Shown: positions 1 to 64,000 of the stretch, piece by piece
How positions within the stretch are numbered: the first letter of the stretch is position 1
How the letters are laid out: the number at the start of each line of letters is the position of its first letter
DNA from: an uncultured Gammaproteobacteria bacterium
GTDB taxonomy: Bacteria > Pseudomonadota > Gammaproteobacteria > GCA-002705445 > GCA-002716945
DNA: 64,000 bases
Direction of reading: 5' to 3'
NCBI GenBank assembly: GCA_902559355.1
Contig: CACEHM010000003.1
Location: 62,001-126,000, forward strand
Program-made: the position numbers and the translations under genes
The notes under the pieces: generated by a model
What the model saw: only the letters and a program-made list of their open reading frames with translations
The model's database searches: none
What the model was told of the DNA's origin: nothing

Positions 1-561
1 GGTATAGGAATGAACTCCTATACAAAAGGAGGCTTTATTGTTGATTCACCAAAAAATAATCTCTCTCAGAGCGAAATAATATTTCAGACCAAATTCCCAT
101 TAGAATGGAAAGCCATTCTTTTATTTGATAATAAAAAAAAAGGTCTTCATGGAAAATCTGAAAAAAAATTTTTTGCAAATACAAGTTCTCATAATCTACG
201 TAAGAACTTATCTGATATTACTTTAAATGAATTAATACCATCTGTGATTTATAAAGACTTTAGAATATTTGCAAAGAGTTTAACTAAATTCCAAAACTTG
301 AATGCTATGTTTTATTCAAAAGTACAGAAATCTCTTTATTTGAGTAATGATATAAACAAAATTATAAATCAAATTTCCAAGCGGTTTGTTGTAGGTTGCG
401 GACAAAGTTCTTGGGGACCAACAAGTTATATGTTTGTGGATTCTAAAAATGATCTAAATGAAATTTTGCCTATTTTAGATAAGGCAATAAGTATGTATAA
501 TAACCTCTCATACGAAGTCGTGTCAGCTAAAAATAAAGCACGTAAGCTAATTTATACATAG
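1..561 (+). CDS. mptG: Beta-ribofuranosylaminobenzene 5'-phosphate synthase, C-terminal part
   Basis: The reading frame is open from base 1, so the 5' end lies outside the window. What remains is the C-terminal 186 residues of a GHMP-fold protein. It begins in a GIGxxxYxxGGFIVDSP stretch and contains GQSSWGPTSY near residue 140, both typical of beta-RFAP synthase. The enzyme couples para-aminobenzoate with PRPP, releasing CO2 and pyrophosphate, as the first committed step joining the arene to ribose in tetrahydromethanopterin. It is followed after 9 bases by mtdB and sits in a run of H4MPT genes that includes pabB, which would supply pABA. Identification rests on these motifs and the strong context. 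The N-terminal ATP-like binding region cannot be assessed. Confidence 0.85.
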   Translation, partial: GIGMNSYTKGGFIVDSPKNNLSQSEIIFQTKFPLEWKAILLFDNKKKGLHGKSEKKFFANTSSHNLRKNLSDITLNELIPSVIYKDFRIFAKSLTKFQNLNAMFYSKVQKSLYLSNDINKIINQISKRFVVGCGQSSWGPTSYMFVDSKNDLNEILPILDKAISMYNNLSYEVVSAKNKARKLIYT

Positions 562-570
562 GAGATTTTC

Positions 571-1461
571 ATGGACAAACCGTATATCTTACATTTAATT
601 ACATCTGAAAAAAATGCTAGCCCTTTTGATGTGAATATGGCTATTGATGCTGGGTGGACGAATATTATTCCTTATACAAATGCTGAACAGACTGAAATAC
701 AAACTCTTGTACAAGATGCTATATTCTCAAGATCTCCGTCAGGATTACAAAGGACGGGGATATTTTTTGGTGGTAGAGATACACATGAAGCTATGGATAT
801 GATTCAAGAAGCAAAAAAACATATGGTGCCTCCATTTGAAGTATCTGTCTTTGCTGATCCAAGCGGGGCATTTACTACTGCAGCAGGTATGGTTGCCCTT
901 ACAGAAAAATATCTTAAAGATGGTTTTGATCATGGATTAGATAAATCAAGCGTTGTTATTCTAGGTGGTACTGGTCCAGTCGGTGTAGCATCAGCTGTGA
1001 TCTGCGCCAAAGCAGGAGCAAATGTCAGATTAGTTGGACGTAGTATAGAAAAAGCCGAAAAAACTGCGGCAATTTGTAATGACCGATATCAATCTAAAAA
1101 TGTTGTTGCGGGAGCAGATGCAGATAAGCAAGATTATCTTAATAAAGCTGACATTGTTTTAAATACAGGAGCTGCTGGGATTCAATTAATGAGCGATGAA
1201 AATATACAAATGAGTTCTAATTTAAAAATATGTGCAGACACTAATGCCGTTCCGCCATCTGGTATTGCTGGTGTTGACGTTATGGATAGTGGAAAAATTA
1301 TGGAGAAATCTCCAAATAAGTGTCGAGGCATCGGCGCATTAGCAATTGGAAATGTAAAATATAAATCTCAACATGAATGTTTGAAACTAATGTACACATC
1401 TGATGATCCAGTCTATCTAGATTTTGAAGATGCATTTAAATTTGCACAAAAAAGCGTATAA
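571..1461 (+). CDS. mtdB: NAD(P)-dependent methylene-tetrahydromethanopterin dehydrogenase
   Basis: This cytosolic enzyme oxidises methylene-H4MPT to methenyl-H4MPT with NAD(P)+. The 296-residue length matches the MtdA/MtdB family. The N-terminal half carries the family stretch FxGGRDxxEAxxM and PFEVSVFADPSGAFTTAAG, and a Rossmann fingerprint VVILGGTGPVGVASA starts near residue 128 with VRLVGRS after it. The start has a clear GGAG-like ribosome site (taggag) six bases upstream. It is followed by an ATP-grasp gene and mch, which performs the next step, so MtdB is preferred over MtdA, which can also act on H4folate. The B versus A choice is inference from context. Confidence 0.9.
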   Translation: MDKPYILHLITSEKNASPFDVNMAIDAGWTNIIPYTNAEQTEIQTLVQDAIFSRSPSGLQRTGIFFGGRDTHEAMDMIQEAKKHMVPPFEVSVFADPSGAFTTAAGMVALTEKYLKDGFDHGLDKSSVVILGGTGPVGVASAVICAKAGANVRLVGRSIEKAEKTAAICNDRYQSKNVVAGADADKQDYLNKADIVLNTGAAGIQLMSDENIQMSSNLKICADTNAVPPSGIAGVDVMDSGKIMEKSPNKCRGIGALAIGNVKYKSQHECLKLMYTSDDPVYLDFEDAFKFAQKSV

Positions 1462-2509
1462 AAAAGTTCTACTAATTGCTAACGGTCATGAACCATATTA
1501 TGATGATGTTTCTAAACTTGCTGAAAGTGTTCACTATATTGATCCGTATTCACAAGATAAAAATTATATCCAATCTTTAAAAACTTTTAAAAAGTACTTA
1601 GACGATAATAATCTAGATAGTAAATCAACAAAAATTATATATGGCTCCGGATTAGAAGATGAAATAGGTATACAAGAACATCTAGATAATGAATTCTCTA
1701 TAGCAGGAAATTCATTTTCAAAATATAGATACCTGAGTAATATATATAACTTGGATGAGGCTATTTTTAATAAAAAAATATCATTACCTGAAATTTCTAA
1801 GTCATATCATTATAAATACTTGAGCAAAAAATATAATAGCTCTGGCGGGTTGCATGTAGGAAATAATATTTTTTCAAAAAATATATACTATCAAAAATAT
1901 CTTCCGGGGAAAACTTACTCAATTTCTTTTATCGCAAATGATGAATATTTTAAGATATTAGGTCTTAATCAATTATTTTTAGTCAAAGATAATATAAAGT
2001 TTCCATTTCTTCATTCTGGCGCGATGAACTTAGGTCTAAGTGAAGCTAATATAGACTTTCCAAAAAACTTTATCTCTAGTATATGTAATTTATATCAAAT
2101 TAAAGGCTATTGCAGTATTGATTTTAAAATAGTTGATAACAAAATATATATATTGGATTTTAATCCACGCCTATCATCATCATACAGACTGTATACAAGA
2201 AAGTATGAAAACTTAATGCACCATCATTTGGGCTTAATTGATAACGATTTGAATATGATTAGTAATCAATACTATGCATATATTATCCTTTATGCAAAAA
2301 AAGACTTAGTTATTAGTGATTCAATTAGTGAACTTGAAAATATAAGTGATAGACCGGCTATTGGAGATTTTATCAAAAAGGATATGCCTTTGTTTACTAT
2401 TAATCTTCATTCAAATGATAAAGATGATATTTTGTTTAAAATAAAAAACAGAATTATAAGTGCTATGAAAATAATTGACTGTTATAATACCCAGCTAGAA
2501 TATGAATAA
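1430..2509 (+). CDS. ATP-grasp protein of the H4MPT cluster (orf17 type)
   Basis: An ATP-grasp family protein of about 359 residues. The C-terminal half shows the ATP-grasp core: QKYLPGKTYSISFIA near residue 160, then the metal-binding stretch CSIDFK...YILDFNPRLSSS near residues 230-250. Proteins of this kind, called Orf17 in methylotrophs, accompany mch and mtdB in H4MPT gene clusters. Their exact reaction is not settled to my knowledge; a ligase acting in cofactor assembly is the reasonable guess. The ATG at 1430 overlaps the end of mtdB by 32 bases, and a TTG at 1424 is also possible. Its stop overlaps the mch start, suggesting coupled translation. The N-terminal 100 residues are poorly conserved and lysine/asparagine rich. 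Confidence 0.7.
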   Translation: MHLNLHKKAYKKVLLIANGHEPYYDDVSKLAESVHYIDPYSQDKNYIQSLKTFKKYLDDNNLDSKSTKIIYGSGLEDEIGIQEHLDNEFSIAGNSFSKYRYLSNIYNLDEAIFNKKISLPEISKSYHYKYLSKKYNSSGGLHVGNNIFSKNIYYQKYLPGKTYSISFIANDEYFKILGLNQLFLVKDNIKFPFLHSGAMNLGLSEANIDFPKNFISSICNLYQIKGYCSIDFKIVDNKIYILDFNPRLSSSYRLYTRKYENLMHHHLGLIDNDLNMISNQYYAYIILYAKKDLVISDSISELENISDRPAIGDFIKKDMPLFTINLHSNDKDDILFKIKNRIISAMKIIDCYNTQLEYE

Positions 2510-3470
2510 AAATATCAGCCTAAACAAACAAGTTAAACCTTTAGTTGAGCAACTTATTGAATCGCATGAAAAGCTTAATTTAAGCATCAGTGATTCTGAG
2601 GGCGGAGCAAAAATTATAGATGCTGGAATCAAGACTACAGGCTGTCTTGAAGCAGGTAGAATCATAACGGAAATATGTATGGGTGGGCTGGGAACAGTGA
2701 GCCTTTCTATGACTAATAACACACCAAATTGGCCGTTATCTATACATGTACACAGTACAGACCCAGTTTTATCATGTTTAGGAAGTCAATATGCTGGCTG
2801 GTCACTATCTTTTGTACAAAATGATGATAATTTTTCTGCATTAGGCTCTGGACCATGTCGTGCTCTTGCCGGCAAAGAAGAAATATTTAAAGATATAGAA
2901 TATGAGGATAAATTCTTCTCTACAGTGGTAGTGTTAGAAGTTGATCAAAATCCACCTCAAGAAATTATAGACAAAATTGTAAACGACTGTGGCATATCTG
3001 AAAAGAATCTAACAGTTATCCTGACACCAACTCGCTCGTTATGTGGAACAACTCAAGTTGTAGGAAGAGTGTTAGAAGTAGGCTTGCATAAAGTCCATGA
3101 ATTAGGTTTCCCAATAGATAAAGTAAGAGATGGTTTTGGTTCAGCACCTCTACCACCTCCAGCACCTGATTTTCTAATTGGTATGGGAAGGACGAACGAT
3201 GCCATTCTTTATGGTGGCCTAGTTCATTTATATGTAGATACACCTAATGATGATGCAGAAGAATTAGCCAAAAGACTTCCTAGCAGTACATCAAGCGATT
3301 ATGGTAAACCCTTCTCAGATGTCTTCAAAGAATACAAATATGATTTTTATAAAATTGATAAGATGCTTTTTAGTCCAGCCAAAGTAATTGTTTCTAGTTT
3401 GAAAACTGGAAAATCATTTACTGGTGGTAAAATTGATTTATCTTTAATGGATGATTCATTTAATAAATGA
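2502..3470 (+). CDS. mch: Methenyltetrahydromethanopterin cyclohydrolase
   Basis: Mch hydrolyses methenyl-H4MPT to 5-formyl-H4MPT in the cytosol, the step after MtdB. The protein is 322 residues, the usual length, and shows family blocks: GGAKIIDAGIKTTGCLEAGR near residue 30, the central LGSQYAGWSL and LGSGPCRALA, and RDGFGSAPLPPPAPDFLIGMGRTNDAILYGG near residue 210. It starts inside the last codons of the orf17-type gene and its TGA overlaps the next ATG in an ATGA, so it is part of one translationally linked operon running from mptG to fae. No anomalies were seen. Confidence 0.95.
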   Translation: MNKNISLNKQVKPLVEQLIESHEKLNLSISDSEGGAKIIDAGIKTTGCLEAGRIITEICMGGLGTVSLSMTNNTPNWPLSIHVHSTDPVLSCLGSQYAGWSLSFVQNDDNFSALGSGPCRALAGKEEIFKDIEYEDKFFSTVVVLEVDQNPPQEIIDKIVNDCGISEKNLTVILTPTRSLCGTTQVVGRVLEVGLHKVHELGFPIDKVRDGFGSAPLPPPAPDFLIGMGRTNDAILYGGLVHLYVDTPNDDAEELAKRLPSSTSSDYGKPFSDVFKEYKYDFYKIDKMLFSPAKVIVSSLKTGKSFTGGKIDLSLMDDSFNK

Positions 3471-4339
3471 TTAGAACTTTAATTCTTACTGAAAAGGAAG
3501 GATGGCATTTTCAACAACTCAAAACATCACTAGAAAAAAGAAAACATAAAGTTTTTTCGGGATGTCTATCAAATATTAGTCTATCGTTATCCAATAATAA
3601 AGCAGAGCTATTTATTAATGATGTACCTATTCCTGAAATAGATAATGTAATAGTAAGATTTGTTCCTGGTGGTACATTAGAAGAAATAACATATTATCTA
3701 AATATATTAAAAATATTTGAAGGTAAGGGAGTTAGGGTAATTAATACTGCACAAAAAATTGAGAGCACAGTGGACAAACTTTATACTTCATATATTCTGG
3801 GTAAAAATAATTTAAAAACACCTAGCACATTTATTTTCCGTAACTTCGAGAAAGCTAAAAAATTCTTAGAAACTCAATTACCCAAGGAGGGTATTGTGTA
3901 TAAACCTTTATTTGGATCACAAGGAGATAATGTTAAATTAATAAAAAGCTCTTACGAACTGAAAGAAATAGAAAACCTCTCAAACATTTTCTATTTTCAG
4001 CAATATTTGGATAATTCAATTAATCATGATTATAGAATATTAGTAATACGTAAAGATGAAACCTATAAATATTTTTATATGACAAGATATGGTGACAGCT
4101 TTATTAATAATGTTTCTAAAGGTGGATCATGCAAGAAAGAATCAATTGATAAGTCCATCATTGATCTAGCCTTGAAAGCGAGTAAATTATTAAATATCTC
4201 TTTTTGTGGCGTTGATATAATGAGTTTCAAAAATAATAACTATATCATCGAGATAAATAGTATCCCAGCATGGAGAGGATTACAGAACGTCGAAACAGAA
4301 GTAATATCTGATCACTTTGTAAATCTTTTAGTGACATAA
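3467..4339 (+). CDS. RimK-like ATP-grasp ligase of the H4MPT cluster (orf5 type)
   Basis: A 290-residue RimK-family ATP-grasp protein. Visible motifs are VYKPLFGSQGDNVKLI near residue 145 (the lysine and glycine-rich ATP loop), QQYLDNSINHDYRILVI near residue 180, and FCGVDIMSF...YIIEINSIPAWRGLQ near residues 245-275, which holds the Mg-binding Asp, Glu and Asn. RimK relatives attach glutamate to proteins or cofactors, and the archaeal relative MptN adds glutamate to H4MPT. A role in adding the side chain of the bacterial pterin is therefore likely but unproven here. The start overlaps the mch stop by ATGA. The gene is followed after 15 bases by the orf7-type gene, the same order seen in other methylotrophs. 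Confidence 0.75.
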   Translation: MIRTLILTEKEGWHFQQLKTSLEKRKHKVFSGCLSNISLSLSNNKAELFINDVPIPEIDNVIVRFVPGGTLEEITYYLNILKIFEGKGVRVINTAQKIESTVDKLYTSYILGKNNLKTPSTFIFRNFEKAKKFLETQLPKEGIVYKPLFGSQGDNVKLIKSSYELKEIENLSNIFYFQQYLDNSINHDYRILVIRKDETYKYFYMTRYGDSFINNVSKGGSCKKESIDKSIIDLALKASKLLNISFCGVDIMSFKNNNYIIEINSIPAWRGLQNVETEVISDHFVNLLVT

Positions 4340-4354
4340 ATATTGCAATGTAAT

Positions 4355-5230
4355 ATGGATTTATCAACTCATAAAATTAAATTTGTACAAGATCTAATTA
4401 AAAAATCATATATAAACTCATGCCAATTAGATATTGAGTGCATAAAACCTGGTAATGTAAATCAAACATCTGGACATCCTGATACTTCATCTGATGATTT
4501 TATAAAAAGCTTTATGACAACTGCTGAAATAATTTCTTCTAATGATTCTAGCTTAGGTGAAAAAATTGAAAACTCTGTGCTTATGACAAAAAGAGTTGTT
4601 AATAAAAATACTAATCTTGGTATTATTCTTTTGTGTTCATTATTTGTACAATCACTCTCATTAAAAAAAAATCTAACTCTTTGCGAGGCTATTGAATTTG
4701 TAGTTATAGAGGCAACCAGTGAAGACGTATCCAAATTATGTAATGCTATAAAGCTTGCCCAGCCAGGAGGATTAGGTTCTCATAGCGACTATGATGTAGC
4801 TTCAAATCCTGATATAGCCCTTCTTGATATTATGAAAATATCATCTGAATACGATATGATTGCTAAACAATATGCTTTATTTTTTGAAGATATATTTAGA
4901 TTTGTAATACCAGCACTAGATAATGCGTTTCGTAAGATCAATGATAAAAAACTAGCTATTTCTTATACTTTTCTTAAAATTTTAGAAAAGTACCCAGATT
5001 CACACATATGTAGAAAATATGGCAATAAAATAGCAAAAAAGACTAGCAATGAGGCCTCTGATTTGATAAAAATACTAGACGGGGATACTCGACACGAGTC
5101 ATGGGGTAAAAAACTAATGTCTCTTGATAATCATTTCAAAATGACTCGAGTGAATCCAGGAACATCAGCAGATTTATTGGTTGTTTCAATGATGATTTAT
5201 GATTATTTCATTGGGTTGCCAGATAGGTAA
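4355..5230 (+). CDS. CitG/MdcB-like triphosphoribosyl-dephospho-CoA synthase family protein (orf7 type)
   Basis: A protein of about 291 residues resembling CitG/MdcB enzymes, which build the 2'-(5''-triphosphoribosyl)-3'-dephospho-CoA prosthetic group. Supporting stretches are CIKPGNVNQTSGHPDTSSDDF near residue 28, NTNLGIILL near residue 85, KLAQPGGLGSHSDYDV near residue 135 and the C-terminal VNPGTSADLLVV. A homologue (Orf7) accompanies fae and mch in methylotrophs. No citrate lyase or malonate decarboxylase is nearby, so the substrate is probably related to the H4MPT pathway; this is inference. The ATG at 4355 is preferred over the TTG at 4343. The 42-base gap to fae contains a 14-base palindrome and the fae ribosome site. 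Confidence 0.75.
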   Translation: MDLSTHKIKFVQDLIKKSYINSCQLDIECIKPGNVNQTSGHPDTSSDDFIKSFMTTAEIISSNDSSLGEKIENSVLMTKRVVNKNTNLGIILLCSLFVQSLSLKKNLTLCEAIEFVVIEATSEDVSKLCNAIKLAQPGGLGSHSDYDVASNPDIALLDIMKISSEYDMIAKQYALFFEDIFRFVIPALDNAFRKINDKKLAISYTFLKILEKYPDSHICRKYGNKIAKKTSNEASDLIKILDGDTRHESWGKKLMSLDNHFKMTRVNPGTSADLLVVSMMIYDYFIGLPDR

Positions 5231-5239
5231 GCTACGTTC

Positions 5240-5253
5240 GTTTATTAATAAAC
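5240..5253. promoter_or_regulatory. Perfect 14-base palindrome upstream of fae
   Basis: The sequence gtttattaataaac reads the same on both strands and lies 20 bases before the fae start, just upstream of its aggag ribosome site. It could be an operator for a dimeric regulator. Palindromes made almost only of A and T do arise by chance in AT-rich DNA, so the function is unproven. Confidence 0.3.
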
Positions 5254-5272
5254 ATTAAAATAGGAGATAATA

Positions 5273-5785
5273 ATGGCAGTAGTCGACAAAGTATTAGTTG
5301 GTGAAGCGCTAGTTGTAACCGAAGGTGGGGATAACGAGATTTCACATATCGACTTGTTAATGGGACCACGTGGTTCTGCAGTAGAAGATGCATTTTGTAA
5401 CACTCTTTGTAATAACAAAGATGGTTTTACATCTTTATTAGCTGTAGTTTCACCTAACTTACTATGTAAACCAGCGACAGCTATGTTTAACAAAGTAACA
5501 ATTAAAGGTGCTAAACAAGCAGTTCAAATGTTTGGACCAGCTCAAGCAGCTGTTGCAAGAGCGGTAACTGAATGCGTTGAAGATGGAACAATCCCAGCTG
5601 ATGAAGCTGATGATATTTTCATTTGTGTAGGTGTATTTATTCATTGGGACGCTGATGATAATAAACGTATCTACGATTACAATTTTGAAGCTGTAAAAAT
5701 GGCAATCAAAAACGCTATAAGTGGTGAGCCTAAGGCACAAGATGTTGTTGCTAAGAAAGCTACAGAACACCCATTTGAAAAGTAA
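5273..5785 (+). CDS. fae: Formaldehyde-activating enzyme
   Basis: Fae catalyses condensation of formaldehyde with tetrahydromethanopterin to methylene-H4MPT, both detoxifying formaldehyde and feeding the oxidation pathway. The 170-residue protein is full length and highly conserved: [27 protein letters not shown] at the N-terminus with the active-site histidine in SHIDL, then [18 protein letters not shown] and [20 protein letters not shown]. The start has an excellent aggaga ribosome site seven bases upstream. The gene looks less AT-rich than its neighbours, which together with the strong ribosome site and the terminator directly after it suggests high expression. It ends the rightward H4MPT operon. 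Confidence 0.97.
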
Positions 5786-5804
5786 TCATATTTGATTATG
5801 TTAG

Positions 5805-5837
5805 AAAGAGCTGGTTACTTGCCAGCTCTTTTTTTTA
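5805..5837. terminator. Rho-independent terminator after fae
   Basis: A ten-base-pair stem (aaagagctgg / ccagctcttt) with a seven-base loop at 5815-5821 is followed by a run of T. It begins 20 bases after the fae stop. The last codons and stop of the leftward HisA-like gene lie inside the loop and 3' arm, so the element also terminates that gene on the other strand, where the 5' arm supplies three T residues. Confidence 0.9.
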
Positions 5838-6492
5838 TTAGAAATGAATTTTTATAATTTTTAAATAGCAGTGAAGATACTAACACTCCAGAGAACCCCA
5901 TAGCCTCTAGCTTATTAATATCAAATGTAGATTTTATTCCACCACCCACGTAATATTGAATTGAACTTTTTTTACTCATTGAGCGAATATATTTATAATC
6001 TGGACCTTTATCATTACCCACGTCAGCTATATTCATAAAAATAATTTTGTTTTTATATAAAGAATCAAAATTTTTGAAACTATCTAAACCTAGTAATTTA
6101 TTCTTGTAGTCATATGAATGAATATAATTTTTATATATATAATTAATATTTTTAATAGATAAACAATTTTCACTACATAATATTGGTTCAATATTCCTCT
6201 TAGCTAAACGTTGATCGATTTTTCCTCCAATATCTACCCAAAAATGAATATTTTTATTCACACTTGCAATGTCCTTTATTAAATCAATATTATGATTTTC
6301 ACTTATCAGTGAATTAATATCTGCAATATAAAATATGGAAGGACGATAAATTTTAGTCATTTCTTTTATAAACTTAAATGGATCCGATGAAAAGCCTGAA
6401 TCCTTACTGATAGGGTGGTATCTATCTCTATCACCTTGTTTAGCTTTTACAACTTTACCGTCTTTTATATCAATTGCAGGTATAATGTTCAT
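5815..6492 (-). CDS. HisA-like TIM-barrel protein of the H4MPT/methanofuran cluster
   Basis: A 225-residue TIM barrel related to HisA. The N-terminus MNIIPAIDIKDGKVVKAKQGDRDRY matches the HisA pattern including the first catalytic aspartate, and the C-terminal YYVGGGIKSTFDINKLEAMGFSGVLVSS matches the phosphate-binding glycine loop. No other his genes are nearby, and the gene is embedded among cofactor genes, so a role in methanofuran or H4MPT synthesis is more likely than histidine synthesis. HisA-like proteins are known in methylotroph H4MPT clusters, but I do not know a proven reaction. Its start codon is back to back with the divergent mfnD-like gene, and its stop falls in the fae terminator. 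Confidence 0.7.
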   Translation of the reverse strand: MNIIPAIDIKDGKVVKAKQGDRDRYHPISKDSGFSSDPFKFIKEMTKIYRPSIFYIADINSLISENHNIDLIKDIASVNKNIHFWVDIGGKIDQRLAKRNIEPILCSENCLSIKNINYIYKNYIHSYDYKNKLLGLDSFKNFDSLYKNKIIFMNIADVGNDKGPDYKYIRSMSKKSSIQYYVGGGIKSTFDINKLEAMGFSGVLVSSLLFKNYKNSFLIKKRAGK

Positions 6493-6493
6493 G

Positions 6494-7414
6494 ATGAAAA
6501 AAATTCTTATATATGAGTATATTACAGGCGGAGGTTTGATAGGAAAAAAATTTGATCATAGTCTACTTTCGGAAGCTAATCTAATAATAGATTCACTCAT
6601 TAGCAAGACAGACAGTATTGTAAACTTTTTTTGTGACTATCGTTATAAGTATAAAAATAATAAGAACGCTATCCTTATTACTGCTAATAATCATAGCATC
6701 ATCTATGATACTGACATGATAAACTCTTATGATTATTTCTTACCAATTTGTCCAGAATCAGATTTAATACTATATAACTATATCAAGGAAATAAATCCAT
6801 ATGTTGATAATATGAAATTTTCATCTCCTAAAACTATTTTAGTAACAAGTGATAAATTATTATTAAAAGATATTTGTAATAGATATAATATTTCACATGC
6901 AGACTCTTATATTTCAAAATCAAAACAATCATTATATATAATCAAAGATAGATTCGGATGTGGTTGTAATAATGTTAGAGTTACTAGTAATAAGAATTTA
7001 GAAATCCCAGCAAATCGAATAATTGAAAAATATATTCCTGGTGATTCATATAGCGTTAATCTTTATATATCTGATACAGGGTATGAAATACTTACAATTA
7101 ATCAACAAATAATTAACAGATATAATAATGTTCTTAAGTTGGATGCTATCAATGTGAATATCTATCCATATTTTAGAAATTCACTTTTTAAATTTATTGA
7201 AGCGATTTTAGTAGCTCTTCCTGGCTTAAAGGGGTTTATAGGTTTAGATTTGATTTATAATAAAGAAGGCATATTTTTGGTAGATATCAATCCTAGATAT
7301 ACAACTTCTATGTCTGCAATTAGTAAATGTAAAGATAGACATATACTTGACTACATTAATATATCAAAGAATGAACAAACTGGATCATCATGCAAAATAA
7401 AGCTGCAAGTATAA
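6494..7414 (+). CDS. MfnD-like ATP-grasp ligase (tyramine/tyrosine-glutamate ligase family)
   Basis: An ATP-grasp protein of 306 residues starting with IYEYITGGG, a hallmark of MfnD and its methylotroph relatives. The ATP-grasp core follows: IIKDRFGCGCNNVRV near residue 150, EKYIPGDSYSVNLYIS near residue 175, and GFIGLDLIYNKEGIFLVDINPRYTTSM near residues 245-270. Archaeal MfnD ligates glutamate to tyramine during methanofuran synthesis; in Methylobacterium the analogue carries tyrosine. The ATG at 6494 is chosen because it places the conserved N-terminus correctly; ATGs at 6485 and 6491 are alternatives. The start abuts the HisA-like start on the other strand. The gene overlaps the next one by 25 bases. 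Confidence 0.75.
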   Translation: MKKILIYEYITGGGLIGKKFDHSLLSEANLIIDSLISKTDSIVNFFCDYRYKYKNNKNAILITANNHSIIYDTDMINSYDYFLPICPESDLILYNYIKEINPYVDNMKFSSPKTILVTSDKLLLKDICNRYNISHADSYISKSKQSLYIIKDRFGCGCNNVRVTSNKNLEIPANRIIEKYIPGDSYSVNLYISDTGYEILTINQQIINRYNNVLKLDAINVNIYPYFRNSLFKFIEAILVALPGLKGFIGLDLIYNKEGIFLVDINPRYTTSMSAISKCKDRHILDYINISKNEQTGSSCKIKLQV

Positions 7415-8433
7415 CTAAAATAGGTTGGGACATAGGTGGTGCCCACCTGAAATATTGCGTCATATCTAGTGACTCAGACATTATATGGTATGACATTATT
7501 GATTTTGAATTTTGGAAGGAATATAAAAAATTCAAAAATATAGTAATAAAGATAAACTCAATTTATAGTAAAAAAAACCATCATACTGAAAACTATTTTA
7601 CAATGTCAGCAGAAATGTGTGATTGTTTTGATAATAGGGCTGATGGCGTTGATTATATTGTTAAACAAATTATAGAAAGTAAGTATCCATCATATATCTT
7701 TACTAAAAATGGCTTTCAAAATTCATTAAAGATAAATAAAGCCTCATTTGAATATATAGGCTCATTTAATTGGTACGCAACTGCATTGTATATATCCTCT
7801 TTATTTTCTGACATTATAGCTATTGATTTTGGTTCGACCACATGCGATTTTCTAATTATAAAAAATGGAAAAATTAAAAATAAAAGAACATCAGATATAA
7901 CTGGCTTACAATCCAATGAACTTCTATATACTGGTTGTGCACGCACACCTATATATGCACATACTAATGAAATAACATACAAAAATAAGATTTATAAGAT
8001 AATACCGGAACAATTTTCTTCTATGTCTGATATTTACGTTATTTTGGATAAGTTACCTGTCGATGATATATATTCTAAAGCACTAAATATGAATGACCAT
8101 TCTAAAATAAATGCATGTAAGAGAGTATCTAGATCATTTGGCTTTGATTTTGCATATAATAAATTAGATTTGATTAAGAATTTATCGAAACAAATATATG
8201 ATTCTCAGATTAAGTTAATTGAAAATAATATTTTATTTCACAAGAGAAAACATTTTAATGAGAATAAAAAATTAGATATTATGGGATTAGGATTAGGATA
8301 TAGAGCAATATCACATATCGGTCAAAAAAATAATCTTAATCATATAGATATTAACAGTATCTTGGAGATGGAAATTGAAAGAGGTTCTGAGTTAACAAAA
8401 TTATTTTCATCGTATGTAATGTGTAGGTTATAA
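7390..8433 (+). CDS. H4MPT-linked C1 transfer pathway protein (MfnF-like, hydantoinase A-like fold)
   Basis: A 347-residue protein beginning IGWDIGGAHLKY, the first phosphate loop of an actin/hydantoinase A-like ATPase fold, with a second loop IAIDFGSTTCDFLIIKNGKI near residue 140 and a late MGLGLGYRAI near residue 298. This arrangement defines the family annotated as H4MPT-linked C1 transfer pathway protein, which includes archaeal MfnF. MfnF joins the aminomethylfuran and tyramine parts of methanofuran. Its location between the mfnD-like gene and pabB fits cofactor assembly. Assignment to MfnF proper rather than a sister family is inference. Confidence 0.7.
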   Translation: MQNKAASITKIGWDIGGAHLKYCVISSDSDIIWYDIIDFEFWKEYKKFKNIVIKINSIYSKKNHHTENYFTMSAEMCDCFDNRADGVDYIVKQIIESKYPSYIFTKNGFQNSLKINKASFEYIGSFNWYATALYISSLFSDIIAIDFGSTTCDFLIIKNGKIKNKRTSDITGLQSNELLYTGCARTPIYAHTNEITYKNKIYKIIPEQFSSMSDIYVILDKLPVDDIYSKALNMNDHSKINACKRVSRSFGFDFAYNKLDLIKNLSKQIYDSQIKLIENNILFHKRKHFNENKKLDIMGLGLGYRAISHIGQKNNLNHIDINSILEMEIERGSELTKLFSSYVMCRL

Positions 8434-9771
8434 ATGACATATAAAATTGAACAACTAGACTTTTCAATACCCTCTCATAAATATTTTGAATTTATAAAAA
8501 ATAATGATTGGTCTATATATCTTAACAGCAATAATGATAAATATCCTGATCAAAGATTTGATATCTTAACTTCTGACCCACTTGAGAAAATTATCTTGGA
8601 TGATGATATATCTAATAATCAATCTTTTAATAGTGATATCTTTTCTTCTTTGAAGAATGCGATGGAAAAATATAAATGTGAATCTAAGGATGATATTCCT
8701 TTTTGTGGGGGAGCTATGGGTTTTATTTCATATGATTATGGCAATAAACTTCACAATATTGAAAATAAAAATAATAAAGATTTCCAATATCCTTTGATAG
8801 CTTTTGGTATCTATGATTGGTGCATAATTTATGATTATTTAAAAAGAAAATCATTTATCTTGTATCATCAAAAAAATAAACTAATTGATAGCATATTAAA
8901 ATTATCAATTAGCCAGCTATCTTCAAATGAATCAGAATCATTTAACTGTACATCTAGATGTGAATCTAATATGAATTATGATTTATATCATGCAAAATTA
9001 TCTAAAATTATGAACTACATTAAAAGAGGCGATTGTTATCAAGTCAATCTTGCTCAAAGATTTTCTCTTGGATTTGATGGTGATGAATATTCAATATATA
9101 AGACATTAACCAAATCATTCGCGTCACCATATTCAGCGTTTATGAATTATCCATTTGGTAAGATTTTATCATTTTCACCGGAAAGATTTTTATCTATAAA
9201 TAATGGATTTGTTGAAACAAAACCTATTAAAGGCACGAGACCAATATCTATTGATCCAGTAATTGATAAAAAAAATATCAAAGATTTAAAAACATCAGAA
9301 AAAGATAAAGCTGAAAATCTTATGATTGTTGATTTACTGAGAAATGATTTAGGTATGAATTGTAAAAATGGAAGTATAAAAGTTGATAAGCTTTTTGAGA
9401 TTGAGACATTTGCAAATGTTCATCACCTTGTCAGCACTATAAGTGGTGAAGTAGATAATGATTCAAATATATATAATCTGATCAAAGATGCTTTTCCTGG
9501 TGGCTCCATCACTGGAGCTCCCAAGCTTAGATCTATGGAGATAATCGAAGAGTTAGAGCCGAATAACAGGTCAATTTATTGTGGAAGCATTGGTTATATT
9601 GGCTTCGATGAAAAAACTGATTTAAATATTTCAATTAGAACTATGCTTGCAGTTAACAAGAATTTATATTTTTGGGGCGGAGGAGGTATCGTAAACGATT
9701 CTGATATAAGGAGCGAATATAATGAATCAATTGATAAAGTTAAACCGCTTCTTGATACATTTTCTGATTAA
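8434..9771 (+). CDS. pabB: Aminodeoxychorismate synthase component I
   Basis: PabB converts chorismate with ammonia to 4-amino-4-deoxychorismate, the precursor of pABA, which is needed for both folate and H4MPT. The 445-residue protein has the chorismate-binding domain in its C-terminal half: QVNLAQRF near residue 205, FSPERFL near residue 247, TKPIKGTRPIS near residue 265 with the key lysine, LRNDLGMNCKNGSI near residue 300, and GGSITGAPKLRSMEIIEELE near residue 350. The PIKGTRP motif favours PabB over anthranilate synthase. It begins directly after the preceding stop. Its 3' end overlaps the convergent mfnB by 32 bases. No pabA or pabC is in the window. Confidence 0.9.
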   Translation: MTYKIEQLDFSIPSHKYFEFIKNNDWSIYLNSNNDKYPDQRFDILTSDPLEKIILDDDISNNQSFNSDIFSSLKNAMEKYKCESKDDIPFCGGAMGFISYDYGNKLHNIENKNNKDFQYPLIAFGIYDWCIIYDYLKRKSFILYHQKNKLIDSILKLSISQLSSNESESFNCTSRCESNMNYDLYHAKLSKIMNYIKRGDCYQVNLAQRFSLGFDGDEYSIYKTLTKSFASPYSAFMNYPFGKILSFSPERFLSINNGFVETKPIKGTRPISIDPVIDKKNIKDLKTSEKDKAENLMIVDLLRNDLGMNCKNGSIKVDKLFEIETFANVHHLVSTISGEVDNDSNIYNLIKDAFPGGSITGAPKLRSMEIIEELEPNNRSIYCGSIGYIGFDEKTDLNISIRTMLAVNKNLYFWGGGGIVNDSDIRSEYNESIDKVKPLLDTFSD

Positions 9772-10453
9772 TATTTTTTATTATTTTTATAATATTTTGA
9801 CATTGAATCGACTCAATATTATCTCTTGAATTAGGTGAACATAACGCACCCCTGAATCCAATAAAATCAGATTTAAATTTCATTGCGTATTCAATAGTAT
9901 TTTGTTGCATAGAGCCAGAGAGTCCACAAAACTTTTTTATCTTATGACATTCTGAAACAAAAGAGTTTATTAAATTATCATCCAAAATATCGAGAGTTGA
10001 TTTACTAGACTTCTTAACTGTATCTATCATTAGACCATCATAGTCAAGTTTACATATTTTTTTTATTATGTTGATGTCAATATTGTTATCCGCAAATAAA
10101 ACACCTACAGTTTTAATATTTAAATTAAATGCTTTTTTCAAAAATATAGAATGCATATCAAGATAATTTATATCAAATATCCCAATTTTAATATAATCAA
10201 TTTTTGAAGAGTTTAGAAACTCTAGTCTTTCATAAATGATATCTTTATTTGGATGATCACTATTACCAGCAGTAACACTTAATATTCTATTATCGAGTTC
10301 ATTAGAAATAAGCTCGACTTCTTTATTTCCTACATATCCTAAGGGACCATCATCAATATTTTTTATATCAATTATATCAAAATCATAATCAGCCATAAGC
10401 GAAGCTTCTTTGATATTTTTGATACTAGCTAGAGATTTAATCATTATTTTCAA
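9740..10453 (-). CDS. mfnB: (5-formylfuran-3-yl)methyl phosphate synthase-like protein (MfnB, DUF556)
   Basis: MfnB makes the furan precursor of methanofuran from two molecules of glyceraldehyde 3-phosphate. The 237-residue protein shows the DUF556 blocks DFDIIDIKNIDDGPLGYVG near residue 25 with the catalytic-type lysine, YIKIGIF near residue 90, GLMIDTVKKSSKSTL near residue 140 and the late CGLSGSMQ and FIGFRGALC. It corresponds to Orf9 of methylotroph H4MPT clusters. It is the last gene of a leftward run from mobA and overlaps the DUF447 gene by 17 bases; a second ATG at 10444 would shorten that overlap. Its 3' end reaches into pabB on the other strand. Confidence 0.8.
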   Translation of the reverse strand: MKIMIKSLASIKNIKEASLMADYDFDIIDIKNIDDGPLGYVGNKEVELISNELDNRILSVTAGNSDHPNKDIIYERLEFLNSSKIDYIKIGIFDINYLDMHSIFLKKAFNLNIKTVGVLFADNNIDINIIKKICKLDYDGLMIDTVKKSSKSTLDILDDNLINSFVSECHKIKKFCGLSGSMQQNTIEYAMKFKSDFIGFRGALCSPNSRDNIESIQCQNIIKIIKNINQKMYQEAV

Positions 10454-11012
10454 AGTAGATATTTATCTTTTTCTCTATCCATTCCCAAGCTTCTTTTTCA
10501 TTTTTACCAGCAGTTTTATCAATTCCAATTTTTAGGTATTTCATCTCATCCCTAATTTTATTATCATCAATTCTACCAAGACGTGTTGAGAGTACTGCTA
10601 ATTCTATAACAGAAAACTGAGCTCTATTGAAACCCAAAAATGGTCTATGGATTTGTTCGTTGATAACTTCACATATAATTCTTGGCCTTACAGGATCATC
10701 ATGATCTTCAATCGCTTTAACATTCATGTGTGTATTTGTATTTTGAAGGTGAGGAGCACATTTATCATCAAATATTTCTAGCTCCCAATCTTTTTTTTCT
10801 CCAGTAACTATTCCGGAAAAAACTTTAACATTATCTATAAAATTTACTGTTGCGATTTTTGTTTCTAAAATATTATTTAAAGTTTGAGACGGCTTGAAAG
10901 GTGAAATCTGTACTAATTTTTTTGAATCAGTCTGAAGAAATTTCACACCCATCGGAGCAATATGTACTTTTTTATCTTTATTGACTGTAGTGACGATTAC
11001 TTCGTGAATCAT
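10437..11012 (-). CDS. DUF447 family protein of the H4MPT cluster
   Basis: A 191-residue protein with the DUF447 N-terminus MIHEVIVTTVNKDKKVHIAPMGV, like the beta-barrel FMN-binding split-barrel fold, followed by DVKVFSGIVTG near residue 60 and FNRAQFSVIELAVLSTRLGRI near residue 128. DUF447 proteins occur in methanogens and in methylotroph H4MPT clusters; their reaction is not established to my knowledge. The start overlaps the stop of the upstream DHPS-related gene by ATGA, and the 3' end overlaps mfnB. I infer a redox or flavin-linked step in cofactor synthesis, with low certainty on function. Confidence 0.7.
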   Translation of the reverse strand: MIHEVIVTTVNKDKKVHIAPMGVKFLQTDSKKLVQISPFKPSQTLNNILETKIATVNFIDNVKVFSGIVTGEKKDWELEIFDDKCAPHLQNTNTHMNVKAIEDHDDPVRPRIICEVINEQIHRPFLGFNRAQFSVIELAVLSTRLGRIDDNKIRDEMKYLKIGIDKTAGKNEKEAWEWIEKKINIYFENND

Positions 11013-12391
11013 TTTCTTTTCTTAAATGTTGGTCCTAATTCTTTAGACTGTAATTTATTATCTGCCTTTTTGTCTATCAAACAACCCCAATCTAACTCCT
11101 CATCCTGTGAGTACTCTTTCTTTAATTGATATGCAATTTGTGCTCTAGCAAGCTCAACACCTAAATAAAATGAGTGCCCTGAATCTTCATCTACTTCTAG
11201 GAATTCATAAAAATCATAAGGATCTGAAAATACTTTATAAATCGTTTTATTGAATAGATGCACTCCATCATCATTTACATATATACGATAATTCTTATCC
11301 TTTATATTACTTTTCATATCACTTAATTCATCAGACGTGTAAGCATAATCTTTATGGCCATGATTTATTAATAAGCCATTATTGATATGCTTTGGAGTAA
11401 TATTATTCTCTGATGCTGCATGGATTATTCTCCTTGCCAAATCAGTTTCTCTAATTACTGTTGAACAATGTCTACTTACTTGTGTAGTAAGAATATGATT
11501 CAATTTTAATTCTTCAACTATACCAAGCATTATCATATTCATACCGGAGGTATCAGCATGTGTGAGCTCAGTTATATTTCCTATCCCAATCATAATATGT
11601 ATGTCAGGATACTTTTCTCTTAAGTAGATATACCTCTCTATGCTCTTAGTGAAGCCATAAGAAATAGGGTCCAGTATTGGATCAGCTATGAAAGTAAGTT
11701 TATCCTGTAATGCTCTATCAATGAGCTTGTAGAAATTCTGCATATTGTAATCTGTTGGAATGAGAACAGGGTATGAATCTAAATTTTCCAATATGTGATA
11801 AGTCTCATCTTTAATACTTAGCAAATAATCTGCCCCTGCTTTTGAGCCTCTAATTAGTTCTTCAGTGTTATGGGAGTCTATGCTTACATAAAAGTTTCTA
11901 TTTTTTAGCTCTTGCACTATTTCTTCCAAGTGAGGAAATTTTTTATTTGGTAAGCAGCCAATATCAATCACATCAGCACCCTCCAATCTAAAATATTCAG
12001 CTCTTTTGATTACTTCCTCGACTGTCATATTTAAAGCATCAGTAATTTCTCCAAATATAGATGTTTCAAATTTCGATAAATCATATTTTACAGGACTAGC
12101 ACCAAAAAGTGTGGGCAAGTCTTTTAGTTCATCAGGACCACGTATTATTTTTTTGTTAATATTTTCTTTCAAAGATTCTAAGTCCCCGCGAACTCTTCCT
12201 GGGATAATAATTTCATCAAAAGAATCTATATTTCCTATTCTTCTCTCAATCATATCTGTTGTAAGTAAAGCAGCAACATTTACATTCAGATTTCTTATCT
12301 CATATGTAAAATCTTTATTTTCGATAGATTCAATAACTGTTCTTAATCCTTTCTCTGCTAACTTACCGGTAATAAATAATATATTTTTCAT
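11009..12391 (-). CDS. Dihydropteroate synthase-related protein of H4MPT synthesis (DUF6513 plus DHPS)
   Basis: A 460-residue protein with three parts. Residues 1-120 form the N-terminal region seen in archaeal-type DHPS-related proteins (MKNILFITGKLAEKGLR, then EIIIPGRVRGD). Residues 120-340 form a dihydropteroate synthase-like barrel with RAEYFRLEGADVIDIGCLPN, FYVSIDSHNTEELIRGSKAGADYLLSI, and the C-terminal IGIGNITELTHADTSGMN. The rest is a specific extension. It probably couples the pterin diphosphate with the ribofuranosylaminobenzene phosphate made by MptG, as proposed for methanogen homologues. ATGA overlaps at both ends link it to the DUF447 and dmrB-like genes. Confidence 0.8.
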   Translation of the reverse strand: MKNILFITGKLAEKGLRTVIESIENKDFTYEIRNLNVNVAALLTTDMIERRIGNIDSFDEIIIPGRVRGDLESLKENINKKIIRGPDELKDLPTLFGASPVKYDLSKFETSIFGEITDALNMTVEEVIKRAEYFRLEGADVIDIGCLPNKKFPHLEEIVQELKNRNFYVSIDSHNTEELIRGSKAGADYLLSIKDETYHILENLDSYPVLIPTDYNMQNFYKLIDRALQDKLTFIADPILDPISYGFTKSIERYIYLREKYPDIHIMIGIGNITELTHADTSGMNMIMLGIVEELKLNHILTTQVSRHCSTVIRETDLARRIIHAASENNITPKHINNGLLINHGHKDYAYTSDELSDMKSNIKDKNYRIYVNDDGVHLFNKTIYKVFSDPYDFYEFLEVDEDSGHSFYLGVELARAQIAYQLKKEYSQDEELDWGCLIDKKADNKLQSKELGPTFKKRK

Positions 12392-12918
12392 TTATTTAGT
12401 TTCTTAAGACTCATTTTTAATGCTTTCACATTATCAACAACGGTTACATTTTTAAATTTTTTTAATGTTTTATAGTTTTTTAAATCTATATCTCTTGGAT
12501 ATAGAGTCACAAGCTTTTTAGGCGCTTGAGTTATAACAACAGGTTCGGTATCACATGCAAAAACTAAAGAATGGACCTCACATTTTCCTGCCTGTGCAAA
12601 CATATTAGTCACCAAATTAGTTGAAATACCCTGTGCCATTAATGCAATAGTGTTAGAAGTAGCCGGTGAGATAACAATCAATTTATAAACTGATTCATAT
12701 AAAAGGCTAACTGGGGCAGAACTAGATGTTATATCTTTAAATATTTTTATCTTCTTCTTTTTAAAGATTGATAAATCATAGTTATACCATTTTAATACTT
12801 CCTCACCAGCTTTACTTAAATATAAATCAACATTCTCAAGTGTAAGCAATAATTCTATTGATTCTTTTAGATAGTGACCAGAACCGGTAATACACCATGC
12901 AATCTTTTTTTTATCCAT
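12388..12918 (-). CDS. Archaeal-type flavoprotein, probable dihydromethanopterin reductase (DmrB-like)
   Basis: A 176-residue flavoprotein of the UbiX/Dfp-like fold. The N-terminus KKIAWCITGSGHYLKESIELL and the central KLIVISPATSNTIALMAQGISTNLVTNM form the FMN site. DmrB from Burkholderia reduces dihydromethanopterin to H4MPT, and its genes lie in H4MPT clusters as here. No ferredoxin-type cysteine cluster is present, so electrons must come from a separate reductase. It overlaps mobA by eight bases and the DHPS-related gene by four. The alternative, a generic phosphopantothenoylcysteine decarboxylase-like protein, is less likely given the location. Confidence 0.7.
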   Translation of the reverse strand: MDKKKIAWCITGSGHYLKESIELLLTLENVDLYLSKAGEEVLKWYNYDLSIFKKKKIKIFKDITSSSAPVSLLYESVYKLIVISPATSNTIALMAQGISTNLVTNMFAQAGKCEVHSLVFACDTEPVVITQAPKKLVTLYPRDIDLKNYKTLKKFKNVTVVDNVKALKMSLKKLNK

Positions 12919-13519
12919 ATATTTTACTTATTAAATTTTTATTTATTTCTATATCTTCTTTTGAATTTATATTTAAGAACATTTCATTATCATGATTAAA
13001 TAATACTTCATCAAATCCACATGAAGTATACCATTTATCGATCTTTCTCTCCCCTGATTGTAGGAATTCTTGAAGATTATTAGCTAAAGATGAATCTATG
13101 CAAGCATATACAGGCTGTAATCTATCCCCGGTTTTAATTACTTTTATTGAGCTATTTCCAGTATGGTTAAGCAGGGTTTCAAAATATGCCTTATTTATAA
13201 AAGGTCCGTCACATGGCAATACTACTAACTTATGGTTTTTACATTTTTTAAGAGCTGTGTATATACCTGAGAGAGGTCCCTGGAAATCATCTAAGATATC
13301 TGTATATACCCTCTTATGTATTTGTTCATATTCTTTGAGGTTGTTATTTGCTATCACAAATACATCTGATGAGAATTCATTTGCTATACTGATAATCCTT
13401 GAAAGCACTAATTTGCCATTGAACCTTATTAATCCTTTGTCTTTACCTTCCATTCGTGATGATTTGCCACCAGCTAAGATTGCAACTGATACATCATCCT
13501 TTTGTAATTTGTGTGACAT
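12911..13519 (-). CDS. mobA: Molybdenum cofactor guanylyltransferase
   Basis: MobA transfers GMP from GTP to molybdopterin, giving the guanine dinucleotide cofactor. The 202-residue protein has the signature VAILAGGKSSRMEGKDKGLIRF at residues 12-33, DILDDFQGPLSGIYTAL near residue 75 and LPCDGPF near residue 99. It heads the leftward cofactor operon. In this setting it probably serves the formylmethanofuran dehydrogenase (Fhc/Fwd) of the C1 pathway, which is not in the window; that link is inference. The start lies 50 bases from divergent dusA, so both promoters must share this short AT-rich gap. Confidence 0.85.
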   Translation of the reverse strand: MSHKLQKDDVSVAILAGGKSSRMEGKDKGLIRFNGKLVLSRIISIANEFSSDVFVIANNNLKEYEQIHKRVYTDILDDFQGPLSGIYTALKKCKNHKLVVLPCDGPFINKAYFETLLNHTGNSSIKVIKTGDRLQPVYACIDSSLANNLQEFLQSGERKIDKWYTSCGFDEVLFNHDNEMFLNINSKEDIEINKNLISKIYG

Positions 13520-13569
13520 TACAATATTATAGTCGGATAACTAGAAATAAATAACTTATATAAATAGAT

Positions 13570-14535
13570 ATGAAAGTTTTCTTGGCACCTATGGTAGGTA
13601 GAACAGATAAATATTTTAGGAAATTAGTACGTATAATTTCGCCAAATATTGTCTTATTTACTGAAATGATAACAGTCGATTCTCTTATCAGAGGCAGTTT
13701 TAAAAAATATTTAGTTAATGAAACAGAACATCCTTTAGTTATTCAACTTGCAGGGAATGATAGAAACAAATTTATAGAATGTACTAAGATTGTATCGGAG
13801 CAGGGTTTTGATGAAATTAATTTAAATATTGGATGCCCTAGTTCTAAAGTTGTAAAGGGCGGCTTTGGTGCATGCCAAATTGAAGACCCAATTAAAGTTG
13901 CTCAATATGTAGAAGCTATAAAAGCTCAAACAAATATCCCAGTATCAATAAAAACCCGATTAGGTCTAGGTTATGACCATGATTTAAAAAATATTAAAGA
14001 ATTTATTAGAATAACAAGCGAATCTGGGTGTGACACATACTATATTCATGCTCGAAATGCTATTTTGAATGGTATATCAACTCGTAAAAATAGAAGCGTT
14101 CCTCCACTTAGGTATCATGATGTTTTGAAACTTAAAGAATTATTTCCTCACATTAATATTTATATCAATGGAGGTATTGAAGATATCAATGAAATTAAAA
14201 AAATGTTGGATACATATGATGGCGTAATGATAGGAAGAAAAATTTATAATAATCCTATGTTTTTGTCAGAAGTAGAGCATATTATTTTTTCAAATAGTGA
14301 TACCTTTTCAATCCAAGATATTGTTCGCGAATACATTAGTCGATTAGATGCTGAGGAGGCACTTAATAAGCAATATGCGCTAAAACACCTTACTAATTTA
14401 TATAAAGGGACAGCACTATCTAAAAAGTGGAGAATATATCTTCATAATTTAGTTAATTCTGACCAACGTATTGAGAATTTAGAGAACTTTTTTGTTGAGA
14501 ATGACTATGAAGAGAAGAAAGTTAACTGCTCGTAA
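13570..14535 (+). CDS. dusA: tRNA-dihydrouridine synthase A
   Basis: DusA is an FMN enzyme that reduces uridines (U20/U20a) in the tRNA D loop using NADPH. The 321-residue protein starts MKVFLAPMVGRTDKYFRKLVR, has TEMITVDSLIRG near residue 32, the catalytic-cysteine block INLNIGCPSSKVVKGGFGACQ near residue 87, and IKTRLG near residue 138 and YINGGIEDINE near residue 198. Length and motifs are those of DusA rather than DusB or DusC. It is the first rightward gene after the leftward cofactor operon and overlaps the following methyltransferase by about 35 bases. Confidence 0.9.
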   Translation: MKVFLAPMVGRTDKYFRKLVRIISPNIVLFTEMITVDSLIRGSFKKYLVNETEHPLVIQLAGNDRNKFIECTKIVSEQGFDEINLNIGCPSSKVVKGGFGACQIEDPIKVAQYVEAIKAQTNIPVSIKTRLGLGYDHDLKNIKEFIRITSESGCDTYYIHARNAILNGISTRKNRSVPPLRYHDVLKLKELFPHINIYINGGIEDINEIKKMLDTYDGVMIGRKIYNNPMFLSEVEHIIFSNSDTFSIQDIVREYISRLDAEEALNKQYALKHLTNLYKGTALSKKWRIYLHNLVNSDQRIENLENFFVENDYEEKKVNCS

Positions 14536-15313
14536 TGCAGATATTAACAGACTCTATGAGGAGTCTGTTCAATGTACAGAATTTGAGGTAAGTTTCATTA
14601 ACAAGCTATTCAAGAGATATAACAAAACAAAATGTAAGAGTCTTAGAGAGGATTTCTGTGCTTCTGCTTTAATATCCTCTGAGTGGGTTCGCCATAATAA
14701 AGATAATATTGCCATTGCTGTTGATTTAGATAGAGCCATGATTAAAGAGGCGAAGAATACAGCTCTTTCAAGACTTAGTTCAGAACAGCAAAAAAGAATC
14801 AAGATTTGTTACGGAGATTCATCAAAGTTCAATACTGATAAAGTTGACTGCATTTTAGCCACAAATTTCAGCTATTTTGTTTTTAAACAGAGAAAAAAAT
14901 TAATAGATTATTTCAAACATGCATATAAACAACTGAAAAACAGAGGAATATTTATGCTGGATGCATTTGGCGGTTATGAAGCTCATCAGCTTTTAGAGGA
15001 AAGAACAAAACACAAAAATTTTACATACATATGGGATCAGTCGTCTTTTAATCCTATTACTCATGAGATCAAATGTCATATCCATTTTGAGTTTCCTGAT
15101 AAAACAGCACGTAAAAGAGCATTTACCTATGAGTGGAGATTATGGATGCTACCGGAAATACAAGAGTGCCTTAAAGAAGCTGGATTCACCAAAGTAGATG
15201 TATATATGCAAGGTTGGAATGACAAGAAAAATGAAGAAACAGAAAGGTTTTATAAGGTCACCAAATGTGATGCAGATCCAGCATGGGTAGCGTATCTTGC
15301 AGCAAGAAAATAG
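14501..15313 (+). CDS. Class I SAM-dependent methyltransferase, substrate unknown
   Basis: A protein of about 270 residues with a Rossmann-like methyltransferase core. LREDFCASALISSEWVR near residue 45 matches a recurring LREDFCGT-type SAM-binding motif in a poorly characterised family, followed by IAIAVDLDRAMIKEA (motif II acidic residue) and DCILATNFSYFVFKQRKKL. The C-terminus contains RAFTYEWRLWMLPEIQECLKEAGF. The glycine of the usual CGT is replaced by alanine. The substrate is unknown. The start is uncertain: ATGs at 14501 and 14507 both lie inside dusA and no clear ribosome site separates them. The gene is followed by rnpB with its own promoter. Confidence 0.75.
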   Translation: MTMKRRKLTARNADINRLYEESVQCTEFEVSFINKLFKRYNKTKCKSLREDFCASALISSEWVRHNKDNIAIAVDLDRAMIKEAKNTALSRLSSEQQKRIKICYGDSSKFNTDKVDCILATNFSYFVFKQRKKLIDYFKHAYKQLKNRGIFMLDAFGGYEAHQLLEERTKHKNFTYIWDQSSFNPITHEIKCHIHFEFPDKTARKRAFTYEWRLWMLPEIQECLKEAGFTKVDVYMQGWNDKKNEETERFYKVTKCDADPAWVAYLAARK

Positions 15314-15314
15314 A

Positions 15315-15342
15315 TTGATTACTTCCAGTAGAAATTTATAAT
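15315..15342 (+). promoter_or_regulatory. Sigma-70 promoter of rnpB
   Basis: A ttgatt -35 at 15315-15320 and a perfect tataat -10 at 15337-15342 are separated by 16 bases. Transcription would start near 15349, exactly where the first strand of the RNase P RNA P1 helix begins, which supports the call. It overlaps the 3' end of the methyltransferase gene's stop region. Confidence 0.75.
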
Positions 15343-15348
15343 ACATCT

Positions 15349-15677
15349 GAGAGTTAGTTATACAGCTACTATGTTCTTCATAGAGGAAAGTCCGGGCTCC
15401 AGGGATAAAAGCGCCAGGTAATACCTGGAAAATGTGAGTTTTGGAAAGTGCTGCAGAAAATAACCGCCTTCATTGAAGGTAAGGGTGAAAAGGTGAGGTA
15501 AGAGCTCACCGCTGATTAGGTAACTAATTAGGCAAAAGTAAACCCCGCTTGGAGCAAGGCAAATTTGTGATTAATCCCAAAATAATCACGTGGTTGCTGC
15601 TTATGAGGTTATTGGTGACAATAACCCTAGATAAATGGCTGTACAAGACAGAACCCGGCTTATCAACTAACTCTCAA
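15349..15677 (+). ncRNA. rnpB: RNase P RNA, bacterial type A
   Basis: This is the catalytic RNA that removes 5' leaders from pre-tRNAs. The universally conserved block gaggaaagtccgggctcc lies at about 15383-15400, and the conserved 3' element acaagacagaacccggctta at about 15644-15663. The ends pair as helix P1: gagagttagtt at 15349-15359 with aactaactctc at 15665-15675. The length of roughly 328 bases is a little short of E. coli (377), fitting a compact genome. Location just upstream of mraZ is also seen in pseudomonads. No U-tract terminator follows. Confidence 0.95.
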
Positions 15678-15693
15678 ATTCTCATATATACAC

Positions 15694-15756
15694 TATAAAT
15701 CATTGATTTATATCAGATTAATATATTTCATATTTTTTGCAAAAATCATTGATTTA
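15694..15756. promoter_or_regulatory. Pair of palindromic repeats upstream of mraZ
   Basis: The 14-base string aaatcattgattta occurs at 15697-15710 and again at 15743-15756, with starts 46 bases apart. Its core aaatca-t-tgattt is a perfect inverted repeat. The first copy extends to a 19-base perfect palindrome (15694-15712). The one-base centre rules out an RNA hairpin, so a DNA-binding dimer site is more likely. The second copy lies just upstream of the probable mraZ -10. No regulator can be named. Confidence 0.5.
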
Positions 15757-15774
15757 ACGCTTCTTGTGCTTGCA

Positions 15775-15780
15775 TATAAT
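15775..15780 (+). promoter_or_regulatory. Probable -10 element for the dcw cluster
   Basis: A perfect tataat lies 57 bases before the mraZ start, preceded by tgca rather than an exact extended -10. No good -35 sits at normal spacing; the region where it would be overlaps the second palindromic repeat. Transcription would begin near 15787, upstream of the phased TG repeats. Confidence 0.45.
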
Positions 15781-15796
15781 AAAAATAAGGCATATA

Positions 15797-15842
15797 GTGT
15801 TGATAAATGGAATATTTTGTCAATTAGTGGAGAATAATGGAT
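15797..15842 (+). promoter_or_regulatory. Likely MraZ-binding box: 10-base phased TG repeats
   Basis: TG dinucleotides recur every ten bases at 15798, 15808, 15818, 15828 and 15838, within tgttg, tggaa, tgtca, tggag and tggat. MraZ of E. coli binds tandem TGGG-type repeats spaced by five bases upstream of its own gene, giving the same period. Three of the five copies keep TGG. The fourth copy doubles as the mraZ ribosome site (gtggag) and the fifth includes the start codon, so bound MraZ would block both promoter clearance and translation. Confidence 0.6.
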
Positions 15843-16298
15843 AATTTATTTAAAGGCATACATAACATCAACCTGGATTCAAAAGGTAGATTAGGTATTC
15901 CTGTAACCTACAGAGACCATATCACTGGCCTTTTAAAAGGTTCTATGGTTATTACTATCGATACTGAAGAAAAGTGTCTTCTACTTTACCCCTCTGGAAT
16001 ATGGGCGAAAATACAAAGCAAAATCAATGAATTACCATCATTTAATAAGAATGCTAGAAGAATACAAAGATTATTAGTGGGTCATGCTGAAGATATTGAT
16101 GTTGATTCCTCTGGCAGAATACTTATTTCTAAACCATTGAGAGAATATGCATCATTAGTTAAAAAAATTATTCTTATTGGTCAGGGCGATAAGTTCGAAA
16201 TATGGGATCAAAATTTATGGAATCAAAATGTAGATAAGTGGAGAGACGAGGTGACTTCTAATGATGATGCTGAAGCACTGAGTGATATTAGCATATGA
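15837..16298 (+). CDS. mraZ: Transcriptional regulator MraZ
   Basis: MraZ is a SpoVT/AbrB-fold regulator that represses the dcw cluster. The 153-residue protein carries two repeats: MDNLFKGIHNINLDSKGRLGIPVTYR at the N-terminus and HAEDIDVDSSGRILISKPLREYA near residue 84, each with the DxxGR(L/I) signature. A gtggag ribosome site precedes the ATG by four bases and forms part of the probable MraZ box. The stop overlaps the next gene's start by ATGA. It opens the division and cell wall cluster as usual. Confidence 0.95.
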   Translation: MDNLFKGIHNINLDSKGRLGIPVTYRDHITGLLKGSMVITIDTEEKCLLLYPSGIWAKIQSKINELPSFNKNARRIQRLLVGHAEDIDVDSSGRILISKPLREYASLVKKIILIGQGDKFEIWDQNLWNQNVDKWRDEVTSNDDAEALSDISI

Positions 16299-16489
16299 TC
16301 AATAACAACTATTTCAAAACTCTTGGCGTATCTCCAAATGAAGATTTGGATATTATTAAAAAAGCATTCAAACGCTTAGCATCTAAATATCATCCTGATA
16401 AAAACAATGACAACATTGATGCTCAAAGAATCTTTATAAAAATTACAACTGCATATGAAAAAATAATGGAGTTTAGAAAAAATGGATAA
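16295..16489 (+). CDS. Minimal J-domain (DnaJ-like) protein
   Basis: A 64-residue protein consisting only of a J domain: NNYFKTLGVSPNEDLDIIKKAFKRLASKYHPDKN with the HPD motif at residues 33-35, then a short helix ending AYEKIMEFRKNG. J domains stimulate the ATPase of DnaK-type Hsp70s. There is no glycine-rich, zinc-finger or membrane segment. It overlaps mraZ by four bases and rsmH by eight, so it is firmly part of the operon. A J protein at this point in the dcw cluster is not part of the usual order; its client is unknown. Confidence 0.85.
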   Translation: MINNNYFKTLGVSPNEDLDIIKKAFKRLASKYHPDKNNDNIDAQRIFIKITTAYEKIMEFRKNG

Positions 16490-17414
16490 TACATCTTTTC
16501 ATATCCCAGTATTGAAAGCAGACTCTGTTCAACAGCTAATTACAGATGAAAATGGCATTTACATAGATGCAACTCTAGGCTATGGAGGACATACAAGAGA
16601 GATTCTAGACTCAACAAGCAAGAAAGCTAGAATATATGGAATAGATAAAGATATTGATGCTATCGAATTTAATACGAACGAATTATCAGATGAGAAGAGA
16701 TTTACCCTAAGACATGGATGTTTTTCTTCTCTTCATGAATACGCGAAGACATGGAACATTTATGGGGCTGTAAATGGGATACTATTTGATTTAGGAGTTT
16801 CATCAGTTCACTTAGATGATGGTGATAGGGGCTTTAGCTTTACTAAGGACGCTCCATTAGATATGAGATTTAATAGATTGGAGGGTAAAACTGTTTCTGA
16901 TTACTTGAATAAATTATCAGAAAAAGAAATTGAAAGAATACTCCGAGTGTATGGACAAGAAAAGTTCTCAAAAAGAATTGCTCGAAATATCATTAAGTAC
17001 AGAGAAAAAAACAGAATAACAAATACTTTAGAACTTGTTGATATTATTAATAAATCTGTTTTAGTAAATGATAAGCATAAACATAATGCAACAAGGTCAT
17101 TTCAAGCTCTTAGAATATTCATCAATAAAGAATTGGATGTACTAAAGGATGTTTTAGAGAAATCTTTCGATGTTCTTGCGCCAAAAGGAAGGCTTGTATT
17201 AATCACTTACCATTCTCTAGAAGAGAGAGTGATTAAAGATTTTCTAATATATACAGATCAATACTTATCGGCGCCAAGAAAAATGCCAATAAAAAAAGAT
17301 TTTATGGAAAAAATGTTTAATTTAATAAAAAAAATCAAGCCATCCGATGAAGAGATTGAAATAAATCCTCGTTCAAGATCTGCCAAAATTAATGTACTTG
17401 AGAAACAATCATGA
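16482..17414 (+). CDS. rsmH: 16S rRNA (cytosine(1402)-N(4))-methyltransferase
   Basis: RsmH (MraW) N4-methylates C1402 in the P site of 16S rRNA using SAM. The 310-residue protein has HIPVLKADSVQQLI at the start, the SAM-binding IYIDATLGYGGHTREIL near residue 27, GILFDLGVSSVHLDDGDRGFSF near residue 100, PLDMRFN and the C-terminal LVLITYHSLEERVIKDFL near residue 240. Standard second enzyme gene of the dcw cluster, here displaced by one gene. The stop overlaps ftsL by ATGA. Confidence 0.95.
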   Translation: MDNTSFHIPVLKADSVQQLITDENGIYIDATLGYGGHTREILDSTSKKARIYGIDKDIDAIEFNTNELSDEKRFTLRHGCFSSLHEYAKTWNIYGAVNGILFDLGVSSVHLDDGDRGFSFTKDAPLDMRFNRLEGKTVSDYLNKLSEKEIERILRVYGQEKFSKRIARNIIKYREKNRITNTLELVDIINKSVLVNDKHKHNATRSFQALRIFINKELDVLKDVLEKSFDVLAPKGRLVLITYHSLEERVIKDFLIYTDQYLSAPRKMPIKKDFMEKMFNLIKKIKPSDEEIEINPRSRSAKINVLEKQS

Positions 17415-17680
17415 ACCTAGGGACAACCTTAATATTAATAGTTTTGATTACTGTATCTGCATTTGGCGCTATTTTTGTTAAATACCAAAACAGAATACTT
17501 AATATAGAAGTTTCAAAGAATGAGCGAATATTATTTGAAACATCAGAGAGATATAGAGAGCTTTTAGAGCAAAAGGTAAATCTCACTGATAGTAAACTTC
17601 AAAAGAGCGGTTTAGGTGAAGCACTTGGAATGAGCCTTCCATCTAAAGAAAGAATTTTAATCATGAACTTAAACAATTAG
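17411..17680 (+). CDS. ftsL: Cell division protein FtsL
   Basis: An 89-residue bitopic membrane protein: one transmembrane segment at about residues 4-24 (TTLILIVLITVSAFGAIFV) followed by a heptad-like periplasmic coiled coil rich in Leu and Glu (residues 27-65) and the terminal SLPSKERILIMNLN. FtsL forms a complex with FtsB and FtsQ that signals to FtsWI. Sequence conservation is always low in this family, so the call rests on size, topology and position after rsmH. It is followed unusually by ftsZ rather than ftsI. Confidence 0.85.
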   Translation: MNLGTTLILIVLITVSAFGAIFVKYQNRILNIEVSKNERILFETSERYRELLEQKVNLTDSKLQKSGLGEALGMSLPSKERILIMNLNN

Positions 17681-17690
17681 GAGGAACACC

Positions 17691-18836
17691 ATGTTTGAAA
17701 TAGTAGATAATTATAATCAGAACGCGGTTATCAAAGTCATTGGTGTTGGAGGTGGTGGCGGTAACGCAATCATTTCAATGCTTAAGTCTCAAATTCATGG
17801 AGCTGACTTTATAATTGCAAATACAGATGTCCAGGCATTAAGAGATGTGAATGGAGCAACTACTGTACAGATTGGTTCTGAAATCACAAAAGGTTTAGGT
17901 GCTGGGGCAGATCCTGAAAAAGGTAAACAAGCAGCATTGGAAGCAAGTGAAATTTTAAAAGAGTCTATAGAAGGTGCTGATATGCTTTTTATTGCAGCTG
18001 GTATGGGTGGTGGAACAGGAACTGGTGCCGCACCTGTGATCGCCCAGATCGCTAGAGATCTTGGTATTTTAACGGTTGCTGTAGTAACGAAACCATTTGA
18101 ATTTGAAGGTCCAGAGAGAATGTCTAATGCTCAAGAAGGCATTGATAACCTTGAGCAATGGGTGGATTCACTTATAGTGATACCTAATTCGAAATTAAAA
18201 GAAGTATATGGCGGTGGAGAGTCTATATTTTCATCATTCGAAAACGCTAACGACGTTCTAAGAGGAGCTGTTAAAGGCATAACTGAGATAATAACTATTA
18301 GAGGATTCATGAATGTTGATTTTGCTGATGTTAAAACAGTAATGTCTGGAATGGGAAAAGCCATGATGGGATCAGGAGTTTCCTCAGGCGAGAATCGTGC
18401 TATTGATGCTGTAACCACAGCTCTTAGTAGTCCACTACTAGATAATATTGATCTTCAAGGCGCAAGCGGTGTATTAGTTAATATCACTTCTGGTTCTGAT
18501 CTAACTACTGATGAATTCGAGGTTATTGGTAGTAAAATTAGAGAAATAGCAAATGAAGATGCAAAAATTATAACTGGCTGTATTAAAGAAGATGATAACA
18601 TTGGAGATTTACGTGTGACTATTATTGCGACTGGTTTTTCACAAGATAATAAAATAGATGTAAATTCTTCTGAAGTTAACCAAAGTACACAAGAAAGCAC
18701 AACTATTAATCCTAGTGTTTCTTATCCTAGCAATAGTGAAGCAAAAAATGATGCAATAACACAAGTAGATGTTAGTCAGCAGGAAGATCAGACATCTCTC
18801 GATATTCCAGCATTTTTAAGACAACAAGCTGATTAA
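17691..18836 (+). CDS. ftsZ: Cell division GTPase FtsZ, at an unusual position
   Basis: FtsZ is the tubulin-like GTPase that forms the Z ring. The 381-residue protein has IKVIGVGGGGGNAI near residue 15, the tubulin signature GGGTGTGAAP near residue 106, and the C-terminal conserved peptide SLDIPAFLRQQAD, which binds FtsA, ZipA and ZapD. A linker of about 50 polar residues precedes that peptide. The ribosome site aggaggaa is one of the best in the window, consistent with the high level FtsZ needs. It lies between ftsL and ftsI, whereas the normal place after ftsA is empty (ftsA is followed by lpxC). A perfect hairpin follows the stop. Confidence 0.97.
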   Translation: MFEIVDNYNQNAVIKVIGVGGGGGNAIISMLKSQIHGADFIIANTDVQALRDVNGATTVQIGSEITKGLGAGADPEKGKQAALEASEILKESIEGADMLFIAAGMGGGTGTGAAPVIAQIARDLGILTVAVVTKPFEFEGPERMSNAQEGIDNLEQWVDSLIVIPNSKLKEVYGGGESIFSSFENANDVLRGAVKGITEIITIRGFMNVDFADVKTVMSGMGKAMMGSGVSSGENRAIDAVTTALSSPLLDNIDLQGASGVLVNITSGSDLTTDEFEVIGSKIREIANEDAKIITGCIKEDDNIGDLRVTIIATGFSQDNKIDVNSSEVNQSTQESTTINPSVSYPSNSEAKNDAITQVDVSQQEDQTSLDIPAFLRQQAD

Positions 18837-18862
18837 TAATATAAAAAAAAATCAGAAACTTA

Positions 18863-18888
18863 GGCTGCCATTATTTATAATGGCAGCC
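18863..18888. terminator. Perfect 11-base-pair hairpin between ftsZ and ftsI
   Basis: The arms ggctgccatta (18863-18873) and taatggcagcc (18878-18888) pair perfectly around a four-base loop ttta, followed by tttcttgt. It looks like a terminator or attenuator after ftsZ. The only nearby ATG for ftsI (18880) is inside the 3' arm, so the same structure could also control ftsI translation. The U-tract is imperfect, so read-through into the rest of the cluster is expected. Confidence 0.6.
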
Positions 18889-20547
18889 TTTCTTGTATTG
18901 ATAATAATAATCATTAGACTCTATCAGATTCAAGTTAATGCAACAGATTGTTTTTATTTTAATAAAGGATCATGCAAAGAGAATATTCTTGAAGTGGCTG
19001 AAAAAAGGCAAATTCATAGTGTTAAACTGACCGCACAAAGAGGAAGCATCTATGATAGAAACAATAATGTTTTAGCTATGTCTTTACCAATAAAAACTCT
19101 TTGTATTAATCCGAGTAGATTATATAAAAGTAACAATAAATCTATTATGGAATTATCTAACGATCTTGGTTTATCTGAAAAAAGATTAAAAAAAATTATT
19201 GATAAAAATAAAAACAAAAAAGAATTTTATTTGAAAAGACATGTCTCGAAAGATTTCTATTTGAAAGTTAAGAGTTTAAATAATCCTAATCTTTATTTTA
19301 TTAATGAAAATAAAAGAAGTTATCTAGGCGGTAAACCTTTTTCAAATATTATAGGATTTACAAATATAGATGATAAAGGACAAGAAGGCATTGAATTCAT
19401 AAGTAATAAAATTCTATTACCAGAGCATGGATTGAAAAAAGTGAAAAAAGATAATATCGGTCGTCCCATTGAAACAATAGGTATTATTAGAAAACCAGTC
19501 CCAGGCCAAGATATTTTTCTCACATTGGATAAAAGAATACAAATAATTGCATATGAAACCCTCAGAAAATATATTACAAAATTTAAAGCTGAGAGTGGCT
19601 CTATAATTTTAATTGAATCAAATACAGGCGACATAATGTCAATGACTAACTACCCATCATTTAATCCAGATAGAAGGAGTGAGTTTAGAGGGAAGAAAAT
19701 TAAAAACCGAGCTGTCTATGATTTAATTGAACCTGGATCTACTATAAAACCACTGATAATATATTACGGCTTACACAATGAAGTAATTAGTGAATCAACA
19801 ATAATAAATACTGCGCCGGGCGTTATTCTACTTGAAGATAAAGAAATTAAAGATTGGAAATATTTAGGAAAAGTAAGTCCAAGAGATATTATTAAATTAT
19901 CTAGTAACATCGGAGCAGCAAAAGTCTCAAGTAAACTTTCAAAGAAACAGCTTATAGACGGATTAAATGAACTAGGTTTCGGTCAATCACTATTTCTAAA
20001 TTTACCCGGATCAAAAACTGGCTCTTTACCGCTTTCATCTGAGTTATCAAATTCAGGTCATATGAGTCTCGGTTATGGATATGGTCTCTCAACGTCACTA
20101 ATGCATCTTGCAAGTGCTTACACTACACTTGCTAATTATGGCAACAGGGTACAAATAAATTATTTGAAAAATAATAATAAAGACTCTAAAAAAGATAATA
20201 TTTTAAATAGGGATAACTCAATAAAAGTATTAGATATGATGAGAGATGTAGTTCATTCAAACGATGGAACAGGAAGGCAGGCTAAAGTTGAAGGATACAC
20301 GGTTTATGGCAAGACAGGTACAGTTAGACAGATTATAGATGGTAGATATTCAAAAGATAAACATAACGCGTTATTTGTTGGAATACTAGGAGACCCTGAA
20401 CCTAAATATGTTGCTGCTGTCATAGTAAGGAGCCCAAAAAATAAGGAAGGCTCCGGAGGTCTTCATGCAGCACCTGTTTTTGGCGAATTTATGCAACATT
20501 CAATGAGAATTTTAAATGATATGAGTTATGCTAATAACAGACAATAA
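18880..20547 (+). CDS. ftsI: Peptidoglycan D,D-transpeptidase FtsI (PBP3)
   Basis: FtsI is the septal transpeptidase that cross-links peptidoglycan with FtsW. The 555-residue protein has an N-terminal membrane anchor (about residues 1-17), the dimerisation-domain start LTAQRGSIYDRNNNVLA, and the three active-site motifs: STIK with Ser287, SSN at about 341 and KTG at 478. The start is doubtful. The ATG at 18880 lies inside a hairpin, has no ribosome site and truncates the basic cytoplasmic tail. The frame stays open upstream through KKNQKLRLPLFI, with an ATT at 18832 overlapping the ftsZ stop, but with no ATG, GTG or TTG. The 3' end overlaps murE by 20 bases. Confidence 0.93.
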   Translation: MAAFLVLIIIIIRLYQIQVNATDCFYFNKGSCKENILEVAEKRQIHSVKLTAQRGSIYDRNNNVLAMSLPIKTLCINPSRLYKSNNKSIMELSNDLGLSEKRLKKIIDKNKNKKEFYLKRHVSKDFYLKVKSLNNPNLYFINENKRSYLGGKPFSNIIGFTNIDDKGQEGIEFISNKILLPEHGLKKVKKDNIGRPIETIGIIRKPVPGQDIFLTLDKRIQIIAYETLRKYITKFKAESGSIILIESNTGDIMSMTNYPSFNPDRRSEFRGKKIKNRAVYDLIEPGSTIKPLIIYYGLHNEVISESTIINTAPGVILLEDKEIKDWKYLGKVSPRDIIKLSSNIGAAKVSSKLSKKQLIDGLNELGFGQSLFLNLPGSKTGSLPLSSELSNSGHMSLGYGYGLSTSLMHLASAYTTLANYGNRVQINYLKNNNKDSKKDNILNRDNSIKVLDMMRDVVHSNDGTGRQAKVEGYTVYGKTGTVRQIIDGRYSKDKHNALFVGILGDPEPKYVAAVIVRSPKNKEGSGGLHAAPVFGEFMQHSMRILNDMSYANNRQ

Positions 20548-21982
20548 TTTAGTACATTTAGAAAAATTCATTATTAGTAACTCAAACAGGGCTATTAAAT
20601 TTAGTGATAGGTTTTGCATAGATTCTAGAAAAGTTAAATCAGGACAAATTTTCATATCCATTGATTCTGATGAATCGAAAAATTTTAAAAATATAAAAAA
20701 TGCAATATTTAATGGAGCATCCGGATTTGTTACGCAATTTTTATACAAACGAAGTGACCTAAAGACTTCAATACCTTTTTTAATTCAAAAAAACTTAGAT
20801 AATCTTTTTCATATGTTATTTAATGTTGATCTCATAGGATATAAACATAAAGTTAAAACTATAGGTATCACGGGTACAAATGGTAAAACATCTTCTGTTT
20901 TATTATTAGCACAATCATTAACCTATTTAAAAAAGAAAGTAGGGGTAATAACAAGTGAGGGATGCGGAATTTATCCTGCATTAGTGGATAGTGATTATAC
21001 AACCCCACCTATTGACATAATCTATAAATATTATAGAAATTTTGTCTCTAAGGAATGCGATTATATTATTATTGAATGTTCATCACAAGGTTTACATCAA
21101 GGAAGAGTAAAGGGCTTATTATTTGACTATGCGTGCATAACAAATATCCATAGTGATCATCTTGATTATCATAAAACAATCAAAAACTATTCTAATTCGA
21201 AGCTATCAATATTGAATCAAAGTAAAAAAGCTATTTTAAATTATGATTCATCCATACTTATGAAAAACAATTTCGATAAATATAGAAATCTAGAGTGTTT
21301 TTATTTTTCAAAATCAAGGTATACAAATAAGAAAATTATATCAAGACACATGAAAGATAATAAAATATTAATAAATAAGCATGTTGTTACTTTTGACAAA
21401 GCTAATAAAAATCATTTTAATATTTATTCTTTATTGATGATTTGCTCAATATTAAAACTTGAAAATTATGGTCTGAAACTAATTAACTCATCAATCACTG
21501 CTCTTTGTGAATTGCCCGGCAGAAGGCAAGTTATAAGGACCAGAAGTAAAGGTACTTTTATAATTGATTATGCGCATACAATACAGTCTTTCAGAGACAT
21601 CTATAAAGAATTTAAATCATATAATCATATAACTACACTTTTTGGTTGTGGAGGGGATCGCGACCCATCAAAAAGAGCTGTTATTGGAAAAATTGTTGAC
21701 AGTAATTCCTCGTTTTCAATAATAACTGAAGACAATTCACGTAACGAAAATCTCTCTTCAATAGTTAACAATATATCCTCTGGTTTTAATGATAAAAAAA
21801 GGTATATTGTTATCAAGTCACGCAAAACAGCAATAAAATACCTATTTACCTATTCATCAAAAAAACATATTAATTTTATACTAGGCAAAGGAAATGAGAG
21901 TTATCTCATTAAGAATAGTTCAAAAGTAAAACATAATGATATCATTTATTTAAATAATCTTATCAATAACTATGAATCTTAG
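20528..21982 (+). CDS. murE: UDP-MurNAc-L-Ala-D-Glu:meso-diaminopimelate ligase
   Basis: MurE adds the third residue of the peptidoglycan stem peptide in the cytosol. The 484-residue protein has the Mur ligase P-loop TIGITGTNGKTSS near residue 115, CIDSRKVKSGQIF at the start, TNIHSDHLDYH near residue 212 and LPGRRQVIRT. The amino acid specificity motif, DNPR in meso-DAP enzymes, reads DNSR here within TEDNSRNE; the arginine that contacts DAP is kept, so meso-DAP remains the likely substrate. The gene is strongly AT-rich with many Lys, Asn and Ile. Overlaps ftsI and murF. Confidence 0.92.
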   Translation: MLITDNNLVHLEKFIISNSNRAIKFSDRFCIDSRKVKSGQIFISIDSDESKNFKNIKNAIFNGASGFVTQFLYKRSDLKTSIPFLIQKNLDNLFHMLFNVDLIGYKHKVKTIGITGTNGKTSSVLLLAQSLTYLKKKVGVITSEGCGIYPALVDSDYTTPPIDIIYKYYRNFVSKECDYIIIECSSQGLHQGRVKGLLFDYACITNIHSDHLDYHKTIKNYSNSKLSILNQSKKAILNYDSSILMKNNFDKYRNLECFYFSKSRYTNKKIISRHMKDNKILINKHVVTFDKANKNHFNIYSLLMICSILKLENYGLKLINSSITALCELPGRRQVIRTRSKGTFIIDYAHTIQSFRDIYKEFKSYNHITTLFGCGGDRDPSKRAVIGKIVDSNSSFSIITEDNSRNENLSSIVNNISSGFNDKKRYIVIKSRKTAIKYLFTYSSKKHINFILGKGNESYLIKNSSKVKHNDIIYLNNLINNYES

Positions 21983-23300
21983 AGTATCAGATGTAGCCAA
22001 GTATTTATCTTCTTCTTTTGAAGGAACCGACAGAGTAATTAGCAAAATAGTTATCGATAGTAGAGAAGTCAAAAGAGGAGATCTTTTCTTGGCTATTTCT
22101 GGAATCAATAATGATGGACATAAATATATAAAAGATGCTATTGATAATGGAGCAGCTTGTATAATATGTGAAAAGCCTCATAACTTTATATCTTCGTCTA
22201 CTCCAACTATAATTGTTAAAAATTCCATTCGAGCACTGGGTAACATAGCTACAAAATATAAAATTAAAATAGGTCAACCATATACGATTGGTATTACAGG
22301 CACTAATGGCAAAACTACAGTAACAAAATTATGCACATCTATACTAAGTACTTCATTTAGAACAAGCGCAACAATAGGAAACTATAATAATGAAATAGGG
22401 CTTCCATTATCAGTCCTGAATGCTTCCCATGAAACAGAGAAATGTATTTATGAGCATGGGGCAAGTAAAAAAAATGATATAAACTATTTAACTAAAATCT
22501 CGCAACCAGATTTGACCACCTTATTGAATGTCTCAGAGGCTCATATGGAGTCATTTAAAAGTATGGAAAATCTTATCCAAACAAAAGAAGAGATATTTTC
22601 TCATCATAAAACTAAGCATATAATTCTTAATATAGACGATGCAAATTTCTCACGATGGCAAAAGCTTAATGAGGATAAGAAAATAACAACGCTATCTTTA
22701 ATAGGTAATGCAGATTATGTTATGAAATCTGATGAAGAGGACTATTGTGTGTTGACGCCGCATGGTGAGTTTAATATTGATAAAGACTATACCACTAACA
22801 TATTACCAATAAATATACTATTTAGCGTTGCAATAACAATGGAATCTGGTTCTACTATTGATGATGTTATTAATGGTTTAAAATCATTTTCTGGAATTGA
22901 GGGTCGGTTTTATACACTCTACTCAAAGAATAATTCTATGATTATTGATGACTCATACAATGCTAACCCCGAATCTATGAAGTCTGCTTTACGTCAATTA
23001 GCTAGTTATAGTAAGAACAGGATCTTTGTTATGGGAGATATGGGGGAGTTAGGTATAAATTCTCAAAAACACCATCAATCAATATTTAAACTCTCAAAGC
23101 AATTAGGTATAGAATTTTTATTTTATATGGGAAAATATGGAGAAGATGCTAAACAAATTTTCGGTGATAATTGCTATACTTCAGATAACATGAATGAGAT
23201 AGTACAAAAGCTTAAAAAAACCTCAGACAAAGATTCAACTATCTTAATAAAAGCATCACGTTTTATGAATTTTGATTACATCGTAAAGGAGTTAAAATAG
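21972..23300 (+). CDS. murF: UDP-MurNAc-tripeptide:D-alanyl-D-alanine ligase
   Basis: MurF adds D-Ala-D-Ala to complete the UDP-MurNAc pentapeptide. The 442-residue protein shows VIDSREVKRGDLFLAI near residue 28, the P-loop TIGITGTNGKTTVTKL near residue 104, YEHGASKKNDINYLTKISQPD near residue 155 and DDSYNANPESMKSAL near residue 328, the MurF-type C-terminal motif. In most MurFs the central stretch reads EMGA(S/N)xxGEI; here it is EHGASKKNDI, so a conserved acidic residue pattern is shifted. It overlaps murE by 11 bases and is followed by mraY after three. Confidence 0.93.
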   Translation: MNLRVSDVAKYLSSSFEGTDRVISKIVIDSREVKRGDLFLAISGINNDGHKYIKDAIDNGAACIICEKPHNFISSSTPTIIVKNSIRALGNIATKYKIKIGQPYTIGITGTNGKTTVTKLCTSILSTSFRTSATIGNYNNEIGLPLSVLNASHETEKCIYEHGASKKNDINYLTKISQPDLTTLLNVSEAHMESFKSMENLIQTKEEIFSHHKTKHIILNIDDANFSRWQKLNEDKKITTLSLIGNADYVMKSDEEDYCVLTPHGEFNIDKDYTTNILPINILFSVAITMESGSTIDDVINGLKSFSGIEGRFYTLYSKNNSMIIDDSYNANPESMKSALRQLASYSKNRIFVMGDMGELGINSQKHHQSIFKLSKQLGIEFLFYMGKYGEDAKQIFGDNCYTSDNMNEIVQKLKKTSDKDSTILIKASRFMNFDYIVKELK

Positions 23301-23303
23301 AAA

Positions 23304-24389
23304 ATGCTTCTGAGTTTGTTTGAATATCTTTCTCAATTTAATTCAGGCTTTAATGTCTTTCAATATTTAACATTGAGGACAGTAATGGGAGCAGGGACAT
23401 CTCTTGTGATTTCTCTTCTTCTTGGTCCTTATATTATTTCTTACCTCAAGAATAAACAATTCTATCAATCTATCCGATCAGATGGTCCTAAAAGTCATCT
23501 TGATGATAAAAATACAACTCCAACTATGGGTGGGATTATAATTATATTTTCAGTAGTTATATCAACTATTTTGTGGTCAGATTTATCTAACAATTATATA
23601 TTAACACTATTATTTGGAATACTTGGATTTGGTGCTATTGGTTTTTATGATGACTATAAGAAACTTATAAAAAGAAATAGCGACGGTATAAAAGGAAGAT
23701 TGAAACTTCTCCTACAAATAATATTTGCCTCAATCATAACGCTATTTTTATATTTCTTCATGGATACTGGAAGTATTGAATCAGTTTTCCCTTTTTTAAA
23801 AGAAAATAGTTTTTATTTAGGAATACTTTTCATTCCATGGTCAATTTTTATTTTGGTTGGATCATCGAATGCTGTGAACTTAACTGATGGATTAGACGGA
23901 CTCGCTATATTACCTTGTATTTTGATTGCATCAGCTTTTGTCATTTTTTCTTATGTTCATGGTAATATAAATATCTCATCATATTTATTGATACCATATA
24001 TTGAAGGCACCGGAGAAACTGCTATATTTGCTGCATCACTTGTCGGAGCAGGATTAGGATTTCTTTGGTTTAATTCATACCCTGCAGAAATATTCATGGG
24101 TGATTGCGGCTCCTTGTCATTGGGGAGCTCTCTTGGTTTATTAGCAATCATTCTTAAACAAGAACTAGCGTTTGCAATCATGAGCGGAATCTTTGTTGCT
24201 GAAGCATTGTCTGTAATTATTCAAGTTGCATCATTTAAATTAAGAAAAGGTAAAAGAATTTTTAAGATGGCACCACTTCATCATCATTATGAATTATCGG
24301 GATTATCTGAACCAAAAATAATTATGAGGTTTTGGATCATTACGTTCATATTAGTATTAATCGCCTTGGCTACACTTAAAATTAGATGA
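23304..24389 (+). CDS. mraY: Phospho-N-acetylmuramoyl-pentapeptide transferase
   Basis: MraY moves phospho-MurNAc-pentapeptide from UDP to undecaprenyl phosphate, making lipid I. The 361-residue protein has about ten hydrophobic transmembrane stretches and the family motifs GPKSHLDDKNTTPTMGG near residue 62, GFYDDYKKL near residue 113, SNAVNLTDGLDGLA near residue 190, GDCGSLSLG near residue 267 and the histidine-rich loop APLHHHYELSG near residue 325. Full length and typical of gammaproteobacterial enzymes. The stop overlaps murD by ATGA. Confidence 0.97.
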   Translation: MLLSLFEYLSQFNSGFNVFQYLTLRTVMGAGTSLVISLLLGPYIISYLKNKQFYQSIRSDGPKSHLDDKNTTPTMGGIIIIFSVVISTILWSDLSNNYILTLLFGILGFGAIGFYDDYKKLIKRNSDGIKGRLKLLLQIIFASIITLFLYFFMDTGSIESVFPFLKENSFYLGILFIPWSIFILVGSSNAVNLTDGLDGLAILPCILIASAFVIFSYVHGNINISSYLLIPYIEGTGETAIFAASLVGAGLGFLWFNSYPAEIFMGDCGSLSLGSSLGLLAIILKQELAFAIMSGIFVAEALSVIIQVASFKLRKGKRIFKMAPLHHHYELSGLSEPKIIMRFWIITFILVLIALATLKIR

Positions 24390-25672
24390 ATATACATCAA
24401 GACTCCTTTCTCATACTCGGGAAAGGCATGACTTATCAAAGCTGCAAAGAGTTTTTTGACAATGAATCAGTTACCTATGAAGCATTAGAGACGTGTGAAA
24501 TCCTTGAAATTAAAGATCGCCAGTTAATTCTTAAGAATAATATAATAAATTTAAATAATGTTGATCATATTATCATCAGCCCTGGAATTTCAAAAAATAA
24601 TTCTATAGTTAAAAAACTGATAAAACTCAACTGTAGTATAACTACAGATATAGAAATTCTTCAAACTATTACAAAAATAAACTGCATATGTATTACAGGC
24701 ACAAATGGCAAAACATCAACTGTAAACTTAATATCAGATATACTAAATAGTAATCATATTAAAACTCTAGCATGTGGCAATAATGGTGTATCCGTTTTTA
24801 AATCACTAGAGGATAATTATGATTTTATAGTCCTGGAAATATCAAGCTATCAATTAGAGTATATTAAAAAACTAAAATCTTATATATCTGTTATTCTGAA
24901 TCTATCAACAGACCATCTAGAGAGACATGAAACGTTGAAAAAATATTTTAATACAAAATTAAAAATATTTGATAATGCAAAGTATAAAATTATAAATAAT
25001 AATCTAGAATATTCTAAAAAAGATATTACTTTTGATGTAAAGAATAATTCAATATATGTTAACAATAGCTCTATAGAAAATTTAGCATTTAAAAACTATA
25101 ATTTAATTTCATATAAAGATGAAAAATACAAGATTAATGGGAGGCATGAGGCTTACAATTTATCAGCTTGTATTGCAGTTTTAAGCATATTGGGTCTTTC
25201 TATAGATGAGATTATGCTCGGATTCTCTAAACGATCCCATTTATCACATAGATTAGAGAGATTCTGTACTTATGATGGCGTAACCTATATCAACGATTCA
25301 AAATCAACTAATTCAGATTCGACATTTAATGCATTAGAGTCTGTAGAAGATAATATTGTATTAATTATGGGAGGAGATAATAAAAAGATTTCTTATAATG
25401 CTTTAAAAAATATAATTAATAATAAGGTCAAATTATTAATATTAATTGGTGAAAATAGAGAATATATTAATAATCAATTATCTGTAAATATAGATACTAT
25501 TCTTCTTGAAACCTTAAAAGACGCAACGGATTATATATTTGCTAATTTAAAATCTAATTGCACTGTACTTTTATCTCCAGGTTCGTCAAGCTTTTCTTTA
25601 TACAAAGACTTTGAGCATAGAGGTAATCACTTTAAAACTCTTGTAAGCAACTATGTTCATGGAAAGACTTAA
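24386..25672 (+). CDS. murD: UDP-MurNAc-L-alanine:D-glutamate ligase
   Basis: MurD adds D-glutamate to UDP-MurNAc-L-Ala. The 428-residue protein has an N-terminal Rossmann-like domain starting LILGKGMTYQSC, the P-loop CICITGTNGKTSTVNL near residue 107, LEISSYQLEYI near residue 152, LNLSTDHLERH near residue 171, INGRHEAYNLSACIA near residue 252, and the C-terminal YINDSKSTNSDST and LLSPGSSSFSLYKDFEHRG. All are MurD hallmarks. It overlaps mraY by four bases and ftsW by about 20. Confidence 0.93.
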   Translation: MNIHQDSFLILGKGMTYQSCKEFFDNESVTYEALETCEILEIKDRQLILKNNIINLNNVDHIIISPGISKNNSIVKKLIKLNCSITTDIEILQTITKINCICITGTNGKTSTVNLISDILNSNHIKTLACGNNGVSVFKSLEDNYDFIVLEISSYQLEYIKKLKSYISVILNLSTDHLERHETLKKYFNTKLKIFDNAKYKIINNNLEYSKKDITFDVKNNSIYVNNSSIENLAFKNYNLISYKDEKYKINGRHEAYNLSACIAVLSILGLSIDEIMLGFSKRSHLSHRLERFCTYDGVTYINDSKSTNSDSTFNALESVEDNIVLIMGGDNKKISYNALKNIINNKVKLLILIGENREYINNQLSVNIDTILLETLKDATDYIFANLKSNCTVLLSPGSSSFSLYKDFEHRGNHFKTLVSNYVHGKT

Positions 25673-26807
25673 AAATATCATCAATTTTTTCGATAATAGG
25701 GGTCTCGATTCTCTTTTTTTAGCGTGTGTAACTAGTTTAATAATTATTGGGTTAGTAATGGTTACATCATCTACAGTTGATTTTGCAGCCGCTAAATTTG
25801 CAAATCCATTATTTTTTTTCAAAAAGCAATTGATATTCATTATATTAGGACTTGTAATTCTATATGTAATTACACATATAAAAACTAATTTCTACTATGA
25901 CTATGGAAAATATTTTTTATTATTATCCTTAATTATCTCTCTTTTAGTTCATATACCAGGTCTAGGAGTAACAATTAATGGGGCAACTAGATGGATTAAC
26001 CTTGGATTCTTTACTCTTCAAGTCTCTGAACTTTCAAGATTATTTTTCTTTATCTGGTTATCTGGTTATATTTCTAGGAATGATTTTAATAAAAATTTTC
26101 TTAAGATATTTTTATTTTTATCAATACTTATGCTTGCTATTGTCTCACAAAGAGATTTCGGGAGTATGATACTCCTTTTTGTTGCTTTTCTTATTTTCTC
26201 CTTCCTATCACAAGTTAAAATCATGCACCTTTTGAGAGTGATCTTACTCGCAATTATACCTATTCTGCTTTTGATAGTTATGTATCCCTATAGAATACAA
26301 AGACTCCTTGCATTTATAAGTCCATGGGATGATCCCCAAGGAAGTGGATATCAAATAATAGCATCACAAATCGCATTATCATCTGGAGGTTATTTTGGAC
26401 AGGGTTTAGGTTCTAGTATGCAAAAACTATTTTATCTACCAGAACAGTATAATGATTTTATCTTGGCTATAATAGGCGAGGAACTTGGTTTTATATTCTT
26501 AATATTTATACTCTTACTTTATGTAATAATATTTTGGCGTATTATCATTTTTTATAAAATCACTAACAATGTTTCTAAATTTTCTTCTAACCTAATACTA
26601 GGAATTATATTATTGATGATGATCCAAACAGTCATACATGTTCTTGTTAACATAGGTTTATTTCCTACAAAAGGTATGGGACTTCCATTTATCAGCTATG
26701 GAGGCACTAATCTTTTATTAATGTTCACCTACATAGGTATTCTAATAAGAATTCAAATTGAAAATAAACAGTCTCATAGTCAGGCTGTGCATAGAAGTAT
26801 AGAATGA
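25653..26807 (+). CDS. ftsW: Peptidoglycan glycosyltransferase FtsW
   Basis: FtsW is the SEDS-family septal glycosyltransferase that polymerises lipid II, working with FtsI. The 384-residue polytopic protein has about ten transmembrane segments and the SEDS motifs INGATRWINLG near residue 109, QVSELSRL near residue 123 in place of the more usual QPSEL, SQRDFGSMILL near residue 167, GSGYQIIASQIALSSGGYFGQGLGSS near residue 232 and KGMGLPFISYGGTNLLL near residue 340. ATGs at 25653 and 25659 are both possible. The stop overlaps murG by ATGA. Confidence 0.93.
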   Translation: MFMERLKNIINFFDNRGLDSLFLACVTSLIIIGLVMVTSSTVDFAAAKFANPLFFFKKQLIFIILGLVILYVITHIKTNFYYDYGKYFLLLSLIISLLVHIPGLGVTINGATRWINLGFFTLQVSELSRLFFFIWLSGYISRNDFNKNFLKIFLFLSILMLAIVSQRDFGSMILLFVAFLIFSFLSQVKIMHLLRVILLAIIPILLLIVMYPYRIQRLLAFISPWDDPQGSGYQIIASQIALSSGGYFGQGLGSSMQKLFYLPEQYNDFILAIIGEELGFIFLIFILLLYVIIFWRIIIFYKITNNVSKFSSNLILGIILLMMIQTVIHVLVNIGLFPTKGMGLPFISYGGTNLLLMFTYIGILIRIQIENKQSHSQAVHRSIE

Positions 26808-27895
26808 CTAAAAAAATACTAATAGCTGCTAGCGGGACAGGTGGCCATGTTATACCTGCGTTAAATATAGCAGAGAAACTTTTAGATACTAACTATAAAA
26901 TAACTTGGATTGGCACTAAAAGAGGTATAGAAAATAAATTAGTTAATGATGAAATCATAAAATTGGAATATATAAGTTCTACAGGCATAAGAGGTAAAAG
27001 TTTTTTTGGTAAAGTTACAGGATTGCTTAACTTTATAAAAGCTTTTTTTCAATGTTATATTATAATAAAAAAAGAAAAACCTATTTTTATCCTCGGTTTT
27101 GGCGGGTATATAAGTACTTCAGCAAGTTTGGCATCTTTTTTTTGTAGAATCCCAGTATATGTCCATGAAGCGAATTCTGTTCCTGGTACAGCAAATAAAA
27201 TTAATCACATGCTATCAAAAAAAACATTTGAGACTTTCCCTGGTACATTTTCAAAAAATAAAAAAATTATATCATCAGGTAATCCAATTAAATCTTTGTT
27301 CAAGGACATCGAGCATCCTAAATATAAATATATGAAAAAGACAGATGTCTCCAATATTTTAATTTTTGGAGGAAGTCAAGGCGCTATGTTCTTTAATGAA
27401 AATATTCCTTTTTCTTTAACGGAACTGTCAACAAAGTTGAACATCAAACATATATGTGGTTTGAACAATAAGATCTCGTTACAAGAAACATATAAACGAT
27501 TAAATATTATTCATGAGGTAATTGAGTTTTCTTATGAAATGAACAGATTGTATGACTGGGCAGATATCATTATATCTAGAGCAGGCTCTATGACATTAAG
27601 CGAAATATCTGCTTCAGGAAGAGCTTCCATACTAATACCATATCGATATGCCACAGATAACCATCAATTTATTAACGCAAAGTACCTTGAAGATAATAAT
27701 GCTTCAGTTGTGATCGAAGAAAATGATAAATTTAACGATAAATTATCTACCACTTTAAAACATCTTATTAATAACGTATCAGATGTGCAGACTATGGCTA
27801 TTAATGCTAAATCTCTTTTTCCTGAGGATTCTAGTGATATAATCTTAGAAAATATTTCAGAACTCCATGAAAAATACGATAACTCAGCATCTTAA
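26804..27895 (+). CDS. murG: UDP-GlcNAc:undecaprenyl-pyrophosphoryl-MurNAc-pentapeptide GlcNAc transferase
   Basis: MurG adds GlcNAc to lipid I, giving lipid II, at the inner face of the membrane. The 363-residue GT-B protein has ILIAASGTGGHVIPALNIA at the start, WIGTKRGIENKLV near residue 35, FILGFGGYISTSASLAS near residue 97, VHEANSVPGTANK near residue 123, ILIFGGSQGAMFFN near residue 186 and ISRAGSMTLSEISASGRASILIPYRYATDNHQ near residue 262. All donor and acceptor motifs are intact. It overlaps murC by 29 bases. Confidence 0.95.
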   Translation: MTKKILIAASGTGGHVIPALNIAEKLLDTNYKITWIGTKRGIENKLVNDEIIKLEYISSTGIRGKSFFGKVTGLLNFIKAFFQCYIIIKKEKPIFILGFGGYISTSASLASFFCRIPVYVHEANSVPGTANKINHMLSKKTFETFPGTFSKNKKIISSGNPIKSLFKDIEHPKYKYMKKTDVSNILIFGGSQGAMFFNENIPFSLTELSTKLNIKHICGLNNKISLQETYKRLNIIHEVIEFSYEMNRLYDWADIIISRAGSMTLSEISASGRASILIPYRYATDNHQFINAKYLEDNNASVVIEENDKFNDKLSTTLKHLINNVSDVQTMAINAKSLFPEDSSDIILENISELHEKYDNSAS

Positions 27896-29258
27896 AAATA
27901 AATCGTTTTACTTAATTGGTATTGGTGGTGCAGGAATGATGGGCATTGCTGAACTACTTCATAATTTAGGATTCATGGTCCATGGATCAGACATTGCTGA
28001 CAGTTCATCAATAACAAGACTGCGAAAACTTAAAATTAAAATATACATAGGACATGACAGTTCTAAGATTAAGCCTAACGATATAATAATTTATTCAAAC
28101 GCTATTAAAGCTAATAATGTTGAAATAAAATACGCACGTAAAAAAGGTATGACAATATTGACGCGTATGGAAATACTATCTGAACTTATGAGACTCAAGT
28201 ACGGGATATCGATAACTGGTTCACATGGCAAAACAACCACCACTAGTCTACTTAGCCATATTCTTCACGATAATAATCTTGATCCGACTTATTTAATAGG
28301 AGGTATGCTTAAAACTGATGATCCACATGTAAAATTAGGTAACAGTAACTATTTAATCACAGAGACTGATGAGAGTGATCCTAATTTTACAATTCTTAAA
28401 CCTCACTTAGTAGTTCTAACTAATTTAGACGCCGAGCATCTTGAGAGCTATCAGAACTCTTTCACTAATTTAAAAAATTCTATTCAAAAATTTATTAACT
28501 CTATACCTTTTTATGGACAAGCATTTGTAAATGGAGATTGCTCAAACTCAAAAAATATATGTAAAAAAATTAATAGAAATATATTTACCTTTGGTGTAAA
28601 AAGTAATAATGATTTATACGCTAAAAATATTTCTTTTTATGATAAAAAAATGAAATTTGATATGGTTTATAATAATCAAGTATATCACTTAACATCGAAT
28701 CTAATTGGTAATCATAATGTTTATAACATACTTGCAGCGATATCTGTGTGCTTACATCTAGATTTAAAAATTACCAAAATAGTCAAATCAATCTCGACAT
28801 TCTTCGGTGTAAGTAGAAGGTTAGATATTCATCGTAATATACGAATTAATAAAAAAAGTATTATTACGATAGATGATTATGGTCATCATCCAACTGAAAT
28901 TAAATCTACTATAGATACTATAAGAGAGTTGTATCCAAAAAAAAATATCATAATGATCTTCCAGCCACATAGATTTTCACGTACAAAAAGTTCTTGGCCC
29001 AACTTAACTAAAGTACTAAAAAGTATTAACAGCATAATACTTTTGCCAACTTATTCTGCTGGAGAAAAAAAATCTGTTTACGATAGCAAATTTTTGTTTA
29101 AAAAGCTTGCTACAAAAAATAAGTTATATGTTAAAACTTTAGACCAAGTACTGGATATTTTAAAATCTATAATTGATAACAATTCAATATTACTATTACA
29201 GGGTGCTGGTGATATAAAAAATATCATTAGTATGTTGCGTGAAAATGATTCAAAGTAA
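27867..29258 (+). CDS. murC: UDP-N-acetylmuramate:L-alanine ligase
   Basis: MurC adds L-Ala to UDP-MurNAc as the first stem peptide step. The 463-residue protein shows FYLIGIGGAGMMGIAELLHNLG at residues 14-35, SNAIKANN near residue 77, the P-loop GISITGSHGKTTTTSLL near residue 113, ETDESDPNF near residue 173, NLDAEHLESY near residue 193 and DDYGHHPTEIKSTIDTI near residue 338, with FQPHRFSRT soon after. The start lies within murG, so the two are translationally linked. The 3' end overlaps murB. Confidence 0.95.
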   Translation: MKNTITQHLKNKSFYLIGIGGAGMMGIAELLHNLGFMVHGSDIADSSSITRLRKLKIKIYIGHDSSKIKPNDIIIYSNAIKANNVEIKYARKKGMTILTRMEILSELMRLKYGISITGSHGKTTTTSLLSHILHDNNLDPTYLIGGMLKTDDPHVKLGNSNYLITETDESDPNFTILKPHLVVLTNLDAEHLESYQNSFTNLKNSIQKFINSIPFYGQAFVNGDCSNSKNICKKINRNIFTFGVKSNNDLYAKNISFYDKKMKFDMVYNNQVYHLTSNLIGNHNVYNILAAISVCLHLDLKITKIVKSISTFFGVSRRLDIHRNIRINKKSIITIDDYGHHPTEIKSTIDTIRELYPKKNIIMIFQPHRFSRTKSSWPNLTKVLKSINSIILLPTYSAGEKKSVYDSKFLFKKLATKNKLYVKTLDQVLDILKSIIDNNSILLLQGAGDIKNIISMLRENDSK

Positions 29259-30078
29259 TTATCCACTGAAGAATATTTCAACTATAGGACTTGGTGGGAT
29301 TTGCAAAGAGTTCATCTGTCCAACAAGTATCAATGAACTATTGAAAATCAAATTTACTAAAAAAAAATTATTTATTGGGAATGGATCAAATATATGTTTT
29401 ATTACTGATTTTTATGATGGAACCATCGTGAGCCTTAAAAGAATGAGTAAAGTGATATCTCATGATGATAAATATATATATTGTTCAAGCAATATATCAT
29501 GCACTAAGATTGCAAGGTATTTATTTAATAATAGTATTTCCGGCTTTGAATATCTTTATGGAATTCCAGGCACAATTGGTGGAGCATTATTCATGAATGC
29601 TGGTGCGTTTGATAAAGAAATACTATCACATGTTCATAAAATTAAATTATTAGATTCTAATGGCGATGTTTATTATCAAAAGGGTAAAGATTTAAACTAC
29701 TCCTACAGAAAATCAAATATCAATAAAAGCTCTATTATTATTGGAGTAGAATTTTATAATCATACAAAGATATTTGATAAGAAATTACTTAGTAGTCTTG
29801 ATAATAAAAGAAAAGTTAGTCAGCCAGTAAATCAATTATCATGTGGCTGCATATTTAAAAATCCACCTCATAAATATGCATCTAAATTAATAGAGGGAGC
29901 TAAGCTTAAAGGCAAGCGTTTTGGTGGAATATATATTTCAAGAAAACATTCAAATTATTTTATTAATGATGGCTCTGGAACATTTACTGATTTTTTAAAT
30001 CTACTTGATTATGTCAAAAGAAAAGTTTTATCAGTTTATAATATAGAGTTAAAGGAAGAAGTTATTTTAATAAAATGA
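29245..30078 (+). CDS. murB: UDP-N-acetylenolpyruvoylglucosamine reductase (type II-like MurB)
   Basis: MurB reduces the enolpyruvyl group with NADPH and FAD to give UDP-MurNAc. At about 277 residues it is short, like type II MurBs, and lacks the extra regions of the 342-residue E. coli type I enzyme. FAD-binding stretches are KKLFIGNGSNICF near residue 40 and GIPGTIGGALFMNAGAFDKEI near residue 108. The catalytic proton donor position, Ser in E. coli, is Cys in SCGCIFKNPPHKYASKLIEGAKLKG near residue 205; Cys also occurs in other type II enzymes. The ATG at 29245 is preferred over a GTG at 29239. The stop overlaps ddl by ATGA. Confidence 0.9.
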   Translation: MIQSNYPLKNISTIGLGGICKEFICPTSINELLKIKFTKKKLFIGNGSNICFITDFYDGTIVSLKRMSKVISHDDKYIYCSSNISCTKIARYLFNNSISGFEYLYGIPGTIGGALFMNAGAFDKEILSHVHKIKLLDSNGDVYYQKGKDLNYSYRKSNINKSSIIIGVEFYNHTKIFDKKLLSSLDNKRKVSQPVNQLSCGCIFKNPPHKYASKLIEGAKLKGKRFGGIYISRKHSNYFINDGSGTFTDFLNLLDYVKRKVLSVYNIELKEEVILIK

Positions 30079-30983
30079 TTAATAAAGAAACTAAAATTTG
30101 CATACTAGGAGGTGGCTGGTCTAATGAGAGAGAAATATCATTAAAAAGCTCAAATGATGTCTATAGCTGTCTCAGAAAAAATAATCATAATGTAATATAT
30201 TATGATATGGTCTCTGATTCTGCATCGAAGCTGGAGATATTTCTTAAGGAAAATTCAGTAGAATTAGTATTTAATCTCATCCATGGTGAAGGTGGAGAAG
30301 ATGGAACGGTACAAAGTTATCTTGATTCATTCGGTATAGCCTACTGTGGCTCTGGCACTGAATCATCTAAAATTTCATTTAATAAATATCAAACTAAACG
30401 TATTTGGTCTGACAATAATCTTTGTACACCAGATTATGAAATTTATCATTCACAGAGTTATGACTATTTTAAAGAAAAATACGGCACATCTTTTTTCATT
30501 AAAGATACATGCTCAGGGTCTAGCAATAACATATTTTTAATTAGAGATTCTAGTGATTATGACGATTTTATAAATAAATTTGATTCTGACCGTGAATACA
30601 TGATTGAGCAGAAAATAATAGCAGACGAGTACACTGCCGCTATTGTACATGAACATATCTTTCCCATTATAAGAATTACCCCAGGCAACATATTTTATGA
30701 TTATGATGCTAAATATAGATCAGATCTGACTAAATTTACTTTTCCTGAGATCGAACAAGAGACCCGAGATATTTTAAATAATACCATCAGAAAAGCATAT
30801 GATGTAATTGGCTGTTCATGTTGGGGTCGATTAGATTTTTTTATTAAAGGTAAGAAAATTATTCTTTTAGAAATTAATACAATACCAGGTATGACAGACC
30901 ATAGCTTAGTTCCTAAGGCTGCAAAAGAAAAAGGTATTAGTTACTATCAACTTATTTTAAAGATATTAGATATTAATGGCTAG
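30075..30983 (+). CDS. ddl: D-alanine:D-alanine ligase
   Basis: Ddl makes D-Ala-D-Ala for MurF, using an ATP-grasp mechanism. The 302-residue protein has CILGGGWSNEREISLKSSNDV at residues 10-30, the active-site loop LVFNLIHGEGGEDGTVQSYLDSFGIAYCGSG near residue 65, KDTCSGSSNNIFLIRD near residue 145 and the metal-binding GRLDFFI...LLEINTIPGMTDHSLVPKAAKEKGISY near residues 250-290. This is the DdlB-like position in the dcw cluster. It overlaps ftsQ by eight bases. Confidence 0.95.
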   Translation: MINKETKICILGGGWSNEREISLKSSNDVYSCLRKNNHNVIYYDMVSDSASKLEIFLKENSVELVFNLIHGEGGEDGTVQSYLDSFGIAYCGSGTESSKISFNKYQTKRIWSDNNLCTPDYEIYHSQSYDYFKEKYGTSFFIKDTCSGSSNNIFLIRDSSDYDDFINKFDSDREYMIEQKIIADEYTAAIVHEHIFPIIRITPGNIFYDYDAKYRSDLTKFTFPEIEQETRDILNNTIRKAYDVIGCSCWGRLDFFIKGKKIILLEINTIPGMTDHSLVPKAAKEKGISYYQLILKILDING

Positions 30984-31620
30984 ATATTTCCTGTTACTTC
31001 TTCTGTTAGTTACTCTTACTTTTACATATAAATCTGGTATTATTTCGTTCCCAATCGAAGAAATAGAGATAATTTCATCTGATAAAAAGTATAATGAAAA
31101 AAAGTTGAGTAAATATATAGATTCGATATATGGTAAAGACTTACTTCTAAGTAACATTGATATGATACAAAAAAATATTATATCCGATGAATGGATAAGT
31201 GATGTTGAGGTTATAAAATCTTTTCCTTCTAAGCTGTCTATTAGAATTATCCAACACGAGCCTTTAGCCGTCTATAATAATCAAATAATGTCAAAGAGCG
31301 GGATACTTATTCGTTCTTCAATTAATTTGGGAAACTTACCTGTTGTTGTCGATAAACAAAAAAGACCAATTTTAGCATACGATATACTTTCATCAACATT
31401 GGATGGTTTAAAAAAAATTAACTTAGTAGTTAAAAAAATAGAAATATATCATTCACTAATCAAAATATATACAACATCAATAATCTTGATATCTGATAAG
31501 ACTAATTTCAAAAAAAATATACAAAGACTTGTTCCCTCATTTTCAGATCTCAAGAATACTTATGGTAAAAAAATTACATCTATAGATATGCGATATTCCA
31601 ATGGTTTTGCTATCAAATAG
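30976..31620 (+). CDS. ftsQ: Cell division protein FtsQ
   Basis: FtsQ is a bitopic division protein that recruits FtsL and FtsB. The 214-residue protein has a single transmembrane segment at about residues 3-18 and then a POTRA-like domain (IEEIEIISSDKKYNEKKLSKYI, DEWISDVEVIKSFPSKLSIRIIQHEPLAVYN, to about residue 100), followed by the beta domain with GNLPVVVD. It is shorter than the 276-residue E. coli protein and its cytoplasmic tail is almost absent. Identification depends on the POTRA pattern and position between ddl and ftsA. Confidence 0.88.
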   Translation: MARYFLLLLLLVTLTFTYKSGIISFPIEEIEIISSDKKYNEKKLSKYIDSIYGKDLLLSNIDMIQKNIISDEWISDVEVIKSFPSKLSIRIIQHEPLAVYNNQIMSKSGILIRSSINLGNLPVVVDKQKRPILAYDILSSTLDGLKKINLVVKKIEIYHSLIKIYTTSIILISDKTNFKKNIQRLVPSFSDLKNTYGKKITSIDMRYSNGFAIK

Positions 31621-31634
31621 ACTGACAAATAAGA

Positions 31635-31648
31635 TATAATAAAAATAC
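31635..31648 (+). promoter_or_regulatory. Possible promoter -10 directly before ftsA
   Basis: A perfect tataat at 31635-31640 lies eight bases before the ftsA ATG. No ribosome site is visible in between, so a transcript starting here would be almost leaderless. A suitable -35 is not seen at normal spacing. In DNA this AT-rich the hexamer can occur by chance. Confidence 0.3.
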
Positions 31649-32890
31649 ATGACTACTATTAAAAGCACTGATACTCTTGTTGCCTTAGATATTGGAACAT
31701 CAAAAGTTCTTTGTTTAGTTGCAGATATCGATGACAAAGGAGAACTTAGGATAATTGGTATTGGCAATGAACCCTGTTCAGGACTCAATAAAGGTGTTAT
31801 TTCGGAAATTGATGCGACTGTCTCAAGTGTTAGACGTGCTAAAGAAAAAGCAAGTAGTATGTCTAGCTGTAATATAGAATCTGTGACTACTGGAATCGCA
31901 GGTAACCATATTCAAAGTTATAACGGCAATGGCGCTATAAATATAATGAATGATGAAGTTACAGATGAAGATAAGGATAAAGTGATAGGTAATGCGCAAA
32001 ATATCCAGATACCAAAAGATCAAGAGATACTCCATGTGATTGATCAGTATTATACTATTGATGGACAGACAGGCATAAGAGAACCTAAAGGTATGGCCGG
32101 TGCGAGACTTGAGGCTAATGTTCATATAATTACAACTTCTTCAACTGCTAAAAGAAATCTTACTAAATGTATAAATAATAGTTTACTAGAGATTGATAAT
32201 TATGTATTACAACCTGTTGCATCAAGCGAAGCTGTATTGTCAGACGAAGAGCGTGATCTAGGAGTCTGTCTAATTGATATAGGATGCGGAACTACAGATG
32301 TAGCTATATTTACTGAGGGTACAATTAAACATACTGCAGTTATACCTATGGGTAGTCAGATGATTACAAACGACATACGAATTATATTGTGCACTTCATT
32401 GGAGGCTGCTGAAGAGATAAAAATACAATACGGTTCAGTATCCTCCTCAGAAGATATGGACATGAAAATACCCGTTCCGTCAGTTTCAGATAAGCCTGAT
32501 ACTGAGACCAATAGAACTACTGTTTCTCAGATTATAGCTGCAAGAGTAAATGAAATATTTACTGCTATACAAAAAGAAATCAATGATAGTGGTTACGCGA
32601 GCAAAATAAGAGCAGGTCTTGTGTTCACAGGTGGAGGCGCTAAGCTTGATGGACTAGATAATCATGCAGAGAGCTATTTTCAGTCGCCATCAAGAATAGG
32701 TTCTCCTAAAAATATTAAAGGATTAGAGGACCTAAGAGGAAAGACAAGATATTCAACTGCTGTAGGATTGCTGCTGTATAGAGAACGTGAACTGAGAAAG
32801 TCTTCATCTAATAGATATCCTTCTAAAATTGCTAAAATAGTTAATAAGATCACGAAAAAACTATCTAATTACTTTCAAAAAGAACTTTAG
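31649..32890 (+). CDS. ftsA: Cell division protein FtsA
   Basis: FtsA is the actin-like ATPase that tethers FtsZ to the membrane. The 413-residue protein starts with LVALDIGTSKVLCLVADID (phosphate 1 loop), has KGVISEIDATVSSV near residue 50, LIDIGCGTTDVAIFTEG near residue 208 (phosphate 2) and VFTGGGAKLDGLDN near residue 325 (adenosine motif). The C-terminus is a basic amphipathic helix (KIAKIVNKITKKL...), the membrane targeting sequence. It ends the dcw run. ftsZ, which normally comes next, is absent here and sits 14 kb upstream in the same cluster. Confidence 0.95.
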   Translation: MTTIKSTDTLVALDIGTSKVLCLVADIDDKGELRIIGIGNEPCSGLNKGVISEIDATVSSVRRAKEKASSMSSCNIESVTTGIAGNHIQSYNGNGAINIMNDEVTDEDKDKVIGNAQNIQIPKDQEILHVIDQYYTIDGQTGIREPKGMAGARLEANVHIITTSSTAKRNLTKCINNSLLEIDNYVLQPVASSEAVLSDEERDLGVCLIDIGCGTTDVAIFTEGTIKHTAVIPMGSQMITNDIRIILCTSLEAAEEIKIQYGSVSSSEDMDMKIPVPSVSDKPDTETNRTTVSQIIAARVNEIFTAIQKEINDSGYASKIRAGLVFTGGGAKLDGLDNHAESYFQSPSRIGSPKNIKGLEDLRGKTRYSTAVGLLLYRERELRKSSSNRYPSKIAKIVNKITKKLSNYFQKEL

Positions 32891-32954
32891 TTAAGTAAAA
32901 ATGGTCTAAAGTCATATATTTGTATGATTTATAACTTTTTGGTAGTATTTGCCT

Positions 32955-33863
32955 ATGTTAAAACAAAGAACTATATCTAGCAGCATCACAGCTACCGGTG
33001 TAGGACTCCATTCTGGCCGTAAGATTAAATTAAAAATCAATCCTGGCCAGCCAGACAAAGGCATTGTATTTATAAGAAAAGATATATCAGATACTCCAGT
33101 TAGTGCATCATTGAATAATGTTCATGATACACGCTTGTCAACAACAATATCTTGTGGAGAATCATCTATTTCTACTGTCGAACACTTATTATCTGCATTA
33201 GCTGGCCTTGGAATAGATAACGCTGTCATAGAATTAGATGGTCCAGAAGTACCCATCATGGATGGAAGTTCTCGTCCATTTGTCTTTTTAATTCAATCGG
33301 CTGGCATCGTAGAACAAAATCATCCAAAAAAATTCATCAAAATATCAAAAGATATAGAAGTAAAACAAAATGAAAAATGGGCAAAAATACAGCCATATAA
33401 TGGGTTTAAAGTTTCCTTTGCAATAGATTTTGACCATCCTTCATTTCCAAGAGAAACACAACAGTCTTCAATAGATTTTTCAACAGTATCATATCTAAGT
33501 CAGGTGAGCCGTGCGCGAACTTTTGGTTTTACAAAAGATATTGAAAAACTAAGAAAAAATAATCTTGCACTAGGTGGAAGCGTCAATAATGCTATTGTAA
33601 TCGATGATTATAAAATTGTTAATGAGGATGGATTGAGATACAAAGATGAATTTGTTAAACACAAAATTCTAGATGCTATTGGTGACTTATATCTTCTTGG
33701 ACATAGCCTAATTGGATCTTTTTCTGCTTTTAAATCTGGGCATCATCTAAATAATTTGTTGCTCAGAGAGTTAATTAATAATGAGAGCGCCTGGGAGGAG
33801 GTCATCATCGAGGATGAGAGTAAGTCTCCTATATTGTTTACTCAGAGCGCTGAAACTGTATAA
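32955..33863 (+). CDS. lpxC: UDP-3-O-acyl-N-acetylglucosamine deacetylase
   Basis: LpxC is the zinc deacetylase for the committed step of lipid A synthesis, so the cell has lipopolysaccharide. The 302-residue protein has [24 protein letters not shown] at the start, [37 protein letters not shown] near residue 75 with the zinc-binding His, [12 protein letters not shown] near residue 190, and [33 protein letters not shown] near residue 235. The ATG at 32955 is preferred over TTG 32949. The 3' end overlaps the convergent dciA-like gene by 26 bases. Confidence 0.95.
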
Positions 33864-34122
33864 GCTTCACCTTAATCTCTCTTATATTATACATTCCATG
33901 ATCTTTAAATATTTGGACATACTTTTCACTCTCAAATTTAATAACACTACTGATGGAACTGTCATCGCATTCTAATGTGATAGAAGTGTCCGAATAGTTG
34001 ATGACATTAATCTTTGAACTAATATTAGGATCAACATTATTTTTCAGCAATGTGTTGAACTTATCAATTGTCTCCTTCTTCTTAATTACTTTATCAGGTA
34101 TAAAATTCGATATCTTTTTCAT
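33838..34122 (-). CDS. DciA/DUF721-like protein
   Basis: A small protein of about 94 residues when started at the ATG at 34122 ([16 protein letters not shown]); the frame is open further upstream. The C-terminal half, [18 protein letters not shown] through [10 protein letters not shown], resembles the KH-like domain of DUF721/DciA, the replicative helicase loader of bacteria without DnaC. A leftward DUF721 gene between lpxC and secA is the usual arrangement in gammaproteobacteria, which supports the call. Similarity is weak; position carries much of the weight. The tail overlaps the end of lpxC. Confidence 0.6.
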
Positions 34123-34171
34123 ATAGCTTCTATTTATTGTATGATAAACCATATTTCTATATGTGAAAAAT

Positions 34172-36757
34172 ATGATTGGTAAATTCCTAAAAAAAATATT
34201 TGGTAGTAGAAACTCCAGAATCATTAAAGATTATGCAGTATACATAAAGGCTATTAATGATTTAGAGTCTTTGTATGAAAAAAAATCTGATGAAGAATTA
34301 AAAAATATCACAAACTATTTACAAGAAAAATATAAAAAGTCTAATAATATTGACGAACTTTTAACAGAAGCATTTGCCGTAGTTAGAGAAGCTTCGAAAC
34401 GAACTTTAGGAATGCGTCACTTTGATGAACAGTTAATGGGTGGTATAGCCTTGCATCATGGGAAGATTAGTGAGATGAAAACTGGTGAGGGGAAAACCTT
34501 AGTGAGTACATTGCCAGCTTACTTAAACTCTCTTACTGGGAATCCTGTATTTATAGTTACCGTAAACGACTACCTTGCAGAAAGAGATTCTAAATGGATG
34601 GGAGTAATTTATGAATTTTTAGGCCTTTCCGTTGGATATATAAACAGTACTGTACCTCCATCAAACAGAAAAGAAATATACAAATATAATATTGTCTACG
34701 GCACAAATAATGAATTTGGATTTGATTATTTAAGAGATAATATGGCTTTTAATAATAAAGAGAAAAATCAATCTATATTAAATTATGCAATAATTGATGA
34801 GGTCGACTCTGTTTTAATTGATGAGGCACGAACACCATTAATTATATCTGGCTCTAATAATAAAGTTAATAATACCTATGCTAAAATTAATAAGATAATA
34901 AAAATCTTTTTGTCGGAAAAAAATGACGACTTATTCTCTATAGAAGAGAAACAAAAATCTGTTTCATTAACAGAACATGGACAATCACTTATCGAAAAAA
35001 TATTACTTAATAATAATCTAATTGAGTCAGCAGGTGATATCTATAATACTAATAATATACAATTATTTAGTCATATAGATTCTGCGCTAAAAGCACACCT
35101 CATATATAAAAAAGATATTGATTATGTAGTTGAGAATAATGAAATTGTAATTATTGATGAGTTTACTGGGAGAAAGATGCCAGGAAGAAGATGGTCAGAA
35201 GGGTTACACCAGTCTATTGAAGCTAAGGAGAATGTTTCTATTAAACAAGAAAACCAGACTTATGCATCCATTACATTTCAAAATTATTTCAGAATGTTTA
35301 ATAAAATCTGCGGTATGACAGGTACTGCTGATACCGAAGCTGAGGAATTTCATCAAATCTATAACCTTGAGGTAATACAAATCCCACCAAACAGGAAACT
35401 AATAAGAGAGGATAAGGTAGATCTAGTTTTTTTAACTGAACAAGAGAAATATAATCACATATTGAAAGAAATCATCGATATTAACAAGACGGGGCAACCA
35501 ATCCTTGTAGGAACAACATCAGTTGATTCATCCGAAAATATATCAAAAGCTCTAAAAAAAAATAAAATCAAACATAATGTCTTAAATGCAAAATATCATC
35601 AAAAAGAAGCTGAAATAATCGAAAATGCTGGGGCTTTAAATTCAATCACGATAGCAACCAATATGGCTGGAAGAGGAACAGATATTGTATTGGGAGGGAA
35701 AAGACTAAGTAATGATGATGAGGCATGGTCGATAAATAATAAAAAAGTAAAATCGCTAGGTGGTTTATACGTTTTAGGTACTGAAAGACATGAATCTAGA
35801 AGAATTGATAATCAATTAAGAGGAAGGTCTGGAAGACAAGGTGATCCTGGCATATCCAGATTTTTCTTATCGCTAGAAGATAATTTAATGCGTATATTTG
35901 CATCTGATAAAGTCTCAGAAATAATGAAAAAACTTGGTATGCAAGAAGGTGAGGCAATAGAGCATAAGTGGGTATCCAAATCTATCGAGAATGCACAGCG
36001 AAGGGTAGAAGCACATAATTTTGATATACGTAAGACACTATTAGAATACGACGATATTTCTAATGAACAAAGAAAACTTATTTATCAACAGAGAAATTTT
36101 ATTTTAAATAATGAAGCTGACATTCTACTAGATAATATTATATCAAACTATGCTTTAGATTTTACAGATACTCATAACATTGATTTAAATTCTATGGATA
36201 AGCAATTATCTGATTTTAATGATTTATTAAAAAAAGATTTTCTGATCGATATTAATCTTAATGATTTTATTAAAGATAACATTTTTAACATAGAGATATT
36301 TAAAAATAATCTCAAATCTTTACTGCTTGATAAGATTAAAGAGAATACTGTCAACATACCATCAGATGAATATAATAGTTTAATAGTAAATATATGCCTA
36401 GCAGTCATAGATGAAGAATATAGAAATCATCTTAGTTCCATGGACTATCTAAGACAATCCATTGGTTTGAGAGGATATGCCCAAAAAAACCCGAAAAATG
36501 AATATAAAAGAGAATCATTCGAAATGTTTAATCTCATTCTAATGGATATTAGTAAGGAGATTTTAAAGATTTGTTGCAGAATCAAAATTGATAATTATAA
36601 TACACAATCTGAAAAAAAATTAACAGAGCAAAAAACATTGAAAAAAGTCGATGACCCAAGATGCCTATTAAATACAAATGAGAGTGATATACCTAGAAAT
36701 AAAAGATGTCCTGTATCTAATATGAAATTTAAACAATGTTGTGGAAAACTAGCATGA
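34172..36757 (+). CDS. secA: Preprotein translocase ATPase SecA
   Basis: SecA drives protein export through SecYEG by ATP hydrolysis. The roughly 861-residue protein starts MIGKFLKKIFGSRNSRIIKDY, like E. coli SecA, so the ATG at 34172 is chosen over the GTG at 34163. Motifs include the Walker A KTGEGKT near residue 103, DEVDSVLIDEARTPLIISG near residue 208, TGRKMPGRRWSEGLHQ near residue 335, TNMAGRGTDI near residue 500 and GRSGRQGDPG near residue 555. The C-terminal SecB- and zinc-binding tail is degenerate: RCPVSNMKFKQCCG, with Val in place of the second Cys and one residue missing. The stop overlaps argJ by ATGA. Confidence 0.96.
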   Translation: MIGKFLKKIFGSRNSRIIKDYAVYIKAINDLESLYEKKSDEELKNITNYLQEKYKKSNNIDELLTEAFAVVREASKRTLGMRHFDEQLMGGIALHHGKISEMKTGEGKTLVSTLPAYLNSLTGNPVFIVTVNDYLAERDSKWMGVIYEFLGLSVGYINSTVPPSNRKEIYKYNIVYGTNNEFGFDYLRDNMAFNNKEKNQSILNYAIIDEVDSVLIDEARTPLIISGSNNKVNNTYAKINKIIKIFLSEKNDDLFSIEEKQKSVSLTEHGQSLIEKILLNNNLIESAGDIYNTNNIQLFSHIDSALKAHLIYKKDIDYVVENNEIVIIDEFTGRKMPGRRWSEGLHQSIEAKENVSIKQENQTYASITFQNYFRMFNKICGMTGTADTEAEEFHQIYNLEVIQIPPNRKLIREDKVDLVFLTEQEKYNHILKEIIDINKTGQPILVGTTSVDSSENISKALKKNKIKHNVLNAKYHQKEAEIIENAGALNSITIATNMAGRGTDIVLGGKRLSNDDEAWSINNKKVKSLGGLYVLGTERHESRRIDNQLRGRSGRQGDPGISRFFLSLEDNLMRIFASDKVSEIMKKLGMQEGEAIEHKWVSKSIENAQRRVEAHNFDIRKTLLEYDDISNEQRKLIYQQRNFILNNEADILLDNIISNYALDFTDTHNIDLNSMDKQLSDFNDLLKKDFLIDINLNDFIKDNIFNIEIFKNNLKSLLLDKIKENTVNIPSDEYNSLIVNICLAVIDEEYRNHLSSMDYLRQSIGLRGYAQKNPKNEYKRESFEMFNLILMDISKEILKICCRIKIDNYNTQSEKKLTEQKTLKKVDDPRCLLNTNESDIPRNKRCPVSNMKFKQCCGKLA

Positions 36758-37914
36758 AATCAAAATTTATTACACTCAAGCTTGGATTGAAGAAAAATAA
36801 AACTGATGGATTGTTAATATGTTTATCTAAAGCAAGTACTACTGAACTTATCTTTACGTTAAATAAATTTCCTGCAGCACCAGTAATCATTTCAAAACAA
36901 AATATTATTAAGTCTAACCCAAAATATATATTTATTAATTCAGGTAATGCTAATGCATGTACAGGAAAAGAGGGACTTACTAATACAAAAAGAATATTAA
37001 ATCTTCTTGCAAAGAGATTGAACTGTAACTCAAATGAAATTATTATTATGTCCACAGGTATCATTGGTAGACAACTGCCAATTGACGATATAGAAAAATC
37101 AATTATAAAAAATACATTTAATAATTATTCATCACTAAAGGATGCGGCATGCTCAGTAATGACTACGGATAATCACCCAAAGTATTTATCTAAAGAATAT
37201 AAAATTGGATCAAAGAAAATTGTATTTTCTGGCTTATGCAAGGGCGCTGGTATGATTGAACCAAACATGGCTACAATGCTGGCATTTATAGAAACTAATG
37301 TATCCATAAATAAAAGAAATCTAAAAAAATATCTCCATTATTGTGCGAATTTATCTTTTAATGCTATCTCTGTCGATGGAGATATGTCTACGAATGATTG
37401 CGTAGCATTTACAACTACTAATCTTGTTAAGATTGATTTAAAAAATAAAAATAATGAAAAAAAACTTTTGGAATATGCAGCTGATTTTTTTATAAAACTA
37501 TCATCAAAAATAGTTAAAGATGGAGAGGGAGCAACAAAAATAATTAAACTTAATATTTGCAATGCAAAAACAAAAACACTAGCACAAGAAATATCTAGGA
37601 AAATTTCTAATTCATTACTTGTAAAAACAGCAATGTATGGCGAAGATCCTAACTGGGGAAGAATTATTGCAAGTTTAGGCTCTATCAATCAAAATGCTCT
37701 TAATGTATTAAAAGTAAAACTATTTATAAATAAAATATTATGCTTTGATAATGGCACTCCAACGGATGCAGGCTCAAAGAGATTAGCCAGATCAATGAAA
37801 AAAAATAATATTGAAATCACATTAGATTTAAACTCTGGGAAAGCGATGCAAACTATTTACTTCTCAGATTTGAGTCATGAATATGTACACATTAATTCTG
37901 CCTACACTACATAA
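36754..37914 (+). CDS. argJ: Glutamate N-acetyltransferase/amino-acid acetyltransferase
   Basis: ArgJ recycles the acetyl group from N-acetylornithine to glutamate in arginine synthesis, and bifunctional forms also use acetyl-CoA. The 386-residue precursor has FINSGNANACTGKEG near residue 65, MSTGIIGRQLP near residue 98, the self-cleavage site within MIEPNMATMLAFI near residue 172 (between Ala and Thr) and GEDPNWGRIIASLGS near residue 293. The ATG at 36754 forms an ATGA with the secA stop. Mono- or bifunctionality cannot be told from sequence alone. The next gene starts in a TAATG overlap. Confidence 0.93.
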   Translation: MKSKFITLKLGLKKNKTDGLLICLSKASTTELIFTLNKFPAAPVIISKQNIIKSNPKYIFINSGNANACTGKEGLTNTKRILNLLAKRLNCNSNEIIIMSTGIIGRQLPIDDIEKSIIKNTFNNYSSLKDAACSVMTTDNHPKYLSKEYKIGSKKIVFSGLCKGAGMIEPNMATMLAFIETNVSINKRNLKKYLHYCANLSFNAISVDGDMSTNDCVAFTTTNLVKIDLKNKNNEKKLLEYAADFFIKLSSKIVKDGEGATKIIKLNICNAKTKTLAQEISRKISNSLLVKTAMYGEDPNWGRIIASLGSINQNALNVLKVKLFINKILCFDNGTPTDAGSKRLARSMKKNNIEITLDLNSGKAMQTIYFSDLSHEYVHINSAYTT

Positions 37915-38813
37915 TGTACCATAAAAAAATCACAATTTCTGTTGCACTTATACAGAATGGGTCATCTTACATATGCCTTAACAGAGATGATAATCATTAT
38001 AAGGATTATATTGAATTTCCTGGAGGCAAGTTGATTAATAAAGAAACTCCATCTAGTTGTCTTGTCAGGGAGATTAAGGAAGAACTTAATATAAATTTAA
38101 AGAAATATAAGTTTATTGGCATATTAAAACATCTTTATAACGATTTATTGATCACAATCAATGTCTTTAAGATATTTAAATATGATGGGGAAATTTATTC
38201 TAATGAGGGCCGCGATATTATCAACTATGATGTAAACTGTAGTCATAAAATATTACCCACTCATAATAGAATAATTAATTTACTCAAATTACCTCGCTTA
38301 TTGAAAATAGTTACTATTGATGATTTTAATAAGAATAATAGATTTGATACAACATACCTTACTTCTTTGAGACTTAGGGATATAAGTTATGATTTCTATA
38401 GAAATAATATAAAAAATAAGCTTATTTCCCAGAAATATTCGGGTAATATCATTATTGATTATCCTCACAATCTTAGCTGGAAGGAGCACTATCATGGTGT
38501 ACATTTTTCCAGTAATGATTTGTATAAATTTGATCCAAACAAAAAAGAATCTTTTATTACGTATTCCGCTTCTTGCCACACTTTAGCCGATATAGAATTC
38601 TGTAATACTAAACTTTTCGACTTTATATTGGTATCTCCTGTATTGCGTTCACATAATGAGTATCCTAAATTAAATTGGTCAGGATATTCCAAATTGAGCA
38701 AACATTCATACCTACCTACATATGCTCTAGGCGGTCTATCTTCTGTAACAGAGGATTATGAGCAATGTATTAAGAACAATGGGTTTGGTATAGCCGGTAT
38801 TAGCAAGATATAA
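37914..38813 (+). CDS. Nudix hydrolase fused to a ThiE/TenI-like domain
   Basis: A two-domain protein of 299 residues. Residues 1-125 are a MutT-type Nudix domain with the box GGKLINKETPSSCLVREIKEEL at about residues 38-59 (GX5EX7REUXEE pattern). Residues 130-299 resemble thiamine phosphate synthase/TenI: FDFILVSPVLRS, YALGGLSSVTEDYEQCIKNNGFGIAGIS at the end. The same fusion is common next to argJ and secA in gammaproteobacteria and is thought to sanitise oxidised nucleotides; the role of the second domain is unknown. The gene ends exactly where convergent zapD ends, with no gap. Confidence 0.85.
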   Translation: MYHKKITISVALIQNGSSYICLNRDDNHYKDYIEFPGGKLINKETPSSCLVREIKEELNINLKKYKFIGILKHLYNDLLITINVFKIFKYDGEIYSNEGRDIINYDVNCSHKILPTHNRIINLLKLPRLLKIVTIDDFNKNNRFDTTYLTSLRLRDISYDFYRNNIKNKLISQKYSGNIIIDYPHNLSWKEHYHGVHFSSNDLYKFDPNKKESFITYSASCHTLADIEFCNTKLFDFILVSPVLRSHNEYPKLNWSGYSKLSKHSYLPTYALGGLSSVTEDYEQCIKNNGFGIAGISKI

Positions 38814-39575
38814 TTAGATATAACACAGGTCTAATACAAATATTATATTTTCCTTGATTCGTACATATCTATTATCTTCATTTAATAGTATAAATGAAAT
38901 TGTTGCTCTTTGAGGGCCCAAACTTATTTGAGGGAAATAATAATTATCTGATTGCATTGTTATTCTTAATAATCTTATTTTTTTTTCTGGGCTTAATTTT
39001 ATAAGATGGAAACCATTCTCAGCACAAATCTCAGTTGTTTCCGAACTTCTTCTTAAAATATCTAAACAAAAATATACCGAGCTTTCTATTGGTTTAATAA
39101 TCTCTAACCATAGATCAATTTGATTTAACCTTATAGCATGATCCCTTGTTAACCAATAATCTATTTCAGTATTTAAACTATTATAATGCTTAACGCAAAA
39201 CTGGAAGAATTCATCATTATTTAGATCATTTAAATAGTTAGATTTTAGATTATATAAGTCATTTAAGATAACATTCTGTTTTTCCATTATTGAATTTAAT
39301 TTAATCTTATCTGAGTTATCTATTTTTATATATTCGCTATATCTTTGCTTGTGAAAATCGATTTCACGAATGAGTTCACTTTTTACCTCAACACGAGATA
39401 AAGTATTATATATCATAATGAGGTTATAGAGAGCTACGTATGAGTCATAGGGAGTATCAAGTTCTTTATGATACTTTAGCTTGAGAAAATAATTTTCTAG
39501 TTTCAAAAATTTTCTTATCCTTTCATCAACAGGTTCTTCATATATTGCTGCATGCGAATCAGATAGATTATTCAT
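38814..39575 (-). CDS. zapD: Cell division protein ZapD
   Basis: ZapD (YacF, DUF1342) bundles FtsZ filaments by binding the FtsZ C-terminal peptide, which is intact in this genome. The 253-residue protein has IYEEPVDERIRKFLKLENYF at residues 11-30 and the C-terminal block YYFPQISLGPQRATISFILLN near residue 219. It lies downstream of coaE with an ATGA overlap, the standard arrangement. The end reads IIFVLDLCYI, a variant of the usual FELTCC-type tail. Confidence 0.9.
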   Translation of the reverse strand: MNNLSDSHAAIYEEPVDERIRKFLKLENYFLKLKYHKELDTPYDSYVALYNLIMIYNTLSRVEVKSELIREIDFHKQRYSEYIKIDNSDKIKLNSIMEKQNVILNDLYNLKSNYLNDLNNDEFFQFCVKHYNSLNTEIDYWLTRDHAIRLNQIDLWLEIIKPIESSVYFCLDILRRSSETTEICAENGFHLIKLSPEKKIRLLRITMQSDNYYFPQISLGPQRATISFILLNEDNRYVRIKENIIFVLDLCYI

Positions 39576-40132
39576 GATTTAATAATTTCTTTATAAAAGT
39601 AATCAGTAATGATATTTTTATTTTTGTTATTATTTATTATGATGTCACAGTATGATTTGATTAACAAACAATCAGTTTGATACTCATTCATCTTATGAAA
39701 AATATCGATAGAGTCTAAACCATTTCTCTCTATAAATCTCTCACATCTTGTTTTGTTATCAGAGTCTATAAAAATTGACTTATTATTTTTTATAAAACTA
39801 GCATTACTTTTCAATGGAGGCAGTTCTATAAGCATATTATTATTAGATAGTAATTCTCTCTTTATTATTTCATGGACCTTAGGATGAAAAATATTCTCTA
39901 TTTCTTTTCTGTTTGAGTATGATTCAAAAAAAAGGTATTTAATAGTCTCTTTAGGAGAAGGTTCAAACTTATGTTCATCAAAAACCCTGATAAGTTTAGA
40001 GATTACATCTTTATCATCATAAAGATCTGACACTAGATCATCCGACCTTATAGTTTTAAAACCAAACTCTTCGGCAATCTTTAAAAGAGTACTTTTGCCA
40101 GAGCAGATAGGTCCAGTTACTATGTAATTCAT
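39572..40132 (-). CDS. coaE: Dephospho-CoA kinase
   Basis: CoaE phosphorylates dephospho-CoA in the last step of CoA synthesis. The 186-residue protein has the P-loop VTGPICSGKSTLLKIAEEFGF at residues 4-24, then SDDLVSDLY (the usual motif begins with Ala-Asp), HPKVHEIIKRELL near residue 100 and ELPPLKSN near residue 120 in place of the common VPLL. It is rather divergent and short, but the P-loop, HP motif and position before zapD make the call secure. The start codon overlaps the stop of a 26-residue membrane peptide. Confidence 0.85.
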   Translation of the reverse strand: MNYIVTGPICSGKSTLLKIAEEFGFKTIRSDDLVSDLYDDKDVISKLIRVFDEHKFEPSPKETIKYLFFESYSNRKEIENIFHPKVHEIIKRELLSNNNMLIELPPLKSNASFIKNNKSIFIDSDNKTRCERFIERNGLDSIDIFHKMNEYQTDCLLIKSYCDIIINNNKNKNIITDYFYKEIIKS

Positions 40133-40212
40133 TACTTAAATAATAATGTTAGTCCAATGCCAAATAGCATTATGAATAACAGAGTTAAAAGGAGGGGCTG
40201 TCTTTCTTTCAT
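40132..40212 (-). CDS. Small membrane peptide of 26 residues, function unknown
   Basis: The peptide is MKERQPLLLTLLFIMLFGIG followed by LTLLFK: a charged N-terminus and one hydrophobic helix of about 19 residues. Its ATG overlaps the stop of the PP0621-like gene in an ATGA, and its stop overlaps the coaE start in a TAATG, so both junctions are of the type used throughout this window. Those junctions are the evidence that it is translated. It is not a fragment of a recognisable protein. Chance is still possible for an ORF this short. Confidence 0.5.
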   Translation of the reverse strand: MKERQPLLLTLLFIMLFGIGLTLLFK

Positions 40213-40397
40213 TTTCTATTAGGGCACATATCTATCTCTTTTTTAGTACCGCATATTTCATTTATCGGTACATGATAACCACACTTTTTACACAGTATCA
40301 TATTATTAGTATTTTTTGTTTTTTCTTTTGTACTCCTAGCAATTTTAACTATGAAATAGAGGGCAACCAAAGTTATAATAAGAATTATGAATTTCAT
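40209..40397 (-). CDS. PP0621-like small membrane-anchored zinc-ribbon protein
   Basis: A 62-residue protein with one transmembrane segment (FIILIITLVALYFIVKIA) followed by a basic linker and the cysteine motif ILCKKCGYHVPINEIC near residue 36 and a final CPN. This matches the PP0621 family, small membrane proteins with a C-terminal zinc finger found near zapD/coaE or nadE-type genes in gammaproteobacteria. Function is unknown. The ATG at 40397 places the membrane helix at the N-terminus; the open frame reaches further to 40448 but that part has no plausible role. Confidence 0.65.
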   Translation of the reverse strand: MKFIILIITLVALYFIVKIARSTKEKTKNTNNMILCKKCGYHVPINEICGTKKEIDMCPNRK

Positions 40398-40447
40398 ACG
40401 TTTTGAAATTATTCCATATAAATAACTGATATTGAATAAAAACAACA

Positions 40448-41203
40448 ATGAATAATTTAAAAAAAATTGATTATATTTCTAAATGGATTAAAAGTTATGT
40501 TAATGCCATGGAGAATCCAGCACAATCTCTTGTAGTTGGAATTTCAGGAGGCATAGATTCTGCACTTTCTAGTACATTGTCCTCTCTAACTGGTATTAAA
40601 ACTATAGCTATATCTATGCCTATATCTACTAGTCAAAATCACTCTGATTTAGGACGTATTCATGGGAAATGGTTAACAGATAAGTTTATAAATACTACTT
40701 ATATAAATATTGATTTAACAGATTCTTACAAAGTATTTCATTCAAGATTAAGTGATATGGAACAATCATCTGAACTAGGTTTTGCAAATTCAAAAGCTAG
40801 ACTTCGTATGATGACATTATATCAAGTTGCTTCTTCTCAAAATGGAATTGTCGTAGGTACAGGAAATAAAGTTGAAGACTTCGGCGTGGGCTTCTATACA
40901 AAATATGGTGATGGTGGTGTTGATATATCTCCAATAGCAGATTTAATGAAATCTGAAGTTAAAGAATTATCAAAAACATTAGAAATTGATCAAAGAATAA
41001 TTGATGCTGAACCTACGGATGGTTTATGGGACGATGACAGAACAGATGAAAAACAGTTAGGTCTCTCATATGATGAGTTAGAAGAAGCAATGATTAATTC
41101 TAATTCAATGAATCGTGAGAAATATGAAATTATTAGAAACAATAATGTTCATAAAATGAATCCGATACCTGTATGCAAATTACCAAAAGACAATCTAGAA
41201 TAA
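40448..41203 (+). CDS. nadE: NH3-dependent NAD(+) synthetase
   Basis: NadE amidates deamido-NAD to NAD with ATP and ammonia. The 251-residue protein lacks the N-terminal nitrilase domain, so it is the ammonia-dependent type. Motifs are the PP-loop VVGISGGIDSALSS at about residues 29-42, NSKARLRMMTLYQVAS near residue 117, VGTGNKVEDFGVGFYTKYGDGGVDISPIADLMKSEV near residue 136 and EPTDGLWDDDRTDEKQLG near residue 185. The window also has nadA. It overlaps convergent bamD by nine bases at the 3' end. Confidence 0.93.
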   Translation: MNNLKKIDYISKWIKSYVNAMENPAQSLVVGISGGIDSALSSTLSSLTGIKTIAISMPISTSQNHSDLGRIHGKWLTDKFINTTYINIDLTDSYKVFHSRLSDMEQSSELGFANSKARLRMMTLYQVASSQNGIVVGTGNKVEDFGVGFYTKYGDGGVDISPIADLMKSEVKELSKTLEIDQRIIDAEPTDGLWDDDRTDEKQLGLSYDELEEAMINSNSMNREKYEIIRNNNVHKMNPIPVCKLPKDNLE

Positions 41204-42037
41204 ACCTAAGTTAAAAAATGATTTTTTTTCTATAACATCCTTTTTAGTATTATCTTTGATAATAACCATTTTATTTTCATTTAACATATAAGAGTAGTTT
41301 GAAAAGTTTTGAGTCAGCACATCTGCAGTTGATTTTGCAAGGTCAATCATTTCAAGTTTGTTATAACTTTCAATTAAAATAATCAATGCATCTTTGGTTG
41401 CTGGTGCCCCAGGATACTTTTCAAGCATATATTTACTTCTCTCACTAGAGGCTAAATATGCTCCTCTTTTTAAATAGTAACTCGCTACATAAACTTCATG
41501 CTTTGCCATGCTATCTCTTAGAAAAATTAGTCGATTGCTTGCATCTTCCGCATATTTACTTCCTTTAAATCTATTTGTTACAAGAAGAAAATCATCATAA
41601 GCCTCTTTAAGCTTTGTGACATCATATTTTGAAACATCTTGCCCCAATATCTCTTGAAAAAATGGTTGTCCTTTTTCTAAATTTGATAATGCCCTTAAGT
41701 AGAAAGCATAATCTAGATTAGGGTGATTTGGATAAAGATCAATAAATCTATCACATTCCGCTATAGTTTCGTCTTTTTGTCCAAAATCATAGTACGCAAA
41801 TGCCAAATCTAATATAGATTGTTGTGCATAAGTTGAAAATGGGAATCTAGCCTCTAAAGTTCCAAATACATTAACTGCAGACGGTATATCCGCGTTTGCA
41901 AGAAATACAGAACCCTGTTCGTAAAGTTCAGCTTCGCTCATGCTTTTATATGGATCAATTGTTACCTTATTAAAGTATGCGCAACTCTGTAATATCAGCA
42001 ATATAAGGACAACAAATGAAAGATTATATTTTCTCAT
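41195..42037 (-). CDS. bamD: Outer membrane assembly lipoprotein BamD
   Basis: BamD is an essential lipoprotein of the BAM complex that folds outer membrane proteins. The 280-residue precursor has a signal peptide ending in the lipobox LQSC with Cys19, then five TPR-like repeats: MSEAELYEQGSVFLANADIPSAVNVFGTLEARFPFSTYAQQSILDLAFAYY (residues 33-83) and the typical NHPNLDYAFYLRAL. The pair bamD and divergent rluD-pgeF matches E. coli. The start is 17 bases from rluD, so the promoters overlap. Confidence 0.93.
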   Translation of the reverse strand: MRKYNLSFVVLILLILQSCAYFNKVTIDPYKSMSEAELYEQGSVFLANADIPSAVNVFGTLEARFPFSTYAQQSILDLAFAYYDFGQKDETIAECDRFIDLYPNHPNLDYAFYLRALSNLEKGQPFFQEILGQDVSKYDVTKLKEAYDDFLLVTNRFKGSKYAEDASNRLIFLRDSMAKHEVYVASYYLKRGAYLASSERSKYMLEKYPGAPATKDALIILIESYNKLEMIDLAKSTADVLTQNFSNYSYMLNENKMVIIKDNTKKDVIEKKSFFNLGLF

Positions 42038-42054
42038 CGTTATATCATTATAGC

Positions 42055-43002
42055 ATGAATGATTCTCACATTTATGATTTTAGATTAGAAGTGGACATGC
42101 CAGAAAGAATTGATAAGCTTTTGGCTATTCATTTTCCTGAATATTCGAGATCAACAATACAAAGATGGATAAGTAACAATGATATTTTAATTAATGGAAA
42201 AACGTGTAGTCAAAAGGATAAATTGACAGAGAGCTGTAATGTATCTATTTCAATAAAATCGCAGCCATCAATGAATTTAGCTGCAGAGAAAATGGATATA
42301 GATATTATAGATCAAACTGATGATTATATCGTCGTAAATAAAAAATCAGGCATTGTAACTCATATAGCTCCTGGCAATTATTCTGGGACGTTACAAAATG
42401 GACTCTATTATAAATATCCTGAACTGTCTAAAGTACCTAGAACAGGAATTATTCATAGACTTGATAAAGATACTTCTGGGATATTAGTGGTTTGCAGAAA
42501 TCTAGCGTCACATAATTTTTTAAGTCAGCAACTTCAAAATAAAAAATTTACAAAACTATATCATGCCTTAGTTATAAGAAATATTGATAAACCCACTGTT
42601 ATAGATGAGCCAATTGGAAGACATCCTGTAAATAGAAAAAAAATGTCTATCCAGTCAAATGGTAGACAAGCAATCTCTAAAATAAAACCATTAACTAATT
42701 TTAAAAGAGCATCTCATGTAGAGGTCGAGCTTATTACAGGCAGAACTCATCAGATCAGAGTCCACTTATCTCATTTGAATAATCCTGTAATAGGAGACAC
42801 AACATACGGTTATAAAAAAACTTTTTTTACTAAAAACTTAAATCTTACGAAAACTATAGACCCATTATTTTTGCAATATTTACATTCATATTCACTGTCT
42901 TTCAATGACCCTAAAACGAAAAAATTAAAAACTTATACCGCTGTTTATCCAAAAGAATATAGTCTGCTATTAAATGAACTGATTAGAGAAAATAATGATT
43001 AA
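42055..43002 (+). CDS. rluD: 23S rRNA pseudouridine(1911/1915/1917) synthase
   Basis: RluD makes three pseudouridines in helix 69 of 23S rRNA. The 315-residue protein has an N-terminal S4-like domain (PERIDKLLAIHFPEYSRSTIQRWISNNDILING) and a catalytic domain with DYIVVNKKSGIVTHIAPGNYSGTLQNGL near residue 88, the active-site RTGIIHRLDKDTSGILVV near residue 125 with the catalytic Asp, and ELITGRTHQIRVHL near residue 223. The ATG at 42055 is chosen because it aligns with the family start; the ATG at 42016 would overlap the bamD gene. It overlaps pgeF by eight bases. Confidence 0.93.
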   Translation: MNDSHIYDFRLEVDMPERIDKLLAIHFPEYSRSTIQRWISNNDILINGKTCSQKDKLTESCNVSISIKSQPSMNLAAEKMDIDIIDQTDDYIVVNKKSGIVTHIAPGNYSGTLQNGLYYKYPELSKVPRTGIIHRLDKDTSGILVVCRNLASHNFLSQQLQNKKFTKLYHALVIRNIDKPTVIDEPIGRHPVNRKKMSIQSNGRQAISKIKPLTNFKRASHVEVELITGRTHQIRVHLSHLNNPVIGDTTYGYKKTFFTKNLNLTKTIDPLFLQYLHSYSLSFNDPKTKKLKTYTAVYPKEYSLLLNELIRENND

Positions 43003-43714
43003 AGAATATAAAACACATTGGAGCATCCCTGAAAATATAGGATACTTTATTTCTTCTAATGAAAAGGGGTACAGTAGAAATCAATATAAATATGCAAACT
43101 TTTCATTTAATGTTGGAGATAAAGAAAATGCTGTTAAATCAAATATCAATGATTTAAAAAATTTGTACTCAATTAATAATATTGCTTTTATGAATCAGTT
43201 GCATACGAATAAAACAAAAGAGCTCATCTATTATAAGAATTATACAAATACGGATGGTATCTTTACAAGAAACAAAAAAATTGCATGTGCCGTGTTGACC
43301 GCTGATTGTATACCATTATTAGTTACTGATAAATTAGGTACTTTCATTGGATGTATCCATGCTGGTTGGAGAGGTTTAAAATCAAATATCATTGAGAAAT
43401 TCTTTGATAACATTTTTTTTAGTAAATACTCAGATTTGAAGGTTCTTATTGGACCATCTATTAGCAGAGATATGTATGAGGTCGACAGTGATATTTTAAG
43501 ATCTTTCCCAGGGCATACTTCACATTTCAAGCAAAATAAAAGTGGTAAATATAATATGGATATTAAAAATATTGCCTATGATATTTTACGTAAAATAGGG
43601 ATAACTGATGTTACAATATCACCAGCTTGCACTTGCAAGGATAACAGACTTTTTTCTTATAGGAAAAATAAAATAACAGGAAGATTTATTTCTTTAATAT
43701 GGTTTAAAAGATAA
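42995..43714 (+). CDS. pgeF: Peptidoglycan editing factor PgeF (laccase-domain protein)
   Basis: PgeF (YfiH) removes mis-incorporated L-Ser from peptidoglycan precursors and belongs to the multicopper polyphenol oxidase-like family. The 239-residue protein has MNQLHTNKTKELI near residue 66, TRNKKIACAVLTADCIPLLVTD near residue 92 with the zinc-binding Cys, IGCIHAGWRGLKSNIIEKF near residue 116 with the catalytic His, LIGPSISRDMYEVD near residue 149 and CTCKDNRLFSYRK near the end. Position after rluD is conserved. The next gene begins in a TAATG overlap. Confidence 0.92.
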   Translation: MIKEYKTHWSIPENIGYFISSNEKGYSRNQYKYANFSFNVGDKENAVKSNINDLKNLYSINNIAFMNQLHTNKTKELIYYKNYTNTDGIFTRNKKIACAVLTADCIPLLVTDKLGTFIGCIHAGWRGLKSNIIEKFFDNIFFSKYSDLKVLIGPSISRDMYEVDSDILRSFPGHTSHFKQNKSGKYNMDIKNIAYDILRKIGITDVTISPACTCKDNRLFSYRKNKITGRFISLIWFKR

Positions 43715-44619
43715 TGTTAGATTATTTTAAGAGGCTAAAAGCATTCCAAATAATAGCAACCATCGTAATTGTTGGTCTTTTATATGGAGCTATTAATCTT
43801 TATACAAAAATACAATTTTATAAGTCTTTTGCAAATCAAACTAGAATAATATCTGTAGCAGCACAAAAAGTTCAAATTAGTTCAATCAATAAAATTTATC
43901 CAGCAACATCCGTTATAGAATCAAAAAAATCATATAATGTTATTTCAAAAACAGATGGAATCCTCAATGATATTTTCTTTTCAGAATCATCTTTTGTAAA
44001 TAAAGGGGATAAACTTTTTTCTATTTTATCTACATCTTCAATTGGTGAAATATTAATTACGGCACCATTTGATGGATACGTAGGGCTAACAGATTACAAA
44101 ATTGGTGACAAATTAAAAAATGGAGATCTTTTATTAACACTTGATGATATGTCTTCAATGAAAGCCTTCATTTATTTACCCGAGAAAATCTTGCCACAAA
44201 TAGCAGGAAATATTAAATACATAGCAAGCTCAAAACTTTTTCCTGAACAAAAATATTTTGGTGTGATATCAAATATTGACCAAAGAGTTAATAGAGACTC
44301 ACGCACTATTAGAGCATATGCCATAATTGATAATAAAAATAATAATCTTCGTCCTGGATTAATGCTTAATATTGATATTATTCTTGAGGAGATTGAAGCT
44401 ACTATGTTGATTCCTGAAGAGTCAGTATTAACATCTGAAGACTTCAGTTATGTATTTGTGATTGAAGAAGATATTGCAAAGTTAAAAGAAGTAAATATTG
44501 GTATCAGCAGTAATGGAATGATACAAATCCTAAGCGGTATAAGCTCTGGAGATAAAGTCGTAACTTTGGGTCATGAAAAACTCAAAGACGGTTCTAAAAT
44601 TAAAATTATTGAAAATTAA
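43714..44619 (+). CDS. RND efflux periplasmic adaptor subunit
   Basis: A 301-residue membrane fusion protein. It has an N-terminal anchor helix (residues 14-30), a split lipoyl-like barrel-sandwich domain (ESKKSYNVISKTDGILNDIFFSESSFVNKGDKLF near residue 70 and ITAPFDGYVGLTDYKIGDKLKNGDLLLTL near residue 112) with almost no alpha-hairpin between the halves, a beta barrel (YFGVISNIDQRVNRDSRTIRAYAII near residue 187) and a membrane-proximal domain. The nearly missing hairpin is like the shorter adaptors of this class. It is coupled to the RND pump by TAATG. No outer membrane channel gene is nearby. Confidence 0.88.
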   Translation: MLDYFKRLKAFQIIATIVIVGLLYGAINLYTKIQFYKSFANQTRIISVAAQKVQISSINKIYPATSVIESKKSYNVISKTDGILNDIFFSESSFVNKGDKLFSILSTSSIGEILITAPFDGYVGLTDYKIGDKLKNGDLLLTLDDMSSMKAFIYLPEKILPQIAGNIKYIASSKLFPEQKYFGVISNIDQRVNRDSRTIRAYAIIDNKNNNLRPGLMLNIDIILEEIEATMLIPEESVLTSEDFSYVFVIEEDIAKLKEVNIGISSNGMIQILSGISSGDKVVTLGHEKLKDGSKIKIIEN

Positions 44620-47600
44620 TGCATATATCTGAAACCACTGTCAATCGTCCTGTATTTGCAGCTGTACTAAGTTTATTTGTAATATTGATAGGTTTAGCAT
44701 CATATGACAAATTGACTATACGAGAGTATCCTGATATTGATAGACCTGTTGTAACAGTAACAACTATTTATACTGGCGCATCATCTAAGATTCTCGAGAG
44801 AGATGTTACTGAAATTATTGAAGATAGTCTTTCAGGTATTTCTGGTATTAGAGAAATTACTTCGGAAAGCAGAGATGAATTGTCTAAGATTAGAATAGAG
44901 TTTACTCTAGAGACTAACTTAGACACAGCCGCGAATGATGTAAGAGATAAGGTCTCAAGAATAGCAGCTTTACTTCCTAATGAAGCTGATAACCCACGTA
45001 TAGCTAAATCAGATTCTGACGCTCGAGCGATTATGTGGATAGGCTTCTCGAGCGATATACTAACTTCCATACAACTTAATGATTATTTAGATAGAAACAT
45101 TGTTGATAGATTATCTATCCAACCTGGTGTTGCCTCAATAACTATTGGAGGTGAGAGGAAGTATTCAATAAGAATATGGATGGACCCGGAGCAAATCGCA
45201 TCACGTCAACTAACTATTGTTGATGTAATCAGAGCAATTAAGAATGAAAATATTGAAAGAGGCGCTGGCAGATTTGAGTCATCTGAACGAGAAGTAGGAC
45301 TTAAGCTAGATTCAAAACTTAAAACTCTAGAGGAATATAACAAAATTGTTATAAGACATTTTGGAGATTCAAAAATTATTTTGTCAGATGTTGCAAGAAT
45401 AGAAATAGGACCAGAATCTGAAAGAGGATTCTTAAGAGCAAATAAAAAAAGTGCCATTGGCCTAGGTATCGTAAGACAAACAAAATCTAATGTACTAGAT
45501 GTGGCTAATAACATTAAAGAAGAATTAGAGTTAATAAGACCCTCTCTCCCTGAAAGTATAGATATGAGCATAGGTTATGATCAATCTAAATTTGTAAATG
45601 AATCAATTTATGAAATACGCTTTGCTCTGACAGTTTCTATGATTTTGGTAATCTTAATTATTTACTACTTTTTATCATCAAAGGCGGCAACAATTATACC
45701 CGCTATAACCATTCCAATATCAATTATAGGAACATTCTTCATAATTCATATTTTTGGATATTCACTTAATGTATTAACTTTTTTAGCTTTGGTATTAGCA
45801 ATAGGATTAATTGTAGATGATTCAATTGTTGTTATGGAAAATATAAAAAGAAGGATAGAAAATGGAGAAGATAACTATACGGCAGCTATTAATGGAGCAA
45901 AGCAAATTACATTTGTTGTAATTGCTACAACACTTGTTCTTGTAAGTGTATTTTTACCTTTATCATTCATGGGTGGTAAGACAGGAAGATTATTTATAGA
46001 ATTTGGTGTAGTACTATCATTTGCAGTTATAATCTCTAGTTTTGTTGCCTTAACACTGACGCCAATGATGTGTTCTAAGCTTCTTGAAAAAGATGATAAG
46101 CAGTCTGAGAGAAAATTATTTGCACAATTCAAAAGATTTTATGAAGCATCACTAGTTGTATCACAAAATAAACCTAAAATAGTTTATTCAGTTACAGTCA
46201 TTTTTATACTATTGTCAATTTTACTATTCCAGTTTTTGCCCAAAGAGCTCGCACCAACAGAAGATAGAGGTATTTTTATAGTATCCGTCAACGCACCAGA
46301 GGGTTCATCTTTAGATTATACAAATAATATGGTAAAAAAAGTTGAAAACGTTTTAGAGGAATATGTAGACAAGGGTGAAATTAAAACTGTTTTTGCAATT
46401 GTTGCGCCTGGATTCTCCGGAGAACCTGGCAATGTTAATTCGGCATTTATATTCGCATCTCTAACGCCATGGGAGAATCGAAGACATCAAAAAGAAATAG
46501 TTAGAGAAATATTTCCAAAATTAATTTCAATGCCAGGTGCAATGATTTTTACAATTAATCCACCAAGCCTTGGACAGAGCCCATTTAAAACGCCTGTTCG
46601 ATTTGTTATTAGTGGAACAGATTATGATCAGGTAGGACAATGGGGGAAAAATATAAAAGATATTTCTGAAGATATTGGTCTTAGAAGTGCGAGAATTGAT
46701 TACAAAGTTGATAAGCCTCGAATAAACCTAAAAATTAACAGAGATTCTGCTTCTAACCTTGGAGTATCTGCAGAGGATATTGCAACAACATTAGATGCAC
46801 TTTATGCATCACGTAAGGTTACGAAATTTTCTAAAGATGGTTTGACCTATAATGTAATAGTAAAAGCTGATGATAAATATTTAGTTGACACATCAAATCT
46901 TGATAACATCTTCATTAAGTCTAGTGTCACTAACCAACTTATACCCTTAAGTAATTTGGTTACGAATTCTGTAGAAGCTACAAGTAAAAGTCTAAAACGT
47001 ATTAATAGATTACCATCTGTCACACTGTCCTCAAGCCTGGCCCCAGGATCATCCCTTGGAGCTACTTTAGATGATTTATCGAAAGCTTCTTCAGATATTC
47101 TTCCCTCAAGCGCTAAAGTATCATTCGCAGGAGCATCAAAAGAGTATTATGAAACAGGTTATAAATTAGAATTAACTATTCTTCTTGCTATATTAGTTGT
47201 CTATCTTGTTCTCTCAGCTCAGTTTGAAAGTTTTCGAAATCCTTTAATAATAATTTTAACTGTGCCTATCACTATGACAGCTGGCATCTACTCCTTATTT
47301 GTCACTGGCGGGTCATTAAATGTATACAGTCAAATTGGATTTCTTATGCTGATTGGGTTGATAGCTAAAAATGGCATTCTGGTTGTAGAATTTGCTAATC
47401 AACTAAAAGATGATGGAGTCAAAATATCAAAAGCGATTATCGAATCATCCATTATTAGGTTTAGACCAGTAGTCATGACAACACTATCAACATTATTAGG
47501 ATCTATACCGTTAATAATAAGTTCTGGTGCTGGAGCAGAAAGCAGATTTGCTATGGCAATTGTCGTTTTTGGTGGTATTGCCCTAGCATCATTTATTACA

Positions 47601-47648
47601 CTATATTTAATACCAGCATTATATTTACTAATTGAAAAAGATAATTAG
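44619..47648 (+). CDS. RND-family multidrug efflux permease
   Basis: A 1009-residue HAE1-type RND transporter that would export hydrophobic compounds with proton motive force. It begins HISETTVNRPVFAAVLSLFVILIGL, has the twelve-helix double-repeat layout, the proton relay aspartates in LIVDDSIVVMENIKRR near residue 396, and the lysine in LIAKNGILVVEFANQLK near residue 914. Porter-domain stretches such as PEDRGIFIV-like PTEDRGIFIVSVNAPEGSSL are present. The substrate cannot be deduced. It ends overlapping the stop of a convergent cytochrome c gene by four bases. Confidence 0.92.
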   Translation: MHISETTVNRPVFAAVLSLFVILIGLASYDKLTIREYPDIDRPVVTVTTIYTGASSKILERDVTEIIEDSLSGISGIREITSESRDELSKIRIEFTLETNLDTAANDVRDKVSRIAALLPNEADNPRIAKSDSDARAIMWIGFSSDILTSIQLNDYLDRNIVDRLSIQPGVASITIGGERKYSIRIWMDPEQIASRQLTIVDVIRAIKNENIERGAGRFESSEREVGLKLDSKLKTLEEYNKIVIRHFGDSKIILSDVARIEIGPESERGFLRANKKSAIGLGIVRQTKSNVLDVANNIKEELELIRPSLPESIDMSIGYDQSKFVNESIYEIRFALTVSMILVILIIYYFLSSKAATIIPAITIPISIIGTFFIIHIFGYSLNVLTFLALVLAIGLIVDDSIVVMENIKRRIENGEDNYTAAINGAKQITFVVIATTLVLVSVFLPLSFMGGKTGRLFIEFGVVLSFAVIISSFVALTLTPMMCSKLLEKDDKQSERKLFAQFKRFYEASLVVSQNKPKIVYSVTVIFILLSILLFQFLPKELAPTEDRGIFIVSVNAPEGSSLDYTNNMVKKVENVLEEYVDKGEIKTVFAIVAPGFSGEPGNVNSAFIFASLTPWENRRHQKEIVREIFPKLISMPGAMIFTINPPSLGQSPFKTPVRFVISGTDYDQVGQWGKNIKDISEDIGLRSARIDYKVDKPRINLKINRDSASNLGVSAEDIATTLDALYASRKVTKFSKDGLTYNVIVKADDKYLVDTSNLDNIFIKSSVTNQLIPLSNLVTNSVEATSKSLKRINRLPSVTLSSSLAPGSSLGATLDDLSKASSDILPSSAKVSFAGASKEYYETGYKLELTILLAILVVYLVLSAQFESFRNPLIIILTVPITMTAGIYSLFVTGGSLNVYSQIGFLMLIGLIAKNGILVVEFANQLKDDGVKISKAIIESSIIRFRPVVMTTLSTLLGSIPLIISSGAGAESRFAMAIVVFGGIALASFITLYLIPALYLLIEKDN

Positions 47649-47968
47649 TTTTTAGGAATGATATTTAAACCCTTCTGTTTAGAATAATATGTTGATAAAT
47701 CTACTATATCTTGACTTGATAAACCTGCAGCAAAACCACTCATAATCGCATTTTTTCTCTCACCACTCTTATATGAATTTAGAGCATGTATAAGATAATT
47801 TTTATATTGGCCTGCTAGTCGGGGATACATCTTATTATCATTATTACCATCTGTTCCATGACAAGCCGAGCAAGTTACTGATTTTTCTTTACCTCTATCA
47901 TAACTACTATCTGCTATGGCAATGTTACTCACTAAAAGTGTGAAGCATATGATAACCAAGTTTCTCAT
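47645..47968 (-). CDS. Periplasmic class I cytochrome c (second of a pair)
   Basis: A 107-residue protein with a signal peptide (residues 1-19, ending AIADS), one haem site CSACH near residue 34, and the C-terminal methionine ligand in AIMSGFAAGLSSQDIVDLSTYYSKQ near residue 80. It resembles the small c4/c553-like cytochromes used as electron shuttles. Its start overlaps the stop of the related upstream cytochrome by TAATG, so the two are made together and probably arose by duplication. They may carry electrons from Sox or C1 oxidation; that is inference. Confidence 0.88.
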   Translation of the reverse strand: MRNLVIICFTLLVSNIAIADSSYDRGKEKSVTCSACHGTDGNNDNKMYPRLAGQYKNYLIHALNSYKSGERKNAIMSGFAAGLSSQDIVDLSTYYSKQKGLNIIPKN

Positions 47969-48273
47969 TATTTAATTGACTCAAAGTAGTTAGCTATATC
48001 AATGATATCTTGATCAGATAATCCTGATGCATTAGCATGCATAGTTTGATGATTGCGATCACCATTTTGATAAGATTTGAGTGCCGATATAATGTAATCA
48101 GCATGTTGACCACCTAATTTAGGAACCTTATATGTAGGATAAGTATTATTGTATCCTTCTATCGCATGGCAGCCGACACAAGTCTCTGATTTTTCCTTAC
48201 CAGTGTATTCGTCTGCATGAATATGTGATGAAGTGAGAATTAATAATATAAGGCTTTTAAGTATGGCTTTCAT
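47968..48273 (-). CDS. Periplasmic class I cytochrome c (first of a pair)
   Basis: A 101-residue protein with a signal peptide (residues 1-20, ending HIHAD), a haem site CVGCH near residue 32 and a methionine-ligand region HQTMHANASGLSDQDIIDIANYFES near residue 73. It is similar in layout to the following cytochrome, so the pair looks like a tandem duplication of a c553/c4-type monohaem unit. Such paired domains resemble the two halves of cytochrome c4 split into separate genes. A tataat on the minus strand lies 12 bases upstream of the start. Confidence 0.88.
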   Translation of the reverse strand: MKAILKSLILLILTSSHIHADEYTGKEKSETCVGCHAIEGYNNTYPTYKVPKLGGQHADYIISALKSYQNGDRNHQTMHANASGLSDQDIIDIANYFESIK

Positions 48274-48285
48274 AAAATTTGTGGC

Positions 48286-48291
48286 ATTATA
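48286..48291 (-). promoter_or_regulatory. Possible -10 for the cytochrome c pair
   Basis: Read leftward, tataat ends 12 bases before the start codon at 48273, so the leader would be about five bases. A weak -35-like tttatc lies 17 bases further upstream (48309-48314). Confidence 0.35.
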
Positions 48292-48329
48292 GCATTAAAT
48301 TTAAAAGAGATAAAAGAAGATTTTTTTTG

Positions 48330-48335
48330 TATAAT
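48330..48335 (+). promoter_or_regulatory. Possible -10 for fmdB-aspS
   Basis: A tataat follows a run of eight T and a G, 35 bases before the fmdB start. No clear -35 is visible. The intergenic gap between the divergent cytochrome and fmdB genes must hold promoters for both directions, which supports a promoter here. Confidence 0.35.
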
Positions 48336-48370
48336 ATTTCAATAATCATAAACGATTTTAGTCATTAATT

Positions 48371-48583
48371 ATGCCGATATACGAATATAAATGTGTGGAT
48401 TGTGGAGAGACATTCGAAGTGATTCAAAAAATATCTGAAAATAAGCTTACTAATTGTAAGTGTGGTAACGATGGTAAAGTACAAAGACTAGTATCATCAT
48501 CAGGTTTTAGACTTAAAGGCTCAGGCTGGTATGAGACTGATTTTAAAACTAAGAAACCAAGTACAAAAAAAACGGATACATAA
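48371..48583 (+). CDS. FmdB-family zinc ribbon protein
   Basis: A 70-residue protein with the FmdB N-terminus MPIYEYKCVDCGETFEVIQKI, two cysteine pairs (CxxC near residue 8 and CKCG near residue 29) forming a zinc ribbon, then SSSGFRLKGSGWYETDFK, the recurrent tail of this family. The name comes from formamide/amide regulation in Methylophilus but the general function is unknown. It is the usual partner immediately upstream of aspS in gammaproteobacteria and is separated from it by one base. Confidence 0.85.
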   Translation: MPIYEYKCVDCGETFEVIQKISENKLTNCKCGNDGKVQRLVSSSGFRLKGSGWYETDFKTKKPSTKKTDT

Positions 48584-48584
48584 A

Positions 48585-50345
48585 ATGAATAGAACATACT
48601 GCGGAAGTGTTGATAATAAAGCTATCAATAATAATCTAGTAGTTAATGGCTGGGTCAACACACGAAGAGATCACGGCGGTGTAATTTTTATTGATTTGAG
48701 GGATCATACTGGTATTCTTCAAGTCGTTTTCAATCCTGATAATAAGAAAGTATTTGAGCAGGCCCAAAGCCTTAGAACAGAATATGTTCTTGAAATAAAA
48801 GGGAACATTAAAAAAAGACTCGATGGTACAGCCAACAAAGAAATGCTAACGGGTGAAGTTGAATTAATAGCTGATGAATTAGTAATACTTAATACTTCAA
48901 AAACTCCTCCATTTAAAATAAATGATGAAAAAACTAATGAGGATCTTAGGTTACAATATAGATATATCGATCTTCGTGGATCGAAAATGCAAGATAATCT
49001 TAGATTTAGATCTAAACTTTATAACATAATTCGTAATCACCTTAGTGAAAATGAATTTAATGAGATAGAAACTCCTATATTAACAAAACCTACGCCAGAG
49101 GGTGCTAGGGATTACATAGTACCAAGTCGTGTACATAAATCGAACTTTTTTGCACTACCACAATCACCACAATTATTTAAACAGATGTTAATGATCTCAG
49201 GGCTTGATAAATATTTTCAAATTGCAAAATGTTTTCGTGATGAAGATTTAAGAGCAGATAGACAACCAGAGTTCACTCAATTGGATATCGAATGTTCTTT
49301 CTACAATGAGGAGGAAGTTATGAAATTATCTGAATCTCTCATGAATAAAATATTCTCATCTCTTATTCAAGAGAATATAAAACTAGATTACCCAAGGATG
49401 ACTTACAAAGAATCTATGAATAAATATGGATGTGATAAACCAGATTTAAGAAATCCTCTGGTATTAAATGATATAACAACTATATTAACAAACACGGAAT
49501 TTAAAGTTTTTAAAGACTGCAGTAATGATTCTAAAAAGAGAATAGTAGCACTTAATATTCCTGGTGGAAGTCAAATGAGCAGGAAAAATATAGATGAATA
49601 TACAGAATTAGTAAAAACTTTTGGAGCAAAGGGTCTAGCATATTTTAAGATAGATAATATTGATGATATTGAAACTGGAGTGAACTCACCTATAAAAAAA
49701 TTCCTTAGCATAAATGAAATACAAAATATTTTACAGATAGTTAAACCTAAGTCTGGTGATTTAATATTCTTCTCAGCAGATACACTTGATATTGTTAATA
49801 GCTCTATGTCCTCGCTTATATCAAGAATTGGTAAAGATCTTGATTTAGTCTCTAATGATTTTAAATTCCTGTGGATAATTGATTATCCAATGTTTGAATA
49901 TGAAAAAAACAGCAATCAACTAACATCACTTCATCACCCTTTTACATCACCATCCGATGATCAGGCATCAAATTTTAGTGATAAGACACTTTCAAGAGCA
50001 TATGACCTTACTCTTAATGGGAATGAGATAGGTGGAGGTTCTGTACGTATACATAAAAAATCTCTTCAAATGGATGTTTTTAAAGCACTTAATCTCACAA
50101 ACGAAGATATTGATAATAAATTTGGTTTTTTTCTAGAGGCACTTGAATATGGTTGCCCGCCTCATGCAGGTATAGCTTTTGGCTTAGATAGGATTGTAAT
50201 GATTTTGAAAAATCTTACCTCAATAAGGGATACTATTGCATTTCCTAAAACACAATCATCTGCTTGTCTTTTGACTGATGCTCCTACAGAGATTGATTCT
50301 GATCAGTTGAGAGAATTAAGCATTAAAATAAATAAACCTAAATAA
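48585..50345 (+). CDS. aspS: Aspartate-tRNA ligase
   Basis: AspRS charges tRNA-Asp. The 586-residue bacterial-type class II enzyme has an N-terminal OB fold (VNGWVNTRRDHGGVIFIDLRDHTGILQVVF), motif 1 around FNEIETPILTKPTPEGARDYIVPSR near residue 158, motif 2 FQIAKCFRDEDLRADRQPEFTQLDIECSF near residue 213, the bacterial GAD insertion in the middle, and motif 3 GIAFGLDRIVMIL near residue 528. The ATG at 48585 fits the family start; the longer open frame at 48531 lies inside fmdB. Whether it also makes Asp-tRNA-Asn depends on other genes not seen here. TAATG overlap with nadA. Confidence 0.95.
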   Translation: MNRTYCGSVDNKAINNNLVVNGWVNTRRDHGGVIFIDLRDHTGILQVVFNPDNKKVFEQAQSLRTEYVLEIKGNIKKRLDGTANKEMLTGEVELIADELVILNTSKTPPFKINDEKTNEDLRLQYRYIDLRGSKMQDNLRFRSKLYNIIRNHLSENEFNEIETPILTKPTPEGARDYIVPSRVHKSNFFALPQSPQLFKQMLMISGLDKYFQIAKCFRDEDLRADRQPEFTQLDIECSFYNEEEVMKLSESLMNKIFSSLIQENIKLDYPRMTYKESMNKYGCDKPDLRNPLVLNDITTILTNTEFKVFKDCSNDSKKRIVALNIPGGSQMSRKNIDEYTELVKTFGAKGLAYFKIDNIDDIETGVNSPIKKFLSINEIQNILQIVKPKSGDLIFFSADTLDIVNSSMSSLISRIGKDLDLVSNDFKFLWIIDYPMFEYEKNSNQLTSLHHPFTSPSDDQASNFSDKTLSRAYDLTLNGNEIGGGSVRIHKKSLQMDVFKALNLTNEDIDNKFGFFLEALEYGCPPHAGIAFGLDRIVMILKNLTSIRDTIAFPKTQSSACLLTDAPTEIDSDQLRELSIKINKPK

Positions 50346-51334
50346 TGGATAGTCATTACAACGAAAAGTTAAATCTAGTTAAAGATTTTTTGAAAAAAAA
50401 TAATGCTAAGCTTATAGCGCATTACTATGTTGATGCAGAATTACAAAAACTCGCTGAAGATACAGGCGGGTGTGTTGCGGACTCTCTGCAGATGGCAAAA
50501 TTTGGTTCACAGCAGGAAGAAGCCAACCTTATAATTGCAGGTGTTAAATTTATGGGAGAAACTGCAAAAATACTCAATCCAGAAAAAAATATATATGTTC
50601 TTGATAAAGAAGCAACATGTTCGTTAGATGAAAGTTGTAAGGTTGATGAGTTTAGAAAATTTTGTAGTGATTATCCTGATAGAGAAGTTGTTGTGTATGC
50701 AAATACAAGTGCGGAAGTAAAATCTATTTCAGATTGGGTTGTAACATCAAGTATTGCAATTCCTCTCGTAGAAAACTTAGCTAGAAAAGGAAAAAAAATT
50801 ATTTGGGCGCCCGATAAATACCTTGGTGCATATATAGAAGACCAAACTGGTATAGATATGAAGATTTGGGATGGCTCATGTATAGTTCATGAAGAATATA
50901 AAACTATAGAGTTGAAAAAGCTCAAGAAGCAACTTGATGATTGTGAAGTCTTGGTGCATCCTGAGTCGCCTAGAAGCGTTATTCAACTTGCTGATGTTGT
51001 AGGTTCTACAACAAAATTAATAAATGCATCAAAGAGTAGTAAATCAAAAAATATTATTGTTGCAACAGAAAAAGGTATCTTTTATCAAATGAAAAAACTA
51101 TCTCCCGATAAGAACTTTTATGAAGCACCAACTGAAGGCGAAGGGGCAACATGTAAAAGCTGTGGAAGATGTCCTTGGATGAATTTAAACACATCCCAAA
51201 AATTAATTGATATATTTAAAAGTAATAATGAAATACTATTAAGTAATTCAATAATTCAATCTGCAAAAAAATCTATAAACAGAATGATTGAATTTGAAGA
51301 TAAATATTATCAAGAAAAAAAGAAGGTTTCATAA
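50345..51334 (+). CDS. nadA: Quinolinate synthase
   Basis: NadA condenses iminoaspartate with dihydroxyacetone phosphate to quinolinate for NAD synthesis, using a [4Fe-4S] cluster. The 329-residue protein has AHYYVDAELQKLAEDTGGCVADSLQMA near residue 24, VKFMGETAKILNPEK near residue 68, WAPDKYLGAYIEDQTG near residue 154 and the cluster cysteines including CKSCGRCPWMNLN near residue 272. It sits between aspS and yebC, which normally adjoin; this insertion is unusual. TAATG overlaps on both sides. nadB and nadC are not in the window. Confidence 0.94.
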   Translation: MDSHYNEKLNLVKDFLKKNNAKLIAHYYVDAELQKLAEDTGGCVADSLQMAKFGSQQEEANLIIAGVKFMGETAKILNPEKNIYVLDKEATCSLDESCKVDEFRKFCSDYPDREVVVYANTSAEVKSISDWVVTSSIAIPLVENLARKGKKIIWAPDKYLGAYIEDQTGIDMKIWDGSCIVHEEYKTIELKKLKKQLDDCEVLVHPESPRSVIQLADVVGSTTKLINASKSSKSKNIIVATEKGIFYQMKKLSPDKNFYEAPTEGEGATCKSCGRCPWMNLNTSQKLIDIFKSNNEILLSNSIIQSAKKSINRMIEFEDKYYQEKKKVS

Positions 51335-52047
51335 TGGCAGGACATAGTAAATGGGCAAATATACAACATAGAAAAAAAGCCCAAGACAATAAACGCGGTA
51401 AAGTATTTACAAAGATTATTAGAGAAATTACAGTTGCTGTCAAACTAGCAGGACCAGATATATCTAGTAACTCTCGACTACGGTTAGCTATGTCTAAAGC
51501 TAATAAAAATAGTGTTCCTAAAGATACGATAGAGAGAGCAATAAAAAAAGGTTCGGGACAGAGTAGTGATTCATTCGAGGAAATTACATATGAAGGATAT
51601 GGCCCTAAAGGTATCGCAGTTATTATTGAATGTCTTACTGATAACAAAAATAGGACTGTCTCAGAGGTAAGGCATGCTTTGACAAAATATAATGGAAGTC
51701 TTGGAACCAAGGGCTCAGTAGCACATCTTTTTAAGAAAATAGGTATTCTTACACTAATAGATACTTCAGAGGATGACTTGATTAACTATATTGATGAAAT
51801 AGAAATACTTGACTATGAACAAATTGATAATAACTGTGTTGTAAATACAGAGCCTGCTAATTTATTTAAAGTAAAATCCTTCTTCGAAGAGAAATCACTT
51901 CAAACAAAAGATGAAGAAATAATTTTAGAACCTATGACAATGTGTGATATTGATGAAACCGACATAGAACAAGTAGAACTATTTACTGAAAACCTTGAGG
52001 AATTAGATGATGTTCAAAATATTTATACAAACATCAATATTCTATAA
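51334..52047 (+). CDS. yebC: YebC/PmpR-family transcription/translation regulator
   Basis: A 237-residue protein with the family start MAGHSKWANIQHRKKAQDNKRGKVFTKIIREI, then KDTIERAIKKGSG near residue 59, YEGYGPKGIAVIIECLTDNKNRTVSEVRHALTKYNGSLGTKGSVAHLFKKIG near residue 82 and EPANLFKVK later. YebC proteins bind DNA as regulators, and recent work links the family to relieving ribosome stalling. The conserved place just before ruvC is kept. Start overlaps the nadA stop by TAATG. Confidence 0.95.
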   Translation: MAGHSKWANIQHRKKAQDNKRGKVFTKIIREITVAVKLAGPDISSNSRLRLAMSKANKNSVPKDTIERAIKKGSGQSSDSFEEITYEGYGPKGIAVIIECLTDNKNRTVSEVRHALTKYNGSLGTKGSVAHLFKKIGILTLIDTSEDDLINYIDEIEILDYEQIDNNCVVNTEPANLFKVKSFFEEKSLQTKDEEIILEPMTMCDIDETDIEQVELFTENLEELDDVQNIYTNINIL

Positions 52048-52052
52048 TTAAT

Positions 52053-52550
52053 ATGTCAGTCATATTAGGTATTGATCCAGGAACTAATATTACAGGCTAT
52101 GGAATTATTAATTTAGAGAATAATAGTTTATCTTATATTCACCATGAAATAATAAAAACTGGACTCAAAAATCTTTATACAACTAAGTTGTCCTTAATAC
52201 ATAAAAATACAAAACGTTTAATTGAAATATATAAACCAGATGAGGTTGCATTGGAGTCAGTTTTTTTTAGCGTGAATGCAGGAACGGCAATTAAACTTGG
52301 TCAAGCTAGAGGTGCTGCACTATCTGCGTGTTGCGGTGATGACAGATCTATTTATGAATATAGTCCAAGAAGAGTCAAAATGATAATAACTGGTAATGGC
52401 GCAGCAGATAAAGATGAACTTCAGAAATTTGTTAAGAGAAAACTACGTATACGAAGAAAACTAGAAATTGACGCATCAGATGCTCTAGGCGTAGCACTGT
52501 GCCATGGAATTACTAGTATTGATTCCCCTGAAGAAATTAAAGCTATATAG
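52053..52550 (+). CDS. ruvC: Holliday junction endonuclease RuvC
   Basis: RuvC resolves Holliday junctions by paired nicks. The 165-residue protein has VILGIDPGTNITGYGII at residues 3-19 with the first catalytic Asp, DEVALESVFFSVNAGTAIKLGQARGAAL near residue 64 with the catalytic Glu, and the C-terminal IDASDALGVALCHG near residue 138 with the last Asp residues. ruvA and ruvB, often next, are absent here; queE follows. Confidence 0.94.
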   Translation: MSVILGIDPGTNITGYGIINLENNSLSYIHHEIIKTGLKNLYTTKLSLIHKNTKRLIEIYKPDEVALESVFFSVNAGTAIKLGQARGAALSACCGDDRSIYEYSPRRVKMIITGNGAADKDELQKFVKRKLRIRRKLEIDASDALGVALCHGITSIDSPEEIKAI

Positions 52551-52558
52551 TATCTAGA

Positions 52559-53200
52559 ATGAAGAGCTTAATAATCAATGAAATATTTTATTCTATACAA
52601 GGTGAAACATCTAGATCTGGTTTACCAACATATTTCATAAGATTAACAGGATGTCCATTAAGATGTGCTTACTGTGATACAGGTTATGCATTTAATGCTG
52701 GATCTAAAATGTCATTTGAAGAAATCTTATCTAAGCTTAATAGAGATACTACAAAGTATATTACAATCACGGGCGGTGAACCGCTCTCTCAAAAAAATGT
52801 TCAAAGCCTTATGAAAGAACTATGTGATTTAAATTATTCTGTATCATTAGAAACTAGCAACGCCATTACTATCGAGGATGTAGATTCAAGGGTTTCAATT
52901 ATTTTAGATATTAAAACTCCTGGATCACGGGAATCAGATAAAAATTTAATTTCTAATTATTCTAAACTTAAGAAATCTGATGAACTAAAATTTGTTATTT
53001 GTAATCAAAAAGATTTTGAATGGGCCGTTGATTATATAAAAATAAATAATCTTTCTTCAATCTGTCCTATTGTATTTTCACCTTCATATAATCAAATGCC
53101 ATTATCTGAACTTGCAGACTTAATACTCAAAAACTCCCTTAATGTTAGATTGCAGACACAACTTCACAAAACAATATGGGGTGAAGTTAATGGAAAATAA
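52559..53200 (+). CDS. queE: 7-carboxy-7-deazaguanine synthase
   Basis: QueE is a radical SAM enzyme that makes 7-carboxy-7-deazaguanine on the path to queuosine. The 213-residue protein has NEIFYSIQGETSRSGLPTYFIRLTG at residues 7-31, the cluster motif CPLRCAYC with Cys32, Cys36 and Cys39, and TITGGEPLSQKNV near residue 69. C-terminal SPSYNQMPLSEL and LQTQLHKTIWG are typical. It overlaps queC by 11 bases; queD and queF are not seen. Confidence 0.93.
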   Translation: MKSLIINEIFYSIQGETSRSGLPTYFIRLTGCPLRCAYCDTGYAFNAGSKMSFEEILSKLNRDTTKYITITGGEPLSQKNVQSLMKELCDLNYSVSLETSNAITIEDVDSRVSIILDIKTPGSRESDKNLISNYSKLKKSDELKFVICNQKDFEWAVDYIKINNLSSICPIVFSPSYNQMPLSELADLILKNSLNVRLQTQLHKTIWGEVNGK

Positions 53201-53864
53201 AAAAGCCTTAGTGCTTTTCTCTGGTGGTCTTGATTCAACAACTGTTTTGCACCACGCAATTTCAAAAGGATATACTTGCATACCTCTAACCATTGACTAT
53301 AGTCAACGCCATAGCTATGAAATAGAATCGAGCCAGAAATATCTTAAAATAATAAATTTAAAAGGACATATTTTTAAAATAGATCTTACTCAAATTGGTG
53401 GCTCTGCACTCACAGACAAAGAAATAAATGTTCCAACAGAAATGAATCCCGGAATCCCTGTTACATATGTACCAGCAAGGAATACAATTTTTTTATCTAT
53501 TGCAGCTGCATATGCTGAAAAAATGTCTATTGATCAAATTTTCATTGGCGTTAATCAAATTGACTATTCTGGATATCCTGATTGTCGCCCAGACTTTATT
53601 GATTCATTTAAAAAGACAATTAACTTGGGCACTAAAACTGGAGTTGATGGAAAGCAACTTGAAATTAATACACCTTTAATAAACATGTCTAAAAAGGACA
53701 TAATAAAATATGGACACAATATGGGCATTGACTACTCACAAACTGTATCATGTTATCAATTGGACAGAGAGGGAAATGCTTGTGGACATTGTGATGCTTG
53801 TAAGCTGAGGAAAGAAGGATTTTTACTAGCAGGACTAGAAGATCCTACTAGATATAAAAATTGA
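53190..53864 (+). CDS. queC: 7-cyano-7-deazaguanine synthase
   Basis: QueC converts carboxydeazaguanine to preQ0 with ATP and ammonia. The 224-residue protein has the PP-loop ALVLFSGGLDSTTVLHHAI at residues 6-24, YSQRHSYEIESS near residue 39, TYVPARNTIFLSIAAAYAE near residue 92, PDCRPDFIDSF near residue 130 and the zinc-binding cysteines CYQLDREGNACGHCDACKLR near residue 188. The ATG at 53190 is the family start. Together with queE it supplies the queuosine route. Confidence 0.95.
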   Translation: MENKKALVLFSGGLDSTTVLHHAISKGYTCIPLTIDYSQRHSYEIESSQKYLKIINLKGHIFKIDLTQIGGSALTDKEINVPTEMNPGIPVTYVPARNTIFLSIAAAYAEKMSIDQIFIGVNQIDYSGYPDCRPDFIDSFKKTINLGTKTGVDGKQLEINTPLINMSKKDIIKYGHNMGIDYSQTVSCYQLDREGNACGHCDACKLRKEGFLLAGLEDPTRYKN

Positions 53865-53904
53865 AAAATTATAAAAAATATATAAACTGTGTCTTTGTAA
53901 TACT

Positions 53905-55104
53905 ATGGATATAACAACCACACTTTTAATCTATACATCGATATTAGGGTTTATTCTTGGATACGTTGTGAATAAAACTAATTTCTGTACCATGGGTGCG
54001 GTATCAGACTTAGTTAATATAGGAGACTCATCAAGACTCAAAGCTTGGTTGTTGGCCATAACAACTGCAATTGTGGGTGTTACTTCACTCGAATACTTAG
54101 GCATAGTTGATGTAAGTGAATCTAGAATACCTTATAGAAATTCTGTCCTTTTCTGGCCGCGGTATATAATTGGTGGCATAATGTTTGGCATAGGAATGAC
54201 TCTTGCCAGTGGGTGTGGAAATAAAATACTAATTAGAATTGGAGGGGGCAACCTTAAATCTATCTTTGTATTACTTATTGCAGGATTAATGGCATTGTTG
54301 ATGACCAGGACCGATTTTTATGGACTAATTTTTCATAGCTGGATGAGTCCAATAAGCCCAGATTTAGCGAAGCTTGGCATACCAGACCAATCTGTTCAAA
54401 CAATTTTTTCTTCATTAACTAATATAGATGCTGGAAACATATTAATAACAATATTTATACCATTATTAATTTGTGTTTTTTTGTTGAAATATATTTTTTC
54501 TTCATACACAAGCTTGTCATCAGATAATATATTATCAGGTGTCGTTGTAGGCTTGGTAGTTACTTTTGCATGGCTCATATCAGGCGGTGAACTCGGGCAA
54601 GCATGGATTGAAAATAATGATTTTTTAGACACTCCTTACCCATCAGTAGGAGTTCAATCATTCACCTTTATAAATCCAATGGGAGAGGTACTAATATATA
54701 CCTCTAGCGTCTTCGATAATTTTTATCTTACCTTTGGTGTAACAGCATTAATTTCAACTATAGTAGGCTCTTTCGTATACTCATTAATCAGTAATAATCT
54801 TAGAATAGAATGGTTTGTCAATAAACATGACTTCTTTAGACATTTTATTGGAGCAGTTCTCATTGGAATCGGAGGTGTATTATCCCTTGGTTGCACGATA
54901 GGACAAGGTGTATCCGGAGTTTCAACTCTTGCTATAGGATCAATTATAACATTACTCTCAATAATATTTGGAGCTTCATTAATGATGAAAATCGAGTATT
55001 ATAAAGCAGTATATGAGGAAAGCAGTTTCATAGAACTTCTTAAAAATGCTTTAATAGATTTAAAAGTATTACCAGGAAAACTAAGAACTCTTGAGAAGAT
55101 TTAA
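53905..55104 (+). CDS. YeeE/YedE-family thiosulfate/sulfur transporter (TsuA-like)
   Basis: A 399-residue polytopic membrane protein with two YeeE/YedE repeats. Conserved cysteines lie in NKTNFCTMGAVSDL near residue 24, GMTLASGCGNKILIRIGGGNLKS near residue 99 and GGVLSLGCTIGQGVSGVS near residue 325. In characterised TsuA these cysteines relay thiosulfate across the membrane. With soxXYZA and tusA within 6 kb, import of thiosulfate or another sulfur species is likely. Starts 40 bases after queC; the tRNA-Lys follows eight bases after its stop and may share its transcript. Confidence 0.85.
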   Translation: MDITTTLLIYTSILGFILGYVVNKTNFCTMGAVSDLVNIGDSSRLKAWLLAITTAIVGVTSLEYLGIVDVSESRIPYRNSVLFWPRYIIGGIMFGIGMTLASGCGNKILIRIGGGNLKSIFVLLIAGLMALLMTRTDFYGLIFHSWMSPISPDLAKLGIPDQSVQTIFSSLTNIDAGNILITIFIPLLICVFLLKYIFSSYTSLSSDNILSGVVVGLVVTFAWLISGGELGQAWIENNDFLDTPYPSVGVQSFTFINPMGEVLIYTSSVFDNFYLTFGVTALISTIVGSFVYSLISNNLRIEWFVNKHDFFRHFIGAVLIGIGGVLSLGCTIGQGVSGVSTLAIGSIITLLSIIFGASLMMKIEYYKAVYEESSFIELLKNALIDLKVLPGKLRTLEKI

Positions 55105-55111
55105 TAAATTT

Positions 55112-55184
55112 GGGGCGTTAGCTCAGTTGGTAGAGCAGTGGCCTTTTAAGCCATTTGTCACAGGTTCGAATCCTGTACGCCCTA
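55112..55184 (+). tRNA. tRNA-Lys (anticodon TTT)
   Basis: A 73-base cloverleaf: acceptor ggggcgt with acgccct (first pair G-U), D arm gctc...gagc, anticodon stem gtggc/gccat around the loop cttttaa with TTT at 55145-55147, T arm acagg-ttcgaat-cctgt and discriminator A. It closely matches E. coli tRNA-Lys in its first 35 bases. CCA is not encoded. It lies between the YeeE transporter and a hydrolase gene whose frame runs back into it. Confidence 0.96.
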
Positions 55185-55186
55185 AA

Positions 55187-56071
55187 TTAGCTATCTATTT
55201 TTTCACCTTAACTCTTTTTTGTATTATTACTAGCCTATCCTTTGCTGCTGGAAAACAAGTCACGATATCAAGTAAAAACAATATTAAGCTTAATGGGGAA
55301 CTTTCAAGCTCGAATCAAAATACCTCTGCTTTTTTAATAGTACATGGAACGAGAGCTCATAAAGGGATGGAGATAATTCAAACTCTTTCTTCTAGATTAT
55401 TTGAGGAAGGTCATGATATTTTATCGATAAACCTAAGCTATGGGTTTAGTAATAGACATGATGATTTTTTAGCTTGTGATATTAACCATAATCACAATGA
55501 GCATGAATCAGTCGAAGAAATAATTACCTGGTACAATTACTTAATTAAAAAAGGATATAACCAAATAAATTTTATTGGTCATTCAAGAGGTGGGTTAAAT
55601 GTCATGCAGGCCTTATCAATAATTGATAATAAGAAAATAAAAAGCTACCTTCTAGCCCCAGTTATTGATACATACAAAGGAACTAAAGCATATTATGAAG
55701 AAGAATTAGGTATTCCATATGATCTTATTATTAATAGTAATGAGAATTATAATTTAGCAGATAGATATAGGAGAATTAACTTTCTATTTTGTGAAAATGT
55801 CATTGTTTCATCTAAAACATTCAAATCATATTTGGACTTTTCTAAAAATAAATCAACATACCCATTTTCATTTAATATTTTTGATTTAATAGATAACAGT
55901 AAATCTCCCATAACTATATTTTCTGGAACAGAAGATGAAATATTATTAGATAGTTATAAAAGTTATGGAGAAATTAATAAATCAAATGTTAGAACAGTTA
56001 TTCTCGAGGGTGGTGGACATTTTTTTAGAGACTTATACTTAGAGGATGTAATAGATATAATTATTGAATAG
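55187..56071 (+). CDS. Secreted alpha/beta hydrolase with no usual start codon
   Basis: An alpha/beta hydrolase fold protein of about 295 residues. It has a signal-peptide-like N-terminus (LAIYFFTLTLFCIITSLSFA), FLIVHGTRAHKG (oxyanion region), the nucleophile elbow IGHSRGGLNVM, a likely catalytic Asp in FSGTEDEILL and His in ILEGGGHFF. The substrate is unknown. The frame stays open back through the tRNA to a TTG at 55091, but the tRNA-encoded stretch (GALAQLVE...GSNPVRP) is a known read-through artefact. No ATG, GTG or TTG lies between the tRNA and the signal peptide, so the real start must be a rare codon such as ATC at 55193, or lie within the tRNA. The start given is the first codon past the tRNA discriminator codon. 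Confidence 0.6.
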   Translation, partial: LAIYFFTLTLFCIITSLSFAAGKQVTISSKNNIKLNGELSSSNQNTSAFLIVHGTRAHKGMEIIQTLSSRLFEEGHDILSINLSYGFSNRHDDFLACDINHNHNEHESVEEIITWYNYLIKKGYNQINFIGHSRGGLNVMQALSIIDNKKIKSYLLAPVIDTYKGTKAYYEEELGIPYDLIINSNENYNLADRYRRINFLFCENVIVSSKTFKSYLDFSKNKSTYPFSFNIFDLIDNSKSPITIFSGTEDEILLDSYKSYGEINKSNVRTVILEGGGHFFRDLYLEDVIDIIIE

Positions 56072-56075
56072 ACGG

Positions 56076-56576
56076 TTATTCAACAATAAAAGGTTCATCA
56101 GATACACTTCCGCTATCTATATCTAAACTTTTTTCTAGTTGTGTTGAGGATTTAGGTCCTATGGTAATTTCTGAGTCAGATTTTTCGAACATTGTTCTAA
56201 TCACTTTGATTGTTGCAAATCTATTCTCCTTTTCAAAGTTGACAAGAATAAACTGTGATCTCACTATACCGATTTCTGACCATCCATCAGCAATCATATT
56301 CTTTCTATAAAAGCTTGCAATGTCATCTGCAGATTGATCATGTTGTAGATACAGTATTCCAGAAAACTTATTACCTTCACCAAATATGACAGTCTTGTTC
56401 GTGAGATATTTTGAGTTATCTGGGATAGGTATTGATACCTGAAGCTTTTGATCAACAGAAATCTCTTTTTCTTCTTGTACTTGATTTTCAATCATGGCTT
56501 GCATATTGGCGCATGAGGAGAGCAGTATTAGACCAGCAGTTACTGCTATGAACTTAGAAACATTAATCTTAGTCAT
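56076..56576 (-). CDS. Hypothetical lipoprotein downstream of soxA
   Basis: A 166-residue protein with a lipoprotein signal peptide ending LLSSC (Cys22). The mature part has a beta-rich region with KFSGILYLQHDQSADDIASFYRKNMIADGWSEI near residue 70, a pattern seen in small lipoproteins that pair a helix after 'FY' with a strand, then an acidic tail. I do not recognise a named family. It lies 24 bases after soxA on the same strand and may share the operon. The 3' end is five bases from the convergent hydrolase. Confidence 0.6.
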   Translation of the reverse strand: MTKINVSKFIAVTAGLILLSSCANMQAMIENQVQEEKEISVDQKLQVSIPIPDNSKYLTNKTVIFGEGNKFSGILYLQHDQSADDIASFYRKNMIADGWSEIGIVRSQFILVNFEKENRFATIKVIRTMFEKSDSEITIGPKSSTQLEKSLDIDSGSVSDEPFIVE

Positions 56577-56600
56577 GAAATGAGTATAGCTTATTTGAAT

Positions 56601-57428
56601 TTATTTTCTAGAGCCAGGTCCATTAACTTCTAGGCCATTGCTCATAAATGTAGTGAAAAATTCTAAATTATTTAATTCATCACTCCCGCCTTTGAAGCTT
56701 TTCGCTCTTATACGATTTAAACAACCTGCAAATCTTTCATGAAGTGTCACTAGTCTGCCCATGCCAGAGCGATAGACTGGAAAATGAGTAGGATGTCCAA
56801 TAGCTGGACTTGGAATATCAGCTCTTAATTTGGTACCTGTCTGATATACATGACAATCTGCACATGAAAAGTTGAGCTGACCTTTCTTAGTGAAATATAG
56901 CCTTTTTCCATCTTCATAAGCATTTAGAGCTCCTTCAGTATTAGGTATTTGAACATTAAAGACATTACCTCTGGACGTATAAGCCATGTAAGCAGATACA
57001 TGAGCTAGCTCCTTGCCTTTGAAATAGCTGAGTGGTTTTTCACCATTTTTCACACGGCAATCATTCAGCGCACCTTCAAGTGTAATTACCTTGTTACGAT
57101 CGGTATCAAAAAATGGGTAATTTTGTCTTATTCCTAATCCGCCATTTTCGAAACATGATCCATATGTATTTCCATTTTTGAATGGCTTATTGAATAGCTC
57201 CTCGCCTCTATCTACATTAAGTTCGTATGGTGGAAATTCTTCCATGGCCTCCCATTGCTCTCTTGCTGAAGCATCAATAGAATAAACACCATTTTTATAA
57301 TCTTCATATGGCGTATTAGGAAACCTATCTTTGAAATAACTAACGAATTTATCAAAATCCTTCTCTGGACTAGCTAATACCGATAAAGCTGGTAGAAGCA
57401 AAATGACAGCAAGAATTTTTCTAAACAT
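56601..57428 (-). CDS. soxA: Sulfur oxidation c-type cytochrome SoxA (monohaem type)
   Basis: SoxA with SoxX oxidatively attaches thiosulfate to the SoxY cysteine in the periplasm. The 275-residue precursor has a signal peptide (residues 1-19) and one haem site, CADCH at 189-193, with the active-site haem ligand Cys236 in RFAGCLNRIRAK. The N-terminal domain has Cys92 and Cys124 but no CxxCH, so this is the one-haem form in which a disulfide replaces the first haem. The pattern GIRQNYPFF and HPTHFPVYR is typical. It follows soxZ by two bases. Confidence 0.94.
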   Translation of the reverse strand: MFRKILAVILLLPALSVLASPEKDFDKFVSYFKDRFPNTPYEDYKNGVYSIDASAREQWEAMEEFPPYELNVDRGEELFNKPFKNGNTYGSCFENGGLGIRQNYPFFDTDRNKVITLEGALNDCRVKNGEKPLSYFKGKELAHVSAYMAYTSRGNVFNVQIPNTEGALNAYEDGKRLYFTKKGQLNFSCADCHVYQTGTKLRADIPSPAIGHPTHFPVYRSGMGRLVTLHERFAGCLNRIRAKSFKGGSDELNNLEFFTTFMSNGLEVNGPGSRK

Positions 57429-57430
57429 TA

Positions 57431-57739
57431 CTACTTTACCTTACCTATTTTTGTATCTTTATTACCCTGATTATCAACCCATGAAATTTCAACATCATCT
57501 CCTTTGTTTCCTTTATATTTAAAGGTAAGATATGGATTCTTTGAAACAGCAGGGCCCCAATGTATAGTTATTACATCCTTTCCATTGGCTTTACTATGAA
57601 CTTCTTGTATGTAATGCGCAGGTATCATATCGCCTGTCTTTTTATTTTTACGTTGACCAGTCTCCATTGGATGTTTAATAAGAGCTTTTACGGTCACAAC
57701 GCCATTCGATTCTTTTGATCTCATTTTAATAGTACTCAT
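57431..57739 (-). CDS. soxZ: Sulfur carrier complex subunit SoxZ
   Basis: SoxZ is the partner of SoxY in the periplasmic carrier that holds sulfur intermediates. The 102-residue protein has no signal peptide and would be exported piggyback with the Tat substrate SoxY. Family stretches are IKMRSKESNGVVTVKALIKHPMETGQRKNKKTG at the start and GPAVSKNPYLTFKYKGNKGDDVEISWVDNQG near residue 63. It lies two bases after soxY and two before soxA. Confidence 0.95.
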   Translation of the reverse strand: MSTIKMRSKESNGVVTVKALIKHPMETGQRKNKKTGDMIPAHYIQEVHSKANGKDVITIHWGPAVSKNPYLTFKYKGNKGDDVEISWVDNQGNKDTKIGKVK

Positions 57740-57741
57740 GA

Positions 57742-58203
57742 TTAACCTCCACAGCCTCCGATTGTTACTTTTACTTCTTGTGTAGATGTATAGACTTTAT
57801 CTCCACTTTTTACAGCAGCCATTACATTTGATGTTTTACCCATTTTTAGTCTCGTACCAATAGACGGCTCTGCTAGTTGAGTAAGTTGATATCCACTTGA
57901 TAAAGGCTGAGGATTATTCTCAACAAATATCATTATTGAATCTACATTTTCTAGGCTTGTAGATACATTTATCGGAACAATAGCACCATTTTCAGCAATA
58001 GATGGGGCTTTTAACTTAACCTTTGAAGATTCTTCTAAATTATTATGACCATAAACACTTTTTACAGAATCTGTAAGGTCTTTAATATCAAATGATGTTT
58101 TTGGCCAAGCGGCATAAGATTTTTTTGCAAATAATACCGATGGCAAGGTTGTTAGTATCCCTGCAAACAGCATACTATTTTTTATGAAGTTTCGTCTTTT
58201 CAT
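57742..58203 (-). CDS. soxY: Sulfur carrier protein SoxY
   Basis: SoxY carries sulfur intermediates on a C-terminal swinging-arm cysteine. The 153-residue precursor has a Tat signal MKRRNFIKNSMLFAGILTTLPSVLFA with the twin arginines at 3-4, an Ig-like body, and ends TIGGCGG with Cys151 in the conserved GGCGG tail. The gene lies between soxX and soxZ, the usual order. All functional residues are intact, so the thiosulfate oxidation system is likely functional here. Confidence 0.96.
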   Translation of the reverse strand: MKRRNFIKNSMLFAGILTTLPSVLFAKKSYAAWPKTSFDIKDLTDSVKSVYGHNNLEESSKVKLKAPSIAENGAIVPINVSTSLENVDSIMIFVENNPQPLSSGYQLTQLAEPSIGTRLKMGKTSNVMAAVKSGDKVYTSTQEVKVTIGGCGG

Positions 58204-58210
58204 TTTTTCC

Positions 58211-58546
58211 TCACAATGTATACAGATAGTCCATTATCTTATTAATTTCAGTTCTAGTTAGAGCACCGTGTTTTCCAAATGGTGGCATGAAAGAATACGG
58301 ATTACTCTCTGTAGGATCCCAGATTTGTTGAAATAGAACCTCTCTGTCTGGAAATCTCGCTTTCATCGCAAGGAGAGGAGGACCATTATTGCCAGCAAGT
58401 TCTCCGTCATCTATCATATGACAGGCTAAACAGTTACCTTTCTTCCTGTCGAATGTAAGACTTTTACCTTCTGCAATGTTGTCTGCATAAGATAAGCTTG
58501 GTAAAACCAGTACAATAATTAAGAGAAATTCTACTATATATTTCAT
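58211..58546 (-). CDS. soxX: Sulfur oxidation c-type cytochrome SoxX
   Basis: SoxX is the small cytochrome that accepts electrons from SoxA. The 111-residue precursor has a signal peptide ending PSLSYAD, a haem site CLACH at residues 39-43 and the methionine ligand in NPYSFMPPFGKHG near residue 88. The ATG at 58546 is chosen because it starts the signal peptide; the frame is open to a TTG at 58570. It is the first gene of the leftward soxXYZA run. soxB, soxC and soxD are not in the window. Confidence 0.92.
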   Translation of the reverse strand: MKYIVEFLLIIVLVLPSLSYADNIAEGKSLTFDRKKGNCLACHMIDDGELAGNNGPPLLAMKARFPDREVLFQQIWDPTESNPYSFMPPFGKHGALTRTEINKIMDYLYTL

Positions 58547-58552
58547 GGCTCC

Positions 58553-58558
58553 ATTATA
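58553..58558 (-). promoter_or_regulatory. Possible soxX promoter -10
   Basis: Read leftward, tataat lies only six bases before the soxX ATG, so a transcript from it would begin at or beside the start codon. The intervening ggagcc contains a ribosome-site-like ggag placed too close to work normally. The -35 region (ttttaa) is weak. Confidence 0.35.
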
Positions 58559-58587
58559 TAGATGAATCAATTTTATTAAAACATTTT

Positions 58588-60009
58588 TTAATTACAGGTT
58601 TTATTGCCAAATATAGGCTCTAAGGGCGGATTAGTTGTACATAAGATACTGTTTTTTAGCTTTTTAAGGTATCCTTTTTCATACTCAGTAAGCTTATCTG
58701 AACTATTACCATCATCTATTACCTTAAATGCCATGGGTATATTACCTTTGAGATTATAATAATTTATTAGAGCTAGTTTTGATTTATAAAATCTGTTTGT
58801 TTTACTATAAGCCTCAGCAAGTATCTTATATGCTTGAGGATTATAAGAGTTATATTTCATCAGGTATTCAATTCCGGAGATGCTTTGTTCTAGATTTACC
58901 TGATCTTTAATATTGAAAAAAAATAATTGGTGACTTATAGCGTTGTTATTTGGATAAATACTTAGTATTTTTTTTAAAATTTCTTTTGACTCAGATTTTT
59001 TGCCCTCAAGCCATAATATCTCTGACATCAATGATGCTAGATAAATATTGAAACGATCCTTACTGAAACTTTGACTGAGAATTTTTCTAGCCTCAGTGTA
59101 TTTACCACTATTGACTAAACTCAATGCATAGCGATGATTTTGTATTGGATCATCTGAAAATTTATATTTCATATTCTTCATTATTCTCATTTTACTTTCT
59201 AGAATATTTCTTACATAAAAATAATCATCAGTACTATTTTTTATAGGATTAACTTGTTCACGAGCTCTTTTTTTAATAGTACTAATTCTGTTTTTATAAA
59301 GTGGATGAGTCATAAAGTATTCATTTAAATTTTCTTGGTTGTTTGAGTCTCCTTGCATTAAAAGGAAAAAGTTTGCCATCTCGTTTAGATCATAATTACT
59401 TTTATTCATTAACATTACTGCAAAGTTATCAGATTCAATTTCATTTTCTCTAACAAGATTAATGTTTTTTTGAACTGAGAAACCTATACCTGATTGAATA
59501 GAAGCTATACTCGCTTCTGTCTCTCCTGCAAGAAGTCCTGCAAAGATTCCAATCCACATTGGAATTGAATTGACATTACTACTTGCCATCATTTCTGCAC
59601 TATGACGAAGAACCACATGTCCTAGTTCATGTGCAACAACTCCTGCAAGTTGAGCTTCATTTTGAGTAAGGATAAATAAGCCAGCATTAAAGCCCATAAA
59701 ACCTCCAGGAACAGCAAATGCATTTACAGCATTAGATTTTGTTATAAAAAAGGAATAGTCCCTTTCCATTGATATATTCCTGCTTAATCTATTTCCTAGA
59801 TATGTGATGTAGTCATTGACTAGAAAATCATCAATAATATAGTTATTTTTTTGAAGGTTTTTGTAAATATTTCTTCCTATTCTCTCCTCATCGTAGAGCG
59901 TTATTGTTCTATTTAATGTGTCACCAAGATTGGGTGCAGGAATATCTTCATGTGCTGTCGCACTCCCCATGCAGAGTACCATGATTATACCTATTAAATA
60001 TTTAGACAT
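58588..60009 (-). CDS. bepA: M48-family metalloprotease, BepA-like
   Basis: A 473-residue periplasmic protein with a signal peptide (residues 1-19, ending SATAH), an M48 protease domain with HELGH at residues 127-131 and the downstream ENEIESDNFAVMLM supplying the third zinc ligand, and a C-terminal half of TPR repeats (from about residue 290). BepA in E. coli degrades or chaperones outer membrane proteins such as LptD and works with BAM, whose BamD is also in this window. The neighbour tusA is divergent. The longer C-terminal extension ends in two Cys. Confidence 0.88.
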   Translation of the reverse strand: MSKYLIGIIMVLCMGSATAHEDIPAPNLGDTLNRTITLYDEERIGRNIYKNLQKNNYIIDDFLVNDYITYLGNRLSRNISMERDYSFFITKSNAVNAFAVPGGFMGFNAGLFILTQNEAQLAGVVAHELGHVVLRHSAEMMASSNVNSIPMWIGIFAGLLAGETEASIASIQSGIGFSVQKNINLVRENEIESDNFAVMLMNKSNYDLNEMANFFLLMQGDSNNQENLNEYFMTHPLYKNRISTIKKRAREQVNPIKNSTDDYFYVRNILESKMRIMKNMKYKFSDDPIQNHRYALSLVNSGKYTEARKILSQSFSKDRFNIYLASLMSEILWLEGKKSESKEILKKILSIYPNNNAISHQLFFFNIKDQVNLEQSISGIEYLMKYNSYNPQAYKILAEAYSKTNRFYKSKLALINYYNLKGNIPMAFKVIDDGNSSDKLTEYEKGYLKKLKNSILCTTNPPLEPIFGNKTCN

Positions 60010-60075
60010 TTATTAGTTCGCAATGTATGTTTTTCTATATTAAATTATCCAAATGTACTAATATAGTTCTCTATA

Positions 60076-60096
60076 TATAATTATAACGCAAGAGGT
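60076..60096 (+). promoter_or_regulatory. Probable -10 and ribosome site of tusA
   Basis: A tataat at 60076-60081 is followed by the ribosome site agagg at about 60091-60095, ten bases before the tusA ATG. No consensus -35 is seen. The 95-base gap between divergent bepA and tusA must carry both promoters. Confidence 0.4.
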
Positions 60097-60104
60097 AATA
60101 GATA

Positions 60105-60335
60105 ATGAGCGATTTTGATAAAGAACTTGATACAAGTGGCCTTAATTGTCCACTTCCAATTATTAAAGCTAAAAAAGAGATAAATACTATGGATGCTGGA
60201 CAAGTACTCCATGTGATTTCAACAGATCCAGGCGCAGTAATGGATTTTGAATCTTTTGCAACTCAAACTGGTAATGAAATACTTTCATCAGAAGAAAAAG
60301 ATAATAAATTCTTCTTTATGATAAAAAAGAATTAA
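60105..60335 (+). CDS. tusA: TusA-family sulfur carrier protein
   Basis: A 76-residue TusA-like protein: LDTSGLNCPLPIIKAKKEINTMDAGQVLHVISTDPGA with the persulfide-carrying Cys15 in the CPxP motif. TusA proteins carry sulfur for tRNA thiolation and, in sulfur oxidisers, in cytoplasmic sulfur trafficking to sHdr or Dsr systems. Location between the Sox genes and ilvI does not decide between these. The nearest other sulfur genes are soxXYZA about 2 kb away. Confidence 0.9.
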   Translation: MSDFDKELDTSGLNCPLPIIKAKKEINTMDAGQVLHVISTDPGAVMDFESFATQTGNEILSSEEKDNKFFFMIKKN

Positions 60336-60358
60336 ATAACTATTTAAAGAGACAGGGA

Positions 60359-62085
60359 ATGAAACTTAGCGGATCAGAAATAATTATTGAATCTCTTAAA
60401 AAAGAGGGAGTAGAATATATTTTTGGTTATCCTGGTGGAGCTGTCCTACATATTTATGATGCATTATTTGCAGCTGAAAAAATTAAACATGTTTTGGTTA
60501 GGCACGAACAAGGCGCAACACATGCTGCAGATGGATATGCAAGAGCATGTAACAAACCCGGAGTTGTCTTAGTCACTTCAGGCCCTGGTATAACAAATTG
60601 TGTTACAGGAATTGCAACTGCACATATGGATTCTATTCCTATGATTGTAATCTCTGGACAAGTATCAAGACAATATGTTGGGAGTGATGCCTTCCAAGAG
60701 GCTGATGCCACAGGTATTACAAGGCCAATATGTAAACATAACTTTCTTATTAATGATCGAGAGTCAATTGCAGAAACATTTAGAAAAGCTTTTATAATTT
60801 CAACGACTGGAAGGCCTGGTCCAGTAATAATAGATATTCCAAAAGACTTAACGGACCCAAAAGTAAAAATTAATTTTGAATATAAGAAAAACATAAAAAT
60901 TAGATCTTACAATATTAAAAAATCAGAATCTGATGAAAAAATAAAAGAGGCTGCAAAGCTAATCTGTTCTGCAAAAAAACCTATGATATACGCTGGAGGC
61001 GGAGTGATTCTCGGCAAAGCAAGTAATAATCTAGTTAAATTAACTAAACACCTTAATTTTCCTATAACTAATACGTTGATGGGATTAGGAGCATACCCGT
61101 CATCGGATAAACAATTTTTAGGTATGCTTGGAATGCATGGAACATATGAAGCTAATATGGCAATGCATGACTGTGATGTCCTGCTCGCTATTGGCGCTAG
61201 ATTTGATGATAGGGTAACAGGTGATACTAATCAATTTTGCCCAAAAGCAAAGATAATTCATATTGATATTGATCCATCATCAATTTCAAAAATTATTGAA
61301 GTAGATCATTCCTTAATAGGTGACACTAAACAGATTTTGAAAAAACTTTTAGATCATACAAAACACTTTAAAAAAGACATTAATAAAGATGCTTTGAGTA
61401 AATGGTGGAGAAAAATAAATTCATGGCAAAAAAAGAAATGTCTATCTTATAAAAAATCCACTAAAGTGATCAAGCCTCAATCTGTAATTGAGACTCTTCA
61501 TAAGATTACAAAAGGAAAGTCATTTGTGACTTCTGATGTAGGACAACATCAAATGTGGGTTGCTCAATATTATAAATTTGATAAACCTAATAGATGGATT
61601 AATTCGGGGGGATTAGGAACAATGGGTTTTGGCCTACCAGCAGCTATAGGTGCACAATTAGCTTATCCTAGAGAACAAGTTCTTTGTGTAACTGGTGAAG
61701 CTAGTATTCTTATGTGTATACAAGAGCTATCTACATGCTTACAATATGGATTACCTATTAAAATTATAACTTTGAACAATAGATATATGGGTATGGTTAG
61801 ACAATGGCAAGAGTTTTTTTACGAGGGTAGGTATGCAATGTCATATATGGATGCTATTCCAAACTTTGCACAACTTGCTGAAAGCTTTGGTCACATCGGC
61901 ATGGTAATAGATAAGCCAAAAGATTTAGAAAAAGATCTAACTCATGCTCTTAGCCTCAAGAATAGATTAGTATTTGTAGACGTTATTACCGATGAAACCG
62001 AAAATGTTTATCCAATGATAATGAGTGGTAAAGGACATCACGAGATGCATTTAGCACCCTCTGCAAATGAAGATATCGAATTAGC

Positions 62086-62089
<4 letters not shown>
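60359..62089 (+). CDS. ilvI: Acetolactate synthase large subunit
   Basis: This ThDP enzyme makes acetolactate or acetohydroxybutyrate, the first step of branched-chain amino acid synthesis. The 576-residue protein has the catalytic Glu in VRHEQGATHAADGYARA near residue 48, [30 protein letters not shown] near residue 78, and the ThDP/Mg-binding C-terminal block [45 protein letters not shown] near residue 447. GEAS replaces the more usual GDGS, as in some other proteobacterial relatives. The stop overlaps ilvH by ATGA. Confidence 0.95.
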
Positions 62090-63616
<1,527 letters not shown>

Positions 63617-64000
63617 TTGAGAAAGAAAAGAAATAAACTACCTGGAGTATATCTGCTGCCAAACCTTGTGACATCAGGGGCTTTATTTTGCGGTTTCTAT
63701 TCAATTATCACAGCTATTGGCGGAAACTATATATTAGCTGCTATATATATTTTGTTTGCAATGATTCTCGATGGCCTTGATGGCAGAGTGGCAAGGATGA
63801 CAAATACACAAACATCATTTGGTGAATACTTTGATAGCTTATCTGATATGTTATGTTTTGGAGTTGCACCAGCATTACTTATTTATCTTTCAAGTTTATC
63901 CATGTTTACTTCTGGTTATCTTGCTAAAATATCCTATATTGCATGTTTTATTTATATCGCTTCAACAGCTATAAGATTAGCTAGATTTAACTCAAGAAAT
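63617..64000 (+). CDS. pssA: CDP-diacylglycerol-serine O-phosphatidyltransferase, 5' part
   Basis: This membrane enzyme makes phosphatidylserine, the precursor of phosphatidylethanolamine. The frame begins with TTG directly after the ilvC stop (LRKKRNKLPGVYLLPNLVTSGALFCGF) and runs off the window end after 128 codons. The CDP-alcohol phosphatidyltransferase signature DGLDGRVARMTN followed by GEYFDSLSD gives all the Asp and Arg residues, near residues 48-73. Several transmembrane segments are present. ilvIHC-pssA is a known gammaproteobacterial and betaproteobacterial order. The TTG start is inferred because no ATG or GTG fits. Confidence 0.9.
   Translation, partial: MRKKRNKLPGVYLLPNLVTSGALFCGFYSIITAIGGNYILAAIYILFAMILDGLDGRVARMTNTQTSFGEYFDSLSDMLCFGVAPALLIYLSSLSMFTSGYLAKISYIACFIYIASTAIRLARFNSRN

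Follow-up and report, generated by a model that had tools for sequence, protein, structure and literature searches.

A gene for a 64-residue J-domain-only protein is fixed in the dcw operon of an order of uncultured Gammaproteobacteria

Few gene orders in bacteria are as conserved as that of the dcw cluster, and it is unusual to find a chaperone gene fixed within it throughout an order. The locus described here raises the question of what a very small J-domain protein does between mraZ and rsmH, and whether it connects the Hsp70 protein DnaK with the division proteins encoded beside it. In the window, the whole stretch of 64,000 nucleotides that was analysed, the gene for RNase P RNA, rnpB (15350..15678, + strand; Rfam RF00010, 271 bits), lies directly upstream of mraZ (15837..16298, +; PF02381, E=3.6e-33). 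It is followed by the J gene, named dcwJ here (16295..16489, +), rsmH, also called mraW (16482..17414, +; PF01795, E=3.4e-99), ftsL (17411..17680, +; PF04999, E=6.2e-6), found at the same location in relatives, and ftsZ (17691..18836, +; PF00091/PF12327). As in E. coli, the order is mraZ-rsmH-ftsL-...-ftsI-mur genes-ftsQ-ftsA-lpxC, with lpxC directly after ftsA in the window, and the cluster differs from that of E. coli in the extra J gene after mraZ and in the location of ftsZ. The canonical place of ftsZ, as in E. coli, is after ftsA, whereas throughout this order the gene has moved between ftsL and ftsI, and the copy at 17691..18836 is the only one in the genome.

The organisms of the order are uncultured, and the genome containing the window comprises 1.04 Mb at 93% completeness. 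Directly upstream of the operon region, at 1-13519 of the window, tetrahydromethanopterin-linked C1 genes are located, encoding methylene-H4MPT dehydrogenase, Mch, Fae, a DUF6513 pterin-binding-like protein, ATP-grasp ligases and a flavoprotein. The C1 genes and the genome size indicate that the organism is probably a streamlined, methylotrophic gammaproteobacterium.

The dcwJ reading frame runs from an ATG to a TAA stop over 64 codons and encodes the protein MINNNYFKTLGVSPNEDLDIIKKAFKRLASKYHPDKNNDNIDAQRIFIKITTAYEKIMEFRKNG with the HPD motif at residues 33-35; its assignment as a J-domain-only protein is based on the PF00226 match, conservation, the predicted fold and dN/dS. Residues 5-57 match the Pfam DnaJ domain (PF00226, E=1.6e-16) with 60.5 bits, above the curated cut-off of 27.8, and the HPD motif is invariant among relatives. 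An AlphaFold2 model built from 17 relatives (pLDDT 87.7) has helices at residues 4-10, 18-32 and 41-63, which correspond to the J-domain helices. The best PDB matches of the model are J domains, including that of DnaJ bound to DnaK (5nro; Foldseek, probability 1.00), and the weak E-value of about 3e-3 is due to the very short chain; by both the model and its best matches the protein has the J-domain fold. The chain stops at residue 64, just past helix III, and neither model nor sequence contains helix IV, a G/F region, a zinc finger, a C-terminal client domain or an extension; the tail beyond helix III is short and mainly basic. Thus the free-standing J domain with an intact HPD, which the original prediction had placed at 16295-16489, was borne out by the profile match and the modelled fold. 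The same prediction had described overlaps of a few bases with both neighbours, and the sequence gives 4 nt with mraZ (ATGA, the mraZ stop at 16298 overlapping the J start codon) and 8 nt with rsmH (start at 16482, overlapping the J stop), so that dcwJ is translationally linked to the dcw operon. Since a Shine-Dalgarno sequence is absent at its own start, DcwJ is most likely made by coupled translation from the dcw message.

Does this protein belong to a known J-protein family? The nearest NCBIfam models are those with the J domains of DnaJ, AtcJ and DjlA, and all of them score far below their curated cut-offs. The best family match is DnaJ (NF008035, E=7e-15), but membership in TIGR02349/NF008035 is precluded by the score (54.9 bits versus 338) and by the length of only 64 residues; DcwJ shares with the J domain of E. 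coli DnaJ (5nro/1xbl) the fold, the HPD loop and the basic helix II, and lacks helix IV, the G/F region, the zinc finger and the C-terminal client domains. DjlA (NF006948) is matched with 29.6 bits versus 162. The J domain of DjlA likewise has a basic tail beyond its last helix, helix III, and carries HPDK, and that of E. coli has the same acidic pair ahead of helix II, whereas DcwJ is devoid of the membrane segment, the TerB-like domain and the insert after HPD. In a tree of 103 J domains (68 columns; the dcwJ branch is long) the DcwJ proteins form their own clade (98/90), the DnaJ proteins of the order fall in another one, and 31 gammaproteobacterial DjlA J domains make up a single clade (100/100) apart from DcwJ. 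A split or decayed DnaJ or DjlA was rejected on these separate clades, although E. coli DjlA likewise has the acidic pair and ends after helix III. AtcJ, a cold-adaptation protein of Shewanella, resembles DcwJ in being very short, in its HPD motif, in sharing an operon with candidate partner genes and in synteny conserved within a clade. It differs in its 21-residue C-terminal extension binding AtcC and in its operon, atcJABC instead of dcw. DcwJ scores 40.7 bits against the AtcJ cut-off of 150 (NF050028), has no AtcC-binding extension and has mraZ and rsmH rather than atcABC as neighbours; an AtcJ ortholog was rejected on the score and the missing extension.

The spread of the arrangement was analysed in 25 genomes of the order, representing one family and six genera. 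In all 21 genomes in which mraZ was found, a J frame lies between mraZ and rsmH, with ftsL and ftsZ following, so the mraZ-J-rsmH order sought in relatives recurs and dcwJ holds a conserved place in the operon. The frame is free-standing and keeps the HPD motif across the six genera. In one of the 21 (G002) the J gene and its neighbours alike contain frameshifts, apparently from sequencing errors. In the remaining four genomes, with a completeness of 72-87%, neither the J gene nor mraZ was found, and the absence is therefore best read as missing sequence. Across the order the J start lies at -4 or -1 relative to the mraZ end (0, abutting, in one genome), the junction being of the ATGA or TAATG type in nearly all genomes, and rsmH starts at -8, -4 or -1 relative to the J end; the overlaps are retained while frames and lengths vary. 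As the 21 genomes come from independent assemblies, an assembly artefact or a single-genome gene is ruled out. Three genomes with contamination of 3-6% (G009, G018 and G023; loci L135, L137 and L138) contain an additional, diverged mraZ that has no J gene beside it, probably on a foreign contig.

Outside the order, a J gene was found at none of 108 gammaproteobacterial junctions read downstream of mraZ, and in nearly all of these loci the mraZ-rsmH gap is too short for one. A scan of a one-genome-per-species collection, which finds close relatives only, revealed no dcw-linked J gene beyond the order, and the remaining close relatives were J domains within longer proteins, DnaJ in most cases. 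A profile search (E<=1e-15) of 299 genomes of the phylum gave no stand-alone relative; the J domains found belong to frames of at least 107 aa, of DnaJ length or cut by contig ends. In a full-text search of 5.39 million open-access papers, none was found that describes a J gene within the dcw cluster.

The sequence of DcwJ is under purifying selection. Where synonymous change is unsaturated, dN/dS (Nei-Gojobori) is about 0.08-0.13, similar to the values of neighbouring genes (mostly 0.01-0.15), although these figures are rough because most comparisons are near saturation and the J gene is short. Relaxed selection is excluded. Conservation in six genera together with the low dN/dS excludes a chance ORF, and a spurious frame is ruled out by the HMM score and the fold as well. 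The same two results oppose confinement to one genome under relaxed selection, the outcome that the original prediction had set against itself; the presence of a J gene in the dcw operon is confirmed and much strengthened. The selection on the amino acid sequence, the HPD motif and the fold also bear on the suggestion that the frame serves mainly as a translational relay from mraZ to rsmH, with the J protein as a by-product. The overlaps at both ends and the missing Shine-Dalgarno sequence would suit such a relay, but a relay needs no J domain, and we consider this explanation highly improbable.

Residues invariant in the DcwJ members read are M1, L10, D17, I21, K22, A29, H33, P34, D35, K36, F47, A53, Y54 and I57, i.e. 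the J-domain core and the HPD loop. No extra conserved patch marking a partner or client site is recognisable in the alignment, and as DcwJ has diverged at a rate close to that of FtsL (mean distance 0.48 versus 0.51), there is no sign of added constraint on a partner surface. The distances of DcwJ correlate about equally (0.88-0.91) with those of MraZ, RsmH and FtsL, with FtsZ left out of the comparison, and were uninformative as a means to single out one client.

Three J proteins were found in the order: DnaJ (about 373 aa), HscB (about 170 aa) and DcwJ. In the genome containing the window a single cluster on contig C4 encodes DnaK, DnaJ and GrpE, and another Hsp70 adjoins an HscB-like protein on contig C2, as expected for HscA. 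With the rest being DnaJ and HscB, DcwJ is the only accessory J protein retained in a strongly reduced genome. The main rival to a dedicated role in the operon starts from this inventory: after loss of CbpA and DjlA, DcwJ would be a general accessory J protein topping up DnaK on many clients, and the dcw location would provide steady growth-linked expression. J-only proteins can stimulate Hsp70 without a client domain of their own, and the unrecognisable client site accords with such generality. However, one fixed place with coupling on both sides in six genera, and without a stand-alone relative elsewhere, fits a dedicated role better, and we regard the general role as rather unlikely.

The explanation that we favour, and to which we give about an even chance, is that DcwJ is an order-specific J-domain-only co-chaperone of DnaK, fixed in the dcw operon, whose likeliest partners are the products of its own operon. 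The gene would have become a fixed dcw member in the common ancestor of the order, whose genomes are small, and its product would be translated, by start-stop coupling, from the message that also encodes MraZ, RsmH, FtsL and FtsZ. By analogy with the family, helix II and the HPD loop would bind DnaK at the interface of its NBD and SBD, the mode described for J domains (PMC7289447), and the HPD loop and the basic helix II would stimulate ATP hydrolysis by DnaK. DcwJ may then deliver DnaK to a partner touched by the J domain or the short basic tail; as there is no client domain, specificity would have to come from surface or tail contact or from synthesis beside the clients. The best precedent is AtcJ, a mini J protein through which DnaK is brought to partners encoded in the same operon (PMC6715715); DcwJ lacks an AtcJ-type C-terminal partner-binding extension, which counts against the favoured explanation. 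A DnaK-linked role for the operon products is likely from position, conservation and the AtcJ precedent; DcwJ is probably made with, and dedicated to, the early division proteins, and the role in division suggested by the original prediction is plausible.

Which product would be served is speculative, for FtsZ, MraZ or any other client is named from position only; FtsZ would be the first choice and MraZ, by proximity, the second. FtsZ is put first because DnaK associates with FtsZ in Staphylococcus aureus and E. coli dnaK mutants form filaments (PMC5572376), because the J-like protein ARC6 organises FtsZ in plastids (PMC9407819), and because ftsZ has moved into the unit order-wide. Against FtsZ as a client, its level and location in S. 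aureus are independent of DnaK (PMC5572376). ARC6/Ftn2, compared here by its literature description, is likewise a J-like protein of FtsZ-based division and differs from DcwJ in being a large membrane protein of cyanobacteria and plastids (PMC9407819). Replacement by DcwJ of a lost ClpX control of FtsZ was rejected, ClpX scoring above its own cut-off in 20 of the 25 genomes.

A special case of the favoured explanation is directed at MraZ: DnaK and DcwJ would dismantle or inactivate DNA-bound MraZ oligomers and so tune dcw transcription. DnaK and DnaJ remodel other DNA-bound oligomers, e.g. replication initiators, and among its neighbours dcwJ is coupled most tightly to mraZ, the J gene being lost solely in genomes where mraZ was not found. 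The adjacency is explained equally well by operon structure, though, and no link between DnaK and MraZ was found in the open-access literature search, which makes this version unlikely.

Besides the relocated ftsZ, the operon has a second order-wide oddity at the start of ftsI (frame 18832..20547, +; PF00905/PF03717). A conserved RNA hairpin (18862..18889, +), detected by a terminator-like scan match, lies in the 5' part of the ftsI frame, within the codons of the FtsI membrane segment. In all 20 genomes of the order that were read (L312-L331) it lies 22-30 nt past the ftsZ stop. The arms are GGCTGCYRTTAT/ATAAYRGCAGCC in genus g1 and TGGAGACAATA/TATTGTCTCCA in g2-g6; the sequence is wholly different, but compensatory changes preserve the stem. 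The stem is fully paired (100%) in 7 sequences of g1 and 97.7% paired in 12 of g2-g6, and compensatory double changes occur at four and three pairs, respectively. The observed pairing was matched by 1/500 shuffled controls in g1 and by 0/500 in g2-g6, and slid controls failed; Rfam gave no match at the gathering score. The hairpin may mark where the mraZ-J-rsmH-ftsL-ftsZ unit ends or serve as its attenuator, or it may be a processing site; as attenuator or processing site it would set the FtsZ:FtsI ratio.

The ftsI ATG at 18880 falls inside the hairpin, and in the codon survey of the 20 genomes ATG, GTG and TTG were absent from the frame upstream of the hairpin in 18, while CTG and/or ATT is present at or near the ftsZ stop in all. 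The survey suggests non-AUG initiation of ftsI coupled to ftsZ, with ATT 18832 or CTG 18829, both at the ftsZ stop, as the likely start. A shared frameshift is argued against by G016, where ftsZ and ftsI occupy the same frame. A weak non-AUG start, together with a hairpin limiting transcription or translation, would yield much FtsZ and little FtsI from one message; from this we infer that mraZ-J-rsmH-ftsL-ftsZ acts as one expression unit.

We tentatively extend the favoured explanation to a division-dedicated Hsp70 co-chaperone, in which DcwJ would hand FtsZ or MraZ to DnaK and would have evolved together with the ftsZ relocation and the hairpin setting FtsZ:FtsI; this is possible, though we would not call it probable. 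If true, Z-ring assembly or dcw transcription would be under direct chaperone control. Mutants have long shown that DnaK affects division, and we know of no dedicated adaptor; a J protein of 64 residues linked to five genes of the division cluster would fill this role, and it is small enough for direct testing with purified proteins. The order-wide fixation of dcwJ suggests a dedicated chaperone job in the division of these cells.
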